Below are positions 1 to 64,000 of a stretch of DNA of 64,000 bases, piece by piece. Numbering within the stretch: position 1 is the stretch's first letter; each line of letters opens with the position of its first letter. The notes beneath the pieces were generated by a model. The model had not been told where the DNA came from and searched no databases. It saw nothing but the letters and a program-made list of their open reading frames with translations. The DNA is from Hydractinia symbiolongicarpus (taxonomy: Eukaryota; Cnidaria; Hydrozoa; Anthoathecata; Hydractiniidae): the NCBI RefSeq assembly GCF_029227915.1, contig NC_079886.1, positions 21,366,501-21,430,500 of the forward strand. Reading direction: 5' to 3'. Position numbers and translations under genes: made by a program.

Positions 1-12
1 AGCCAACAAGAC

Positions 13-1482
13 ATGGATATGTTTCAGCGGGAAGAAATGATTAAAACCAGACCTATTGTAAAAAGCAAATTGAATGAATGGAGAGACTGGTTAATAAATC
101 ATGTACCTAGGGCCATTAAGGATAAAACAACAAAAGCTTTCAAAACCATGAAGGATAAGATCATGGCTTTGTATAAAAAGGGCAGTGGAGAGGAAGATGA
201 GGAAGAGGAAAACCCCTATACACCAACTCTTAGAAACGCACTTCTCCAAGGTCTTATTAATAGTGGAAAAGTTGTTCACGATCCTGTAACCAACACTTTC
301 AATCGTGTAGTAAACTCTCCTGGGACGGGGAAGATAATGGTTTCTGATTTTACACCCGAACTGATTTCACGATTAGCTGTGGAAAACGGTGAAAAGGGGT
401 ACATCCTTGAGGTTGATGTTAGTTACCCACGGGAACTTCATGATTCTCATAACGACCTTCCTTTCATACCCGAGAGGAAAAAGATTAATGGTGTTGAGAA
501 ACTGACACCATGTCTTTCAGACAAGACAAACTACATCATCCATATCCGTGCGCTTGATCAGGCGTTGAAGCATGGTCTTGTTCTTGATAAGGTTCATAGA
601 GTCTTGAGATTTAATCAGAGTGCGTGGTTGAAGTCGTACATAGATTTTAACACTGATTTGCGTACTAAATCAACTAATGACTTTGAGAAGGACTTTTTCA
701 AGCTTATGAACAATTCGTTCTTTGGTAAGACAATGGAGAATCGGCGTAAGCACAAGGATATACGCTTGGCTACAAAGAAGGATCAGTATGAGAAGCTGGT
801 GATGAAGCCAAACTTCAAGGGTAGCACATGGTTCTCGGAAACACTGATGGGTATAGAGATGTCCAAGATCAAGATCAAAATGAATAAGCCGATATACCTG
901 GGACTGGCAATTCTCGACATGTCCAAGATGATTATGTACGAGTTTCACTATGATTACATGAAACCGAAATATGGTGATGACGTGAAACTGTGTTACATGG
1001 ATACTGATTCATTCGTATACCACATCAAAACCAACGACTTTTACAGAGATATCGCCGATGATGTGTCTGCGAGATTTGACACATCGGGGTATGATAAGGA
1101 AGATGGTAGACCTCTACCATTAGGTTTGAATAAAAAGATCATTGGGCTGATAAAGAACGAGTTAGGTGGTAAGGTGATGACCGAGTTTGTAGCCCTAAGA
1201 GCTAAGACCTATGCATACAAACAACTATGTGGTAAGGAGGATAAGAGGTGTAAGGGGGTGAAGAAATGTGTGGTGAGGGAGACCATAGGTTTCACTGATT
1301 ATAAGAGATGCCTGTTTGAGGGTGAGAACATTTACAGAACCCAAGTGACCTTTCGATCCATTAAGCATGATGTTCACACAATAAAAACAAATAAACTGGC
1401 GCTCAATGCCGATGATGATAAACGCATAATTTTGGAAGATGGTATTACCACACTGGCTAGAGGACATTATAGACACACATAA
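13..1482 (+). pseudogene. Polinton/Maverick-like protein-primed DNA polymerase B, internally deleted copy
   Basis: The frame is open from the left edge to a stop at 1482, so the true start may lie outside the window. The C-terminal two thirds look like the palm and thumb of a type B DNA polymerase of self-synthesising transposons: a palm-A-like motif (DVSYP, near residue 135), the helix motif NNSFFGKTMENR, and the catalytic YMDTDS motif near residue 330. The first 75 residues resemble the N-terminal region of cnidarian Polinton polymerase proteins, followed by an acidic linker (EEDEEEEN). The 3'-5' exonuclease and most of the region between them are missing, so N-terminus and palm look joined by an internal deletion around nucleotides 240-330. 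The frame is still open, so the deletion may be fairly young. It is inferred to be inactive. No terminal inverted repeat was found in the window. Confidence 0.8.
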
Positions 1483-4320
1483 CACTATAAATTATAAGGC
1501 ACGACAGATGAGGGTGGGTAGGGACCCATGGGACGGGGATGGGGCACGGCGGGGGTGGGGGTTTTGGACAGATATTATAGAGCATGCCCGCTTATTTAAC
1601 GTAAAGTGGTAAAGTGCTAACGGATTTATTGACTCCTCTATCGTTGATTTGACGTGGATGGTCTATAATTTGACGTAGAATGGCACAACATATTAATCGC
1701 TGTGCTAACATCCGCACTTTCCTATCTCTCCTATTGCGCACCTTGTGTAGAGACAGTCCGGCAGGTGCATCTCAGACAATACATTGAGGAATTTAGCAGA
1801 AATGAAAAACTCCTGTTTTATGATGGGGACTTATTGTTCGATGCTACTACTGAAGGGGCGGTTAGAATGAAAGTCGAGCAACGCTCTGAAGGATGCGCGA
1901 TCGGTAGCCCGGAGTTCTGTCAGGTCACATACCCTACAAAACCTAAAGTGTGTACTCAGACTCCGGTGGACACTCTAGGTACCACTTGCATACTGCACAA
2001 ATTGATCCCCTGCATGGTCAAGCTGAATTCGAAATCGTTGACAACACCTTTAATATCGGGAGAATAGGTTAAATAAGAACACGTGTTTACAATATATCTC
2101 CGTTTATCTCTTTTTTTCTATTCACTATCATAACTCTCGTGTCATCAAAATCGTCCCTCTTCTTCTGCCCAAGTCCTCTCCATCGTCGATGTCTTTACGA
2201 CATTACAACACCGTTCTCTATGCCTTTACAGACGGAGTTTAGTTTCCACGGAGCAGTCTTATACACTCATGCCTCTGCGCCTTTACCCCTAGTCTTTTGG
2301 AAATGTTCCTCACACTAGCCTTACCCACACTTATGGCTGGTGCAATACCACCTATAGCAAGACGAAGTAACGCACCAAGCCCTGTTGTCAATACACCAAG
2401 TCGACATCTAGTGGTGATGACGCTAACTCCTCGTAAGGCGTGATCACTCCGTCTAACCCATGTACCACGTATCTTGAACTTTTTTGCGAGTCCATCACGC
2501 TCTTTCATCTCTCTGCAGAGGTACTGGTAAATCTCTTTCGTAGTCTATAGTCTGTAATTTTATCCTGCATGCTATCGTCCTAGAGCGCAGTAGCAATGTC
2601 GGATATAACTTCATACCATCCATCTTTATCCTATAAACACCTGTATTGTGATATCCTGAAACGCTATATTTTTATCATGGTGATATTCATTAGTCAGCAA
2701 AAACTCGAGCCTTTCTTTAGACCTTTCACAGGGAGGAGGATGGGGGTTTTGAAATTCCACGTGATCGTGCTACCCTAAGTTGCTGACTTGTAAAGCAAGA
2801 ATCTTAGAGTTTTTACCGTTAAGTAGGTAATGGTCTTCATCAAGCTGAGGGCAGACAAGTCGTAGTCTATTGTATACATCAGTCTTGTATCTACCATTAT
2901 GATCTCTTGTGTTAAAATTATTGCCACCTGCAGGTACAGGCACACCCATAGCTCCCTATTGATGACTACCGTGCTACCTATGGGTGCTCTAAGTCTGCAA
3001 ATACTGTTGTCAAGCACATAGACCATGGCTTTGACTTTTGCCTGCTTGTTGATGATGGCTTGAATATTTTGGATTATGCCAGACTGGTCTAATGCTGATG
3101 TACAGCTGTTCCATGTTTCTTTTAGAAGAAAAGATAAACATTTACTCGTATTACCCAAAGGTGAATTAAATGTTTAATCGCGTTGAATGGCCCCTCGGTA
3201 TCATTACTCTTGAGCATCAAGATATCTACATATCGACGACTGTGCATATACCAGTAGTATCTCCAGAGCATACCAAGTACCCTATCGAGGTTCCAAAGTC
3301 TAAACTTAATAATCCTGTGCAAGTTGCATGGCAGGCTGGGCAGGCGTTCCCAGTTCTGGCCTACTCAGGTCAACATTGCAACACATTACACTACAACAGC
3401 TTTAAGCATCTCTGCAAATTACATGACGGGATCCCTACTGCTCATCAAAGGTATCTTTTGCTTTCACGTCTACCACCATATGCGACGTATATCCGGAAGG
3501 ATTAAGTACCGATGTCATTCCATGATGGGTTTAACCAGTACGACAATCCTTACTCAACATCTGGATTTGCACAAGTGTGTAACAAGTATGGTGCAGACCC
3601 TAAAGGCAAGTTCAGAGTTATAGGTTAAACAACAGCGAGTGGTGGCCACAAGTTGATAGTGACTAGACCAAGTTTATCATGCCTACAAGTCTAAGAGTGT
3701 AAGAAGCGCTTATCCTCGGTTCACAAGCACAACCAAAAGCCTTCCTATTGGTTCTTGGAGGAGACAACTATACAGCGATACAAATTCTACTACAAAACTT
3801 TGAATCTATAGTGTTGAGAGCGGAAGATGTAGGGCGGGATATAACCACCTTCCAAAACGTGCTGCAGTACGCCAGAAGCCCTGTAAACTTTGTCGTGATG
3901 CCAAGCGTGTACATTCTACCCCTGATATGTTGCTCGACATTGGCAAATTTTAGGGTTACAACAACAACATCCTGATAACGCGAAATCTTTACGACCTTTG
4001 CCTACCTTGCTGACATATACCACAACGAGGGCGACAAAACCAGCAAGACCGAGGTACAGGTGTTGCGCAACAAACTCTACCACTTTTGCAGTAAATCTGA
4101 AAAAGAGAGACACTACCGTGCCAATAATCTCAGGAAATGCCAACCTGCTTTGCCTGCTATTTACTTTAGAAACTTGAAAAGTCTCTCGAGCTGTTCTTGT
4201 ACAAACAAAGCTCTTACTAGCACTCTCTCCACCTCCACCTCCACCTCCAGTTCCTCCCCTTGTCACTGCCAGTACGATTGTTGAGATTAACATACCAACA
4301 GCAGGGATGATGCTTGCAAT
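1483..4320. pseudogene. Degenerate Polinton-like remainder with frameshifted coding fragments
   Basis: Short coding-like fragments occur here on both strands with no intact frame. On the minus strand, roughly 2780-2990 reads as a hydrophilic segment (DHNGRYKTDVYNRL) in a different frame from the longest open frame, which points to a frameshift. On the plus strand, roughly 3505-3629 encodes a short C-terminal segment ending at a stop. On the minus strand, 3916-4293 encodes a Gly-run protein with two hydrophobic segments, possibly a small membrane protein. 2239-2508 on the minus strand is a basic frame with a central hydrophobic stretch. I cannot assign these to named capsid or maturation genes. 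Their position beside the polymerase suggests the rest of the same element. The plus-strand frame at 1702-2067 is also unassigned. Confidence 0.4.
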
Positions 4321-4417
4321 GATTATTCTCTCTTCTTGAATACAACATGGTAAATGCAGTTTTGCGAAATTTGTACTTAATTTTGCACCACAAATATTTG
4401 TAAAAATATCAGTATAC

Positions 4418-4593
4418 TAGTCGTTAGCCCGTGGAATAATCCACTTGTTCGCCCGTCCTTTATATTTGCCCTTTCCAAAGTGGATAAAAATATATCGCAT
4501 TTGATATTCGTGTTTCCGTAACATGATTTTCTAACTCAGCGGGGGGTCCGCACAGAGACAGACAGATGGAATACGGCTATTATTAAAGAGATA
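4418..4593 (+). repeat. Hairpin-headed repeat with embedded GACA tract, copy 1
   Basis: The copy opens with a short stem-loop head (TTAGCCCGTGGAA...TCCAC, then a GCCCGTCCTTT block). It contains a shared block around 'aaaatatatcgcattt', a short GACA repeat, and a tail ACGGCTATTATTAAAGAGATA. The same head and tail recur at 4592-4745, around 29.26-29.51 kb and 61.87-62.15 kb. A hairpin near one end and a microsatellite inside resemble non-autonomous Helentron (HINE, 'pearl'-type) elements, but no rolling-circle protein is present to confirm this. Confidence 0.6.
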
Positions 4594-4745
4594 GTCGTTA
4601 GTCCTTTAAATTAACCGGTTGCAATAAAGTGGACAAAAATATATCGCATTTGGTATTGGTGCGCATTTTAAAAATTTCGTTTTTCCGTTACGGGACGCAA
4701 CTTTCGCGGACACACTGACAAAATAGGCTATTATTAAAGAGATAT
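4592..4745 (+). repeat. Hairpin-headed repeat, copy 2, head-to-tail with copy 1
   Basis: This copy starts directly at the tail of the previous one (AGTCGTTAG...). It shares the 'gtggacaaaaatatatcgcatttg' block in pieces and the same tail (GGCTATTATTAAAGAGATA). Its head hairpin is degraded. The exact tandem junction means two units inserted or duplicated in the same orientation. Confidence 0.55.
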
Positions 4746-5082
4746 ATCCAAAAAAATAACATGTTGAGAATGAGAAGAACACATCATTTATTTAATCTTT
4801 TTGTATTTTTCGAGCAGGTGTACCTATTTTGGAATGTCGCTAGAAAAGGTTTTAATTTTACAAAAGCATGGTGAAGTAAACGACAACAATGTTTAATTGT
4901 TTTACATATTATTCTTGTTTTTTTTTATAAAAAATTTCTAATTAATGTATTTCTGTATATCAATTTAAATTCCTTTTTTTCTCTGTCGGAGGCGACGTAA
5001 AGAAATTAAAAATTTAAAAAACAAAATTTTTAATTTTTGAAAATAAAATATATTCAATTAGTAACATTTCTCTTACAATACA

Positions 5083-5094
5083 ATATATATAAAC
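5083..5094 (+). promoter_or_regulatory. Possible TATA-like element
   Basis: An ATATATATAAA run lies about 90 nt upstream of the start codon of the channel gene. The surroundings are very AT-rich, so chance occurrence is likely. Confidence 0.2.
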
Positions 5095-5179
5095 AAACTA
5101 GGAAGGTAAAAATAAAATATAAGATTAGAAGAAAGAATACTACTAGTCTGGCTGCAAAGAAAGTCGAAAAATTGGCAAA

Positions 5180-6583
5180 ATGATTGCACACATCATCAAA
5201 ACAAATATTACTTCGATTACATGTGTGTTTTTTCTTTGCTTTTGCACTTTGGTTAAATCAAACAGCACTACAATAGTATTAAAAACATGGCACAACCCAC
5301 CATACTATTATGCCGATCGAGAAATCGACAAAGGTATTATTTACGACATGCTGCAAGAACTAAGACGACAATGTAATCTGTATAACTCAATGGTTGATCC
5401 AAAAAAAGAATGGGTGGGTGACATACAAATATTGCATAACTTCAGTCATGGAGATATATTAAAAGAAATTTTCAAGACCTTGCCAAACAAAACCATCACA
5501 GTCGTTGCATCTACAACACGAGCATTGGTGCAGAATAAGATGCAAAGGAAAATCCTTTTAAATACAAAGCCTGTTGCTGTCTTGAGAGAAGGCGAGTTGT
5601 TACTGCTTGTAAAACTATGGTCAGGAATGAAAAAATGTTTTATCGTTGTCTATTTTTTATTAGTAATAACAGTTTTCATGGCCTTTGTTGTCTGGTGTCT
5701 TGAGCGTAGGAACAATAAACATTTTCCTGAAGACTATGGTCGAGGACTTTGGTGCAGTGTTTGGTTTTGTTTTGTTACTGTGACAACTGTAGGGTTTGGT
5801 GATAAAATTATAAAACATTTTATTTCACGTTTGTTATGTTTCTGCTGGATAATTTTTGGTATGATAATGGTGTCATTGATAACTGCAACCCTTACTCGTG
5901 AAGTTGATCAGGAAATTGATCTACGAGGTGAACATATAGCAGTACTGAACGAGTCCATTGAAATGAGAATGGTAAAGTCCCAACTAAAGGCTATGCCTAT
6001 ACCGTTTAAAACTTACAAAAGTATTTTTAAGGCAGTGCGGATGAAGAAAGCCAGAGCTGCCATCATAGATAAACACGTAGCTGCAGAATTATCAGAATCT
6101 GCATTAATGCGCGGTTTAAAAATTCAGAATAGTCTTTTAAAGGAAACACCAATATATATTTATATTTCCTATTTCAACAAGTTTCGAACATGTATGATAA
6201 ATAACGAACATGGATTGAAAAATATGTTCAATTTTGTTCAGCAAGACTTGAGTACGAAATATATACCAGTTCTTGTCACAACAAAGTTTTTTACAAGAAC
6301 TATGGATGATTTATACAACAATCACGATGGTGGTCTTATAAATGGAATCTCTATTGTTGCAGGTAGTTTGGTATTGCTGGCATTTTTGTCCGAAGCATTT
6401 CAACGTTTATCGAACAGTATTTTTAAGAAAAATAGACCCAAACAGGTTGTCGAAGGCACAGAATTGTGTGAAAGGATAAATGAAATAAAGGCTTTAGTTG
6501 CGCGCATTGAAAGCATCGTTTCCGAAACTGAAAAGAAAGACAGTCAAGTCAAAGTGGATACATTAGACTCCCTAAAAGGTTAG
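5180..6583 (+). CDS. GluR0-like ionotropic receptor with a potassium-type pore
   Basis: This is a single-exon gene of 467 codons. Residues 1-27 form a signal peptide. Residues 28-148 look like the S1 half of a bilobed ligand-binding domain (start LKTWHNPPYYY; R114 in ASTTRA is placed where iGluRs bind the ligand carboxylate). Residues 152-174 form M1. Residues 190-208 are a re-entrant pore ending in TVTTVGFGD, the potassium selectivity filter. Residues 212-239 form M2, ending in an iGluR-like SLITATLTRE. S2 runs about 240-385, with D297 a candidate ligand residue. M3 is 386-407, then a tail with a short coiled-coil-like segment (430-455). This is the order S1-M1-P-M2-S2-M3 of ionotropic glutamate receptors, with no amino-terminal domain. 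Related K-selective receptors are known from bacteria (GluR0) and a bdelloid rotifer (AvGluR1). The ligand is unknown. A polyadenylation signal follows at 6658. Confidence 0.8.
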   Translation: MIAHIIKTNITSITCVFFLCFCTLVKSNSTTIVLKTWHNPPYYYADREIDKGIIYDMLQELRRQCNLYNSMVDPKKEWVGDIQILHNFSHGDILKEIFKTLPNKTITVVASTTRALVQNKMQRKILLNTKPVAVLREGELLLLVKLWSGMKKCFIVVYFLLVITVFMAFVVWCLERRNNKHFPEDYGRGLWCSVWFCFVTVTTVGFGDKIIKHFISRLLCFCWIIFGMIMVSLITATLTREVDQEIDLRGEHIAVLNESIEMRMVKSQLKAMPIPFKTYKSIFKAVRMKKARAAIIDKHVAAELSESALMRGLKIQNSLLKETPIYIYISYFNKFRTCMINNEHGLKNMFNFVQQDLSTKYIPVLVTTKFFTRTMDDLYNNHDGGLINGISIVAGSLVLLAFLSEAFQRLSNSIFKKNRPKQVVEGTELCERINEIKALVARIESIVSETEKKDSQVKVDTLDSLKG

Positions 6584-7390
6584 AGTGAAGATGTTTGTTT
6601 ACAGACGAATTTTTATGGTATTTGTGTTTTATTTTATATGAAAACTTAAATAGTTCCAATAAAATCGGATTAATTAATCTTAGGGGGTAGGGGGTTTCCT
6701 TTATTAGCGAGGCACTTTTAACTTTGAGTCCATAATTTTCCCAAAATATGGGCAATTATTCAGAAAGGGAGATATTGCACGTTTCTCAACTATTTGAAAT
6801 ATATATTATTTTAAGAACAACTCGGGCTAAGCATGTGGAAAAAATAGAGAAATTAGCCGGGGGTAAATTTTTAGGGAGAAGCTCGCCTGGTACCTTCTTT
6901 TATTTTGAAATCACAGAACAAAGCAAGTAAAATAAATTTCTGGCAACATTATTTTCTATTTAAGTTGAATTTTTTCAGAATTTCTTTTAAAGAATTCTTT
7001 AAAATGTTTTTTTATTAGCTTTAGGGGACTTTACTTTTGTTTGTCACTACGGTGCTAAACACCAAGCAATATTAGCAAGGTCAAATAACTTGGGAACGGG
7101 TGGATAGAACTGAAGCCGTCTTCTGCGTGGGTAACTAAGGATCGGCTTGGACCAAAATTAGACTAATTTTCTGAAGCTGAGTTAACCCACCCGTTTCAAA
7201 AAGGACGGTTTGATGACGTCACCAAAACAATTCTAAACCTGAATATCTAGTTGACCATTTGTCGAAAGCACACGATATATAATACATTATTTTGAAAAGC
7301 ACATGAAGTTCTACATAGCAGAACAGCTAAAAAAAATTCTAGCAATTGTTTTTGGCACATTAACGGATTTTTGCTGACTTCAGCATTATC
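6584..7390. other. Intergenic, no supported gene
   Basis: The stretch begins with the 3' UTR of the channel gene, with AATAAA at 6658-6663. An inverted pair around AACGGGTGG (about 7095) and CCACCCGTT (about 7185) suggests a small foldback repeat. Short open frames here lack codon or motif support. Confidence 0.5.
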
Positions 7391-9371
7391 CTTAGGGTGG
7401 TTTACCAAGAAAAAAACTATATTCCAGATGATTGTCTTTTCTGAAGTTACTTGATGAGGATATCATAGTACGCGACAGTACGACAAAATTAATTGCCATG
7501 GTTGCCCGTTGCTAGAAAAAAATATAAGCAAAATATGACATTTTGCTGCTCGACGCCTAACCAAATAACTGAATAACATGCGCTATATCAAGCGTCCTTT
7601 TTGGCCGCGTATGTTCCTTAAGGGTCACGCGTATGGATTGAGTAAAACGCATTTTTTTAAAAAGGCGCCAGGGGAAAAAGGCACTTTTTTTAAAAAAAAA
7701 TTGAAAATTTGTCCATTGATTCTTGAGCAGTTTCAATGTAGGAGTTATGTAAAACACTATTTAGGTCATCGAACGTAGTTTGCGCCATTGGCGGAGGCAT
7801 GTTCATACATCTGCAAAACGTTGACATTCTGTTAAAACCTAGTCCATTTTCACAAAATAAGATGATAGGTCTTTTATTAATTTAATAGAAGTTCCAGAAG
7901 TTCTGTTACATTGTTTTGAGGAACAGAACTTGATCTTCCATTCACAAGAAACACATCTTAGTTCGAAAAAATGCGCGAGTCCCATCTTCGACGGCAAGTG
8001 AAGAATGTTGACAGCAGAAACACAATCTGGACAGCAAGAAACCAGCAATAATAATGAAATAATAATGAAAGAAATAGGTCACTGTTCATGAAAAATTACA
8101 TTTAGGCATATGTTCAAATTCAAAGTCTTCCTCTGCTTGTTCTTAGAAATCAATTTTATCTGCTGAACTATGTGGATTTTCTTCAGTAACAACATCCTCT
8201 TGCTACGCTTGTTCTTAATTAAATCAGTTTTTTTTGCATTTCCTCTGAAAAACTTTCTTTTCTTTCCTTTACTATAATGGTATGTCTTTGTAGAACCCAT
8301 TTCAGCAGTAAAACAACCAAAACAAAAAGCTTTTCTGACTGGAGGGAAAAATCACACCTTCTCTCCAAGAGCTCTAGATGAAGAAAGATTTTTTGGTTTC
8401 CAAAGTATAGCTTATAGTTCCGAAATGTATTAAGGAGAAAATCACGACTTTCGGGCGTAATTTAGTGAAAACTCTAGGGCGTTAGCGCTGTTACTTCCCG
8501 AGATATTCGCGAAATAGTTTCGCTAAGGCACGTTGCTAGGGACAAAAAGCTTGACAGGTAGGCAAATTTTTTTTAAATTTTTGGCAAATTTGATAAGATT
8601 TTGAATTTTTAGGTTAAGGCTATCAAAAACATAAAAATCAAAATTTTCAATTTTTTTCCAAGAAATGGCCATTTTTCGTCTGAAAGAAAGGCTAAAACAG
8701 GGCGAAACTGGCAATACCTCGACAAAATAACTGAAAAACAAAACTTCGATTGGAAAATCGGTTTCATTTAAACACTAGGTGGTACTAATGTCTGCATCGA
8801 CAGAAGAAATTGTAAAGTGTGTGTGCTTCGATCTTAAGAATTTTTGTTTTGTGTGGATTCCGAACTTAAACGGCAAAAAACCTGTTTAAGGATTATTTTA
8901 TGGACATTCTTGGCTTGTGGATCGGCAAAAGGTTTCAGCCTCACTATTTCGACCTGAAAGCACCAAATACCTAAGACCTTAAGTCTTAAGTCTAACTGAT
9001 GGCGAGTAAACTCCGACGAATTCACTTTGGTGGATACACTGTTAATGAGGCTTGCTTACTGATTGTGCAAAAATAAGTTTTACGTTTAAAATCTAAAATT
9101 ATTGTTTTGAGAGGGTCAAAAATGGCATCTAGCGATTTTTAAGCGTTAAAAATGGAACAAGATACAGAAAACCCCCTGAAAATGACAAATATGGTCGCTA
9201 TGGGCGTTGCTATGCAGTTTTTTTTGCACTTGGTTGTGAAAAGTGCCAGATAAACCGAAATTTATAATTAGCGCTACTTACCACCGCATTCTAAGATGTA
9301 TTTGTCGTCTGAAAACAGGTAAAAAGACAATTCCTGAAATTTAGACATTTTTCTTGGTAAACCACCTTAAG
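7391..9371. mobile_element. Mutator-like DNA transposon relic with terminal inverted repeats
   Basis: The left end (from 7391) and right end (to about 9371) carry matching inverted termini with the shared core GGTGGTTTACCAAG. Inside them the stretches ATTGTCTTTT and CAG also align, so the inverted repeat is roughly 60 bp with gaps. A broken transposase frame lies inside on the minus strand (7690-8300). No clean 8-11 bp target duplication is visible. The element is too short for a full transposase and looks internally deleted. The interval 8300-9300 holds no recognisable coding sequence. Confidence 0.6.
7690..8300 (-). pseudogene. Mutator-like transposase N-terminal remnant
   Basis: Read on the minus strand, three fragments follow each other. 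First is a basic start with KGKKRKFFRGN (8300-8079). Then comes a zinc-ribbon-like segment with CCPDC...LPSKMGLAHFF...CVSCEW (8048-7839). A third fragment in another frame contains FCRCMNMPPPMAQTTF (about 7825-7690). This series is typical of the N-terminal half of a Mutator-like transposase common in cnidarian genomes. Stops and frame changes separate the parts and the catalytic domain is absent. The assignment is from remembered motifs and was not searched. Confidence 0.5.
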
Positions 9372-10172
9372 TTAATGTTTAAGCTAATCGTTTTCTATTT
9401 TCACAAAAAATTCGTTTCCTATTTTCACAAATTGGATGACCGCTTTAGCAAAATAGCTGTATATGAAGGGCAACGGTTATGGTAGTTGGGCAACGCTTAT
9501 GGTAGTTTCTTGTATGACAAACAACAACTTTTACGGATATCATTTCCTCATATGAAAGCGGTCCCCTCAAAACTGCTAAATGAAAACAAGTACTTTTCCA
9601 GAAATATTAAAGATAAAAATTATCAATTTTCTAAGATTTTTCTCCAAAAAAACGCGAAATTTTTTATCATTAATACCAATTTTAGTTCAGCGCATAGGAT
9701 TAAAATTTACCTCCCGCGAAAAACTAATATAAAAGACAATTTCATATGAAAGAGTTTGAAAAATTGTCTAAGAATTTGTACGTTTCTTTGGAAAATCTCG
9801 ATTGGTTATTAAGATTTTAGACTTAAAAATCCCACTAATTATACATGACATCATAAACTACAATCCTTTACCAAAATTTTGAGATGATGGTACTTTTTTC
9901 GAGCATTTGCTTAGTTGAAACCCGTGAATTCTATTCTGCTGGATTGACAAGTAACCTCTGAAAAGTTTCAATTGCTTGAACCTTGTACAGAAATAGCTAT
10001 AAAACTACTTATGGGGACGAACTTGCCACCTGGTTTTAATATTTATCTATATATATAAAGATCTTGCTAACTCACAAGCGCAGAGATCTGGGGATATTAA
10101 TAGAAAAACAGCTTTACGGGGTTCTAGTAATCGAAATAGCACCCAGCCATTAGTCGTAATATTTTTGACATT
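9372..10172. other. Intergenic, no supported gene
   Basis: A 22-bp direct duplication (GGGCAACG[G/C]TTATGGTAGTT) lies at 9467-9509. The open frame over 9486-9749 has no recognisable features and is probably chance. Confidence 0.45.
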
Positions 10173-10472
10173 TTGAGAGAAATTTACAATGTTGTGATAA
10201 AGAACGTGCTAAAGTTTTTTCATATGTCTTTAGTTTTTTTTCGCCGTTGTAAAACTCTTGGCGATAATTCCGTTCGGGCTAAACTTCAAGATTGTAATTC
10301 CCGAGAAAATATATTTGTAGGTTGTGGTAAGAAAAATTGCCAGGTTTGTAACTTTTTAGAAAATGCGAGCACTTTTTCCAGTTTTAATTGTATTAGAACA
10401 TATAATTTAAGGAAAGGTTAATTTGATTGTAATTTTAATAGCGTGGTTTATAAATTAACGTGTGAATCTTAA
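10173..10472 (+). pseudogene. Probable Penelope-like retroelement C-terminal fragment
   Basis: One frame reads through a single stop (TAA at 10419) from FFRRCKTLGDNSVRAKL, through CGKKNCQVCNFL, to NFNSVVYKLTCES. This order matches the zinc-finger-like linker and the beginning of the GIY-YIG endonuclease of Penelope-like elements, where a 'VVYLLTC' strand precedes the catalytic core. The endonuclease itself is missing: the fragment ends at a palindromic tract of GTTAGCTAGC repeats. It is clearly non-functional. Confidence 0.5.
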
Positions 10473-10512
10473 ATAGTTAGTTAGCTAGCTAGCTAACTAT
10501 TTCTAGCTAGAT
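10473..10512. repeat. Palindromic TAGCTAGC tract
   Basis: Several overlapping TAGCTAGC and AGTTAG...CTAACT units form a near-perfect palindrome at the 3' break of the Penelope-like fragment. Confidence 0.6.
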
Positions 10513-10585
10513 TGCCACTTTATTTTTTAAAAATCTTATTATTCAACAGCTCGAGCAATAGTTTTTAAACCAACAGATAGGTCCA

Positions 10586-10752
10586 ATGAATATTTCAAAG
10601 GTTACAAGGCGTAATCTGAATTTCTCGGAAGACTATCTTTTTACTTGCAACGAATGCAAAGTCCAGAATGAAACACAAGTGAACCACGGTATCTTGCTAA
10701 ACTTTCAATCCCAATTACGAGTTAAAATTGAGCCAACTAGATATGTACGGCA
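10586..10752 (+). CDS. Possible isolated exon, unknown
   Basis: An open stretch ends at a good donor (CAA|GTAAGC at 10752). It contains RRNLNFSEDYLFTCNECK, which loosely resembles the R...L...Y.F.C.C..C post-SET segment of SMYD-type proteins. No partner exon was found and the similarity is short, so this may be chance. Confidence 0.15.
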
Positions 10753-10786
10753 AGTAAGCTGTATTTTCCCGAATTTTTAAGCGTTC

Positions 10787-12156
10787 GTGATTTCACGTTT
10801 CTGTATCTCTCTTGAAAGATGGCTTTGCCGCTGTTATTGTGTTTCTATTGTATTCTAACGAATTTTTTTTTTGTAATTAACAAAGATAAACTTAGGTAAA
10901 AAGAAAGTGAGTTATCGTCAAATTCTAAAATCAGAAACGTTTGCAATAACGTTCTGTTTTCTTAGCAACCAGATTTTTTTTAAATTGACGGAAAGTGAAA
11001 AAAAAAATCATTTTGGCATGGATTTTGCCAGGAATTTAATTTGTCGTATTTTTGTCTAAACCGCCAAATAATTGTGTGTGAGAATTCATTTATGTTATCA
11101 TCTTCATCTAAAACTTCGATAAGATTATCAAAGTCGTCCTCACTATAAGGGTCACGTGACACACTTTAAATGATCGAGCGAGTATCATTTGAAGTCCGCC
11201 AATCTTCTGATCCAGTCTTTTTCATTACCTATGTTTGTTCACACAATATGGATAAAAATCATTGAATGTATGAAAAGAAAAATCGACTCTAAAATTTGAC
11301 TATACAATGATTTATAAGATATCTGATCATAGTTTGATTTATTAAACCCTATTGGTTTGACTAACAGCATATGAACCTCAGTTACTTGAAGTTTAAAGTG
11401 AATATCGCAAGGAAATTAAAAATATTTGAAGCGACACGTATGTATTTAAAATAATGAGACCGTAACAATTATAAGAAAACAAATTTCGTTTACAAACTCG
11501 ATTTAAATTAAATTTAACATACTGATAAAATTTTTATAAACCAGAAGAGTCCGGGTTTGCTCTTGTGTTCGAAATAGTTTTTGTCTTCATTGCATTACGG
11601 CAATATTTTAGCTGAAAAAGAATTTTTATTAAGTAAATATCAATTTCTGTGTTATGAAAATTGCATCCACACATTTTCCAGTATTAAGCAGATATTAAGC
11701 AAGGTAAAATCGAATATCCGTAATTATTCAGTCGAGCTTGTAGTATTCAACGTGCAGATTTTACTGCGCTGATCTGTTTTATCATGCACCGTTGGAAGGG
11801 AATGAGAAGACCAAAAACGATTCTTTTTGTTGAACACATTCAGCAACTTTTCAAACTATGGCAGAAAAACACTTCAACAATTTTCAATACAGGGGTTACA
11901 AAAAAATTTCTTTTTCGTTGTTCTTGTTTTTTGTTGTTTCAAAACATTCGCGTTATTCTATATAAACATTCAGTTATTTTCAGCTCCCCATCTGATTGAT
12001 TATCCTTTAGTACACACTACTATGGAGAACAATACAGTGCGATACAACACATTGTTTAAAATTTTTAAATTTTAATTAGTTTTAACTGGTTGACTTGCAT
12101 GTAATTTTGTAAAGGAACTATATATATATAAACGAATTATAAGTTCTGGAAAAACT
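10787..12156. other. Intergenic, no supported gene
   Basis: AT-rich sequence with short open frames on both strands. None shows domain motifs or consistent splice signals. Confidence 0.45.
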
Positions 12157-12209
12157 GTCGAATACCTCGAGCAGATACCCGATATCGGATATCTGCTGAG
12201 ATATTCGAC
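12157..12209. repeat. 53-bp imperfect palindrome
   Basis: The arms are GTCGAATA...CTC.AGCAGATA and TATCTGCT.AG.TATTCGAC around the centre CCCGATATCGG. There are only two or three mismatches and one one-base bulge. The palindrome has no spacer, so the DNA or RNA could fold into a long hairpin or cruciform. Confidence 0.75.
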
Positions 12210-12712
12210 TGCACGAGTATCCAAAAACATTCCGTCAGACGCTCCCGTCTAAGGTGCATGATAATATTTTATATTAGATATTATTGTGGGACAATCTGTT
12301 TGTTACTCTCCTACTTTTTCAATTGCCATATTCATTTGTTTTTATAGATAAAATTTTATCCTTCTTTTGTAACCTAACTGCTTGTTATGTAGAAATATTT
12401 TAAAAAATTCAATAAAAGTAACGTGAAAAATGCAACTGAATAAACACGCTCTGGCAACATTGCCACAAAAAATTACTTTAATACTCTCTAAAAGTATAAC
12501 TTAATTCTCTTGACTTTCTTTTGCAAGAAGCCATCAGGACAAAGATTTCATCTTTCACAAAAGAAAATCCAGGAAGGACCATATTTGAAAAAGATCAGAC
12601 AAGGTTGAGGAACAGATTATCCTAGCGCAGAGTCATTTCTTTGCGCCCTATGTGCGATCTCCGATATAGAAGAATTGACTATTAAAACCATGTATCTATA
12701 TATACCAGTTAC

Positions 12713-14147
12713 CTGTTTTGAATTCAAGCGTTGGACCTTTCACATCACCTTTACGCAGCTTAGTGAAATCAATCTCATGGCGATCCACATAATAAAGCCC
12801 AGTAACATCTGATGTTTCAAAACCAGAACATATATCGGGACACCAGCCATGGTAAAAATATGCTGATAACTGTAATTTTGTAGTGTCCCACAAGGTTGCG
12901 TTTTTCCCTGTTACATCTACCACATATTTGTTGTCCTTATCTGTGTTCAATCCTTGGAATCCAATGTTTGTTCGTCTGAGAATAATATTAGTAACATCAG
13001 CAGAATCAGCCAGTTCGATAGCTACACACGAGCTAGGTAATACAGTAGGTAATGATGCAGGGTATTTGATGTTGCCTTTGATGCTGTTTCCGGGCAAATG
13101 CACAATGTGTTTGGATACATCTATAACAAGTATACAGCTTTAGGATAACACTACTTAAAAAATTAGAACAACTTAAAACATCCATTTTACGTGGTTTGGA
13201 GCTAAAACCACTAAAAAAATCAAAGAAAGACCTGGTTACTCATGGTTTTATATTTAAAACTAAAGAATATGTGGTCCTTAAACGTTTTATAATTTCAAAA
13301 CAGAAAAATTTAAAATATGTTGATGCCTAAACTTTTAAATTATTTTATTGCAAAATATGTTCTTGAGTTATTTCCGTCCTTAAAGAAGAAGGCTAAAGCA
13401 ATCTTGATTCCAGCTCATAAAATGTTCGGGAAATGTTCCCACAAACAAACTTGCCCATGAGTTTTACCATCTTCACTCATTTTTTTTATACAGGTAAAAC
13501 AATACAAAGTTTCAGTGGTTTCACATTAGAGCTTGACCTGCAGAACCTCTCATGCTGATGAAATTGGTCAATAAAAAGCCTTAAGTCTCTATCAACAATT
13601 GTAGCTACGTAAATAAACAACACACGACTAGCTGTTTTAATATTACAATACCTTGTTGTAATTTTATTTCTGCTTTGTAGTTCACTTGTATGATTGGATT
13701 GGTCATCTCTAACGCACTAATAGGTGTCAAAACAATTTCTGATATACCATAAAAATCGCCATCTCTTAGTTGGTATATTCTTCTGCGCATGAAAGAGCAC
13801 CACCCGATGTTTATGATCACCAAAAATTTATGTTTGATTTTTTGTTTTATGATCTCTTTGACTCGGCTTATCGAATCATCCGTCGGTAGGTAAGGTATAA
13901 GTATGTTAAATGGTTTCTCAATGCCATCGATCGTGTGCTGAACATTATACCATGAAGTTGGACGACCGTCCAAATTTAAATTCATGATACCAGCTATCAT
14001 GCATGATTGAGGTTTGGATTTGGGTATTTCATTAAAGTCTAATGTTATTGAAACATTAATTCCTCTTTCGTTATGTTCTGTTGGTATATTAGCATGACAA
14101 ATACTGACATTAAAGATAAGAAAAACAACCAACGTCGTAAGCTTCAT
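12713..14147 (-). CDS. Secreted protein with two SC...GWC domains, two exons
   Basis: Exon 1 (14147-13652) encodes a signal peptide (MKLTTLVVFLIFNVSICHA) and one domain of about 145 residues. It ends at donor CAAG|GTATTG in phase 1. Exon 2 (13120-12713) starts after acceptor TTGTTATAG and encodes a second copy of the domain, ending at CAG|GTAACT again in phase 1. Both copies have an early SC pair (PQSC, PSSC) and a later GWC (INIGWCS, YHGWCP), probably disulfide-linked, on a background of alternating beta-like strands. The fold reminds me of bacterial YbaY/YscW-type beta-sandwich lipoprotein domains, but this is unproven. Read past the last donor, the frame stops after five codons, so either that is the end or a further exon is lost or not recognised. 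No Thr-rich or cysteine tail was found downstream. A start seven codons upstream (14168) is also possible. Confidence 0.65.
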
Positions 14148-14168
14148 ACTGCGCCTATATCGTTCCAA

Positions 14169-16364
14169 AAATGCTCAAAGAAGTTGAAGAATATCCGGTT
14201 AGAAGGCGAAACTCTTGCGGTTACACGCTTTACTGCACATCTATAGCGTGTTTGAAAGCTCGAAGCCTGATCTTATTTGTCGTATGAAGTACGTCGTATG
14301 TCTTCACCAGAGACTAGGGGTGATATTCAAACTTAGTTATTATTTTGTTACTGTTGTTTTTATTTTATAACTTGAGCAATTACCCAAACGAGGTAAAGTA
14401 TCACAAATGCTTAATTTAAAAATCCATACAAATTTTAAAATAGATGGCGTTATGTGTTTGAACAACAACTCCACATCATAAGATATATATTTTTTATTTG
14501 ATATGAGTTAAATATACGAAAGTAGGCCTCCTTATTAAATTTTTAACAAGCGGGACCAATTAATTCGAGAATAAGCTGATATTTCGTGACTGCTTCATTC
14601 CTGAGCTTTTTCTCAAAAGAGCCGGATGTATAGTATTTGTTGATCGAGCTCTTCTTTTGTAAACAAAACGAGATTTAAAAAAAAAATTTTTTTAGACAAA
14701 TTAAAGCGGCTCACATCTAAGAAGATGGACTTCTCAATCCACATTCAGCCTGCACACTTTACGAAGACATCTATTCTTGCAAATAACAGTGAAGTGAAAC
14801 ATCGAAGCAAGATGGAAAGAGCACAAGGACTTACGAAAGTCTCTGAGCCAGCAAAACGTCTGGAGAATCCCCCAAAGCATAAATTTGAATAGAAAATAAT
14901 AATGAATGCACCGGAGAACACAATGCGAAGAAACCTTGAAGGAGCAAAAATAGGCATAGAGACCATCCTTAAACTAACAATTTGATTCAAACCAATTAAT
15001 TTCATTTAGGCACGGAATAACATAGAAATTATTTTTAATAATACTTATAACCCCTTAATAATCTGAAGAAATTATTAATCTTTATTCTTAAATTGTTTTT
15101 GTGGCCACTTGTATATAAATGTTACATAATTCTTTTACCGAAATTTCTTGTAGCACTGATCATGGTTTTTATAACTGAAAAGCTTATGCTCAGTTTAAAT
15201 TAATGATAATTTTACCGTACCGCTAAAAAAATGAACGAATTTAAGAAACTGTCATCTACCTGTTTTTAGTTACAAAATTTATGTTAGAAAATGACGGTAA
15301 GTTGCTAGTGCTTATGTCAAAATTTCGGTTTCCATTGTTTAATCAGCACTGTTCGCAACTATTCGCATAAAAAATGCATAGCAACACCCGCAAAATACAA
15401 GATGAAGGAGAAAAGATGACGTCAAAATAAAATAAAGAGAGAAATATAATTAGATAATTTATCTTCTTGCGTATTTTCTTCATTCTTCCCTTTTTATTTT
15501 CGTGGTGTTAAATGCGACCTTATTGGTCATAAGGCAAAATTTCGCCTCGGCCAAAATAGGGATAATATTTTGCCTAGCAACCAGTAACCGTAGCAACCAA
15601 TCAAATAATTTCCGATTAATTTTGCGTGCTACCGAATACTATAATATTCTACACATCTTTTTTGCTATAATATCGATCACTCTAAAAATAATTTTATTAG
15701 CACGATTAAACGCTTTTTTTAAATCAGTAAAATTTGCATTGATATTCGAATTGTGTACCAGCTTCTGTATTAATGTTGGTATGTGAAATCTGTATCTAGC
15801 CAATGATTTATGCGTTTCCCAATAATTTCGCGTTTGATTGCTTAATTTTTAAAACGTGATATTAAATGACAAGTGTTATTTTAACGCTAATAGCGCCGAG
15901 CCTGAACGGGACGAGTTATAAGAGTTGCAATATCGTATGCAAAGCTTTCAATTTCGTTCTTAAGTTTTTGTAGGCATTATCAATTTTCAAAATTCTTCAT
16001 TTTTATGTAGTTGTGTTACAAAAGACATATTTCTATATTTTAGTTCAGTACGTACCAAAATTTCAGAAATTAAAGGAAAAAATTCCACCAAAATAGTCTT
16101 CATAGATTTCTAGGAAAGAATCTCAAAATTACTTAAGCTAACGCAGCATAATTGTTTAAGCTTAGCGTATTTAATATTTTTATTTCATACTCATATACGC
16201 CAAAAAAAGGATTGAGCAGAAGAAAATAATTACATTTAGAGAGGTTTCTCTGTACATTAGCTAGCAACATGTTTCCCTCTAAACCTCTCTGAATTATATT
16301 AAAGTTTCTTTTTTATATAATCATGTATACTCGCAATACAGATGTGTTAGATTACATATTAGAT
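14169..16364. other. Intergenic, no supported gene
   Basis: AT-rich. A possible 3' UTR hairpin of the mucin-like gene lies at 16239-16290 (AGAGAGGTTT paired with AAACCTCTCT). A minus-strand AATAAA (plus-strand TTTATT near 16179) could be its polyadenylation signal. Short open frames here show no motifs. Confidence 0.45.
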
Positions 16365-19300
16365 TTAAGATTTTAACTGTTTAACTGTAAGACGTGAGCG
16401 CACCTTTTTGTCATGCAAGTATTTGTTTAGCTTTCGCTTGTACAAACCAGAATAGTATTCGTCTGTGCGATAGGACAAGTAACGAGCTGTACAGCATGCT
16501 TGGTGACATGTAGGAACACAATACCGTTTACATGAAGGTTTGCACTTCATAACTGGATAATCAGAGAAGTCTGTCTGCTCAAAGCATTCTGAAGTAGCAC
16601 AGGGATATTCAGGTTTGTTCATTTTTAGTATGCCTGGTTGATCCCCCCATATTGGTGGCACCTCCTCCAGGTGTGGAGCTATTGCTTCATTTGAATGTGG
16701 ACAACATTCAACAGGGCAACTAGTATCACATAGGCCATAATGGCAAAGCTCCCGACATTTCACCCAATCTGATAATTCCTGCTGTCTTAATGCGTCTTGT
16801 ACTTCGTCAGTTGTTATTTCTTTTGTATCTGTAGTTGTTGTTTTTGAACTTGTTGTTGTAGATTCTGATTTTGTAGATGTAGTTTCTGATTTTGTAGTTG
16901 TAGTTTTCGGTTTTGCAGTTGTAGTTTTCGGTTTTGCAGTTGTAGTTTTCGGTTTTGCAGTTGTAGCTTTTGAGTCCATAGTTGTAGTTTTCGGTTTTTT
17001 AGTTTTCGAGTTTGTAGTTGTAGTTTTCGGTTTTGTAGTTTTCGATTTTGTAGTTGTAATTTTCGAGTTTGTAGTTGTAGTTTTCGGTTTTGTAATTGTA
17101 GTTTTCGGTTTTGCAGTTGTAGCTTTTGAGTCCGTAGTTGTAGTTTTTGGTTTTGTAGTTTTCGAGTTTGTAGTTGTAGTTTTCGAGTTTGTTGTTGTAA
17201 TTTTCGGTTTTGTAGTTGTAGTTTTTGAGTTTGTAGTTGTAGTTTTCGGTTTTGTAGTTGTAGTTTTCGAGTTTATAGTTGTCGTTTTCGAGTTTGTAGT
17301 TGTAGTTTTCGAGTTTGCAGTTGTTGTTTTTGGTTTTGTAGTTTTCGGTTTTGTAGTTGCTGTTTTTAGTTTTGTAGTTGTAGTTTTCGAGTTTGTAGTT
17401 GTTGTTTTCGGTTTTGTATTTGTAGTTTTCTGTTTTGTATTTGTTGTTTTCAAGTTTGTAGTTGTAGTTTTCGAGTTTGTAGTTGTTGTTTTCGGTTTTG
17501 TATTTGTAGTTTTCGAGTTTTTAGTTGTAGTTTTCTGTTTTGTATTTGTAGTTTTCGAGCTTGTAGTTGTTGTTTTAGAGTTTGCAGTTGTTGTTTTCGG
17601 TTTTGTAGTGGTTGTTTTCGGTTTTGCAGTTGTTGTTTTCGGTTTTGTAGTTGTTGGTTTCGGTTTTGTATTTGTTGTTTTCGGTTTTGTAGTCGTTTCT
17701 GTCCCCTCCGTAGTTGTAGTTTTTGGTTTTTTAGCTGTAGTTTTCTCCATTTTCGTTGTAGCTTTCGATTTTGAAGTTGTAGATTTTAATTTCGTAGTTG
17801 TAGTTATTGGTGTAGCAGTTGTAGTTTTTGGATTGGAAGTGGTAGTTTTCAATGCTGTAGTTGTAGTTTTTGCATTTGTTTTCGTAGTCTTCGATCTTGT
17901 AGTAGTAGTTTTTACTTTTGTTTTTGTATCCTCCACTTCTTCAGTTATAGTTTTCATTTTCGTGGCCGTGGTCTTCGCTTCTGTTTTCTTGGTTTTATCT
18001 TTTGCAGCCGTAGTCTTCGCTTTTTTTGGTGTAGTCTTTGGAGTTGTTGTTGCAGTCGATGTTTCTTTTTCTGTTTTTGCAGTTGTAGATTTCCCTTTTG
18101 TGACTGTGGTTTTCGGTGATGCGGTTGTATGTTTTGTAGTTTTTGATGTTGTAGTTGTTGCTTCAGTGTCTTCTACTTTAGGCGTAGTTTTAAGTTTTCC
18201 TGATAAAGTTGTTCTTCCTTCTGGTGTCGTTAAAGTAGCTTGTGCATGTGACGACGTCGTTGGTGTCACTGTTATTCCTTCCTTGTCTTCATTCGTTACA
18301 CTGGATGTTTCTCTTGATGTTATTGGTGTTGTTGATGTATTTTTTCCTTTTCTTTTAGTAACCATTTTTGTTGTTGATGTTTCGTTACCTTTATTTAATG
18401 TGGTGTGGGCACTACCCAGTGTAGGCTTTTTCGTCACATCATCTTTTAATGACGTGGAAGTTCTTGGCGTAGCCCTAGTTTTAGACTCTATTGTTGTCAT
18501 TTCTGTTGTTGTCACCGAATCATTCTCATCAGAGGCAGATAGTGTTGTTGTATCAGATGATTCTGCTACTGGTGTAGTAGGTTGTGATGCAGCCGTCGTC
18601 CCTTCAGTTGTCATTTCTGTTGCTGTCATTTCTGTTGTAGTCACTAAATCATTCTCATCAGAGACAGACGATGTTGTTGTATCAGATGATTCTGTTACAG
18701 GCGTAGCAGGTTTTACCGTAGTCATTCCCTCAGTTGTTAATTCTGTTGTTGTTATTTCTGTTGTAGTTACCGAGCCATTCTCATCAGACACAGATGATGT
18801 TGTCAGGCCAAATGATTCTGTCACTGATGTTGTTTTTGGTGTCGTATTTGTTTCAGCTGTCAATGCAGCAGTTGGTGTTTCTGTTGTAGTTACTGAATCA
18901 GTCTCATCAGAGGAAGATGGTGTTGTTATATCAGATGATACTGTGTTAGATGTCACAGGCTTTGGTGTAGTTCTCCTTTCAGTTGTCACTTCTGTTGTTC
19001 TTTCTGTTGTAGTTATTTCATCATTGTTATTGGAGGCGGATGACGTTACGTAAGAGAATTCTGTGTTGGACGTGGTAGGTTTTGGTGGCATCTTCTCTTC
19101 AGTCGTCAGTTCTGTTGTTGTTATTTCTGTTGTAGTTACTGAATTGTTCTCATCAGAGGTAGATGATGTTGTTTTATCAGGTAATTCTGTATTAGATATT
19201 GTAGATTTTAGCGTAGTCAGTTTTTCATTCGTTGCTTCCGTTGACGTAATTTGGGTTGTAGTCATTGCATCATTCTCATCAGAGGTAGATGGTGTAGTTA

Positions 19301-20362
19301 TAACAGATGATTCTGTCACAGGCGTAATAGGTTTTGGAGTTGTGTTTTTTCGAGTTTTCAGTTCAGCTGTTGGATTTGGTGTTGTAGTCATTGCCTGATT
19401 GTCATCCGAAACAAATGGTGTTGTTTTATCAAATGATTTTGTGCTAGACGTGGCAGGTTCTGGTTTAGTAATATCTTCAGTTATTGGTTTTGTTGTTGTT
19501 ATTTGCGTTGTAGTGATTGTATTACTCTCATCAGATGCAGATGACTCTGGGTAAGACGTAGTAAGTTTTTGTGTTGCTCTTTCTTCAGTTTTGTATTCCT
19601 TTGTTGGTATTTGTGTTGTACTTATCGCATCACTTTCATTAGAGGTCGAAGAAGTAGTAGCATAAAATGATTCTGTGACAGATGTGACCGATGTGATTGG
19701 TTCTCGTGTTGTCCTCACTTCTGTTGTAGTTACTGCGTCATTCTCGTCAGGCGCAAATGAAGTTGTTATATCTGTTTTACTGGTAGTACTTGTCGGCGAC
19801 GTTGTTTTCTTACTTAGTGAAGAGGTTTTTGATGAAGTAGGTACTATTCTTGGCGTCGTCGTACTAGTTGCTGGTAACCTGGAATAACTTGATCTAGCTG
19901 TTTTCGGTGCACGAGTATTGCTACTGACATTCTCTTCACTATTAATGCTGGGTATTTTGCCAGTGTTTCTTCTATTAGTAGTGGTGTGATCTACTACAGT
20001 TACTATTCTGTTTGATGTAACTGAAGGTGATAGTGTGGTAAAACTTGTTCTAGAGTTTCGACTCGCTTCTCTTTCATTATACGTTTGTGTATGTGTAGTT
20101 GAGCGAGTAACATCTTGTACAGTCACTATAAAGTTCGACGTTGTGTCAACTGTTGGTGGCATAGTAGTAACTGTTGTTGATTTTGTAGTTGTTGTTGTTG
20201 TTGCTGTTGTTATATTGGTTGCCATTATTTTTGGTCGATTCAAAATGCTTTGCTTTAGTAACACTTTTAAGAAAGGTTCATAATCAGTTCTTGAAAAGGC
20301 TTTTTTGTGAGATCTTTTCCCAAAATATGGAAAATAAGATTTTCTTGTTTGGAGCAGTATAT
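16365..20362 (-). CDS. Giant Thr-rich mucin-like protein with two minicollagen-type cysteine blocks
   Basis: A minus-strand frame of about 1,335 codons ends at 16365. Most of it is Thr/Ser-rich with acidic repeats in the first half (SDENDxVTTTE units) and Lys-Pro-Thr repeats in the second half (KPKTTTT, NSKTTTT, 8-residue period), expected to be heavily O-glycosylated. The C-terminus holds two cysteine blocks. One at 1206-1224 has spacing C-x3-C-x4-C-x3-C-x3-CC. The other at 1277-1294 is exactly C-x3-C-x3-C-x3-C-x3-CC. Between them is a PCATSEC motif. This spacing is the signature of minicollagen-type domains, which cross-link nematocyst capsules. The open frame lacks a signal peptide; an acceptor (TGTGTTTAG, exon from 20362, phase 1) suggests the first coding exon lies upstream. 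The 5' end is unresolved. The C-terminal 40 residues are basic. Confidence 0.75.
16810..17760 (-). repeat. Degenerate 24-bp coding minisatellite
   Basis: The DNA repeats units such as TTTTCGGTTTTGTAGTTGTAG (plus-strand sense), coding on the minus strand for KPKTTTT and NSKTTTT octapeptides. Units differ by single bases and a few are shortened to five or six residues, so array length probably varies between alleles. Confidence 0.8.
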
Positions 20363-21030
20363 CTAAACACATAAAAAGTTAGTACAGCATTTGAATACAA
20401 TGCTTTAGAAAGCAAAATAACTAGTAAACAGACCCAGCGGAGCATTTTTGAAAGTGGAGGGGCTAAATTATTTAGAATTAAAGGAGGACCGACCATGGTT
20501 GGGGCCGACGGGCCAAGAAAATAGATAAGAAAATGATTATACATAGAAATATAGAAACGTCATATTTTGTGTAAGACATATTTTCAAAATAAGCAACAGT
20601 AACATTAAAGCAAAATATAGAAAATGCAGAGAAAGGCTATAGTATATGGGGCTTAAAAATATTTAAACCTTATTTCGAATGCAATATTAAACACACATGG
20701 TCGTACATTGATTAGAAAACGAGTAAAATAAAAGGAAATTTTGTAACTATTGCCAACGTGTCCAAAGATTTGCCAGCAGAGTTGAGTTACAATATTATCC
20801 TAGATTTTAAAAAAACACAAACCTTTGTCTGGTATTTTCGGCAAACCATAGCGAAATGCTCTTCTTGAAGAAAGTCTTATATTACTCTTGGATGAAAAAC
20901 AATCAGTAAAAATCCAAAAAAGTATGAAAATATTGAAAACATTTCTCAGCATTTTAATGTTGTATGCTTGTTAATTATACACTATTTTTTACATCTACAC
21001 TATTTATATTATTACCATATATATTATTAT

Positions 21031-21056
21031 TCGTTCGTTTGTTTGTTTGTTTGTTT
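21031..21056. repeat. (GTTT)n microsatellite
   Basis: Six or so consecutive GTTT/GTTC units. Confidence 0.85.
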
Positions 21057-22512
21057 GCCCTACACTACACTACAAGAAAAGTTATGCAAAAGTGCGTATG
21101 ACATTTACTTCACGCTTCAGTATTTTTATGAATGACATGTGTGTGTTAAAAAGCGTTTTGTGTCGCAGAGAAGGTTGTAAAAGAAACTGTCATTGGTTGA
21201 AAAAAAAAATGTGGTTACTTAAGACTTAACATGCGAAAGTTGCCTGAATTGTTTTTCAGTTGACATGGTACTTAATTGCATTTTTAACGTTGATTTCTAC
21301 AATCACTGGACATAATAGTCATGAAAATAGTCGTGATTAAACTGTCTCTCCAAATTTCTAAACAGTTTGGGCAGCACTTTTGCAGTACTAAATGTGTTGA
21401 CCAACGGAAAAAATGTTAGCTGCACTTCTTATGGTATCCGCAATATAAAACAAACCATTGCCCCCCCCCCCCTTCCCCCCAAAAAAATGAAAATCCGGAA
21501 AATGTGACTTTCTAAGCACACTTTATAATACAAGATTCTAATATTTCTGCCATTATGCATTAACAAGACAGCTTGACAAGCTCGGAGTGTGTGTGGTGCT
21601 TATTTAAATACAGCGTTCTTAATTCTTTGCAGTTAGTATCTTTGAAATCTGACCCTCCTTTTCACCACTTAACATCCGGGTTATAGTTTACCGAAAACTC
21701 AACTGTTTTACTGATAAATTTGTTCTGTCAAATATATTGATTACTTTACTGTGGATATTTTTTTAACTGATTTTTAAGAAGCTTTTAAATCATTTGAGCA
21801 GTATTTGTTTTTGTGCATTTGTAGTTGGGACGCCCATTTATTGATGGTACTGGCCCAAATTTTTAAATTGTCGTCTTAAGGCGTACCAAACCAACCAATG
21901 ACATATGGTTATGGAACGTTTTAAAGACTGTTGGTCAGCTCAACTATTAACACCTGCCACATGGACATTTTAGAGGTCATCGTAAGAAGAGGCAAGGTGC
22001 AACAAAGGGTCACGTCGCTTAAACTTAGGACTCTCGGTTAGAGCTTTGGACTCCTGATGAAAATTCAACAAATTTTTGGACCTTCTTACCATAAAAGAAA
22101 CCGTTGGCAACCCATCGTGTTTTCAGCCAAAGTCACAAGACTTTTAATAAGTGACAAATTATTAGCTACAGTATCTTGTACACAATTAATTGTACAAAAT
22201 TGTTTATTCTTGCACAAGGTATTGTACAGATGTAACCACGATGTACAATATATTGCGAATTTCAGAGATCACAAGTTTTTTTAAATCTATTCAGTTTGAT
22301 TTGAAGGAACAAGTAGCAGGTTCCTATTGAATCATTTAAAAAGAATTGAGTCTTTTGCTTTCTGCGTATTTAAACATTATCGAAACAAAAGTGTGAAATA
22401 TTATTGCACAAAATTGTACACTAGTTACTACAATAAATTGTACAATATTACGTACAAAATATTGTAGCAGTGAAAACTACCCCTAAAGCCGAAATTCCAT
22501 TAGGCGTTCCAG

Positions 22513-22582
22513 AACGCGCTGAGCGTGGCGGCTATTGTTCTTTCAGTCCCAAACACAATAAAAGCGGTCCGCTCAGCGCGGT
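22513..22582. repeat. GC-rich inverted repeat, possible MITE end
   Basis: CGCGCTGAGCG at 22515-22525 pairs perfectly with CGCTCAGCGCG at 22570-22580, enclosing a 44-nt loop. The segment is far more GC-rich than its surroundings. Confidence 0.55.
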
Positions 22583-23549
22583 TTTAAAAGTCGTCTCTAC
22601 TTCGACTTTTACGCGCGTTTTCAAAGCGCTATCCAATTAAAATGCTCCAACGCCACGTGATATAAACAACTTTAAAGCATCACCTGTGACTAGATATCTC
22701 ATTGTGGTGACACAAGGCCTGTTATTTGCACTTATGGGCTCTCTCATCTTAGTTTTAGCTTTTTGTAATTAAAGGAGCAACCCAAGATAAAAGAGTTTCA
22801 AGTTTAGTAGGTGACATTGACTGGGGATTGAACTAGGGTACATTATAATCATGGTTGTTTCATACGCAAATATTTCCGTCTTTTTCGTGCATTTTAATCA
22901 AAATTTTATTGCAAATTTGTTGGCTTAAATTAAAAAAAATTCTGCTACGAAAAAAGTCTATATATCTATAATCTTGTCTCTCCAACTGAACGTCTCAAAA
23001 TCAAATAAGATCTTCAAATCTGCACATATTAACTATGCTTAATTGTAAAGCAGGTATGTGCTGTATTCCAAACAAAGCTAGATAACAAAACGGTACTTTT
23101 TAAGTTTTATTTTATTTTTGGAAATAAAAATCACAAACAGTTTAGCCTTCATCAAAGAAAATTAGTTTAATAAAAGATGCATATATGTTAATTTTCCCGG
23201 TCCTATCCATGTTCGCAGGTCTGTTGACTATATTTTGAATTATTTTTATTTACACTTTAAAATTGTTTTTTTATTAGTACAATTTGAACGATTATTTTTT
23301 CTTTATCATGCGCAATCATCCGCATATCTTGTTTGTTGTACCGAAACTTCTTTTAACTGTCAACAGATTATACACTGCACAGTCAAGCATGAAGAAATCG
23401 ATAGTTTCTCTTCCATTCGCAACATTTCTTACTGTGTGTGTGTCTTGAGTTAAACATAGGAGAATAAGTAAACGTACAAGTATCACAATGTTCTGTGGCG
23501 AATTGGAGATAGAAAATACTTGAAAATTTTTACCTGCAAATGTTAAGAA

Positions 23550-24973
23550 ATGGATGGAAAAGTGATACTTCTATTAGTGGTTACTTGCATTTCTACTATA
23601 TCATCCGTAGACCTAAAAAACCGAAAGTTGGAAGGAGTTATAAAATACCATAAGGCAATTCCAGACCCTTTACCAAAAGGGTCTTGTTTGATTGTAAAAC
23701 TTTCAGTGTACAAAAATGATAAAGCAGAATCTAAAATGGTAACAAAACATGTAATATATAATCCTGAAAGAAATTCACCAGCAAAGTATTCAATGGAATT
23801 CCCTGACACAGACATTTCGGAGGATGATTTATATAATTTAGTGGTATCTGCAATATTAAATGTGGGATGGTGTTCAGACGATAAAAAAACAATTGATTCT
23901 AAAGTCGTCAAAGATGCTGATTACCATACTATCACTTTAATTGGTGTATTACCAGACAAAATTATTCCAACATCTGACATTGTTATTGAGGGGCCAGAGA
24001 TCGCGTTAGAACCAGGTGAGTAGCAATTCGATTCTTATACAGTGGTAATCAATCTGATTTACACACATCATCGATTCTGTCCTTTACATCTGGTTCTCGT
24101 CTCGTGAGAAACGTCAGTGATTTATTCTCTTAAGAAATAAAATACTCCATTATCAGTCGTTATTATATATTTGTTCTGTTTGTCTTTGTAGTCTCATTCA
24201 CAAATCCAAAAGCCCTGAAAAATGCTCATTTGAAGGTGTTATCATTATTTAAAAGTACAAAGAGTCCCTTAATTATTCACGACTTTGTCATCAACACAAC
24301 AAGGAGAACAACAACAAGAAAGATAAAAATAAACACAACAAAGACACCAAATACAACAACAAGAGCAACAACAACAACAACAACAACAACAACCAAACCA
24401 ATTGTAGGAGTAACAACAACAACACCTTTTAAGCCAACAGGCAGTATAACCTTACCTAAGTTGACCACTCGTTTGACAATTACATGTCCAAAGCCATGTG
24501 CAGACGAGTGTTATTTTGCGGGATGTGCAGCAGCTTGTTGCTATGCAATGGCATTAAGTTTACAACCCGGACAGCAGCAGCAACAACACCAGCAACAGAG
24601 TCCTTCATGCACAGGTACTGCATGTGCAAGTCCTCCATCCTACCAAATGCCATGCAGCGGTCAAAATTGTCAACAAAATGAAAACCAACCGAATCAAATG
24701 ACAGGACTAGTTACTTTAGAATCTTCTTCCTACCCTTGTACTGGAAGCGACTGCCCGCAGATGATTAATAAGGGGCAACCATGCTCTGGACTGAGTTGTT
24801 CCACCCAAACACAATGTACGGGTCAAAATTGCCCTCAACAATCGTCTTTTCAACCATTACCACAAAGTTATCCATCATGGAGAACTTGTCAGCCTTCGTG
24901 CTACTCCAACTGCGCTCCATACTGTCTACGACAATGTTGTAGTTCGTCGTACCAAGGCTATGGTAAGAAATAA
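23550..24973 (+). CDS. Secreted SC...GWC / Thr-rich / double minicollagen-type cysteine-block protein
   Basis: Two exons: 23550-24015 (donor CAG|GTGAGT, phase 1) and 24192-24973 (acceptor TCTTTGTAG). The frame continues across the junction to give 415 residues. Order: signal peptide (1-20), SC...GWC domain (about 22-150, KGSC and NVGWCSDD), a Thr-rich stalk (about 190-250), then a cysteine block at 253-271 (x3,x3,x4,x3,CC). A Gln-rich linker follows with five PC[S/T]GxxC-like motifs, then a perfect C-x3-C-x3-C-x3-C-x3-CC block at 387-404. The block spacing matches minicollagen cysteine-rich domains; the rest of the protein is not collagen, as no Gly-X-Y run is present. Location in the nematocyst wall or tubule is inferred. 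It is paralogous in layout to the mucin-like gene at 16.4-20.4 kb, on the opposite strand. AATAAA follows at 25247. Confidence 0.8.
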
Positions 24974-27177
24974 ATATGACGCGGACGCGTTTGGACAAGT
25001 TGTAATGAAGAATGCTTTAGTTTTTTAGAACGTTAGAAATAACAACAAATACGTACAGTTTGCTAGATAATATCAATGGAGGTTCATCAAAAAAGCAGAA
25101 TCTCCGAAGAAGACAGAAGCGATATAAACAATCCAATAATATTTGCTAATTGAACTGATGCTAAAAAATAATATTTTTTAAAACAATACCATTTTTTAAA
25201 ATGACTTTATAATGATCTTATAACGGGGATAAGGTAAGTTAAGAGAAATAAACTGAAATCTCTGAACATTATTGGGCTAGGGTGAGCTGAAAAGAGAGAA
25301 CAGATCTTAACAATATACTTAGTTACGATAACAAGAAAATACGGTATATGGCAATGCAATTATAACTATGTTGTCGCAGTTGTCGCTGATGGTTAATACT
25401 ATAATTATTAAAGTTTGAATGATGAAAATTTTTGTGAAGAACGACAAATAACTGGAGACGAATTGTGAAAGATTTATTGTTAACTAATCTTATGGTTACT
25501 TTTATATGACTACAGAAATGCATCGGTTAAACGCCCGGGCGTTCATTTAATTTGGGGGTTAGGTCTGTTACAACATGGATGAACATTTAAAACTAAATAA
25601 TAGTATTTATTACCTCTCCAACAACGCAACAACGCAAAAAATTGTATTTTCTATGACTTTATTCCCTCACGGACAAGTTTTTCCCTACCATTCCCTACTC
25701 AACAACAAGACACGAATGTGATTTTAAATTTAAAATAAGTTCATCCAATCATGTCCCACTTGTCACAAACTATCCGATGCTCTAACTGTTCAACACTGTT
25801 TTTTATAAGGGGTCAAAGTATGCAATGTCCTTTCGTTACTTTTCATTAGTTTTGTAACAGACCTGGTTTCGAAAAAGACGCTTATTCCATTGACAACAAA
25901 GAAATGTAATAGTTGAAATATTTAGTATTGTAAAACAATATAGAACAATTTGAAAACGCACATAAAACGAAATAATTATTATTTATCTGAAATTGATATT
26001 AACGCCCGGTAGCTTATTTAAATTTTTTAGTAGCTAGATCCGACATTTTTTATTTTATTATGTTGCTATGGTAACAACAATAATATTAATCTCACAACCT
26101 CTGGTGTGACCGCACTGTTTAAAAAATTATGACTGCTTCCCTCTACAATATCAGTTGAAAACAAAAACTTGTCCCCAGAGTTTCATACATTTTAGGGTTT
26201 TGTACCCATACAAAAACCTAACAAGCCCCAGGGAAGAAGTTGTTGACTAAAATTGACTAAAAAAATTTGTTAGTGCCTTAATTAATATTAAAGCAGAAAT
26301 GTTTCGGTCTGAGAGTTTAAAGAAAATCTTATAAACTTTGTACTTATGCCCTTTAAGATTTTGTTACGTTGTTTGAAAAGAAGATTTTAAAGCTCCTTGG
26401 TCAAACAACAGAAGAAAGAGATAATCGCACTTGCGGAGAAATGAGAGGCGTTTGCGTCATAAAAAATCGGTGATAATAGCTTTATAATTTTACGCAATAT
26501 TTAGCACTGGAGAGTTTGTGAAGTTCCTTCTTCACTTTTGTTATTTGTGAAAAAAAAATCAATTTATTAGGTAATGAATTAAAACCAATTAAAAAAAGAA
26601 TATAATATTAGCAATACGAGTTTTGTTGTTAAAAATTGAAGGTTTTATAAAAGTTCATCACATGCTTGCAGAGGTAGGTGTAGAATCAAACTTCATCTTA
26701 CTATTTAGGTATATAATTTTTTACATAAATTCAGAGAAAAAAAACACAAAAGTATCGTTTTTTTCACAATTTGTCGTTTAAAGAAAAATTATATTCATTC
26801 GTATAATTTCACTAAAAATGCTGATTCAGCTAAATTCTTTTTTTCTTATCATTTAACGACAAATCGTAAAATAAAATGCGAAAACTTCTTTTGCAAGGAG
26901 CATAACATTTTGTGCAGTAAACATGCAGTTAGTGTGTACAGGGTAAAAGGAGCTCTTAAAGCCATACCGGTTTCTTTCTTTATAAGGTGTCTCTTTCCCC
27001 TTGTTTCCCCTTCTTCCAAGAGCCTTATTTATTTTACGGTTTTATTCAATCTATTGCTTCCATTCAGATCTGTAAAAAGTTAATTACTTTAATTGTTGTG
27101 ATCTGATTGGGTAAGTTTGATCATTTAATTATCTCCTTAACTGATAATAAGCCCAATATGATTTCGATCCTTATCCG
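24974..27177. other. Intergenic, no supported gene
   Basis: Contains the 3' UTR of the upstream gene and an inverted pair of TGTAACAGACC (about 25565 and 25852). One copy of a short dispersed repeat lies at 26811-26880 (AACGACAAATCGTAAAATAAAA), shared with 30866-30945. Confidence 0.45.
26811..26880 (+). repeat. Dispersed repeat, copy 1
   Basis: Shares GCTGATTCAG and TTTAACGA[C/T]AAATCGTAAAATAAAA in the same order with 30866-30945. Confidence 0.55.
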
Positions 27178-27204
27178 TCGATGACAGCCGTAGCTGTCGA
27201 AACG
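27178..27204 (+). repeat. Penelope-type stem-loop, decayed hammerhead-like motif
   Basis: The sequence GATGA-CAGC-CGTA-GCTG-TC-GAAAC has a perfect stem and ends in GAAAC, as in the 3' regions of Penelope-like elements that carry hammerhead ribozymes. The expected CTGATGA core is altered to TCGATGA, and two extra bases precede GAAAC, so catalytic activity is doubtful. Confidence 0.35.
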
Positions 27205-28531
27205 TAATCTAGAATAAACTCGTTTATTTATGACATGATATTACTATCTGTATTATTCAATGACTGAACAGATAAGTGGTAATAATTAAACTCTTCTTTT
27301 TAAAACTGAAGAGAAAAAAGAACAAACTGTAATTAGCTGGTATTATGTGACAAGCTTGTTCTGTTTCAATATTAAAGAAGAGGTGAACAAAAAGATTATT
27401 TTGTGGCAGCCAAAAAATTAACTTTAAGCAAGAGAAAAAAATTATAGAATTCTAAATCCCAAAATATATTAAGATAACTACTATAATAACAAATAAATAA
27501 TTATATTTCACAACTAAATATTTATCTTATGGAGTATCTGTATGGAGCAGACGTCCAAGCCAAATAGTCTGGTCTTTAAAATCAACACAAATCATGAACT
27601 GGTATTCAGCAGCCGTGCTGCAGCGCAGTTCGCCTCTACTTCAACATAATTGATAGGCATTACATTTCGAAGTTTTGTAAAATTACAATGCAAAAGTTTA
27701 TCATACCGCTGCTTCACATTCACCAGACCTGTCTGTTAGGATCGGAATTGTGATCGGGGTTAACCATTCTTAGAAATGGAATTTCCAACCTCATTCCTAG
27801 AAAAATTTACGATAAAACTGACGGTGACCACCCCGTAATAACGATTCCGCCTTAAAGAGCCTGGGAACAAGGTGAAGAATGTCTATACGGATAAACCTAA
27901 ATAAATGGATATTCGAATATCATCCGCATAAGTTAGTGGTTCGTTAGCATATTGCCGTGCGTAGTGCGGTTGGTTCGGTCGCTGGTCATAGTGTTGACGA
28001 CCATCGATCAAATGTTGTTTTTGATCGATGTAAACTTTTTTTTTGATTTCATTGAATTCATGCATCACTAGTCCCTTGGAAAAATTAACAGGTTTATCCG
28101 TCCTTTTTAAACCACGTTGCGTGCTTCTCGCTACTTGTGGTACCATTTTGCGTTACAGACACACTTATACGAGCTTCTTTGCTATCATATTTCCCATCAG
28201 AATTTAAATTTCGGTTACATATTTTTGTCAAATACATTTGTTAGATATATTAAGTACATATTCTTCTTTAAAAAAATTACCAAAGCATTTATTTCCCATC
28301 ACAGAGTATATCCCCAGGAGTCACCACAGCCTAGTGACGAAGTTGCAAGATTACTATAGATATCCTGGTTTATATTAGAAAGAACGAGATAAGTCAATAA
28401 AGTTAAAATTTATTTTGTTTTTTGAGGAGGTAAGAAAGGAAGAAGAAGATCGTTATGTTTTCTTATTTTATTCGAAATTTAATTTATTGGAAATAATTTG
28501 TGACAATATCATTCCAAAAAAACAAAGCATA
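27205..28531. other. Intergenic, no supported gene
   Basis: No exon with consistent splice sites was seen. Open frames at 27883-28146 (minus) and 28117-28359 (plus) lack recognisable features. Confidence 0.45.
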
Positions 28532-28573
28532 CGGTATTTTTATGCCTAACTATAGCTAGGCATAAAAATACCG
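28532..28573. repeat. Perfect 17-bp inverted repeat hairpin
   Basis: CGGTATTTTTATGCCTA and its exact complement flank an 8-nt loop (ACTATAGC). A T-run follows directly. It lies 183 nt upstream of the lectin start codon. Confidence 0.8.
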
Positions 28574-28756
28574 TTTTTTTCTTTTACACATTACAGACTT
28601 CGTCTTTAAAATTGGGTGACTAAACATTGAAAAGAACTCTTTTTAAGATTTAACCAAAACATAACGTTTTAGTGATAAAACGTATTATATGTATTTTCAG
28701 GACCAGATATGATTTCTGAATCTTTGAATCGCTTCTCAAAGTAATTCAAGTTCGCA

Positions 28757-30403
28757 ATGCAGATTTTCTTTATCTCTGTTGTACTCTGGTTAATCGAAGA
28801 TGTTATTGGCATGCAATCATTTGGTGAACTAAGACCTGGGATGGTGATCTCATCTTGTTACTACTCGGAGAGTGTATTTTCAACAAGTCTAACTACTTGT
28901 ACTTTATCGTGTCTTGAGAAATCGACCTGTACCGCAGCGACTTACCATGACATTGAGAAGAAATGCTTCTTAACTTCTCATCCGAAAAAACAGTTAACAT
29001 ACCTACCCAGCACTGATAATGTTACCACTGTGACAATAGTCCCGTGTAGTCGGCAGCCGTCAATTTGTCAAAATAACGGCATTTGTGTACCAACAGACGA
29101 TGTGATAGATGGATATAAATGCATCTGTGAAGAACATTGGGAAACGAAGCACTGCGAAAAGCGTAAGTCAAACAGTTCTTGGGTGCAATTCTTCTAAAAC
29201 TTGCAATGCACTCAATTCACTGCATCTGCAGCCCTTTATGCTTCTTAATGTAATTATTAGGCGTTAACCCATGGAAAAATCAGCGGGTTCGTTCATCAGC
29301 CATTTTTTTTTACTTTAAGGGGGACACGGAATGAAGCTGTGCGATTTTAGGCTATTTTAAACACAAAAATGGCAATTTTTATAGACTTGTCAGTTACCTG
29401 TGGAAAAAACCACGGGATCGCCCGTCTTTTATATACCACATTTCATGTTTCCACACTACGTTTTTGTTGCGCACAAACAGACAAAAACGCGCCTATCGTT
29501 GTAGAGATTACAATTTTTTTGCATTTTCTTTTACTTTGTAGCATTTGAAACAAGGCTTCTTCTTAACATGTACTAGCTGAAAGCACCGGGTATAGTCAAA
29601 AACACCACATAAATTACGGCAAACTTAGCCCCAATGTCATGTGGTTTGAGCAGTAGGACATAAAATCATAAAAACTAAAAATCATGTAAAAAACCAAACA
29701 GGCAGCGTTAAGAAAGAGATTGATATTACAAACAATCGAGTACTTAAAAAAATAGACATAGCTGTAATACGTTTATTTTTCGCCTTCCCTTGCTTGGCAA
29801 CATCTTCTCCATGCCTTCTTACGGTTTTTATATTAAAGAACCCCACAGTAGGTTGTGTATTTACTTGTTTATTTGTTTACTACTCTTAGCAATCGAACGT
29901 TGTGCTGAACACTTCAAGCACTACGAACCAACAAATCTCTGCTATTATACATCGATTCATCAATTTACGTATGATCAAGCCATCACGAAATGTCAAAGTT
30001 TAAATGCAACACTAGCAATAGGTAACAGTCGCATTAAAATCGACACCATCTTGGAAATTGCGAAAGAAAACGGAGGGTGGTACCTTATTGGTTTGAAGAA
30101 AATTGTGAGTCTTCTTCTTCTTCTTCTTCTTCTTCTTCTTCTTCTTCTTCTTCTTCTTCTTCTTCTTCTTCTTCTTCTTCTTCTTCTTCTTCTTCTTCTT
30201 CTTCTGCTAATGAAACCCTATTCTCTTCTTAGAATGGTGTTTGGCAATGGACGGATGGGACAACAAATTTTATTCAGTGGAGACCGTCTGAACCTAGTGG
30301 TGATGGCAACTGTTCTACCACCTTCCCTGATGGTTACAAACTGAATGATGTATCTTGCATGATTCCAAGAAATATTTTATGCGAACAGAATCCTTTGTAT
30401 TAG
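28757..30403 (+). CDS. Secreted PAN-like / EGF-like / C-type lectin protein
   Basis: Three exons with agreeing phases: 28757-29162 (donor C|GTAAGT), 29890-30104 (acceptor CTCTTAG, donor ATT|GTGAGT) and 30233-30403, giving 263 residues. A signal peptide (about 1-18) is followed by a cysteine-rich PAN/apple-like segment (about 30-95, SSCYY...TLSCLEKSTCTAATY). An EGF-like domain (about 99-135, CQNNGICVP...GYKCICEEHW) and a C-type lectin domain (about 138-260) follow. The lectin domain has WYLIGL, WQWTDGT, an EPS tripeptide at the EPN/QPD position, GNC and NDVSC, consistent with a calcium/sugar site of mannose-like type, although P-to-S weakens the prediction. Likely extracellular sugar recognition or adhesion. 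Intron 1 contains two degraded hairpin-headed repeats; intron 2 is mostly (CTT)n. AATAAA at 30522. Confidence 0.75.
29256..29345 (+). repeat. Hairpin-headed repeat, partial copy
   Basis: GCGTTAACCCATGGAAAAATCAGCGGGTTCG is a degraded head of the family seen at 4.4 kb. It lies in intron 1 of the lectin gene; the tail is not recognisable. Confidence 0.4.
29386..29511 (+). repeat. Hairpin-headed repeat, degraded copy
   Basis: The head CCTGTGGAAAAAACCACGGGATCGCCCGTCTTTTATA is followed by a short ACAGACA tract and TTGTAGAGATTA. This matches the head-microsatellite-tail order of the 4.4-kb copies. Confidence 0.5.
30109..30206 (+). repeat. (CTT)n microsatellite filling intron 2 of the lectin gene
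   Basis: About 32 uninterrupted CTT/TTC units occupy most of the 128-nt intron 30105-30232. On the sense strand the tract is all pyrimidine. Confidence 0.95.
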
Positions 30404-30865
30404 TTATCTGTTGTATGACACGCTATTTATTCGTAGTAGTAGCGGCAATCATGTTTTGGTGAAAGTTTTTTTTTTGTGGAACTGGAATTATCCATAATCC
30501 CATATTTCAAATTAGGATGAAAATAAATTCGATTCGGTTAATGAAGCGGTAAAATATGACCATGTTTTGACTCACTGACGTACAATTTGTACCGACTTTT
30601 TTGCCGACTATGTATTTATTCGTTTTTCACCTTTTGCTTTTTTCAACCAAACTACCTTTAAAAAAAGGAGGTACAAGAGTTATCTTCAAAAGGGGAATTC
30701 AGTTTACAGTTTAAGTTATTATGTAACAAGTGGAATTTGCTAAGCTAAAGACAATCATTTCATTAAAAAGTTTTACATGCGTTTTCCTTCGACTTTGCGT
30801 CACCAAGATATTTTAGGACAAAATGACAACACCAGTCACGGGTTTAGGAGAGGATAGCATAAAGT

Positions 30866-30945
30866 AAAAATATCGCTGATTCAGAACAAAGCACTCCTTT
30901 TTAACATGAATATCTCTTTAACGATAAATCGTAAAATAAAAAATC
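30866..30945 (+). repeat. Dispersed repeat, copy 2
   Basis: Matches the copy at 26811-26880 over CGCTGATTCAG and TTTAACGATAAATCGTAAAATAAAA. Confidence 0.55.
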
Positions 30946-31350
30946 ATAACTTGTTTCTTTTTTATAAAATTCAGCAGAGAAAAGCTGACATCAGCATAAA
31001 ATCTCAATGTCGGGCTGTTTTTCTTCCTCTTATAAACCATTTCAACTCCAAAGTGTAATTTTTCAAATATCAAGCCTTATTGTCCGTTTATTGTTATTAT
31101 TATTTTGGATCGTACAGAAGGCCTTTTCACACCGAGGACCGGGGGCATGTTCCACCCCTACCTGGCATTCCTTTTTTCGCCTTAAATATTTTTAGAAATC
31201 AGGTATGACTGTTTAATATTCTTAATGATTTGAAATAAATAGTTCACATGTATTAGTAATATGGTGTATTATAGATTATGTGATGTATGTTATTATCAAC
31301 ATTGTCATCAATATTGATATGGTAAATGAAAAAAAATACATTTCCTATCT

Positions 31351-31443
31351 CAACCTCGTCCCAAGGACATCTTGTATCTTTTCTGACCCCGGGACCACCG
31401 TCCTGAAATAAAAAAAAGAGACAACAGGTGGGGGACGAGGTTG
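31351..31443. mobile_element. MITE-like foldback element with CAACCTCGTCCC ends
   Basis: The 93-bp unit begins CAACCTCGTCCC and ends GGGACGAGGTTG, a perfect 12-bp terminal inverted repeat, with partial pairing further in. A second lone end (CCAACCTCGTCCCCAGGAC) is at about 31871. Confidence 0.65.
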
Positions 31444-31929
31444 TTCTAATCCGTCTTTTTATCAAAATTAAAAATAACAAAACTTCAGAACTTTAGTTAA
31501 ATAAACGAGGCGGGAACGTTCATTTTTGGCATTTAAGAAGGTGATTCCCTCTGCTGCGTCGGATCCAACTATGGTGATTCCATCTACGTCAGTAATATAT
31601 AACCTGTCGATTTTCATGTCGTAACGCACTACAAAAAAAAGCTAAAACGACGATGTACAGACTATTGGTCACTGACCCAATTTGGTAGTAACTTTTTACC
31701 TCTATGTGTGTCGGGCACTTCATTTCAAGGTCTTCATTCACCCTTTCAAAAATGACGTCTTTGAGACAGACACGGCCAAAGATGGGCTATAAAAAATCAC
31801 CCTCGGCCCCAGAGCTAATTGCCTTTTCGATATGAGATATATCAAACAAAAAGGCAAAAGTCCCCGCAGTCCAACCTCGTCCCCAGGACTATTTGCTTCT
31901 CAACGGCGCTGCGCTTTCTGATAGTTCTA

Positions 31930-32215
31930 GCGACGCCACGGTAAAAGGTGCTGGGTTCGAGTTTGCCCGTAGTCGAGGGTGTTAAAACGTCTCGGAATTT
32001 GCCTAATTTTCGCCATGATATATAGCAAAAGGTATTTCCTTATCTTATTATAATAGGCTGTTTTCTTCCGCCTAGCCCTTTGTTTTACTGGACTACTTTG
32101 GAAAGAACTACTTTGCGCTTCACTGACATACTGCCTAGCATTAAGCGGGACACTACGTGCGGCATATCTACCGCGTAAACCTCCTATAGTCGACACATTT
32201 TTAGTTCCTGATGTT
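31930..32215 (-). CDS. Possible coding exon, divergent from PDIA4, unknown
   Basis: On the minus strand, an acceptor-like TATATAG precedes a frame with balanced composition, basic and Ser/Gln-rich (YAARSVPLNARQYVSEAQ, then RARRKKTAYYNKIRKY). No start codon, donor or partner exon was identified and no family is recognised. It could be a chance open frame. Confidence 0.25.
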
Positions 32216-32461
32216 TGCTATATAGTCAGACTAAATGCCATAATAAAGAGGTTTCGGCGGTACAGTTTTACTTGTTGGCTTTATGGTCCTAACATTTGTA
32301 CTTTCCCTTTGTTCTTTGTAGAAAAGCAAGTCACTGTAGCTTTACGCGGTAGGTTTTGATTGGTTGGCCAGCTGAGAAACACGTAAACTTTCTATTGGTT
32401 TATTTCGAACCAAATGGAACACTCGAAAAACAACAACAAAGATTTAAACTTGTATTCCAAA

Positions 32462-33782
32462 ATGGCTGCCAGAAAAGCGTGGCTCTTTGTTGTTCTTTTT
32501 ATGATCTCAGCTTCGTTCATCTATTGTGAAGATGAAAGTATTGTTAAGCCTGTAAAAGAAGGAACAGATGAACCTGCTTCGAAGCCCACGAATGAAGAAA
32601 GCAATTCTGTTCAAGAAGTAACTGAAGACTCAGGAGTTCTAGTTTTAACAGATAAAAACTTTGATCAAGTTATCAACAGTAACAGTTTAATTCTTGTAGA
32701 GTTTTATGCTCCTTGGTAAGTCTCTGAGTTTACGTCAGTATATTACACACGTTTGCTAGTTATACTTTATAGCAAAAGTATTAAGAGCTTGATTACAAAC
32801 ACCTCTGTGTTTTGCCTCCAGGTAGTCTTCAATTAGGCCATTTCACAGTAAATCTGTGATTGCTCAAGTTCAGGTTCATTCTGTTGTCATATTGCATATC
32901 GCTAAACCTGTTTGCTAAAGGCTTTTTATGTAGATCAGATTGTTTAAGATAGTTTCGATTCCTCTTGACGGCGATTCAATATGGGCGAGTGAATGTTACC
33001 ATAGCTACGTTACCATTGGTTAACCCAAGCCATGTGAGGGAAATTGAGGAGATGGCACATTATGTGGGTCGTTGGATGTTGCCAGGAGTTGTCTAGTAGA
33101 GCGCGGGCCCTAATTGGGTTTGCGTAGCTCAAAAAGAGCATTAAATACTCTAGGACTCTCCATCTAAGCCATTGCCCCTGCTGGAAATAATAAACAGGGT
33201 TTATCCCTCAATATTTGTGATGCTAGCCATATCTATCTATCTGTAGTGGTGGTAGCACATTAAGTTGTTAGCCCATTTGGTACCATCTACTGACAGCAAT
33301 CCGGCTGTTGCAAGTTAGAGCAATGCTATATGTATCTCTAGTGGTAATGTAACATAGTTTCAGTTGGAGGGGGAGGAAGAGCCAGCTGTTAGGATGGAAT
33401 CCTCAAAGACGTTAAAACTTTCTGTTACGTACATACTTAATGTCGCCAACATGATGGTTAAAGTCCCTGTTTTGTCCTGATCAGTTGGCCATCATTGATA
33501 ATATGTTATGTCTGCGTTTTCCAAGACGAAAAAAAAAAACAAAAAAAATTAAACACAATGATAATCAACAGAGCTTCCAAACTCAATCTTTGTGCCATTT
33601 TTATACATGCTATAGTAAGTAAGTAAATACATTTATTTGTTAAGTTAGATTACAAAAAATAAACTTTTTAAAAAAGATAAATTGTCTAGAGTATAAATAA
33701 TGCAATAATCTAACCTAACAGGAGAGCTAGTCAAATAGATAAATCTAATCAAGCCCCCCTGTCAACAACAAAAGATAAGATA

Positions 33783-33839
<57 letters not shown>

Positions 33840-36800
33840 GTGGTAGAAATAAATTAGAAGACAAAGACAAAACAAACAAAAAACACAAGAAAAACAAACA
33901 AAAAATCAATAAATAAAATAAGATAAACAAAAATTAAACAAAATTAAATAAAAAAATATAGCTATATATATACAAAAAATGAATAACTAATTAAACTTAA
34001 ATTTAAATTTAAGTGTAGCAAATAAATTATTAGTTTATATATATTCCTTATAAGTATTTACTTAACAATTGATTTGTAATTATTTTTTGCACTGGTTTTT
34101 GGATAGTGATGACAGCTTTTTATCACTGTGTTGGTTATTAATTGTATTCCAGCAACGGATTGATTGATATTTTATACTATAAATTCCATAACGAGTGGTA
34201 CTAACATTTGGAAGTATTAGGTTATTGTTTGATGCATTTCCAGTATTATGGGTATGAGTATTTGCAACCAGAGTGAAAATGCCTTGCAGAGGTTCAGGCA
34301 AATTTCTATGATAATGATCATACGCAAATAAAAAGTCTTTCAACTTAATTGTGTCAGGAAAAGTAAGTATTTTGGATTTATTAAATAATAGAGAAGTAGG
34401 GCTGTTTGCAGGTTTGAAGTTCATAATTTTAATTGCTTTATTTTGAAGGGAGATAATTCTATTCAGGTAGGTGCTTTTGTTATGTCCCCATATTTGACAT
34501 CCATAAGTTAGATGTGATGAGAAGATAGCATGATATATATTAGTTAAAATATAGGAAACATAGTGTATATGTTGTAATTTTTTTCTCTAGTCAATCATAG
34601 TCAGTTCTTTTTTAAAAGACTGTACTAAATCACCTCTTAACATGTGTATATACATTTTATATATAGCTCTACATTTTAATCTCTTTTCTTTTACCTATTA
34701 TAAACCACTTTATAAGACACTGACTAGTTGCCTTCCAAACAATTAAAACTTTTTTCACACTATTATTGGACGAATATTGAGTAGATTATACTGAAAAATG
34801 GAATATATACTACTTAAAAATTAACAGGCATCATTTTAGATGATGAATAAAAAGCATTATAAATTTTATCTTTTCTTTTGATTAAATATCTTTTGAAAAC
34901 CCTGTCAAAAATAAGAAAATTGTTAAGAAACCTTTCTTGTAAAATGACCTTAGAATTTAAGAACATGGATAAAGTACTTTTTTTAGGTAATTTTTTTTTC
35001 ATATAAACAATATAAACAGAAGAACAACATATTTGACTCTTTAGTAAGCACAATAAGCTTTGAAACAAACAGTTTTTTTTAAGAAAAAGGGTTTAAAATT
35101 TATTCAGCTTTAATTAAATTAAATGTTTTAATTAGTTTTTTTTTTTTTTGATTAAATATTATAAAAAGTATGAATTTTTCAGGTGTGGACATTGTAAAGC
35201 TCTAGCTCCAGAATATGCCAAAGCAGCAGAAAAATTAAAGAAGAATGATCCTCCTGTGCCACTTGCTAAAGTTGATTGTACCACTGAAACTAAAATAGCT
35301 GATAGGTTTGAAGTTCAGGGTTATCCTACCTTGAAAATCTTTAAAGATGGTGTTGCTGTAGATTATGAAGGGCCACGTGAAGAAGCAGGTTTGTTTTTAT
35401 TTAAAAGTTTTCTTTGAAAATAACAAAAACAAACCCAGCATTTCATTTAAGCGTAGTTTCTCTTTAATTAATTCTTTGTGTGTGTGAATCAAAACTACCA
35501 TAAATATGGTCTATCAAATCTATAATAAACAACTCCCTGGTATTAAATTTGTCAAAAATATTTGAAAGCTGTTAGTTTTTTAATAAGCGCCCAAAATTCC
35601 TAAAAGAATTTGGTGCATGTTTACTTTTTGTAGGTACATTTAAAATTCGAAAAAACAAACATATAAGGGGGAGTCCGTAAAGTACACACCACATTTCTTA
35701 TTTTGTGTATGTATGCCCTTTTTCCCTCCTTGTAAGCACCAGTATGCTTTTAGTCTGACCCCCACTGCACGTACTTTATGGATACCCCCTAAATTAAAGA
35801 TATGTGTTCAAATCTTTTTATATATAAAATATATTTACTAAACATTTTGCTTTATTTGTTAAAAAATAGGTATTGTTAAATTTATGAAAGAACGTTCTGA
35901 TCCTAACTGGAAACCTCCACCAGAGGCTGTTATCACTCTTACAAAGGATAATTTTACTGAAGTAACAAGCAGAGAGGAAATAATGCTGGTGGAATTTTAT
36001 GCACCAAGGTAGATTACATTGGAATTTGTATTATAAATTAAGCTGACCAATTGACAGTGGCTCTGGCTGTAAATATCAAAATACTATTATTATAAACAGA
36101 TCTGAAATTTTTGAGTTAATCTCACAGCTAGTTAAAAATCATTGTCATTTTCAATCAAATGTGTCTATTCCATGCTAATATGGGCTGGATAAGGTATAAT
36201 AGTTATGTTTTCCAATTTGATCTAGGCTGTCAAATTTCATCATGCTCCAAAATGTCTTCCTTGCATTCTCTTAAAGTGCTCAAACTCAAACTTCTGCTCT
36301 CTCTACTTATCTGAGTTCTTTGTTTCTCAGACTGATGCTACACATCTATATAACCATTCTTGTATCATTTATTCTAAACAAACAGGATCTTTCTGTTTCT
36401 CTGCACATGCCTTTACACAGGCATCGTAAAACCTACCTAGATTTTGCTAGTCAAAATAGGAAGTAACTCTCTGAACTTTTCAAACATAAATCCGAACAAA
36501 AGAAGTTGTAAAATGATTACTTAATGATTTTTGATCTATTTGGTTTAGATGTGGCCACTGTAAAAGATTAGCTCCAGAGCTTGAAAAAGCTGCCCAAACT
36601 CTTCAAAAACGGCAACAACCAATTTTAATTGCTAAGATTGATGCAACTGTGGAAATGGATCTCGCTGAACAACATAACGTTTCTGGCTATCCGACAATGG
36701 TTGTCTATAGAAAAGGAAAGGTGTCTGAGTATAAGGGCCCAAGGGAGGGACCAGGTACAAATATTTTTTCAATTATTAATTATGATAAGTTTCACGTAAA

Positions 36801-39800
36801 ACAGGGTGGACATGAAATTTAACCAGTTCTAGAAGAAGTCCTGTAAAACACCTCAGTGTGACGGCTGCATCGCTTTTATTTTATTTTCTTACCTTTTGAC
36901 TTGAAATTTTTCTGTGGTTACCCCTTGGTATGCTTTTTCCTGTACTTGACTATAACAAGTTTGGTATTTTCAGGGTAAAGTGCGAAAGAATTTTCATTGA
37001 TTTATTTTTGCTACAACATTTTGTGTTTAGGTATTTCTGAATATATGATCTCACATTCTGGATTACCCACAAAGCTTTACGAAAACTTAGTCGAAGTTAA
37101 AAAGTTTTTAAAATCAAATTTTGACGAGCCTGTCATGTTGGGCGTGTTTGATTCAGAAGAGGACGTTATGTTTCAACTGTTTGTTGATGCAAACAATGAT
37201 ATTAGAGACGACTACGTCTTTGGACACACTTTCTCAAAAGACGCGAAAAAGTTTTTTAAGCTCCAACAAAGTGCTATCATTGTGGCCCATCCAGAACATT
37301 TAGTATCAAAATATGAACCAAGATACCAGTTATATAAGGTGAGGTTGTTGTAAATTGTTTGAACAGAAGCTGGAACAGTAAAGCCAGGTAATTAAACCTT
37401 TAAGGAAACTGATTTTCAATTTTTTCTTACTCTCAATTTTTCGCAACAATTTAATTCAGCGGTTTAGTTATTTGCAAAAAACCGTCATGGATTTTAAAAA
37501 ATATCCCCTAAAAAGGCAAACTATTTTATAGCTTTAGTGGTATTACATTTCCCGAAAAAAAACCTGGGATATTCGCGAAGTATCCCCGCAAAATTTAATT
37601 AAATTATAATGAAGATTAGCAAAAAAGAAAGATAGGAATGCTCAAATAAAGTAAAAAGTTTTAAAACATTTGACAGATTCAATTCGAAGCCTGCTTCTTC
37701 AGAAATGCTTTTTTATTTAGGACGAATCTGGCAGTCCATCAGAAGTTCAATCGTTCTACAAGAAACATCACGTTCCCTTGGTGGGAAACTACCAACAACA
37801 CATCGCTGGACGATTTTCCAAAAGACCCTTGGTTTTGGTATTTTATGATGTCAATTTTAAAATAGAATACAGATCAAGTAAGATTCTTGTTCTTCTGTAC
37901 TGTACTAAGAATCATTTTTCTTAATTTTAATTGTGGACTTGATGTTCAAGAGGTCCTGAGTTCGAACCCTGTCTACTACACATAAGTTCAAAGATTTCTG
38001 CAACTCAAGAGAGCTTTAAACACTTTGCAATCCCTCCTGGAAACAAGTGGCAGAATATCCCTCGAAATTAGTTAGTCTAACCACAAAATATAAATTCGGA
38101 TAGACAATCATTTTTATCACTAAAAAGGGCCCGAATATTTGTTATGTATATAACTAATACGTTGTACAAAGTTGTTTTGTTCTATTTAACAATACATTTC
38201 AGTGACTCAATTTTGGAGAAACAAAGTGCTGTCAGTCGCTAAAGAATACCCAGATTTCCAATTTGCTGTGGCCGAAGAAGCTCAATTCGAAGACAAACTA
38301 AAAGACTTGGGTTTAGATGAATCGGGTGAAGATGTCAACGTAGGTTTGTACGATGAAAACGATCGCAGATATGCTATGGTGGATGAAGAGTTTAGCGAAG
38401 ATAGTTTGACGGAATTTTTAGAAGCCTACAAAGCAGGTATATATATTTCTTGAGCAAAGTCAATATTAAAGCTGGCTGTTGCAAGACTATGGCAGGCACG
38501 TCTCGCGGGAAAATATATGCGGAAATTTAAACTAGCAATAAAAAGATTTTTTTTTGCACATCTTTTTTTTATTAGGTTTTACATTTACTCGTTAACTTCG
38601 AAAAAAAATTCTGTCATTTTTTCTGCGGCTTTGTTTAACCAGCGAGAAAGAATTTGTTGTTTTCTATTACTTTCTTGTTTAAATATGTTCTTATTTTTTG
38701 ATAGGAAAACTCAAACCAATTATTAAGTCGCAACCCATACCAAGTAGAGTTAAACCTGGCAAAGTTCAGGCCGTCGTTGGTCACTCCTTCGATAAAATAG
38801 TTATGGACGAAAGTAAAGAAGTATTCATTGAATTTTATGCACCATGGTGCGGCCACTGTAAAGCTATTGTAAGTTTTTCCTTCTGGTTTGTCAACTTTAG
38901 ATACTATGTTATAAAACAATATGCATTAAGTAGTTGGCGATACTTTATTTGTAATAATTATCACGCATCGTCCAAACACGGGGTTGTACTTAATCATGAA
39001 AATCTGAGAGATTTCTTTTAGGAAATTATTGGAACTCCGGAGAAATTTTTTTTTTTTTTACTTTTTATATTTTGATGTTGTAGGTATTCTGTATTTTAAA
39101 AATTAAAACACTAGCACAAAAATTTCATGTCTGCGTCATCATGGAAAATTTTTATTCTAAGTTTCTGAGTTTTAGTCATGGAGAAAAAGTCTGAGAGGTG
39201 TTTCCTGAATAACGGTAACAACCCGAAATAATTTTTTTTTAGTTAGCTACTGGTTGAATTTTAAGTTACGCGAAAATTAACAGCGCGAGTTCCCGTCATA
39301 TTTTTATTGCTTTTACGCAAAAATAAATTGCGCGAAATATATAAATAAGTTATCAAAAAAATACTACTTGGAGATTACAGGAGGTTCCACTTTAAAATCA
39401 TCAGCTTTTTAAGCCAATGAATGGAATGATAATAGAAGTTTATTTTATTTTTGTGGTTAATTTTGCGCTAAAAATTTCTATCATGGGGCTTTTGACTGGT
39501 AGCTAAAAAATTAGGTCCTTGATTTTAAGATCATCACAAATTTTGTTGCACAACGTGTAAGTTCTACTAATTAATCTTGACTTTTAACTTGTTTAGAGAA
39601 TTAATAAAACCTATTTCATAACGACATTTCTATCAGAACCCAAAAAAGCAGGCGTTTAGGGGGCGTTTAGTGAATATTCAAACCTTAGGGGGCATTTATT
39701 TAGAACAGGCGGTAAATTGTAAGAGTAAAATATGATGAGCATTTTTATATTTCAGGAAAATAATATCATTGAAGTAGCCAAGAAGTTCAAGAATGAGAAG

Positions 39801-40010
39801 GATATCGTTATTGCTAAGATCGATGGTACAGCCAACGAGGCGCCATCTCAATATAAAGTAGAAGGATTTCCCACTATTTATTATGCGCTACCTGGTAGGA
39901 AGACAGAACCAATCAAATTGGAAGGAAAGCGAGACACAGAGGGTTTACAGAAATTCATTGAAGAAAATTCAGAAATTTTGAAAAAGAAAGCGAAGAAGGA
40001 GGAGTTGTGA
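32462..40010 (+). CDS. PDIA4: Protein disulfide-isomerase A4 (ERp72), nine exons
   Basis: Exons: 32462-32715, 35183-35388, 35870-36008, 36549-36754, 37031-37338, 37721-37877, 38203-38436, 38705-38868, 39756-40010. All junctions are GT-AG with matching phases, giving 640 residues (human PDIA4 is 645). It folds ER client proteins by thiol-disulfide exchange. A signal peptide ends near YCEDE; an acidic linker follows. Thioredoxin domains a0, a, and a' have active sites APW-CGHC, APR-CGHC and APW-CGHC, with two redox-inactive b domains (exons 5-7) between a and a'. The C-terminal KEEL is an ER-retention signal. The start at 32462 was chosen because the signal peptide begins there; an in-frame ATG 16 codons earlier would precede it with a polar segment. 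In the second domain the normally invariant Trp before CGHC is Arg, with its codon split by an intron. AATAAA is at 40086. Confidence 0.95.
33095..33230 (+). repeat. SINE-like repeat in PDIA4 intron 1
   Basis: Contains CTGCTGGAAATAATAAACAGG, TTTATCCCTCAATATTTGTG and GCTAGCC in the same order as the related blocks in the copies at 37.9-38.1 kb and 56.4 kb. Confidence 0.4.
33612..34590 (-). mobile_element. 5'-truncated non-LTR retrotransposon (CR1/jockey-like), C-terminal fragment
   Basis: Inside PDIA4 intron 1, the minus strand encodes [16 protein letters not shown], then LQNKAIKIM and a conserved tail with [19 protein letters not shown]. This is the typical region after the reverse transcriptase core of CR1/jockey-type LINEs. 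The frame is open from about 34590 to 34080. The 3' end may be the short TTAC repeat near 33612-33628. It is inserted opposite to the host gene and lacks everything upstream of the thumb. Confidence 0.65.
33788..33838. repeat. (TA)n microsatellite
   Basis: About 25 TA units, within the 3' part of the intronic LINE fragment. Confidence 0.95.
37935..38101 (+). repeat. tRNA-derived SINE-like repeat in PDIA4 intron 6
   Basis: GAGTTCGAACCCTG resembles a Pol III B box near the 5' side. The 3' part (GAATATCCCTCGAAATTAG...ACCACAAAATATAAAT) is shared with 56.42-56.49 kb and more distantly with 33.1-33.2 kb. Confidence 0.55.
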
Positions 40011-40085
40011 AAATTTATAGGAATAATCTTAATTTAAAGAAATGTTTATATCATGTCGACACTTTTGTTTTCACATGAAGGTAGA

Positions 40086-40091
40086 AATAAA
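40086..40091 (+). terminator. Polyadenylation signal of PDIA4
   Basis: AATAAA lies 76 nt after the stop codon. Confidence 0.6.
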
Positions 40092-41278
40092 GAATCTTCC
40101 TCCATGGTTTTCACGTTTCAAATTGAATCCATACATTTGCCAATAAACACTAGATAATTTCCTGACCCATTCTCAAACTCGCAAATAATATTTTCACACG
40201 CGATATCATTTTTCACCTTTTTTTGTCCCTGCTGTTGAAGAATCCGAAGTTGCAAAATAAAAATTTAGTCTTTGCATATTGTTCTTAGTTGACAGCGATG
40301 TTCAGGTAAGCTACTTGGGGATTTATAAACATGAATCCGATTGTGTTGGCAACTGATATTCAAATCCGGACACGTGAAAATAAAATTATTAAACAGCTCC
40401 CGCAGTCATCCAACAAAGCAGAACAATTTATAATCCTGGTGTTAATCTGCGAGTAAAAGCATGACCAGCATGTTGTGGCACGTTTTCAGGTCTGAGTTTA
40501 AACAAGTCAGGGATGACGAGTAAGTAAGCAAAATCTACATGCGCGTAGTAAATATTTAAATTTGAAAAAAAGCTTTAAATGCGAAAATCTTTTCTCCAGG
40601 GCTGCTGGAAGCCTATGAATTATTATGGCAGGGTGGTTTCTAAGCAACTCAACCATCAACATTTATAGCCAAGGGACATTTACTTCGAATATTTTTTTTC
40701 TGTTTAAATCTCGAGATATTTGCCGAACTTATTTTCAGGATTGAGAGGTCTTTCTGCAATTAGGTATTTTTAATGCAAAATGTGGAACTCGCATTTGGGA
40801 TGGAAATGTTTTTTATTTAAATAAATTAAAGAAATTTTTGGAGAAACCTTTTGAAAATAATATACGGGAATTAAACAAATTATTGCGTCTTGTGTTCATC
40901 TATTGTATTTTATTGGTGTTATGCTACTTCCTACGTATAAACAACAAATTTCTGCGTCATCAAAAGAGGGGAGCATAAGGGCTTTAGGATAAAACAAGAC
41001 TATCACGATACTCATGGCGTCATTTTTTGCAGGGTTGTGGGTTCAAGGAAAAATGTTTCAGTTGAGTTTCTTCTTTACAGTAACATTACACCTATCTTTC
41101 CCTACTCCAAGATATAACATTCTGTTTCACCAAGTTACATTTTTTCAAATGCAGTTACCTTTACAAGCATCTTTACTGACATGTTCTATGATGAACTCGA
41201 CGATGTATAGTCAACTATTCGATCAAGAAACTGATTATTTCCACTTTTCGTCAAACAGACCTTGATTCTCATCGCGAT
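40092..41278. other. Intergenic between convergent PDIA4 and HSPBAP1
   Basis: No supported gene or repeat. The plus-strand frame at 41014-41265 lies in the HSPBAP1 3' region and looks accidental. Confidence 0.5.
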
Positions 41279-44200
41279 TTAACCCGGCTCCTCGTGGCAT
41301 TTCTCTATTTTTCTTTTCATAATTTTTATTATCACATCCAAAACCTCTGGTTCAGATATACAATTAATGATAAAATTGTTATTTCGAAACAATTCATCAA
41401 ACGATTTGTTATTGTGAGTCTCGTCACATGACTCTAAAAAGGCTGCACGAACTAATTGAAGGGAAGCATGGGGAGATGATAATTCCTATTGGTTAAAAAC
41501 GAAATTAATATTAGTACATAGGTCAAACGGTGACATATAAAAACACAATTATGATGATACAACCGATTCGATATTTACATCTGTCCGCAACACTTTTTCT
41601 TTTAATAAGTAACACATCAGGGCGGCTATAACTATCAAATTTCATAATTTCAGGAGATTTTAGGAAAAAACACTAAAAAAACGTATCAAAATTACTTTTC
41701 AGTAGATTTTGACAAAATTCTAGGAGGAAATAAATGAGTTATAAATAATAAAACTAAATCTTTTATGAAAATAATAATAAATATATAGATAAATATTGTG
41801 AAATAAAGAAACAATTGCACATTGCATAAAACAATTAGGAGATATCAGAGTCGATATTTTAGGTTATTTACACGATGTCAGAAGGTGTATGGAAATATTT
41901 TTATAGGATTCCGCACAATTACCTGTTTTGGATTTAACCATCTATTCGTAGGTGTTCCATCACCCAGTTTTAACGAATGCACCTAAAAATAAAAGGAAGA
42001 ATCACAAGAAGAAACAGCACACCTAAAGATATCTCAGGTTAGACTTAAAAAGACATAGTGTGAAATCAATAAGGAATATATCGATGTGAAAGTACGATGA
42101 AAATATTCTACAATATTTGATTTGAATATATTTCCAGAAATTTCTTTGTTTCATAACTAGGCTTTAACAATAAGTTTGGCAATATATTGTGATCAGCATT
42201 TAGCAAAATATTGCTGACAATATATTGCTATAATGTAAAACAGCCTTTAACATTGACAATAAGAATGACGTCATCTTACCAACAGGTGAACCAGTGATTC
42301 GCGTATTCTATCAACATCATCATCAGCCTAGATTATGAGCGTAAACTCTAATATTTCAGGTGTTTTTTAAAAAAGGTCACCTCCAAGGTAGAAAATAATA
42401 CTCACCTGTTCTAACCAAGTATTAATACTGATACTTGTGTTGATGTTTTCAACATAATGCCACCAATGTTTAGGTACAAATAGTACTTCACCAGGTTGCA
42501 AATCAACCTAAAAAATGCATAAATGCGTTGTTGAATTGAGCTTTTTCGTAAGAACTCCATATACTCACAATCCTCAATTTATTTTATTGCCATTTGAAGG
42601 TGAAAAAAATTGATTTTGCGACACAAGTTATTTCAGTGTCGAAAACAGCAACAATTTACGTCCTAAGGTTTGATCCGAAAAAGCCGATTTCCATTTAACG
42701 GAAATTGAGCGGGCGGCAGAAAGAAATACAGTGTTACCGTGATGTATGTTCTAAATGTTGCACGAATTGAACAAACATCGAAAAATTAAAAGCTCGATGT
42801 GCAAGTTAAAAATTTTGAACTTGCACGATCAGTTTTTTGCACGCTTGTAAGAATTGATATATTATAATGCTGCGGGTTTTTTTGCTGACATAGGGAAAAA
42901 ACATAACAATCAAGATAGCCTGCAACAGGACAAGCATAATGGACTTAAATGGACATAAAATCCACTTTAAGGTTTGAAAATAAAATAAAATAATCAATTT
43001 ATACAATTAGATCAGTTTGTTTTGAATTCAACTGGAGATCAACTGGAGATCTACGAGAGATACACTATTATCAGAATCTTATTTTTGGTTTATTATAGAT
43101 GTTGATTCTCTTGATAACCCCCTAAAATAAATTTCCAATCGCGTTTGTGAGGGGTTCCAGTATAGTGACTCAAATAGGAAAGTAATAACTTCACACCCCT
43201 AACCCACTACTCCAACAGTTCATATGTCTGGTTCCACCAAACAATTAAATTTAAAAATACGATAGAAGAAACATACCTTATAGCTTGTTTTTTGAAATTC
43301 TGAAGATGTTGGATTTGTTGTACAAAACACACTGGACTCCTCATATGGTATTCGTGTTGGGTGCAACATTTCTGCGTCAGACGGTGGGAATAGATACCAT
43401 CTTTTAACTCCATCAATTTGCGCCACAAGATTTGAGCCGTACGTGTCCTGGTGACAAGGAGTAAATGAACCTTCGCTACCAATCCAAATTGTGGAATCAC
43501 TACCATTTCTGTTTGGATAACCGAATTTGCACCAATCAACAGCTGCTAAGACTTTCTCATCTTTATTCTGAAACAACTCAGCCATGTAATTGTAATCTGC
43601 ATAACACCAGTATGATTCGCTAAGGGATCGTCTCAAAATGTTCGTACGTTTTTTTCGTATAATTATACGAACGCTACGAAGTACTTCGTTTCGTGAAACG
43701 AATGTCATACGAAGTGCTTCGTTTAAAATAAAAAATATAAACGAAGTTTATACGAACTTTTTTAATACATGATACGAACTTAAACGAAGTTTTTTTATCA
43801 TACAAAATAAAATGATACGAACTTTGAACGAAGTAAATTGCTATACGATCTTGAAACGAACTTCAAAAGTACCGGCGTAATAGCGCGTAATTATTTCAAT
43901 ACAAAATCAGAAACAAAAGAATTAAACGAAGTTTTTTTGACATAGGAAAAGAAATGATACGAACTTTAAACGAAGTAAATTGCTATACGAACTTAAAACG
44001 AACTTCAAAAGTACCGGCGTAATTGCGCATAATTATTTCAATACGAAACCAGAAATAAAAGAAGTAAAATATACGATTTATTTTAATAGTTTCAACCAAA
44101 CTTAAATTTAATATCAAGCATTTGTATTTCCTTTTTAAAATATCGAATTTAATTAAATTAAACAGTTTTTTTTAAAACTAGCTACTTTCATAGCATGTCT

Positions 44201-46261
44201 AAAAATTACGACAGTGATATCGATTGGATATATGACACAGCCAGTTCCGACGACGAGACTGATTTGTTGCAAAGTATATATTTTTTTATTTTTTTCTCCC
44301 CTTTTTTTAAACTCTTAAATTTATTAATGTAGTTAAAATTCAATTTACTTATTTTTTTAGATAAAAATAAAAGACGAGGAAGACCAAGCATACACGAGAA
44401 ATATCCGGAAATAATTACTTGTGTCAAGACGTTGATAGAACAGGGTTCTGCTGAAGCTCACTTAATGTTTTTAAAAGTATTTTATCGTTGCGTTTTTAGA
44501 AAAATTTGTATATATTTTAACCACTGTTTGTATATATTTTAGCATATTTTAGCACAGTTTGTATATATATTTTTATTGCAAAAAAAGCAAAAAAACAATA
44601 AAAAAAATAGCAACTGAAATTATTTTTACCTATTCACCAATAAAATTGTGCCGTGACAAGATAAACAAACATAAAAAAACATGCATGCAACCTGAAAGCA
44701 TATAATCAGCCTTATTATTTGCAACGCGTAACGAAGCCAAAGTTGTTATTATTAAAAGGATAAAAAGTTTACACTTCATACAAAATTTAAAATCTATATT
44801 TAAAGTTGGAGCCTGGTTTATTCTTATGATATTCTTAACTTTTGACCCGTTTTGCATCCTCGATATTCCTACAGAAAATTCTTGTAGAAAAACGTGAAAT
44901 AATACGCAATGATAGGGCGAGCAATATTATTTAAACTTATTTTATCTAATTCAAGTGGAAGCAATATTTTAAAACATATTATTTAATTCTAACTAAATAA
45001 AGTTTTTTTTTTTTTCGAAATAAGATGCAGTAAAGATAGCGCAATAAACTTAGTAAACAAAACAAAGTTTTTTTTGAAAGTTTTTTTTATGATATAAGAC
45101 GCGTAATAACGTGAATAATATTTGTTAAACGAATTTCGTTAATGAAACGAATTTTGTCATTGTTAAAAAATATTTAAATAATAAAGACCTTAGATAATAA
45201 GTCCAATTAAAATAAACGAAGTTCGTATAACGAAACGAACTTTATAATTGTTGAAAAAAATTAAATATAAAGACTATAGATAATAGTCCAATTACAATAA
45301 ACGAACTTCCTATAAGCAAATTTTTATACGAACTTCTTTAAAAATGATACGAACTACATACGAACTTTATTTTAAATGATACGAACTTTATACGAACTTT
45401 TAATTTTGATGATACGAAAAAGTTCGTATTAAAAATAAAATGATACGAAAGATTTAATAAATCGATACGAAGTTTTTTATACGAATTATACGAACTACGT
45501 ACGAACATTTTGAGACGGTCCCTAAAAAGTTTGTTTACTCTCAAATAATGTTCAACTATCAAGGCACAGCTCGTTCCGTAAATCGCATCGCATAGTTAAA
45601 GCACATAGCATTAGTGTTTTATGAGAATTTACCCTTTTTTTAGGAAAACTTCTTTAAAAAAGGCTACAAATATATATCGAGCTGCTACAACACATGTATT
45701 ACAACTGTTTAGAACTATTGATCTCTGTAGAATGATTGAAACCCAAGGTTTTTATCTAATTTCACACTTTTTAAGTTTCGGCAAATACCCTGTTTAAATT
45801 GAAAATCCTTTTATCCTTTTTAGGAGCAAATACAATACCTGCCCTCCTTACAAATTACTATGCTAAAAAATGCAGAAAACAAATTATACACATACCTACC
45901 AAGAATATTTACCAAGTTCTCCACAATCATCTGTTGCTGTAACGTCCAACCACGACTGAAATTCTTTGAACGTCGCAGTAACATAGTAGCAATCGGTTTC
46001 CATAACAACAGGTGATGATACAGAGATTTTTTCTTCGTTTAATTTTCGTTTTCTACTTTCATACTTCTCTTTTTCATAAAGTTTAAATGTAGTGACAATA
46101 TCACCAAAGAGACGTGTAAACTCTTTCAAGGACCACTTCGAAGCTTCCCAGTCTGATATTTGATTGGTGAATACAGTAGGTACTACCAGTTCACTCAATA
46201 AACGTTTGATCTCTTCTGTTGTTTGAAGTTGACCATCAATGTATCTAATTTTATTAACCAT
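41279..46261 (-). CDS. HSPBAP1: HSPB1-associated protein 1, JmjC dioxygenase-like
   Basis: Minus-strand exons: 46261-45900, 43619-43277, 42507-42406, 41982-41923 and 41485-41279. Phases 2,0,0,0 agree, giving 357 residues (human about 488, the extra being C-terminal). The JmjC domain shows IWIGSEGSFTPCH-Q-D (HxD iron ligands), KRWYLFPP, TRIPYEESSVF identical to the vertebrate protein, and FVPKHWWHYV with the distal His. It belongs to the Fe(II)/2-oxoglutarate superfamily, but its substrate is unsettled. Intron 1 is unusual: a complete 1,899-bp transposon ends three bases before the acceptor G, so the native pyrimidine tract is now about 1.9 kb upstream. If splicing fails, this allele is damaged. 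The next gene upstream, MRPL14, is in the same direction about 1 kb away. Confidence 0.88.
43780..44062 (+). repeat. 141-bp tandem duplication inside the transposon
   Basis: Copy 1 (43780-43920) and copy 2 (43922-44062) align over their whole length, sharing TTCAAAAGTACCGGCGTAAT and AATTATTTCAATAC, with scattered substitutions. Confidence 0.8.
44195..44475 (+). pseudogene. Transposon-encoded protein, N-terminal fragment in two exons
   Basis: Exon 1 (44195-44273) starts MSKNYDSDIDWIYD and is acidic. It ends at CAAA|GTATAT in phase 1. After acceptor TTTTTTTAG the second exon (from 44361) continues in frame with NKNKRRGRPSIHEKYPEII and IEQGSAEAH. A basic RRGRP hook followed by a helix fits the N-terminal DNA-binding part of a transposon protein I have seen in invertebrate genomes but cannot name. 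The sequence degenerates after EAHLM, so the rest is deleted. Confidence 0.5.
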
Positions 46262-47226
46262 GACGACTAATTGTTGTTTATTTATCCACTTTGCTACGTT
46301 ATATTCTGTGTCCTAACTTGATGTGTTTTTGGGCCGTTTCCTTATTCTCTATTGAATGTTGTGCAACTGCAGACAATAAGGGAAAAGTTTTATTATTATT
46401 TTGTGGTTTTAGAAACTCTAGTCTGCACCAAAAATGGTTTCTATTAATAAAAGAATGAAAAAAAGCAACAAAAATCATTAAGTCTTTTCTACAAAACATT
46501 TTTTATGATAACATTACTTTAACATTTAACATTACTTATTAAAATTTCTAATTTTACTAAATGTTTTTGGGAGAAGATCCTTATAAATAAATTTCCATGA
46601 AATACATTGTTATTAAGAGTACCTACCTGGCCTGTTTTATAACTATTTCATAATGCAACATTGATCGCTAACATAGGTTAGCATATTAAGGTAACAATTA
46701 ACGTTCAGCTATATTAAAAAATATCAACAATCATAGTTTTGAATGTGATGCATGGAGTTGGAAAATGACTTCTTATTGTATAACCTGTTACAAAGTCTAT
46801 CTATATAAAACTGTCTGTGTAACAAAAGCAGGATATTACAGAAAGTTTTAAAATTTATATTATGAAAAAACAAGAACAAAATTAAATGCAAGCAAAACTT
46901 CAGAAATATGTTCCAAAAACATTAAGATTCATTTAAGGCTACCTTAAATGCAAAATTATGGGCAATCAATTGAGTTAAACGAACGAAACTGACAAAGTTT
47001 AGAAGAAATATTTTTGATACAAAAATCACATTAACAACAGCTTAAATAGACTGCAATACCAGTATGAGCAAAAGAAAAGCCACTTTAAAGGTCAAAATTT
47101 TAAAGACAGGACCTCTCTAGAGACATAATGTTCTTTCCTCATGTTCTGAACTAAAAAAAAACAGTACAATGTTCAAGACCCTGAAGTTGGCAAGTTCCAA
47201 AACAAGACAAAATAATTCTTCATTCT
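46262..47226. other. Intergenic between MRPL14 and HSPBAP1
   Basis: Presumably holds the MRPL14 3' UTR and the HSPBAP1 promoter. Nothing else is recognised. Confidence 0.5.
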
Positions 47227-47649
47227 TCAAACATATCTATTAGCTTGCGCCACAGCTTTTGGAAATCTATCCTTTCTTTTTCTCATAAAAGTCGGTAAAG
47301 GTCCGCGTATTCTCGATCCCAGTGGATTATTATTGTCATCTAGAAGTATAATATTGTTGTTATCATATCTTGGAGTCATATCTAATTTTCGTTTCCGTGT
47401 TGCAACAACCAGAGCTCTACAGGGCCTCCCTTTCACAGCAACTTTAATTACATCTCCTATATCAGCTGTTCTACGTTTCCGGTAAAACCCAATCAAATAA
47501 GGCTTTCGATATCTCTTCGATACTTGCCCAAGTTCACTGTTATCAACACAATTAAATTCTGTCAACAAATAGATTGATCTTCTGGTAAAATCTTGTAAAA
47601 TCTTAGATGGTTTGCAGAATTGAGACAGTGATTTGAAAAGATGATTCAT
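47227..47649 (-). CDS. MRPL14: Mitochondrial ribosomal protein uL14m
   Basis: A single exon of 140 codons (human 145). A basic N-terminal segment of about 30 residues is a likely mitochondrial targeting sequence. Then come the uL14 signatures VDNSELGQV, IGDVIKVAVKGRPCRALVVATRK, NNIILLDDNNNPLGSRIRGPLP and a basic C-terminus. The protein binds 23S-like rRNA at the interface of the mitochondrial large subunit. The start at 47649 gives a normal family length. Confidence 0.92.
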   Translation of the reverse strand: MNHLFKSLSQFCKPSKILQDFTRRSIYLLTEFNCVDNSELGQVSKRYRKPYLIGFYRKRRTADIGDVIKVAVKGRPCRALVVATRKRKLDMTPRYDNNNIILLDDNNNPLGSRIRGPLPTFMRKRKDRFPKAVAQANRYV

Positions 47650-49259
47650 TTTGTTTTGTAGTTTCTTTAGCTAAAATAAATACAGTATATAATTACAAAT
47701 ATTTTTTATTCGAATGCTTATTTAGGGTTGCCACTCTTTTGATAGAGTCAAATATGAGGGCACATGATGATTTTTATGAGAGTTCCTAAATTAAAAGAAA
47801 ATGGCAGTATTAAGTAAAAAAATTAGATTTTCATATTTTCTAAAATAAATGGAGAATACTTAAGGAGTTTTTTAAATAAGTGAAGAAAAAATTATTGTTG
47901 TACCTATGTAACATTTCCATGCATTTTAAGAGTTTGCAAAACCAATGGAGATTTAAGGAGAATGTTAAAAAGAGATTTGATAATTTTTAAGGAAACTTTT
48001 TTTTAAATTAACGAGAATTGAGGTGTTTTAAAGAGGCGTGGCAACCCAGTAAACACTGGCTGCTAAAACCGTTTATAAGTGGATAGACCTCAGACTAATT
48101 TAATTATGAACAATGGCACTTAGTGATGTATGTAGCGGACTGGTATGATGCATTTAAATGTTAATGAGGGGTTTATAGACAGTAAAATCGTAATTAATTA
48201 CTAACATAACTATCCCCACTCTCCAAAAATGCAATATTAGTACTTGTCAGGTTTTTAGGAATTTTCACGAAAGTTTTTGCAAACACACAGCAAACAAAAT
48301 ATTACTTCGGAACCAAAAATTTACATATATCAACTAAGATTTGCATTTAGAATTATTAGCAGAAAAATAAATGGCTTTTAAGCATTGAAAATATTTTATG
48401 AAGTTTTTCGTGTGCATTGCTTGAAATGAACCTAGCATTGACAGGATGCATATGCAGTAACTAATTTAATGAAGACTTAACACCCAAATTTTAGAGTTTT
48501 CTCTGTAATAAATCGTTCAATATTTATTCACAAATATGCATAAACAAAAGCGATCACCAGTGCTGTTTGAAATAAAAATAAAAAAAATGTGAAAATTCAT
48601 TTAAATTATAATTAGAAATGTACAAATTAATTTATAAATATATTATTCCAATTTACAAATATGTAAAATTAATTAATATCCACAAGAGTAATAAATTATC
48701 TTATGCTTAAATAACCAAATACTAAATGTTTAAATAATTAAGAAAATAGAATTCACCTAATGCAAACAATTAAGTGAGAAATGTTTAAAAATTTGCCTCT
48801 TATGTTTAACAAAAATCTGATCCATGCAGAAAAAACGCAACTTTTTCATCATTACACTGATTTTATCAATGAAATTGAAAAAATTAATTGGAATTAAGTA
48901 AACTATGAATACTCTGGGAAAAAAGGGAAAAAACTGTGATAAACATAGTGGCTTCAACTACAGCCTCTCCTTTGTCAGCTAGTTAGTGTTGGATGGAAAC
49001 AGTAAACCCAATTACAAAAAATTCACACTATTATCAAATTTAAAAATAGTTGTATCTCCATAGATTTTCAAGGTCCATAATTTTAAATCTTGTCTTTACT
49101 TGACAAGTCTAAAAAACAAAGTAAAAAACATGTTTGTAAATACTTATATCTTATGTAATTTGCAAGACAACACTTTATACTTTTATTTGGCATTACATTT
49201 ACTAGTAAGCTATGCAGAAGCTAAAATAAAGAATAAAAAAGTACATATCAATGATATAT
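47650..49259. other. Intergenic, no supported gene
   Basis: AT-rich. A minus-strand AATAAA (plus TTTATT at 49182-49187) probably serves the SLC35B1-like gene. Nothing else is recognised. Confidence 0.45.
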
Positions 49260-50252
49260 TCAGCTTTTATTAGAATATGGAATCCAAATATCCAACAGTA
49301 ATCCGATAAAGACAATTCCAACACTTATCCATAATTTAACACTAAAAACGTGACTAAATATAAGAACTGACAACAGAACATTAAAAAACTTTCGTGTGGT
49401 CGTAACAACTGAGCAGGTCAGTGGACCAAATGTGGTGATTGTATAATAAATAAAATTTTGCCCTAATCCACTTGTTAATCCAAGTAAAAGAAGATAAAAT
49501 AGAACAGAAGGGTGTTCTTTAATGAATATAAAGAAACCAGGAAATTCGTTAAAGCTCACCACAGCCATACCAAGGAACACAGAGGAATATGCATTAACGT
49601 GATACATTAGCAAGTGTGTATCCAGCTCATGGCTTTGCCTCATACGTTCTTGTGTTGCAGCTAACATTCCATCAAATCCTAAAGAAGCGAACACCAAACC
49701 CCATCCTTTAACATAACTTGAACCAATAAACTTTTGCGCTGGAGTTGTTCCAACAGATACTTGTGAATTTAAACTATATTGTTCATACATAAAACTAATG
49801 ACACCACCAACAATGATCCAAGTGCTAGCAAATCGTTGTAGTGGGTACCTTTTGTTAGACAGAAAACAAGCACAAAATAGTATGGGTATTGGTTTGCTGG
49901 ATTTCAATACCAACTGTGTTGGGTAGTTTATATGAGCTAAAGAAGCATTTGAACATAACATACTAAAAACAAAAAACATAGCACATAAAAAGTACATCTT
50001 TTTCGGCACACTATTGGCACTCTCCTTTGACAAGATAACAGATGTATTCTTGGCTTCTTTAATTAAATATGACTTCATAACCAAAGCAAGTTTGGCAAAC
50101 ACAACATTAAATAATGACGGGATAAATACCATAAATAAATAAAATGTAAATATCTTGTCACCAAAAGTGTTTGTTATACTCTCAATAGCAATACCATTCA
50201 GCAGATAACTAAAGAATACACCACCAAAACAGATGAGAAGTTTTAATATCAT
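49260..50252 (-). CDS. SLC35B1: SLC35B1-like nucleotide-sugar/ATP transporter
   Basis: The 330-residue multi-pass membrane protein matches the ER family member in order and length (human 322). It shows FFSYLLNGIAIESIT in the first helix, NYPTQLVLKSSKPIPILF, LGFDGMLAATQERMR, and FGPLTCSVVTTTRKFFNVLLSV near the end. About ten hydrophobic segments are visible. In vertebrates this protein exchanges nucleotides such as ATP/ADP or UDP-sugars across the ER membrane. The start at 50252 (MILKLLICFGG) fits the family. The frame is open to 50468, but that extension looks like intron or leader sequence, because an acceptor-like TTTTAG lies 17 nt upstream of the chosen ATG. A first coding exon further upstream cannot be excluded. 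Confidence 0.85.
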   Translation of the reverse strand: MILKLLICFGGVFFSYLLNGIAIESITNTFGDKIFTFYLFMVFIPSLFNVVFAKLALVMKSYLIKEAKNTSVILSKESANSVPKKMYFLCAMFFVFSMLCSNASLAHINYPTQLVLKSSKPIPILFCACFLSNKRYPLQRFASTWIIVGGVISFMYEQYSLNSQVSVGTTPAQKFIGSSYVKGWGLVFASLGFDGMLAATQERMRQSHELDTHLLMYHVNAYSSVFLGMAVVSFNEFPGFFIFIKEHPSVLFYLLLLGLTSGLGQNFIYYTITTFGPLTCSVVTTTRKFFNVLLSVLIFSHVFSVKLWISVGIVFIGLLLDIWIPYSNKS

Positions 50253-50647
50253 TTTATGATTGCTACCTAAAACAAAACAAGATGCATAAAATAGAAGACA
50301 AAATAGGCATTGTTTTCTACACATTTTCACTATATTTGTTGTGCATGCTAGCATTAAATGATTAAAATAAAACCTATAACCACATTGCAAATTTTCTTCA
50401 TTAAAGATAGTCCTCATGTGTACAACAAGATAAAGTAGAAGAATCAAACATATATAAAAATCATACAAAATACAATTAGTTAACAGTACAGTTGATATAT
50501 TGAATAGTTTGATATGTAAAAAACCTTCAAATTATATAGAAAAAAGTTAAGTAGAAGTATATATTAAAACAAATCAAATTTCAAAAATCATGCTTGATTT
50601 TACATTATAAAAATTACAGATAATAAAAATAACATAAGACAAAATAA

Positions 50648-52147
50648 TCACAAAGTTTGTGACTGATAAGCAGCACGATGATTTTTTAAATTGTTACTTC
50701 TACAATATTCATCATACTCACTCATAGTAGCACCACAAACCTTTTCCACAAACTCCTCTAAATCTTTTCTTACTACACTTTGTATTGTGATTTGTGACTG
50801 CTTTTTTTTCTTTTTGCCAGCAATAACTGTCACTTTGTTTTTGTGACGTAAAAATGATAACCGAGCTTTTATAATGTTCGTTGACTTTGTGGACAGAGAG
50901 ACAGGAGCTGACACAACAATTTGCAATGGTGTTAGGTCACTTCTAGACATGTAAAAGTCAAGTAAATTAGTAATTGATGTATCTGAGAAATCTTCACAAT
51001 CCACGAAACAGTTTGTACCACCTTTCTGAGCAAGCAACCGTCCTATGTCACCTTCTTTAATGCCATACTTTTCAAACATTGCAACACGTTTAAAAAAGAA
51101 ATCTGAATCCTTAAAAATTTCTGGATAATCTCTTAAAAGTTTATATGCTCGACATTTTGTGGTGGAAACACTAGCTATGTAACGAGATTGTTTTAAAACG
51201 TCATCAGTATGGAAAGAAATAAACACTTCAGGGCATGTTTTGAGGAGCTTTTGTATATCTTCAGCATTGAAAAAAAACGGGTCTGCTGATAAATTATCAC
51301 AGCATTTCTCTAAAGTTTCTAATGACACTAAAAAAAATTCTGGACATGTCACATACACTTGGTCAGCATTCACATCATATGTTGACAGGAAATTCTTGGC
51401 TTCTGAGTTATACATGTTTGGGTTTTCATTGTGGGTAATAAATTTTTCTACTGTAGAATTGATGACAGCTTTTTCTTGTAGAGAAAGATTTAAATTTGCA
51501 ACAGTAGTATATGTTGAGTCCAAGTTAAAAGATGATGCTTTCAATAATTCAACAGTATGTTTATTTAATACATACGACAAGAGTATAGGATTTTTTAAAA
51601 CCAAAGTAGGCAGTTCAGATTTGATAACTAACTCATCTGTTAACAATTCAAGATTTCTTTTAACTTGTCTGTGATCCAATGCACCAATATGTGGATATTT
51701 AAAAATAATTTCTTCAGCTGGTAACTTGTAATGTTTCAGTATTGCTACTATCTTTTTGAAATTACTATTGCAAATATTTAAACATGATGGTATGGACAAT
51801 GCTAAAACAACACAGTCATTAAAAATTACACCTAAACTTTTGAAGACATTAACACGCCTTTCAAGCTCTTCCAGATTAAAGCCAAGCACTTGTGAATGAT
51901 TGGTTTGTATATCATGCAAAATTCTGTTTTTATCCACATTCAATACAGGCTTTTGGGTATGCTGCTTACCAGGTTTTTCCATGTTTTCTTCTATATATTT
52001 TACCACCTCATTCTCATTGTGAAGTTTCTGTTTCTTTCCTTTAGTTTTCTTCTTTGCACCACTTATAATTGTATGTGAAAGTCTGCATAAAATAAACTTT
52101 GGTTGGTATGAGAACATTCTCCATTCTTTGTGAAACATCTTTACCAA
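50648..52147 (-). CDS. Mitochondrial transcription termination factor family protein
   Basis: A single-exon gene of 499 codons. After a basic N-terminal region that could act as a mitochondrial targeting sequence (SYQPKFILCRLSH), a series of helical MTERF-like repeats runs from about residue 85 to 440. Each has the pattern of a hydrophobic pair with a conserved Pro (YPHIGALDHRQVKRNLELL, NPILLSYVL, CPEFFLVSLETLEKC, CPEVFISF, YPEIF). Such proteins bind mitochondrial nucleic acid and affect transcription or ribosome assembly. I cannot place it among MTERF1-4. The tail is Lys-rich (GKKKKK). Confidence 0.75.
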   Translation of the reverse strand: MVKMFHKEWRMFSYQPKFILCRLSHTIISGAKKKTKGKKQKLHNENEVVKYIEENMEKPGKQHTQKPVLNVDKNRILHDIQTNHSQVLGFNLEELERRVNVFKSLGVIFNDCVVLALSIPSCLNICNSNFKKIVAILKHYKLPAEEIIFKYPHIGALDHRQVKRNLELLTDELVIKSELPTLVLKNPILLSYVLNKHTVELLKASSFNLDSTYTTVANLNLSLQEKAVINSTVEKFITHNENPNMYNSEAKNFLSTYDVNADQVYVTCPEFFLVSLETLEKCCDNLSADPFFFNAEDIQKLLKTCPEVFISFHTDDVLKQSRYIASVSTTKCRAYKLLRDYPEIFKDSDFFFKRVAMFEKYGIKEGDIGRLLAQKGGTNCFVDCEDFSDTSITNLLDFYMSRSDLTPLQIVVSAPVSLSTKSTNIIKARLSFLRHKNKVTVIAGKKKKKQSQITIQSVVRKDLEEFVEKVCGATMSEYDEYCRSNNLKNHRAAYQSQTL

Positions 52148-53771
52148 GAATAACTTTTGCTAAAAAATAATAACAAGATGAAAGAAGTAAAGATGTTGTT
52201 GTGTGCTTATGGACACTTGCCTATATGAAGTTCTTTTGATGATTCAGTTGTAATAATTTCCTTTTCCTTTTCTCTGAGTATGGTTTAATGGGTTTTGTGG
52301 CAACATGTTTAAGAATCCTTTTTTGCCATCCGTGAGATAATGTCAAACTGGGTTTAATTTGAAAAAAATTACTACAAAATGGCTTTACACCAGGAAGCAT
52401 ATTGTAAACGGAAGAAATTGTGGCTTTATTATTTGGAATTTGACATAATAAATGTTATATTACTGGGCTAAACTTTAGAATATCCCCTTCAAATAGCAAA
52501 TTATATTTAATACAACCAACAACTAACTTTTGTTAATTAACCAAGAATGTCTTTAACACTATCACATTCACGCACATGTGTCTTCTAATTTGCTGCTTCG
52601 CACAATGTTATTCTTGTAACAAACAGCCTTGCAAATCTATTGTTTATATCATCTTTTAAAATGTATTTTTCAAAATCAATTATCCAATCAAAACACAAAG
52701 AAATATGGGCTGAATTAAACTTACGATTTATTAGTCATGATGTCAAATATGAAAACGGCTATCCGAACAATTGTTTTATACCATCAAAATAAAGCAACAG
52801 CCGCAGGTACGAACATTGGATATGTTCTTGCTTATACATATAAAAAATAACTACAGCTAATTAGGTAACTGCCAAAAATAAAACTTCAATTAAAATAAGA
52901 AATGCTCATATATCCCATTAACCCTAACATATATTTTTTTGTTTGTTTGACAGCTGTCTACAGGAAAATTGCCCGTTATTAAGATGACAATTCATATATA
53001 AACTGTTAAAGGCTATTAAGAAAGATGCAGACATTGTGTCTAAAACCACCATACCTGACCTAACAAAATGCCTTTGTGCTAGAAAATGTCCATGCATTTT
53101 GAATGCTGAAATATATACAAGAGAACTTGTATAAAATTTTAAAAAGAAACAACGATAATTACACAAAGGACACTGGAGGCAAGTTAAATCAACATTGCTA
53201 TCATTTAGAGTATAAAAAATCCAATTTTTCATTTTACATAGTGAAATTTATGTGGCAATATGCTAACAAAGATAATGATTTATTTTCGAAAATTATTTTC
53301 GACTTTAATTCTGTGTATTTGTCAAATGAAGTTTTCACATTTTTATAATTTATTTCTCTGAATTTTTATATGGATTTCTAAATTTCAAATTATATTTGGT
53401 ATGTTAACAAGATAAAAAGTTTTTTATTAAGGTTTTTGAAATTTTTAAGAAACATTTTTCTTTGTTCTTAGGATATTTAACTTTAAATATTTTCATCTAA
53501 GCCTAGATGCATTTCCACCCAAGAACTGTAATTTCTTAAACCTGATTAATAATATAATAATAATAAATATTTAAAGTGGCTAGCCCAAAAAATCACAAAA
53601 ACCTATAGTTAGTGGATTGTTTCCACTGGGGGCTACTAAAACAAAAAAGAAACAAAAAACCTTGAACTGCCTCAGCTCAATCAAACATAGTAACATTTAT
53701 AATCTGTGAAAATTGAGAAGAAAAAGAAAAAAAAACAAAAATTGAAAAAGTGATCTTAAAAGTGAAATTGG
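52148..53771. other. Intergenic, no supported gene
   Basis: AT-rich sequence with short open frames only. It probably contains the promoter of the MTERF-family gene at its left end. Confidence 0.45.
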
Positions 53772-55535
53772 CAGCCCTCGAAATAGCAGTCGGACATCGG
53801 ACATTGTCCGGCCCAGACGCAAATATGTCTGACGAAAATCAGTTCTCACCGTCATTTTGTCCGGCACGTTTTTCTAGCTACATTTTCCCTATTATAACTT
53901 CAAAAAATAAAAATTGAAACATGCAAAATAACGAGAAAATTTAAATATAATCTGTCTCTTTTAATCAATCTTCGTTCTGCGTCATTTTCGTTTTGTTTTC
54001 ATCTGCCATGTGCATCATGGAAGTTTCTTAATCCTGATCACACATACCACAAATAATAAATGTGGTTAGGGGTCGTTAAAAAACAAAGTAAGTCTGCGCA
54101 TTTTAATAAACCAATCAAATCGCAAAATATGCCGTCGCTAAAGAATACTTTAAAACATAAAACAAAATAGTTTTTAAATTTGTATTTATATAATTATTTG
54201 TAAAGGCATCACTAGTGAATAGGAAAAAATATGCTTTGTTTTCAAAATTAAAAAAAATGTTTTAAGTTTATCCATGTGGCTTAAAAAAAAACTTCAAAAT
54301 TCAAGTTTAGCTACATTTTAACAAAATTTATACAAAATTATACAAAACCGCACGTGGGTTTCGTTTTTAAAATTGTTTGAATAGAAATAACACTTGCAGC
54401 ATTAAGAAAAAATCAATTAAATGGGACCTGCTATAGTTTTGAATTGTTTTGTCAAACAAAGAAAAATTTTCCTTTACCTGCAACACTCCATCATCTTAAA
54501 AAATTATTTAATTCATTTTAATATAAAACATCTCTGAGTGAGATCATTCAAACTGGTAAAAAAACGCTGGTCGCTTGCGCTTTTACAAGAAATGAAAATG
54601 TGTTCATTTCACATTTATTGCATGTAACCTTAAAGTATGAGTGAAATTAATGATTTGCCTTGTTGTTTTGCGAAAGAAGCACGAAGTATTGGTGCATATC
54701 GTGTCAAAAAACATCTTGTAACATATGTTCTACTAGTGTTAACAGTACAGTCAGTCAATGGGTACAGCGAAGAGGAAAAACGTGTTGGTAGATGTCCTGA
54801 TTGTTCTGTTGTTATTAATAAGCAGCCAAAGAAAATCCAAAGAAGCATATTTTCAGCCTTTGGGAAAAACCCACCAACACTAGCAAAGCAATCAGCAACG
54901 AATATAGTAATTCTTCACTCTGTTATATTTAATACTTTAATTTTCACAATATCTTTTGTGTCTCTTTAATTTTTTTTATTGTTTATTTTACAGGCTATAC
55001 CGCAGACCAAATAAATTAACATGAAAGATCTTTTATCACTCAAATTTACACACCTGAAAAATGACTTTTAAACCAGAAAAGGCTTTTTCAAAATATAAAA
55101 AAAAAGAACACAAAATTATCTACAATTAAATCCATGATATAATGTAAGTGCAGTTTTGCAGACTTGCTTCATCCGTGCTCCGTCGGCGTTCACCTCCGCA
55201 TTAATTAAGAACCGCATGGCTGGATTTCTTGTGTAAGACCTGGTTACCAACGATGAAGGGGCCAGGCAATAGAGATAAATGTCCACATAGTCAGGAGTTG
55301 GTGAATTAGCTAGGATATTCAGGTTGGCTATGAATAGGCTTGGTTGTGGATTAAAAGGAACAAGACTATTCAATAATTCTGAGATCTAAACAAATGGAAG
55401 TGTCCGACTAAGACCGAAATCTATCAGACAATTTGTCCAACGAAAGTTTAAAACGGGCTACGGACATTTCCGACCAAACTGGAAAGGTGGCGGATATTTT
55501 GTCTGACAAGTCTCCAAAAATTATTTCGAGGGCTG
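53772..55535. mobile_element. hAT-like DNA transposon, non-autonomous
   Basis: The left end CAGCCCTCGAAATA and the right end (its complement, TATTTCGAGGGCTG with two differences) form terminal inverted repeats beginning CAG, as in hAT elements. The subterminal 130 bp on both sides are rich in GTCCG/GTC[A/C]GAC motifs. An 8-bp target duplication is not clean, although AATTGG occurs at both flanks. No hAT transposase motif was found; the interior contains an exon-like frame on the minus strand. Confidence 0.65.
55116..55385 (-). CDS. Exon-like terminal frame inside the hAT-like element, unknown
   Basis: After an acceptor (CATTTGTTTAG) the frame is open for 89 codons to a stop. Composition is natural and no in-frame start is needed (ISELL..., NPQPSLFIANLNILANSP, NPAMRFLINAEVNADGARM). 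The upstream exon is not present, since the element end is only 150 bp away. It may be a captured host exon or part of a transposon protein. The family is not recognised. Confidence 0.4.
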   Translation of the reverse strand: MSELLNSLVPFNPQPSLFIANLNILANSPTPDYVDIYLYCLAPSSLVTRSYTRNPAMRFLINAEVNADGARMKQVCKTALTLYHGFNCR

Positions 55536-56767
55536 AATTGGTTAATAAAGTTTTTGTTCTGATACAAATTGAAAGTTGAAATCAATTCGACTTTTCTTGC
55601 AGATGTATTTAAATCTTAAATAATTTATCAACAATATTTACTAAAAATTCTATGTGAGAATCCTTTAAACAAATTTATTACCTGCTAGCTTTTTTGGATA
55701 GTTAAATCAAAACATCCAAACATTGGATCATAACAAATACTTTTTCTTAATTTTCACCATGTTAAACATTGGTTTATATAACAATTTCATTTCATTTTTT
55801 AATCGTTGGCTATTTGCAGTACTGCCTCACGAGGGTGCCGATAAGCCACATATGCCGTAAAAAGCTTGGGCAAGTTCAGCATTTCGAAAAAAAATCAAGT
55901 ATTAGCCTGAAAAAACCCACATAGACCCCAAAAAATGCCCAAAAAGAAAAGAAAAACAGACACAAATGATTTAAAAAACTATAAAAATTAAAATAAACTC
56001 ACTATGTGGTAGCGATGTTCTTAAAAGAACTGTTTTTTTATAGTTTACAAAAAGATGTACTTGATAAATAACTTATAAATAAACTTTATTAACTCCTTTA
56101 TCTTAAAGCTCCTTCTTCCAACTATCGTCCGCATGGTATGTTACACAAGGAGTTGCATTCCAGGAATGTTCCGTGAGAGTTCCCGAAAGTGCAGCCGGTT
56201 TTCGCAGACGACAACTGCCAAAATAATTCGAAAAGTCGCCTGAACTCGACCTTATAATTACTAATTCTCAACAGGGTATAAACAGGATAAGATGAACTTT
56301 TTTTAAGTAAAGGGAAGCTTCGATGAAGCAGTTAGTAGGTAGGATGGGGGATTAATGGTTTGCTGAAAAATCAAAAATCGATATGAGTGACCCCTGAAAC
56401 ATTCTAGAAATGCCTTTTTGGTCACTTCTAAAAACAATTGGTAGGATATATCCCTCGAAATTAGGGAGGGTAATCACATAAAATATAAATCACTACTAAC
56501 CAGCAATACACACGCACACGCTGCACCAGAAAGCTGTACTAAGTCGCATCTTCGGCTACCATTATCCCAACAAACTGACCAAAGTCGATAAACATATCGT
56601 CTTTGAACTAAGCGGATGCCGTGGCAACTAGTGTAAACATAACATGGTGTCTTTGACAAATTGAGGGGTGTGTAATGGATGACTGACGCACAATGTCATG
56701 TTCTTTTTTATTTATAAAGTAAGTAGGCATGGCGTGAGAAGAAAGGAAAACAAAGAATTTATCAATA
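55536..56767. other. Intergenic with a SINE-like fragment
   Basis: Contains a SINE-like fragment at 56420-56490. Otherwise no recognised feature. Confidence 0.45.
56420..56490 (+). repeat. SINE-like repeat fragment
   Basis: GGTAGGATATATCCCTCGAAATTAG and CACATAAAATATAAAT match the 3' part of the copy in PDIA4 intron 6. Confidence 0.5.
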
Positions 56768-59429
56768 ATGTTAAGTTGCGGTGAAGAGAAATATTATGCT
56801 TTGTATAGAATCGGCAAGGTACGAAGTGAGGTGGCGATGCATTACTTTCAAGGAAAAACGAAACCTCTAAAAACATATTATGGTTGTCAAAATCATCATC
56901 CTTTATGGTATATCCCTCCTGTTGATCTTACGCCAAGACTTTATACTTGTCCAAAAAAGGATAGAATTAAGACAAACGTTGCCAAAAAGAAAAAGGAAAT
57001 TGAATTTTTATTGCCTAAATTTTGTCTACCTAAACTTTGTCAAGTAAACTCTGAAAAAAGTAACAAGATGATAACGCATTTTCGTGCCTTAACTGCAAAT
57101 ACTGACAGGAGAAGTACTTTAAAGACAGGTTATCATGAAAAACAACGCTATTCACAACCAAGACCTCGTCACTTTGGAGATGACATCCATAGACCTGTAA
57201 GAGGCTTGGGATCGTTTGTTTGTTTGTTTATATATTTCTTTTGTTTTTCGCGCTTAACTGATTGCCACGGAAGTTCACGAAATTTTTGCGCACATTAGAT
57301 GCTGCGCGAATAATTAGTTACTTACTTATGTTACTTATGTTAACTTTTGAAGTTGTAGCTTCACGCCTGTCGTGAACGACCGACGTCTGTCACTTCTTCC
57401 TCTTCTTCTACTCCATCTCTAAAGAGAGAAGGATGAAGATTAAATCGAACTACAGTGACTATACTGTTTTCTGAGGCTTCATTTGTCCCGAGGATCGGAG
57501 GTTCATCTGTGAGATTTTTGAGAAACTTGTCGAGGGTTGTTTTAAACTTTAAAACTGGACAGGTACGATAATAACAACAGTTTTTAACACATTAAGTAAC
57601 AACGTGAAATTATAATGCGTGGAATATTTATGTTCAGATGTAGCACGAAACTTAGATTGCATGAAACTGGAAAAGACGGTGAGATTTGAAGTTTCGTAAT
57701 ACTTTAAGGTCATCAATAATAACAATCCTTTGAGTGTTAGTTGACGTAAGTGCCCGTCCCTACATAAAGTTACAGACAAAAAAACAAGGCTGATTAACGG
57801 ACAGTTTCTCGTTGTACGAAATGAACTTCACCACTCTAAAGTTTTCTCTTATTAGCAGACAGGAAAGAAAACACCGATGGTAATTTTTTTCGTGATGTTA
57901 CTTGCTGCATCAGCATTGTACTTTACTACTTTTCCTATCAACTCTAGTACTTTCTGATGTCTATAAATAATATATTTATGAGTATATCCAATCTATATTA
58001 AGCTGAATTGACTTTGGGTTACCTACTTTATTGGTTAAAAACCTGTTTCCTCTTTTAAATTGAAGAGGAAAAACGAGACTCTCAAAATATTGAACAGTTC
58101 TAATTAGCGGACAAAAAATGTTTTTTTAAAGGTGTTCGCTAATGAGCAAGTCGACTGACTGTATCATTCGTGTATTGCGCAAAAATTAAATGTGTGAAAA
58201 TATGCGAAATTTCATGAATTAAATTCACTCATGTTGCCAGGCATTTACGCCTTTTAAAGTTTTTCCGTATCAATAAAGAGAAAAGTTCCTGGAAAAATAG
58301 GAAGGATTTCATACAACAGCTTAGTCTCCAAAATTGTTATTCTCTTAGCTTGACGACAACAAACTCCACAACAAGGAAGAAATTCAAGTAAAACACAAGC
58401 AGGATTCTTTCAATGAAAAGTTCAAAAATGAAGACTTGAAATACAAGGGTAATGTGGTTTCATTGTTTGTATTGGAATTATTGAGATAAATGAGGTCGAA
58501 TGCCTTACTGACAAAAAGAATCGACAAAGTCTTTATTATCGAGGTTTCTCTCAAAAGTTCTAGGGAGGTGGAAACTAAAAATTTAAGATATTTTTTCTTT
58601 TCTATTCTTCTTTCTAATTGTTTTTAAAAATCTCTAAACTTGCCTCCAAAATTCTTTTAGATTAAGGTTGAAAGCAAAATATACATTTGGTTAGCTAATA
58701 CGTCCATCTCGAAGAACTTTCATAAATTTCGCTTCTTCAGACCTTTTTCGCAAAAATTTGTAAAAATGATCACTCGCGAAAGTTATCCATTAACATATTA
58801 TAAAAATTCTAAGTTTTAAAAGCTTTCACCTTCTTTTAAACTACCACATTTATCTCGAAACTAGGAAATATATTTGCATAGCATGTATGATAAAAAAATC
58901 AGTTACCAAGGTCTGGAAATTCGAAATGTAAGCAATACTAATAGTTACTCTCTTAAAAAAAATTCAATTTGTGGATTTGCAAAAGATTACCAAAAACATT
59001 TTGCCAGTTTTTCAGCTAGTGAAACTTTCTCCGCTAGTCACAAAAAAGCCATTATAATAAAATAAGAGAGAAAGACTAATCACATCACAGTTTTATTGCA
59101 GCATCAAGCCTGCATTCTTCACAGGTCGACTCTAATAATTGTCCCCAGTCCTTTAAATACTTGTAATAAATATTTGCAAATTATCAGTACCAATTAAAAA
59201 TTTTTTAGCCCCGCACTGATGTAGAATGATAAATGTCTTGCAATTTATAGATGAACAGTTATCGCTGAAAGCAAACCACGGTACCACATTGTCAAAGAAG
59301 ATTGATTGTCAAATGGACGTACCTTTAAAATTTGACTCGAAGTTGTATTTACCGAAAACAGTAGGTGCTTTATCAACTCTAATATATCAGTATAACTTTC
59401 CTACTGAAACTGAAATTGGGTTTTCGTAG
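56768..59429 (+). CDS. Unrecognised basic protein, three exons
   Basis: Exons 56768-57196 (donor CCT|GTAAGA), 58349-58448 (acceptor CTCTTAG, donor G|GTAATG) and 59251-59429 (acceptor TTTATAG) join in frame (phases 0 and 1) to give 235 residues. The protein is Lys/His-rich, soluble, with no signal peptide or membrane segment. Notable are a Trp-Pro segment (HHPLWYIPPVDLTPRLY), a Lys run, a Lys/Glu helix in the middle, and an aromatic C-terminus (YQYNFPTETEIGF). The Pro/Tyr-rich short-motif style resembles axonemal or sperm microtubule-associated proteins, but this is only an impression. An alternative exon near 58880 is open but does not fit the phase. Confidence 0.5.
57361..57554 (-). CDS. Terminal exon of an unrecognised minus-strand gene
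   Basis: After acceptor CCTGTCCAG (phase 1) the frame is open for 63 codons to TGA. It contains LDKFLKNLTDEPPILG, VTVVRFNLHPSLF and an acidic tail (VEEEEEVTD). It lies inside intron 1 of the plus-strand gene at 56768-59429. It may be the 3' end of the gene whose exons lie at 61.1-63.5 kb, but the linking exons were not found. Confidence 0.45.
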
Positions 59430-61132
59430 CATTTTGGTAAAATGTTCATTCTGCAGCCTGATTATTTGTCTTCTATACTTACAATACAAAGCTTAAACAT
59501 TATTTTCCACCCTCTCAGTTTTTATGATCTCGCTTGTTTTATTTCAAAATTTTCATGATTACGCTCCCACATAATTGCAGAAATTTAGCGAATGGAAAAT
59601 TTGCATTTTATCAGCGTAAACGTAAATCAGTCATTATAGGATTTTGCGAACGTAAACTTTCACGAATCGACGATCTTGGAATATTTTGTGAGCATTAACT
59701 TTAACGAATCTCCCAAAGAGTTAATTTCCAAACCAAGGATAAGCACTGAAATAGACCATTTTTAGTGAAAATTTTTTTGCGAATTGTTCGAAATTCACGA
59801 AAATTCTGCTAAAGTTTCTGTCACTAAAGCAGTCAAATCCCAAACGATCCCAAAGAATTTGACGTCATTCAGAAACTGCGTAAACAGATAAAACGTACGA
59901 ATATATTTCTTCCCGTTAGAACTATGCAAAACCGTCAGAAGATAATTTCTACAAGATTGTTGAAAAATCTCTTGATTGGATACCAAGTAAAACTGGAACG
60001 TTAGATCGTCCATTTATAAATGATAACACGACACGTGATTGGTTAGAAGTAACGAGAGCAGGACCAAGACATTACAGAATTGATTAAACACGCAGTCATA
60101 CAAGTAGAATATAGTTTAGTAATTTCAGTCGCTTTTACGAACTATAATTTTACTGGAAAAACAGGAAGAGTTGATCGAAGAAACATCTTAATTATTACAC
60201 ATGTTTACATGACCTGCGTAGATCGCATGGAAGTGGAGCTACTAGACTTCAGACAATCTGTATTTTTCATACTTTAATCTAACGTAACAATTTATTGAAT
60301 AAACTAAAGTGACAGCAATATTGCAACGTTAACTGGTTGTACTTGTCAACATAAGTTTCAAAAATGATCTTGATTCATTTTTCAGATCACTGCTTGAAAC
60401 ATTAGCTGCAGCATGGTTGCTTTCTCTTTAATTGCAGACCAGTGCATAGCAGAATTCTAGGTATTGTCGCAAATGGTATACAATACTTTTTTTGATTTTG
60501 CAATCTTGCAGCATCTTGTACACCTATTTCTTCATAGTTTATTATTACCTTTTTACCTTATTTTTTTATAACAACATAATATAATATATGTCACAGAATA
60601 TAAAATAACAAATATTATATAGTATGCGTCCTTTGTTTTCATATATCCCATATCACATAAAAAAATGATCTATTTAGCAGAACTCATTACCACAGACGTC
60701 GAAATGTTAATTTTTTATGTAACGGGACATATATACGATGTCTATTGCTCGCGTTTTGAACTTACACAAGCATGTGTATACGAATTTCTCAAGATTGCCA
60801 TTAAATTCGCACAACTGGATAACTCACAGGATTGAATCATGTAATGATCAGGTTAAGTAACGCCAAGCTGCTTTACGTCGTTAACTTGTTGTCGCAAACT
60901 AAAATTAGACAAACACAATGTAATAAAAATAGCAAACTTTGTCAAGAAAAATTACCTCAAATGACACATTTGCAAAAATAGCCCCTGCAAATTTTTTTTA
61001 TTGTTGTAATTTAATATTTTAAGCAGATTAATATATTCGTAAAATCATATTTTTTAATTATATACATACTATCAGCATATCTTATAAAAATGAGTAAACC
61101 CGTCTAAAACATAAAGCGGTGAAATTTCCTAC
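59430..61132. other. No supported exon
   Basis: AT-rich. It may be intron of a minus-strand gene running from the right edge. Short frames at 59795-60013 and 60080-60277 lack splice support. Confidence 0.4.
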
Positions 61133-63484
<2,352 letters not shown>

Positions 63485-64000
63485 CTACGTATAAATTGTT
63501 AAGTATCAGCATAGGATAACACTAACAAACCAAGAAAAAACGCCTAAGTTTAGATTTTATTCACCATTGCATATCAAATTTGTGTTTGCCGACAAAATTA
63601 ATATGTAATAATAAAAAAAAACTCTGAGTGATGGATGAAGTGACAAACTTACACTTGCAAATCAAACATTTTTTGAAAATATATATCCAAACAAAACTTG
63701 TACAATAACTTATTGAGACAATAAAATCTTTAAATACTCGATTTACATTCTAAAATTTAAACTATTTACAAATTTTGGTGCATCCCCTAAATTAAGGGTT
63801 TCCCGCAACCGAACCTTCCCCTCCCAGTAAGAGCAAATTAGAAATCATACACCCCCAGTTAGTGTCAGTGTGTTCACACCACGATCCTTTCTGCTTATAT
63901 TTCTTTAAACAGATATATTCAAACCAAAATGAAGATTTGTTTACTTTTAAAACATTTCCAATTTTGGGTCTTTCATTATCAGAATTTTGGAGGCTTGTGG
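63485..64000. other. Presumed intron, no supported exon
   Basis: Upstream of the last minus-strand exon seen. No exon with clear splice sites was recognised before the edge. Confidence 0.4.

Follow-up and report, generated by a model that had tools for sequence, protein, structure and literature searches.

Two neighbouring Hydractinia genes with minicollagen-type cysteine blocks at the C-terminal side of unlike N-terminal parts

Introduction

Non-collagen proteins carrying the cysteine-rich domain (CRD) of minicollagens are established in the nematocyst wall or tube of Hydra, with NOWA, cnidoin and CPP-1 as described examples. In the published descriptions cited here, the CRD-bearing nematocyst proteins pair this clasp with collagen, polyproline, a silk-like elastomer or a lectin. 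Minicollagens are laid out as a signal peptide followed by a propeptide that ends in KR (PMC3145756), and the putative propeptide of cnidoin is described as unusually large, spanning residues 22–111 (PMC4321713). Variation in the domain has also been described: the CRD antigen of CPP-1 has an enlarged loop 2, and splice variants of Hydra nb001 have altered cysteine patterns. Nematocysts are further reported to contain chondroitin and poly-gamma-glutamate. For Hydra nematocyst minicollagens, the best-ranked matches in the open-licence literature did not contain the term 'threonine-rich'.

Here we describe two predicted genes of Hydractinia symbiolongicarpus, gene 1 and gene 2, and a third locus, gene 3, in a window of 64,000 nucleotides (the whole stretch of DNA analysed). 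Gene 1 and gene 2 carry CRD-type cysteine blocks behind a long charged stalk and a YscW/pilotin-like head, respectively.

Gene structures and cysteine blocks

The structures of gene 1 and gene 2 are established by reading frame and splice sites (Table 1). The predicted model of gene 1 joins two exons across an intron with a GTTTGTG donor and a TTTTTATGTGTTTAG acceptor; the complete predicted protein has 1,375 aa, and its propeptide, which follows a signal peptide recognized by eye, ends in YFPYFGKR at residues 53–60. Gene 2 encodes a complete predicted protein of 415 aa, in whose translation no KR propeptide was seen behind the signal peptide, again recognized by eye. Two exons that fall within the interval of an earlier note on this DNA went undescribed there: exon 1 of gene 1, which encodes the signal peptide, and exon 1 of gene 2, which encodes the YscW-like domain.

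Table 1. Coordinates of the features described (positions in the window)
Feature	Position	Strand	Description
Gene 1 exon 1	20823..20952	-	By-eye signal peptide MLRNVFNIFILFWIFTDCFSS... and first part of propeptide; phase-1 GT donor
Gene 1 exon 2	16365..20362	-	Remaining propeptide to ...YFPYFGKR, stalk, cysteine module, stop; open frame
Gene 1 stalk	16806..20225	-	Thr/Lys/Ser-rich, 1,140 aa; translation, repeats, charge
Gene 1 first cysteine block	16701..16757	-	C-x3-C-x4-C-x3-C-x3-CC
Gene 1 second cysteine block	16491..16544	-	Exact CRD pattern; S4, P11, H14
Gene 2 exon 1	23550..24015	+	By-eye signal peptide and YscW/pilotin-like domain (PF09619); phase-1 GT donor
Gene 2 exon 2	24192..24973	+	Basic Thr-rich neck, cysteine module, stop
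Gene 2 first cysteine block	24485..24541	+	C-x3-C-x3-C-x4-C-x3-CC
Five C[ST]GxxC motifs	24608..24832	+	In Gln/Ser/Pro-rich stretch between gene 2 blocks
Gene 2 second cysteine block	24887..24940	+	Exact CRD pattern; S4, P11, L14
Gene 3	12713..14147	-	Exons 14147-13652 and 13120-12713; two divergent domains like the gene 2 head

The earlier note had drawn attention to two cysteine blocks in each protein, the last with exactly the spacing C-x3-C-x3-C-x3-C-x3-CC, and both are present; the exact pattern had no match in 100 dinucleotide shuffles of the window and was reached by residue shuffling of the C-terminal regions in 4 of 200,000 cases for gene 1 and 12 of 200,000 for gene 2. A relaxed six-frame search (loops of 2–5 residues) returned five places: each of the four blocks, and a site at 18942 that lies antisense to the gene 1 stalk. 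That the first block differs by one inserted residue is correct for both genes, with the difference that the insertion lies in loop 2 in gene 1 and in loop 3 in gene 2; such variant blocks have precedent in the enlarged loop 2 of CPP-1 and the altered patterns of nb001. All four blocks are C-terminal and none stands at the N-terminus of either protein, although the description of the proteins as ending in two blocks has to be amended for gene 1, which runs on for 41 basic, tyrosine-containing residues past its second block. Five C[ST]GxxC motifs separate the blocks of gene 2, a number that none of 20,000 shuffles reached (largest, 2), and the corresponding place in gene 1 holds one degenerate C-x4-C (PCATSEC).

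Reading of the translations bore out the reported absence of Gly-X-Y runs, with 13 glycines in the 1,140-residue gene 1 stalk and 8 in the 115 residues between the gene 2 blocks. The lack of Gly-X-Y and of an N-terminal CRD rules out identifying either protein as a minicollagen. The two proteins have only the C-terminal module in common; their N-terminal parts are unlike, in gene 1 a long charged stalk and in gene 2 a short neck bearing a YscW-like head.

A charged threonine-rich stalk in gene 1

The gene 1 stalk (T 413, K 141, S 127, P 68) is a charge diblock, acidic and then strongly basic, with a net charge of -36 over residues 181–600 and +86 over residues 661–1140. Repeats of 7 residues (KTTTTKP or KTTTTNS) lie in the basic half, and repeats of 42–43 residues occur in the acidic part. 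Threonine and serine make up 44–51% of three measured stretches which, with the tandem repeats in a secreted protein, matches the mucin type, and the stalk is presumably O-glycosylated. Between successive 7-codon units, differences numbered 82, 65 and 98 of 355 by codon position, position 3 differing most (p 0.014, uncorrected for dependence between units); in the acidic part, at a lag of 42, the values for the three positions were alike (0.546, 0.541 and 0.543).

The lengths given earlier for the threonine-rich segments agree with the 1,140 residues of this stalk and the roughly 60 residues, by eye, of the gene 2 neck. The accompanying proposal of a family whose variable stalk length tunes elasticity is weak and is set aside as a claim about a family, since the two genes behind it have unlike N-terminal parts and only the C-terminal module in common. 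Compared with the sole relative found, the gene 2 neck shows one 3-residue gap and a few substitutions.

A stalk of this kind also suits gland-cell mucins of mucus or of pedal or tentacle glue, in which a CRD-type clasp would multimerise the protein outside the nematocyst. As described in the sources cited, the Drosophila salivary glue mucin Sgs3 has basic PTTTK repeats, to which the KTTTTKP repeat of gene 1 is close, and apart from these a T-rich region, and possibly multimerises through its terminal cysteines (PMC6115407; PMC9409817). Sgs3 is an insect protein of 307 aa, against 1,375 for gene 1, which adds an acidic repeat block. The residues of the clasp resemble minicollagens, NOWA and cnidoin, however, the gene 1 propeptide ends in KR in minicollagen style, and in the descriptions cited CRDs are reported solely from nematocyst proteins. 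We consider a glue or mucus role rather unlikely.

A YscW/pilotin-like head in gene 2

The head of gene 2 matched Pfam family PF09619 (YscW) at E 8.3e-06 over 71 of 107 profile positions, its 26.5 bits lying just over the curated cut-off of 22.6; no other Pfam family, C2 included, matched at E ≤ 10. Among 2,275 candidates we found a single full-length relative, P0001, which is 92% identical to gene 2, scores 25.2 bits against PF09619 and, except for Y124F, is identical for more than 30 residues on each side of the predicted exon junction. The predicted fusion of head to cysteine anchor is thus confirmed by P0001. Heads of the gene 2 type nevertheless score only 25–27 bits, about 110 bits weaker than the 136 bits of Escherichia coli YbaY, and no significant pairwise match to YbaY was obtained (profile comparison probability, 0.4%; blastp expect, 14). 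By structure, the putative likeness to pilotins involves the P. aeruginosa T3SS pilot 2yjl.

Gene 3 carries two domains whose alignments to the head of gene 2 score 30.0 and 28.5 bits, values that in either case none of 200 shuffles reached. They share with that head phase-1 introns and a conserved GWC motif, which lies outside the part matched by PF09619. The two domains are not detectably related to each other and matched no Pfam family at E ≤ 10, so the YscW cut-off was not reached; the structure model of domain 1 has a pLDDT of 51.0. We did not find a 3' end or 3' exon for gene 3. Its one relative among 608 candidates, P0002, is probably genomic, as its end reads into the intron. The three YscW-like exons had no NCBIfam match at E ≤ 10, and with a profile built from these three no further exon stood out (best other of 1,100 frames, E 0.45). 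In the open-licence literature we found no paper joining nematocysts with YscW or YbaY; the matches listed for YscW/YbaY were bacterial or off-topic by title and start of abstract, and among those listed for cnidarians with pilotin or YscW, none contained either term.

The head could act as a large N-terminal propeptide or intramolecular pilot that solubilises the cysteine-rich part or guides it to the capsule vesicle and is then cleaved. The large putative cnidoin propeptide offers a parallel, the Pfam entry calls YscW a lipoprotein chaperone, and a dibasic RR (TTRR-TTTRK) stands where the Thr-rich neck begins, behind the head. The site described for nematocyst proteins is KR, however, not RR; in gene 3 such domains stand in tandem and no CRD was found; and the head has diverged no more than the cysteine module between gene 2 and P0001 (5 of 136 and 11 of 162 residues differ, respectively). 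A cleaved pilot is unlikely in our estimation. We give the same low standing to the view that the head is some other beta-sandwich, for example a C2-like domain, with the Pfam match arising from a weak, chance agreement of strands. The PDB sequence search returned only Synaptotagmin-1 (E 0.048), and C2 folds also appear in the structural comparison, both of which keep C2 in play; against this, YscW is the sole family found by Pfam and exceeds its curated cut-off, and two different bacterial pilotins came top in a second structural look.

Likeness of the blocks to minicollagen CRDs

The earlier note had recognized minicollagen-type spacing, and for both exact blocks the likeness exceeds spacing. 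With the non-cysteine residues permuted, the final blocks scored against the cnidoin CRD alone, a reference chosen independently of the queries' PDB match lists and hence a fair test, at p 0.0011 (gene 1) and 0.025 (gene 2). Against three known CRDs, two of them drawn from those match lists, the summed BLOSUM score gave p 0.00055 and 0.0056, and best identity p 0.0067 and 0.023. In the PDB sequence search all four matches of each final block were minicollagen or NOWA, at weak E-values (best, 0.044 and 0.32), and the first block of gene 2 returned three NOWA rows (E 0.013–0.019). The gene 1 first block returned nothing CRD-like, and the whole gene 2 cysteine region gave no CRD and one unrelated chain (E 0.38). 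Known CRDs were thus matched through the PDB and not through Pfam, which gave nothing for the C-terminal region of either gene. The modules of gene 1 and gene 2 aligned to each other at 38.5 bits; when the cysteines were kept in place, 1 of 200 shuffles scored as high. These comparisons support the view that the exact blocks and the gene 2 first block resemble minicollagen and NOWA CRDs beyond their spacing. Both final CRDs lack Pro14 (H and L instead) and Val/Ile4, so by the published rule they should adopt the monovalent N-CRD fold.

Convergence, in which a generic cysteine-rich module came to this spacing by chance or drift with no descent shared with minicollagen CRDs, draws on the low information content of six-cysteine 18-mers and their weak E-values, on the unmatched first block of gene 1, and on the scores of the gene 2 final block against single known CRDs (p 0.009–0.08; minicollagen-1 alone no better than 0.08). 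The exact pattern with Pro at position 11 in the final blocks of both genes, and the score of gene 1 against cnidoin alone, make it quite improbable. We regard it as very improbable that the reading frame of gene 1 has decayed or is kept open by its repeats instead of belonging to a working gene. No relative of the gene 1 C-terminus was found (0 of 15 candidates at E ≤ 0.01), and tandem repetition with period 3n leaves several frames open, but the gene has an in-phase signal-peptide exon with GT-AG sites, an intact frame of 1,375 codons ending in the cysteine module, and the excess of third-position differences described above.

Discussion

On balance, we judge it somewhat probable that gene 1 and gene 2 encode disulfide-tied structural glycoproteins of the nematocyst wall or tubule, of the NOWA, cnidoin and CPP-1 kind. 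Each protein would be secreted and held by its C-terminal module, two minicollagen-type CRDs around C-x4-C pairs, which would join the minicollagen disulfide polymer. The anchor of gene 2 would carry a short neck, basic and Thr-rich, and on it a beta-rich YscW/pilotin-type head with a putative ligand of its own; NOWA presents its C-type lectin in a comparable way. In gene 1, the anchor would tether a very long, presumably O-glycosylated brush, acidic in its distal part and strongly basic in the half next to the anchor; with this arrangement, the basic half could hold capsule polyanions such as chondroitin and poly-gamma-glutamate against the wall. Weighing against a nematocyst role are the weak PDB E-values, the absence of Pfam matches in the C-terminal regions, the gene 1 first block without a CRD match, the confinement of the blocks to the C-terminal side, unlike minicollagens, cnidoin and CPP-1, the missing KR propeptide of gene 2, the poor fit of its final block to minicollagen-1 alone, and the lack of any relative of the gene 1 C-terminus among the 15 candidates.

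Should both prove to be nematocyst proteins, the clasp would serve as a general plug for widely differing cargo, a charged mucin and a pilotin-like domain among it. The formation of many capsule kinds from one secretory vesicle would become testable gene by gene, and the CRD-based materials that are already made would gain natural building blocks. A bolder and doubtful extension is that a cnidarian fused a bacterial-type secretin-pilot (YscW/YbaY) domain to the nematocyst clasp, so that a fold whose bacterial task is to escort a secreted partner would here escort or dock a protein, lipid or glycan in the capsule. One neighbouring gene would carry such domains in tandem, and in another the clasp would be joined to a polyampholyte mucin brush gripping polyanions; the system would be modular, its anchor constant and its cargo swapped.

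Among known systems, as far as the published descriptions cited extend, the closest architecture to gene 2 is that of NOWA, in which a globular head also precedes C-terminal minicollagen CRDs. In NOWA a C-type lectin head is followed by eight CRDs, whereas the head of gene 2 is YscW/pilotin-like and behind it come a Thr-rich neck and two blocks with five C[ST]GxxC motifs between them. Two blocks per gene leave the eight CRDs unmatched, and Pfam found no C-type lectin domain at E ≤ 1 in the exons searched (gene 1 exon 2 and both of gene 2). Cnidoin resembles the two proteins in its non-collagen core with CRDs, its Gln-rich, cysteine-containing repeats beside the CRDs and its long N-terminal propeptide, but its silk-like core carries CRDs at either end, whereas here all blocks lie on the C-terminal side and no GxGQQ repeat was seen. 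CPP-1 likewise combines an extended non-collagen core with CRDs, one with an enlarged loop 2; its core consists of polyproline and has CRDs on either side, and that of gene 1 is a charged Thr/Lys/Ser stalk with an anchor at one end. Minicollagens share the CRD pattern with both genes, and the signal peptide and KR propeptide with gene 1, but have Gly-X-Y, polyproline flanks and an N-terminal CRD that gene 1 and gene 2 lack. From the YscW/pilotin family (PF09619; E. coli YbaY), gene 2 differs in being a secreted fusion protein of an animal.

A divergent gene pair with a common cysteine-rich end

Genes 1 and 2 form a divergent pair in a window that is eukaryotic: it has introns, and the neighbouring genes include those for a UAA transporter and an mTERF protein. 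The earlier note had placed one exact minicollagen-type cysteine-rich domain (CRD) pattern, C-x3-C-x3-C-x3-C-x3-CC, at the end of each secreted product. This was borne out: each gene has one copy, the window has no other, and none of 100 dinucleotide-preserving shuffles contains the pattern. Shuffling the residues of the cysteine-rich ends produced it in 4 (gene 1) and 12 (gene 2) of 200,000 trials, and 0 of 20,000 shuffles reached the five C[ST]GxxC motifs of gene 2. A relaxed-pattern search gave one further match, antisense to the gene 1 stalk, which we take to be chance. The two C-terminal ends align with one another along the segment from the last C-x4-C pair through the final, exact block (38.5 bits, 17 of 49 residues identical), a score reached by 1 of 200 shuffles in which the cysteines were kept fixed. 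The thioredoxin/PDI-like exons, recognised by eye, would place a gene for a disulfide-forming enzyme about 7 kb from disulfide-rich gene 2, probably by coincidence.

Genes and other features of the window
Feature	Position	Strand	Description
Gene 1	16365-20952	minus	Exons 20823-20952 and 16365-20362, phase-1 GT-AG intron; 1,375 aa: signal peptide (by eye), basic propeptide ending ...YFPYFGKR, 1,140-aa Thr/Lys/Ser stalk, two cysteine blocks (spacing 52 residues), 41-aa basic tail
Gene 2	23550-24973	plus	Exons 23550-24015 and 24192-24973, phase 1; 415 aa: signal peptide (by eye), globular domain, basic Thr-rich neck, cysteine block, 115-aa Gln/Ser/Pro-rich stretch containing five C[ST]GxxC motifs, final cysteine block
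Gene 3	14147-12713	minus	Two exons, same phase-1 style; tandem pair of divergent domains
Open frame	1-1482	plus	Looks like a mobile-element DNA polymerase of type B; no such family in Pfam scan
Ion channel core	5147-6583	plus	Single-exon frame (Pfam Lig_chan, Ion_trans_2)
PAN + EGF exon	28745-30344	plus	Followed by the weak, sub-cut-off start of a C-type lectin (E 0.06), broken by perfect (TCT)32 run at 30110-30205
Thioredoxin/PDI-like exons	32387-32719, 38683-39021	plus	VEFYAPW, APWCGHC (by eye)
Tandem arrays	43780-45418		Several, with CGAACTT-like words in common; periods 142, 85, 32, 11
Microsatellite	61888-62042		(GTCT)39, 38.8 copies

A charged stalk in gene 1

The Thr-rich stalk described earlier for gene 1 stands in composition, with 44-51% Ser+Thr in three measured stretches, but it is no plain Thr stalk: an acidic block (net charge -36 over stalk residues 181-600) is followed by a basic one (+86 over residues 661-1140). 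The repeat period is 42-43 residues in the acidic part and 7 in the basic half. Successive 7-codon units differ at codon positions 1, 2 and 3 in 82, 65 and 98 of 355 cases, most at position 3 (p 0.014, uncorrected for dependence), which hints that selection acts on the protein; the first stalk part, at lag 42, had no difference between codon positions. A search of 15 candidates yielded no relative of gene 1.

Likeness to minicollagen and NOWA

A fair rival is that the genes encode gland-cell glue like Sgs3, the Drosophila glue mucin, whose PTTTK (PMC6115407, PMC9409817) resembles the gene 1 basic repeat. Against this, the final blocks of both genes matched only minicollagen or NOWA, a Hydra non-collagen nematocyst protein with CRDs, among PDB sequences (E <= 10): four of four matches for gene 1 (best E 0.044; VPTC in common with 1SOP) and four of four for gene 2 (best E 0.32). 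The gene 2 first block had five matches. Three are NOWA rows (E 0.013-0.019); the other two are designed toroids in which no stretch is significant, and one of these tops the list (E 0.0027). Against a nematocyst role, one of the four blocks, the gene 1 first block, had two PDB matches, neither related and neither a CRD, and block E-values are weak, because the blocks are only 18-19 residues long; the cnidarian identity of the animal is itself deduced from these blocks. The whole gene 2 cysteine region as query returned no CRD from PDB sequences. The minicollagen likeness claimed earlier is retained for both final blocks and the gene 2 first block; the gene 1 first block gave no CRD match.

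CRD kinship was also assessed by permutation: the cysteines stayed in place while the remaining 12 residues were shuffled. Scored by summed BLOSUM against three known CRDs, the fit had p 0.00055 for gene 1 and 0.0056 for gene 2; scored by best identity, it had 0.0067 and 0.023. The hit lists had supplied two of these references, so each was also tested apart, giving, for genes 1 and 2 respectively, p 0.0011 and 0.025 (cnidoin, another Hydra non-collagen CRD protein), 0.007 and 0.08 (minicollagen-1), and 0.024 and 0.009 (NOWA 2nx6). Position 11 is Pro in both final blocks. By the rule of PMC4863159, a block with Val/Ile at position 4 and Pro at position 14 tends towards the C-CRD fold; both final blocks carry S4, with H14 or L14, and are therefore predicted to take the monovalent N-CRD fold.

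The gene 2 head and gene 3

The N-terminal head of gene 2, YscW/pilotin-like (PF09619) or, on a rival assignment, a C2-like fold, is related to both domains of nearby gene 3 (30.0 and 28.5 bits, with a GWC motif in common; 0 of 200 shuffles reached the score for either domain). The gene 3 domains do not match each other, and neither reaches Pfam YscW. The first exon has a relative, protein P0002, at 92% identity; no third exon or 3' end of gene 3 was found.

Proposed working and comparison with known proteins

The anatomy of both CRD-bearing proteins suggests that the C-terminal module, or clasp, serves as an anchor. In gene 1 it would tether a putatively glycosylated polyampholyte, whose basic half, adjoining the anchor, could bind chondroitin or poly-gamma-glutamate; PMC9205923 places both in nematocysts. 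Anchored gene 2 protein would show off its head, as NOWA does its lectin. This kind of protein is not new, given that other non-collagen proteins bear CRDs; within the literature searched, the new elements are a YscW-like head on a clasp, a charged mucin stalk on a clasp and two clasps with a C[ST]GxxC series between them.
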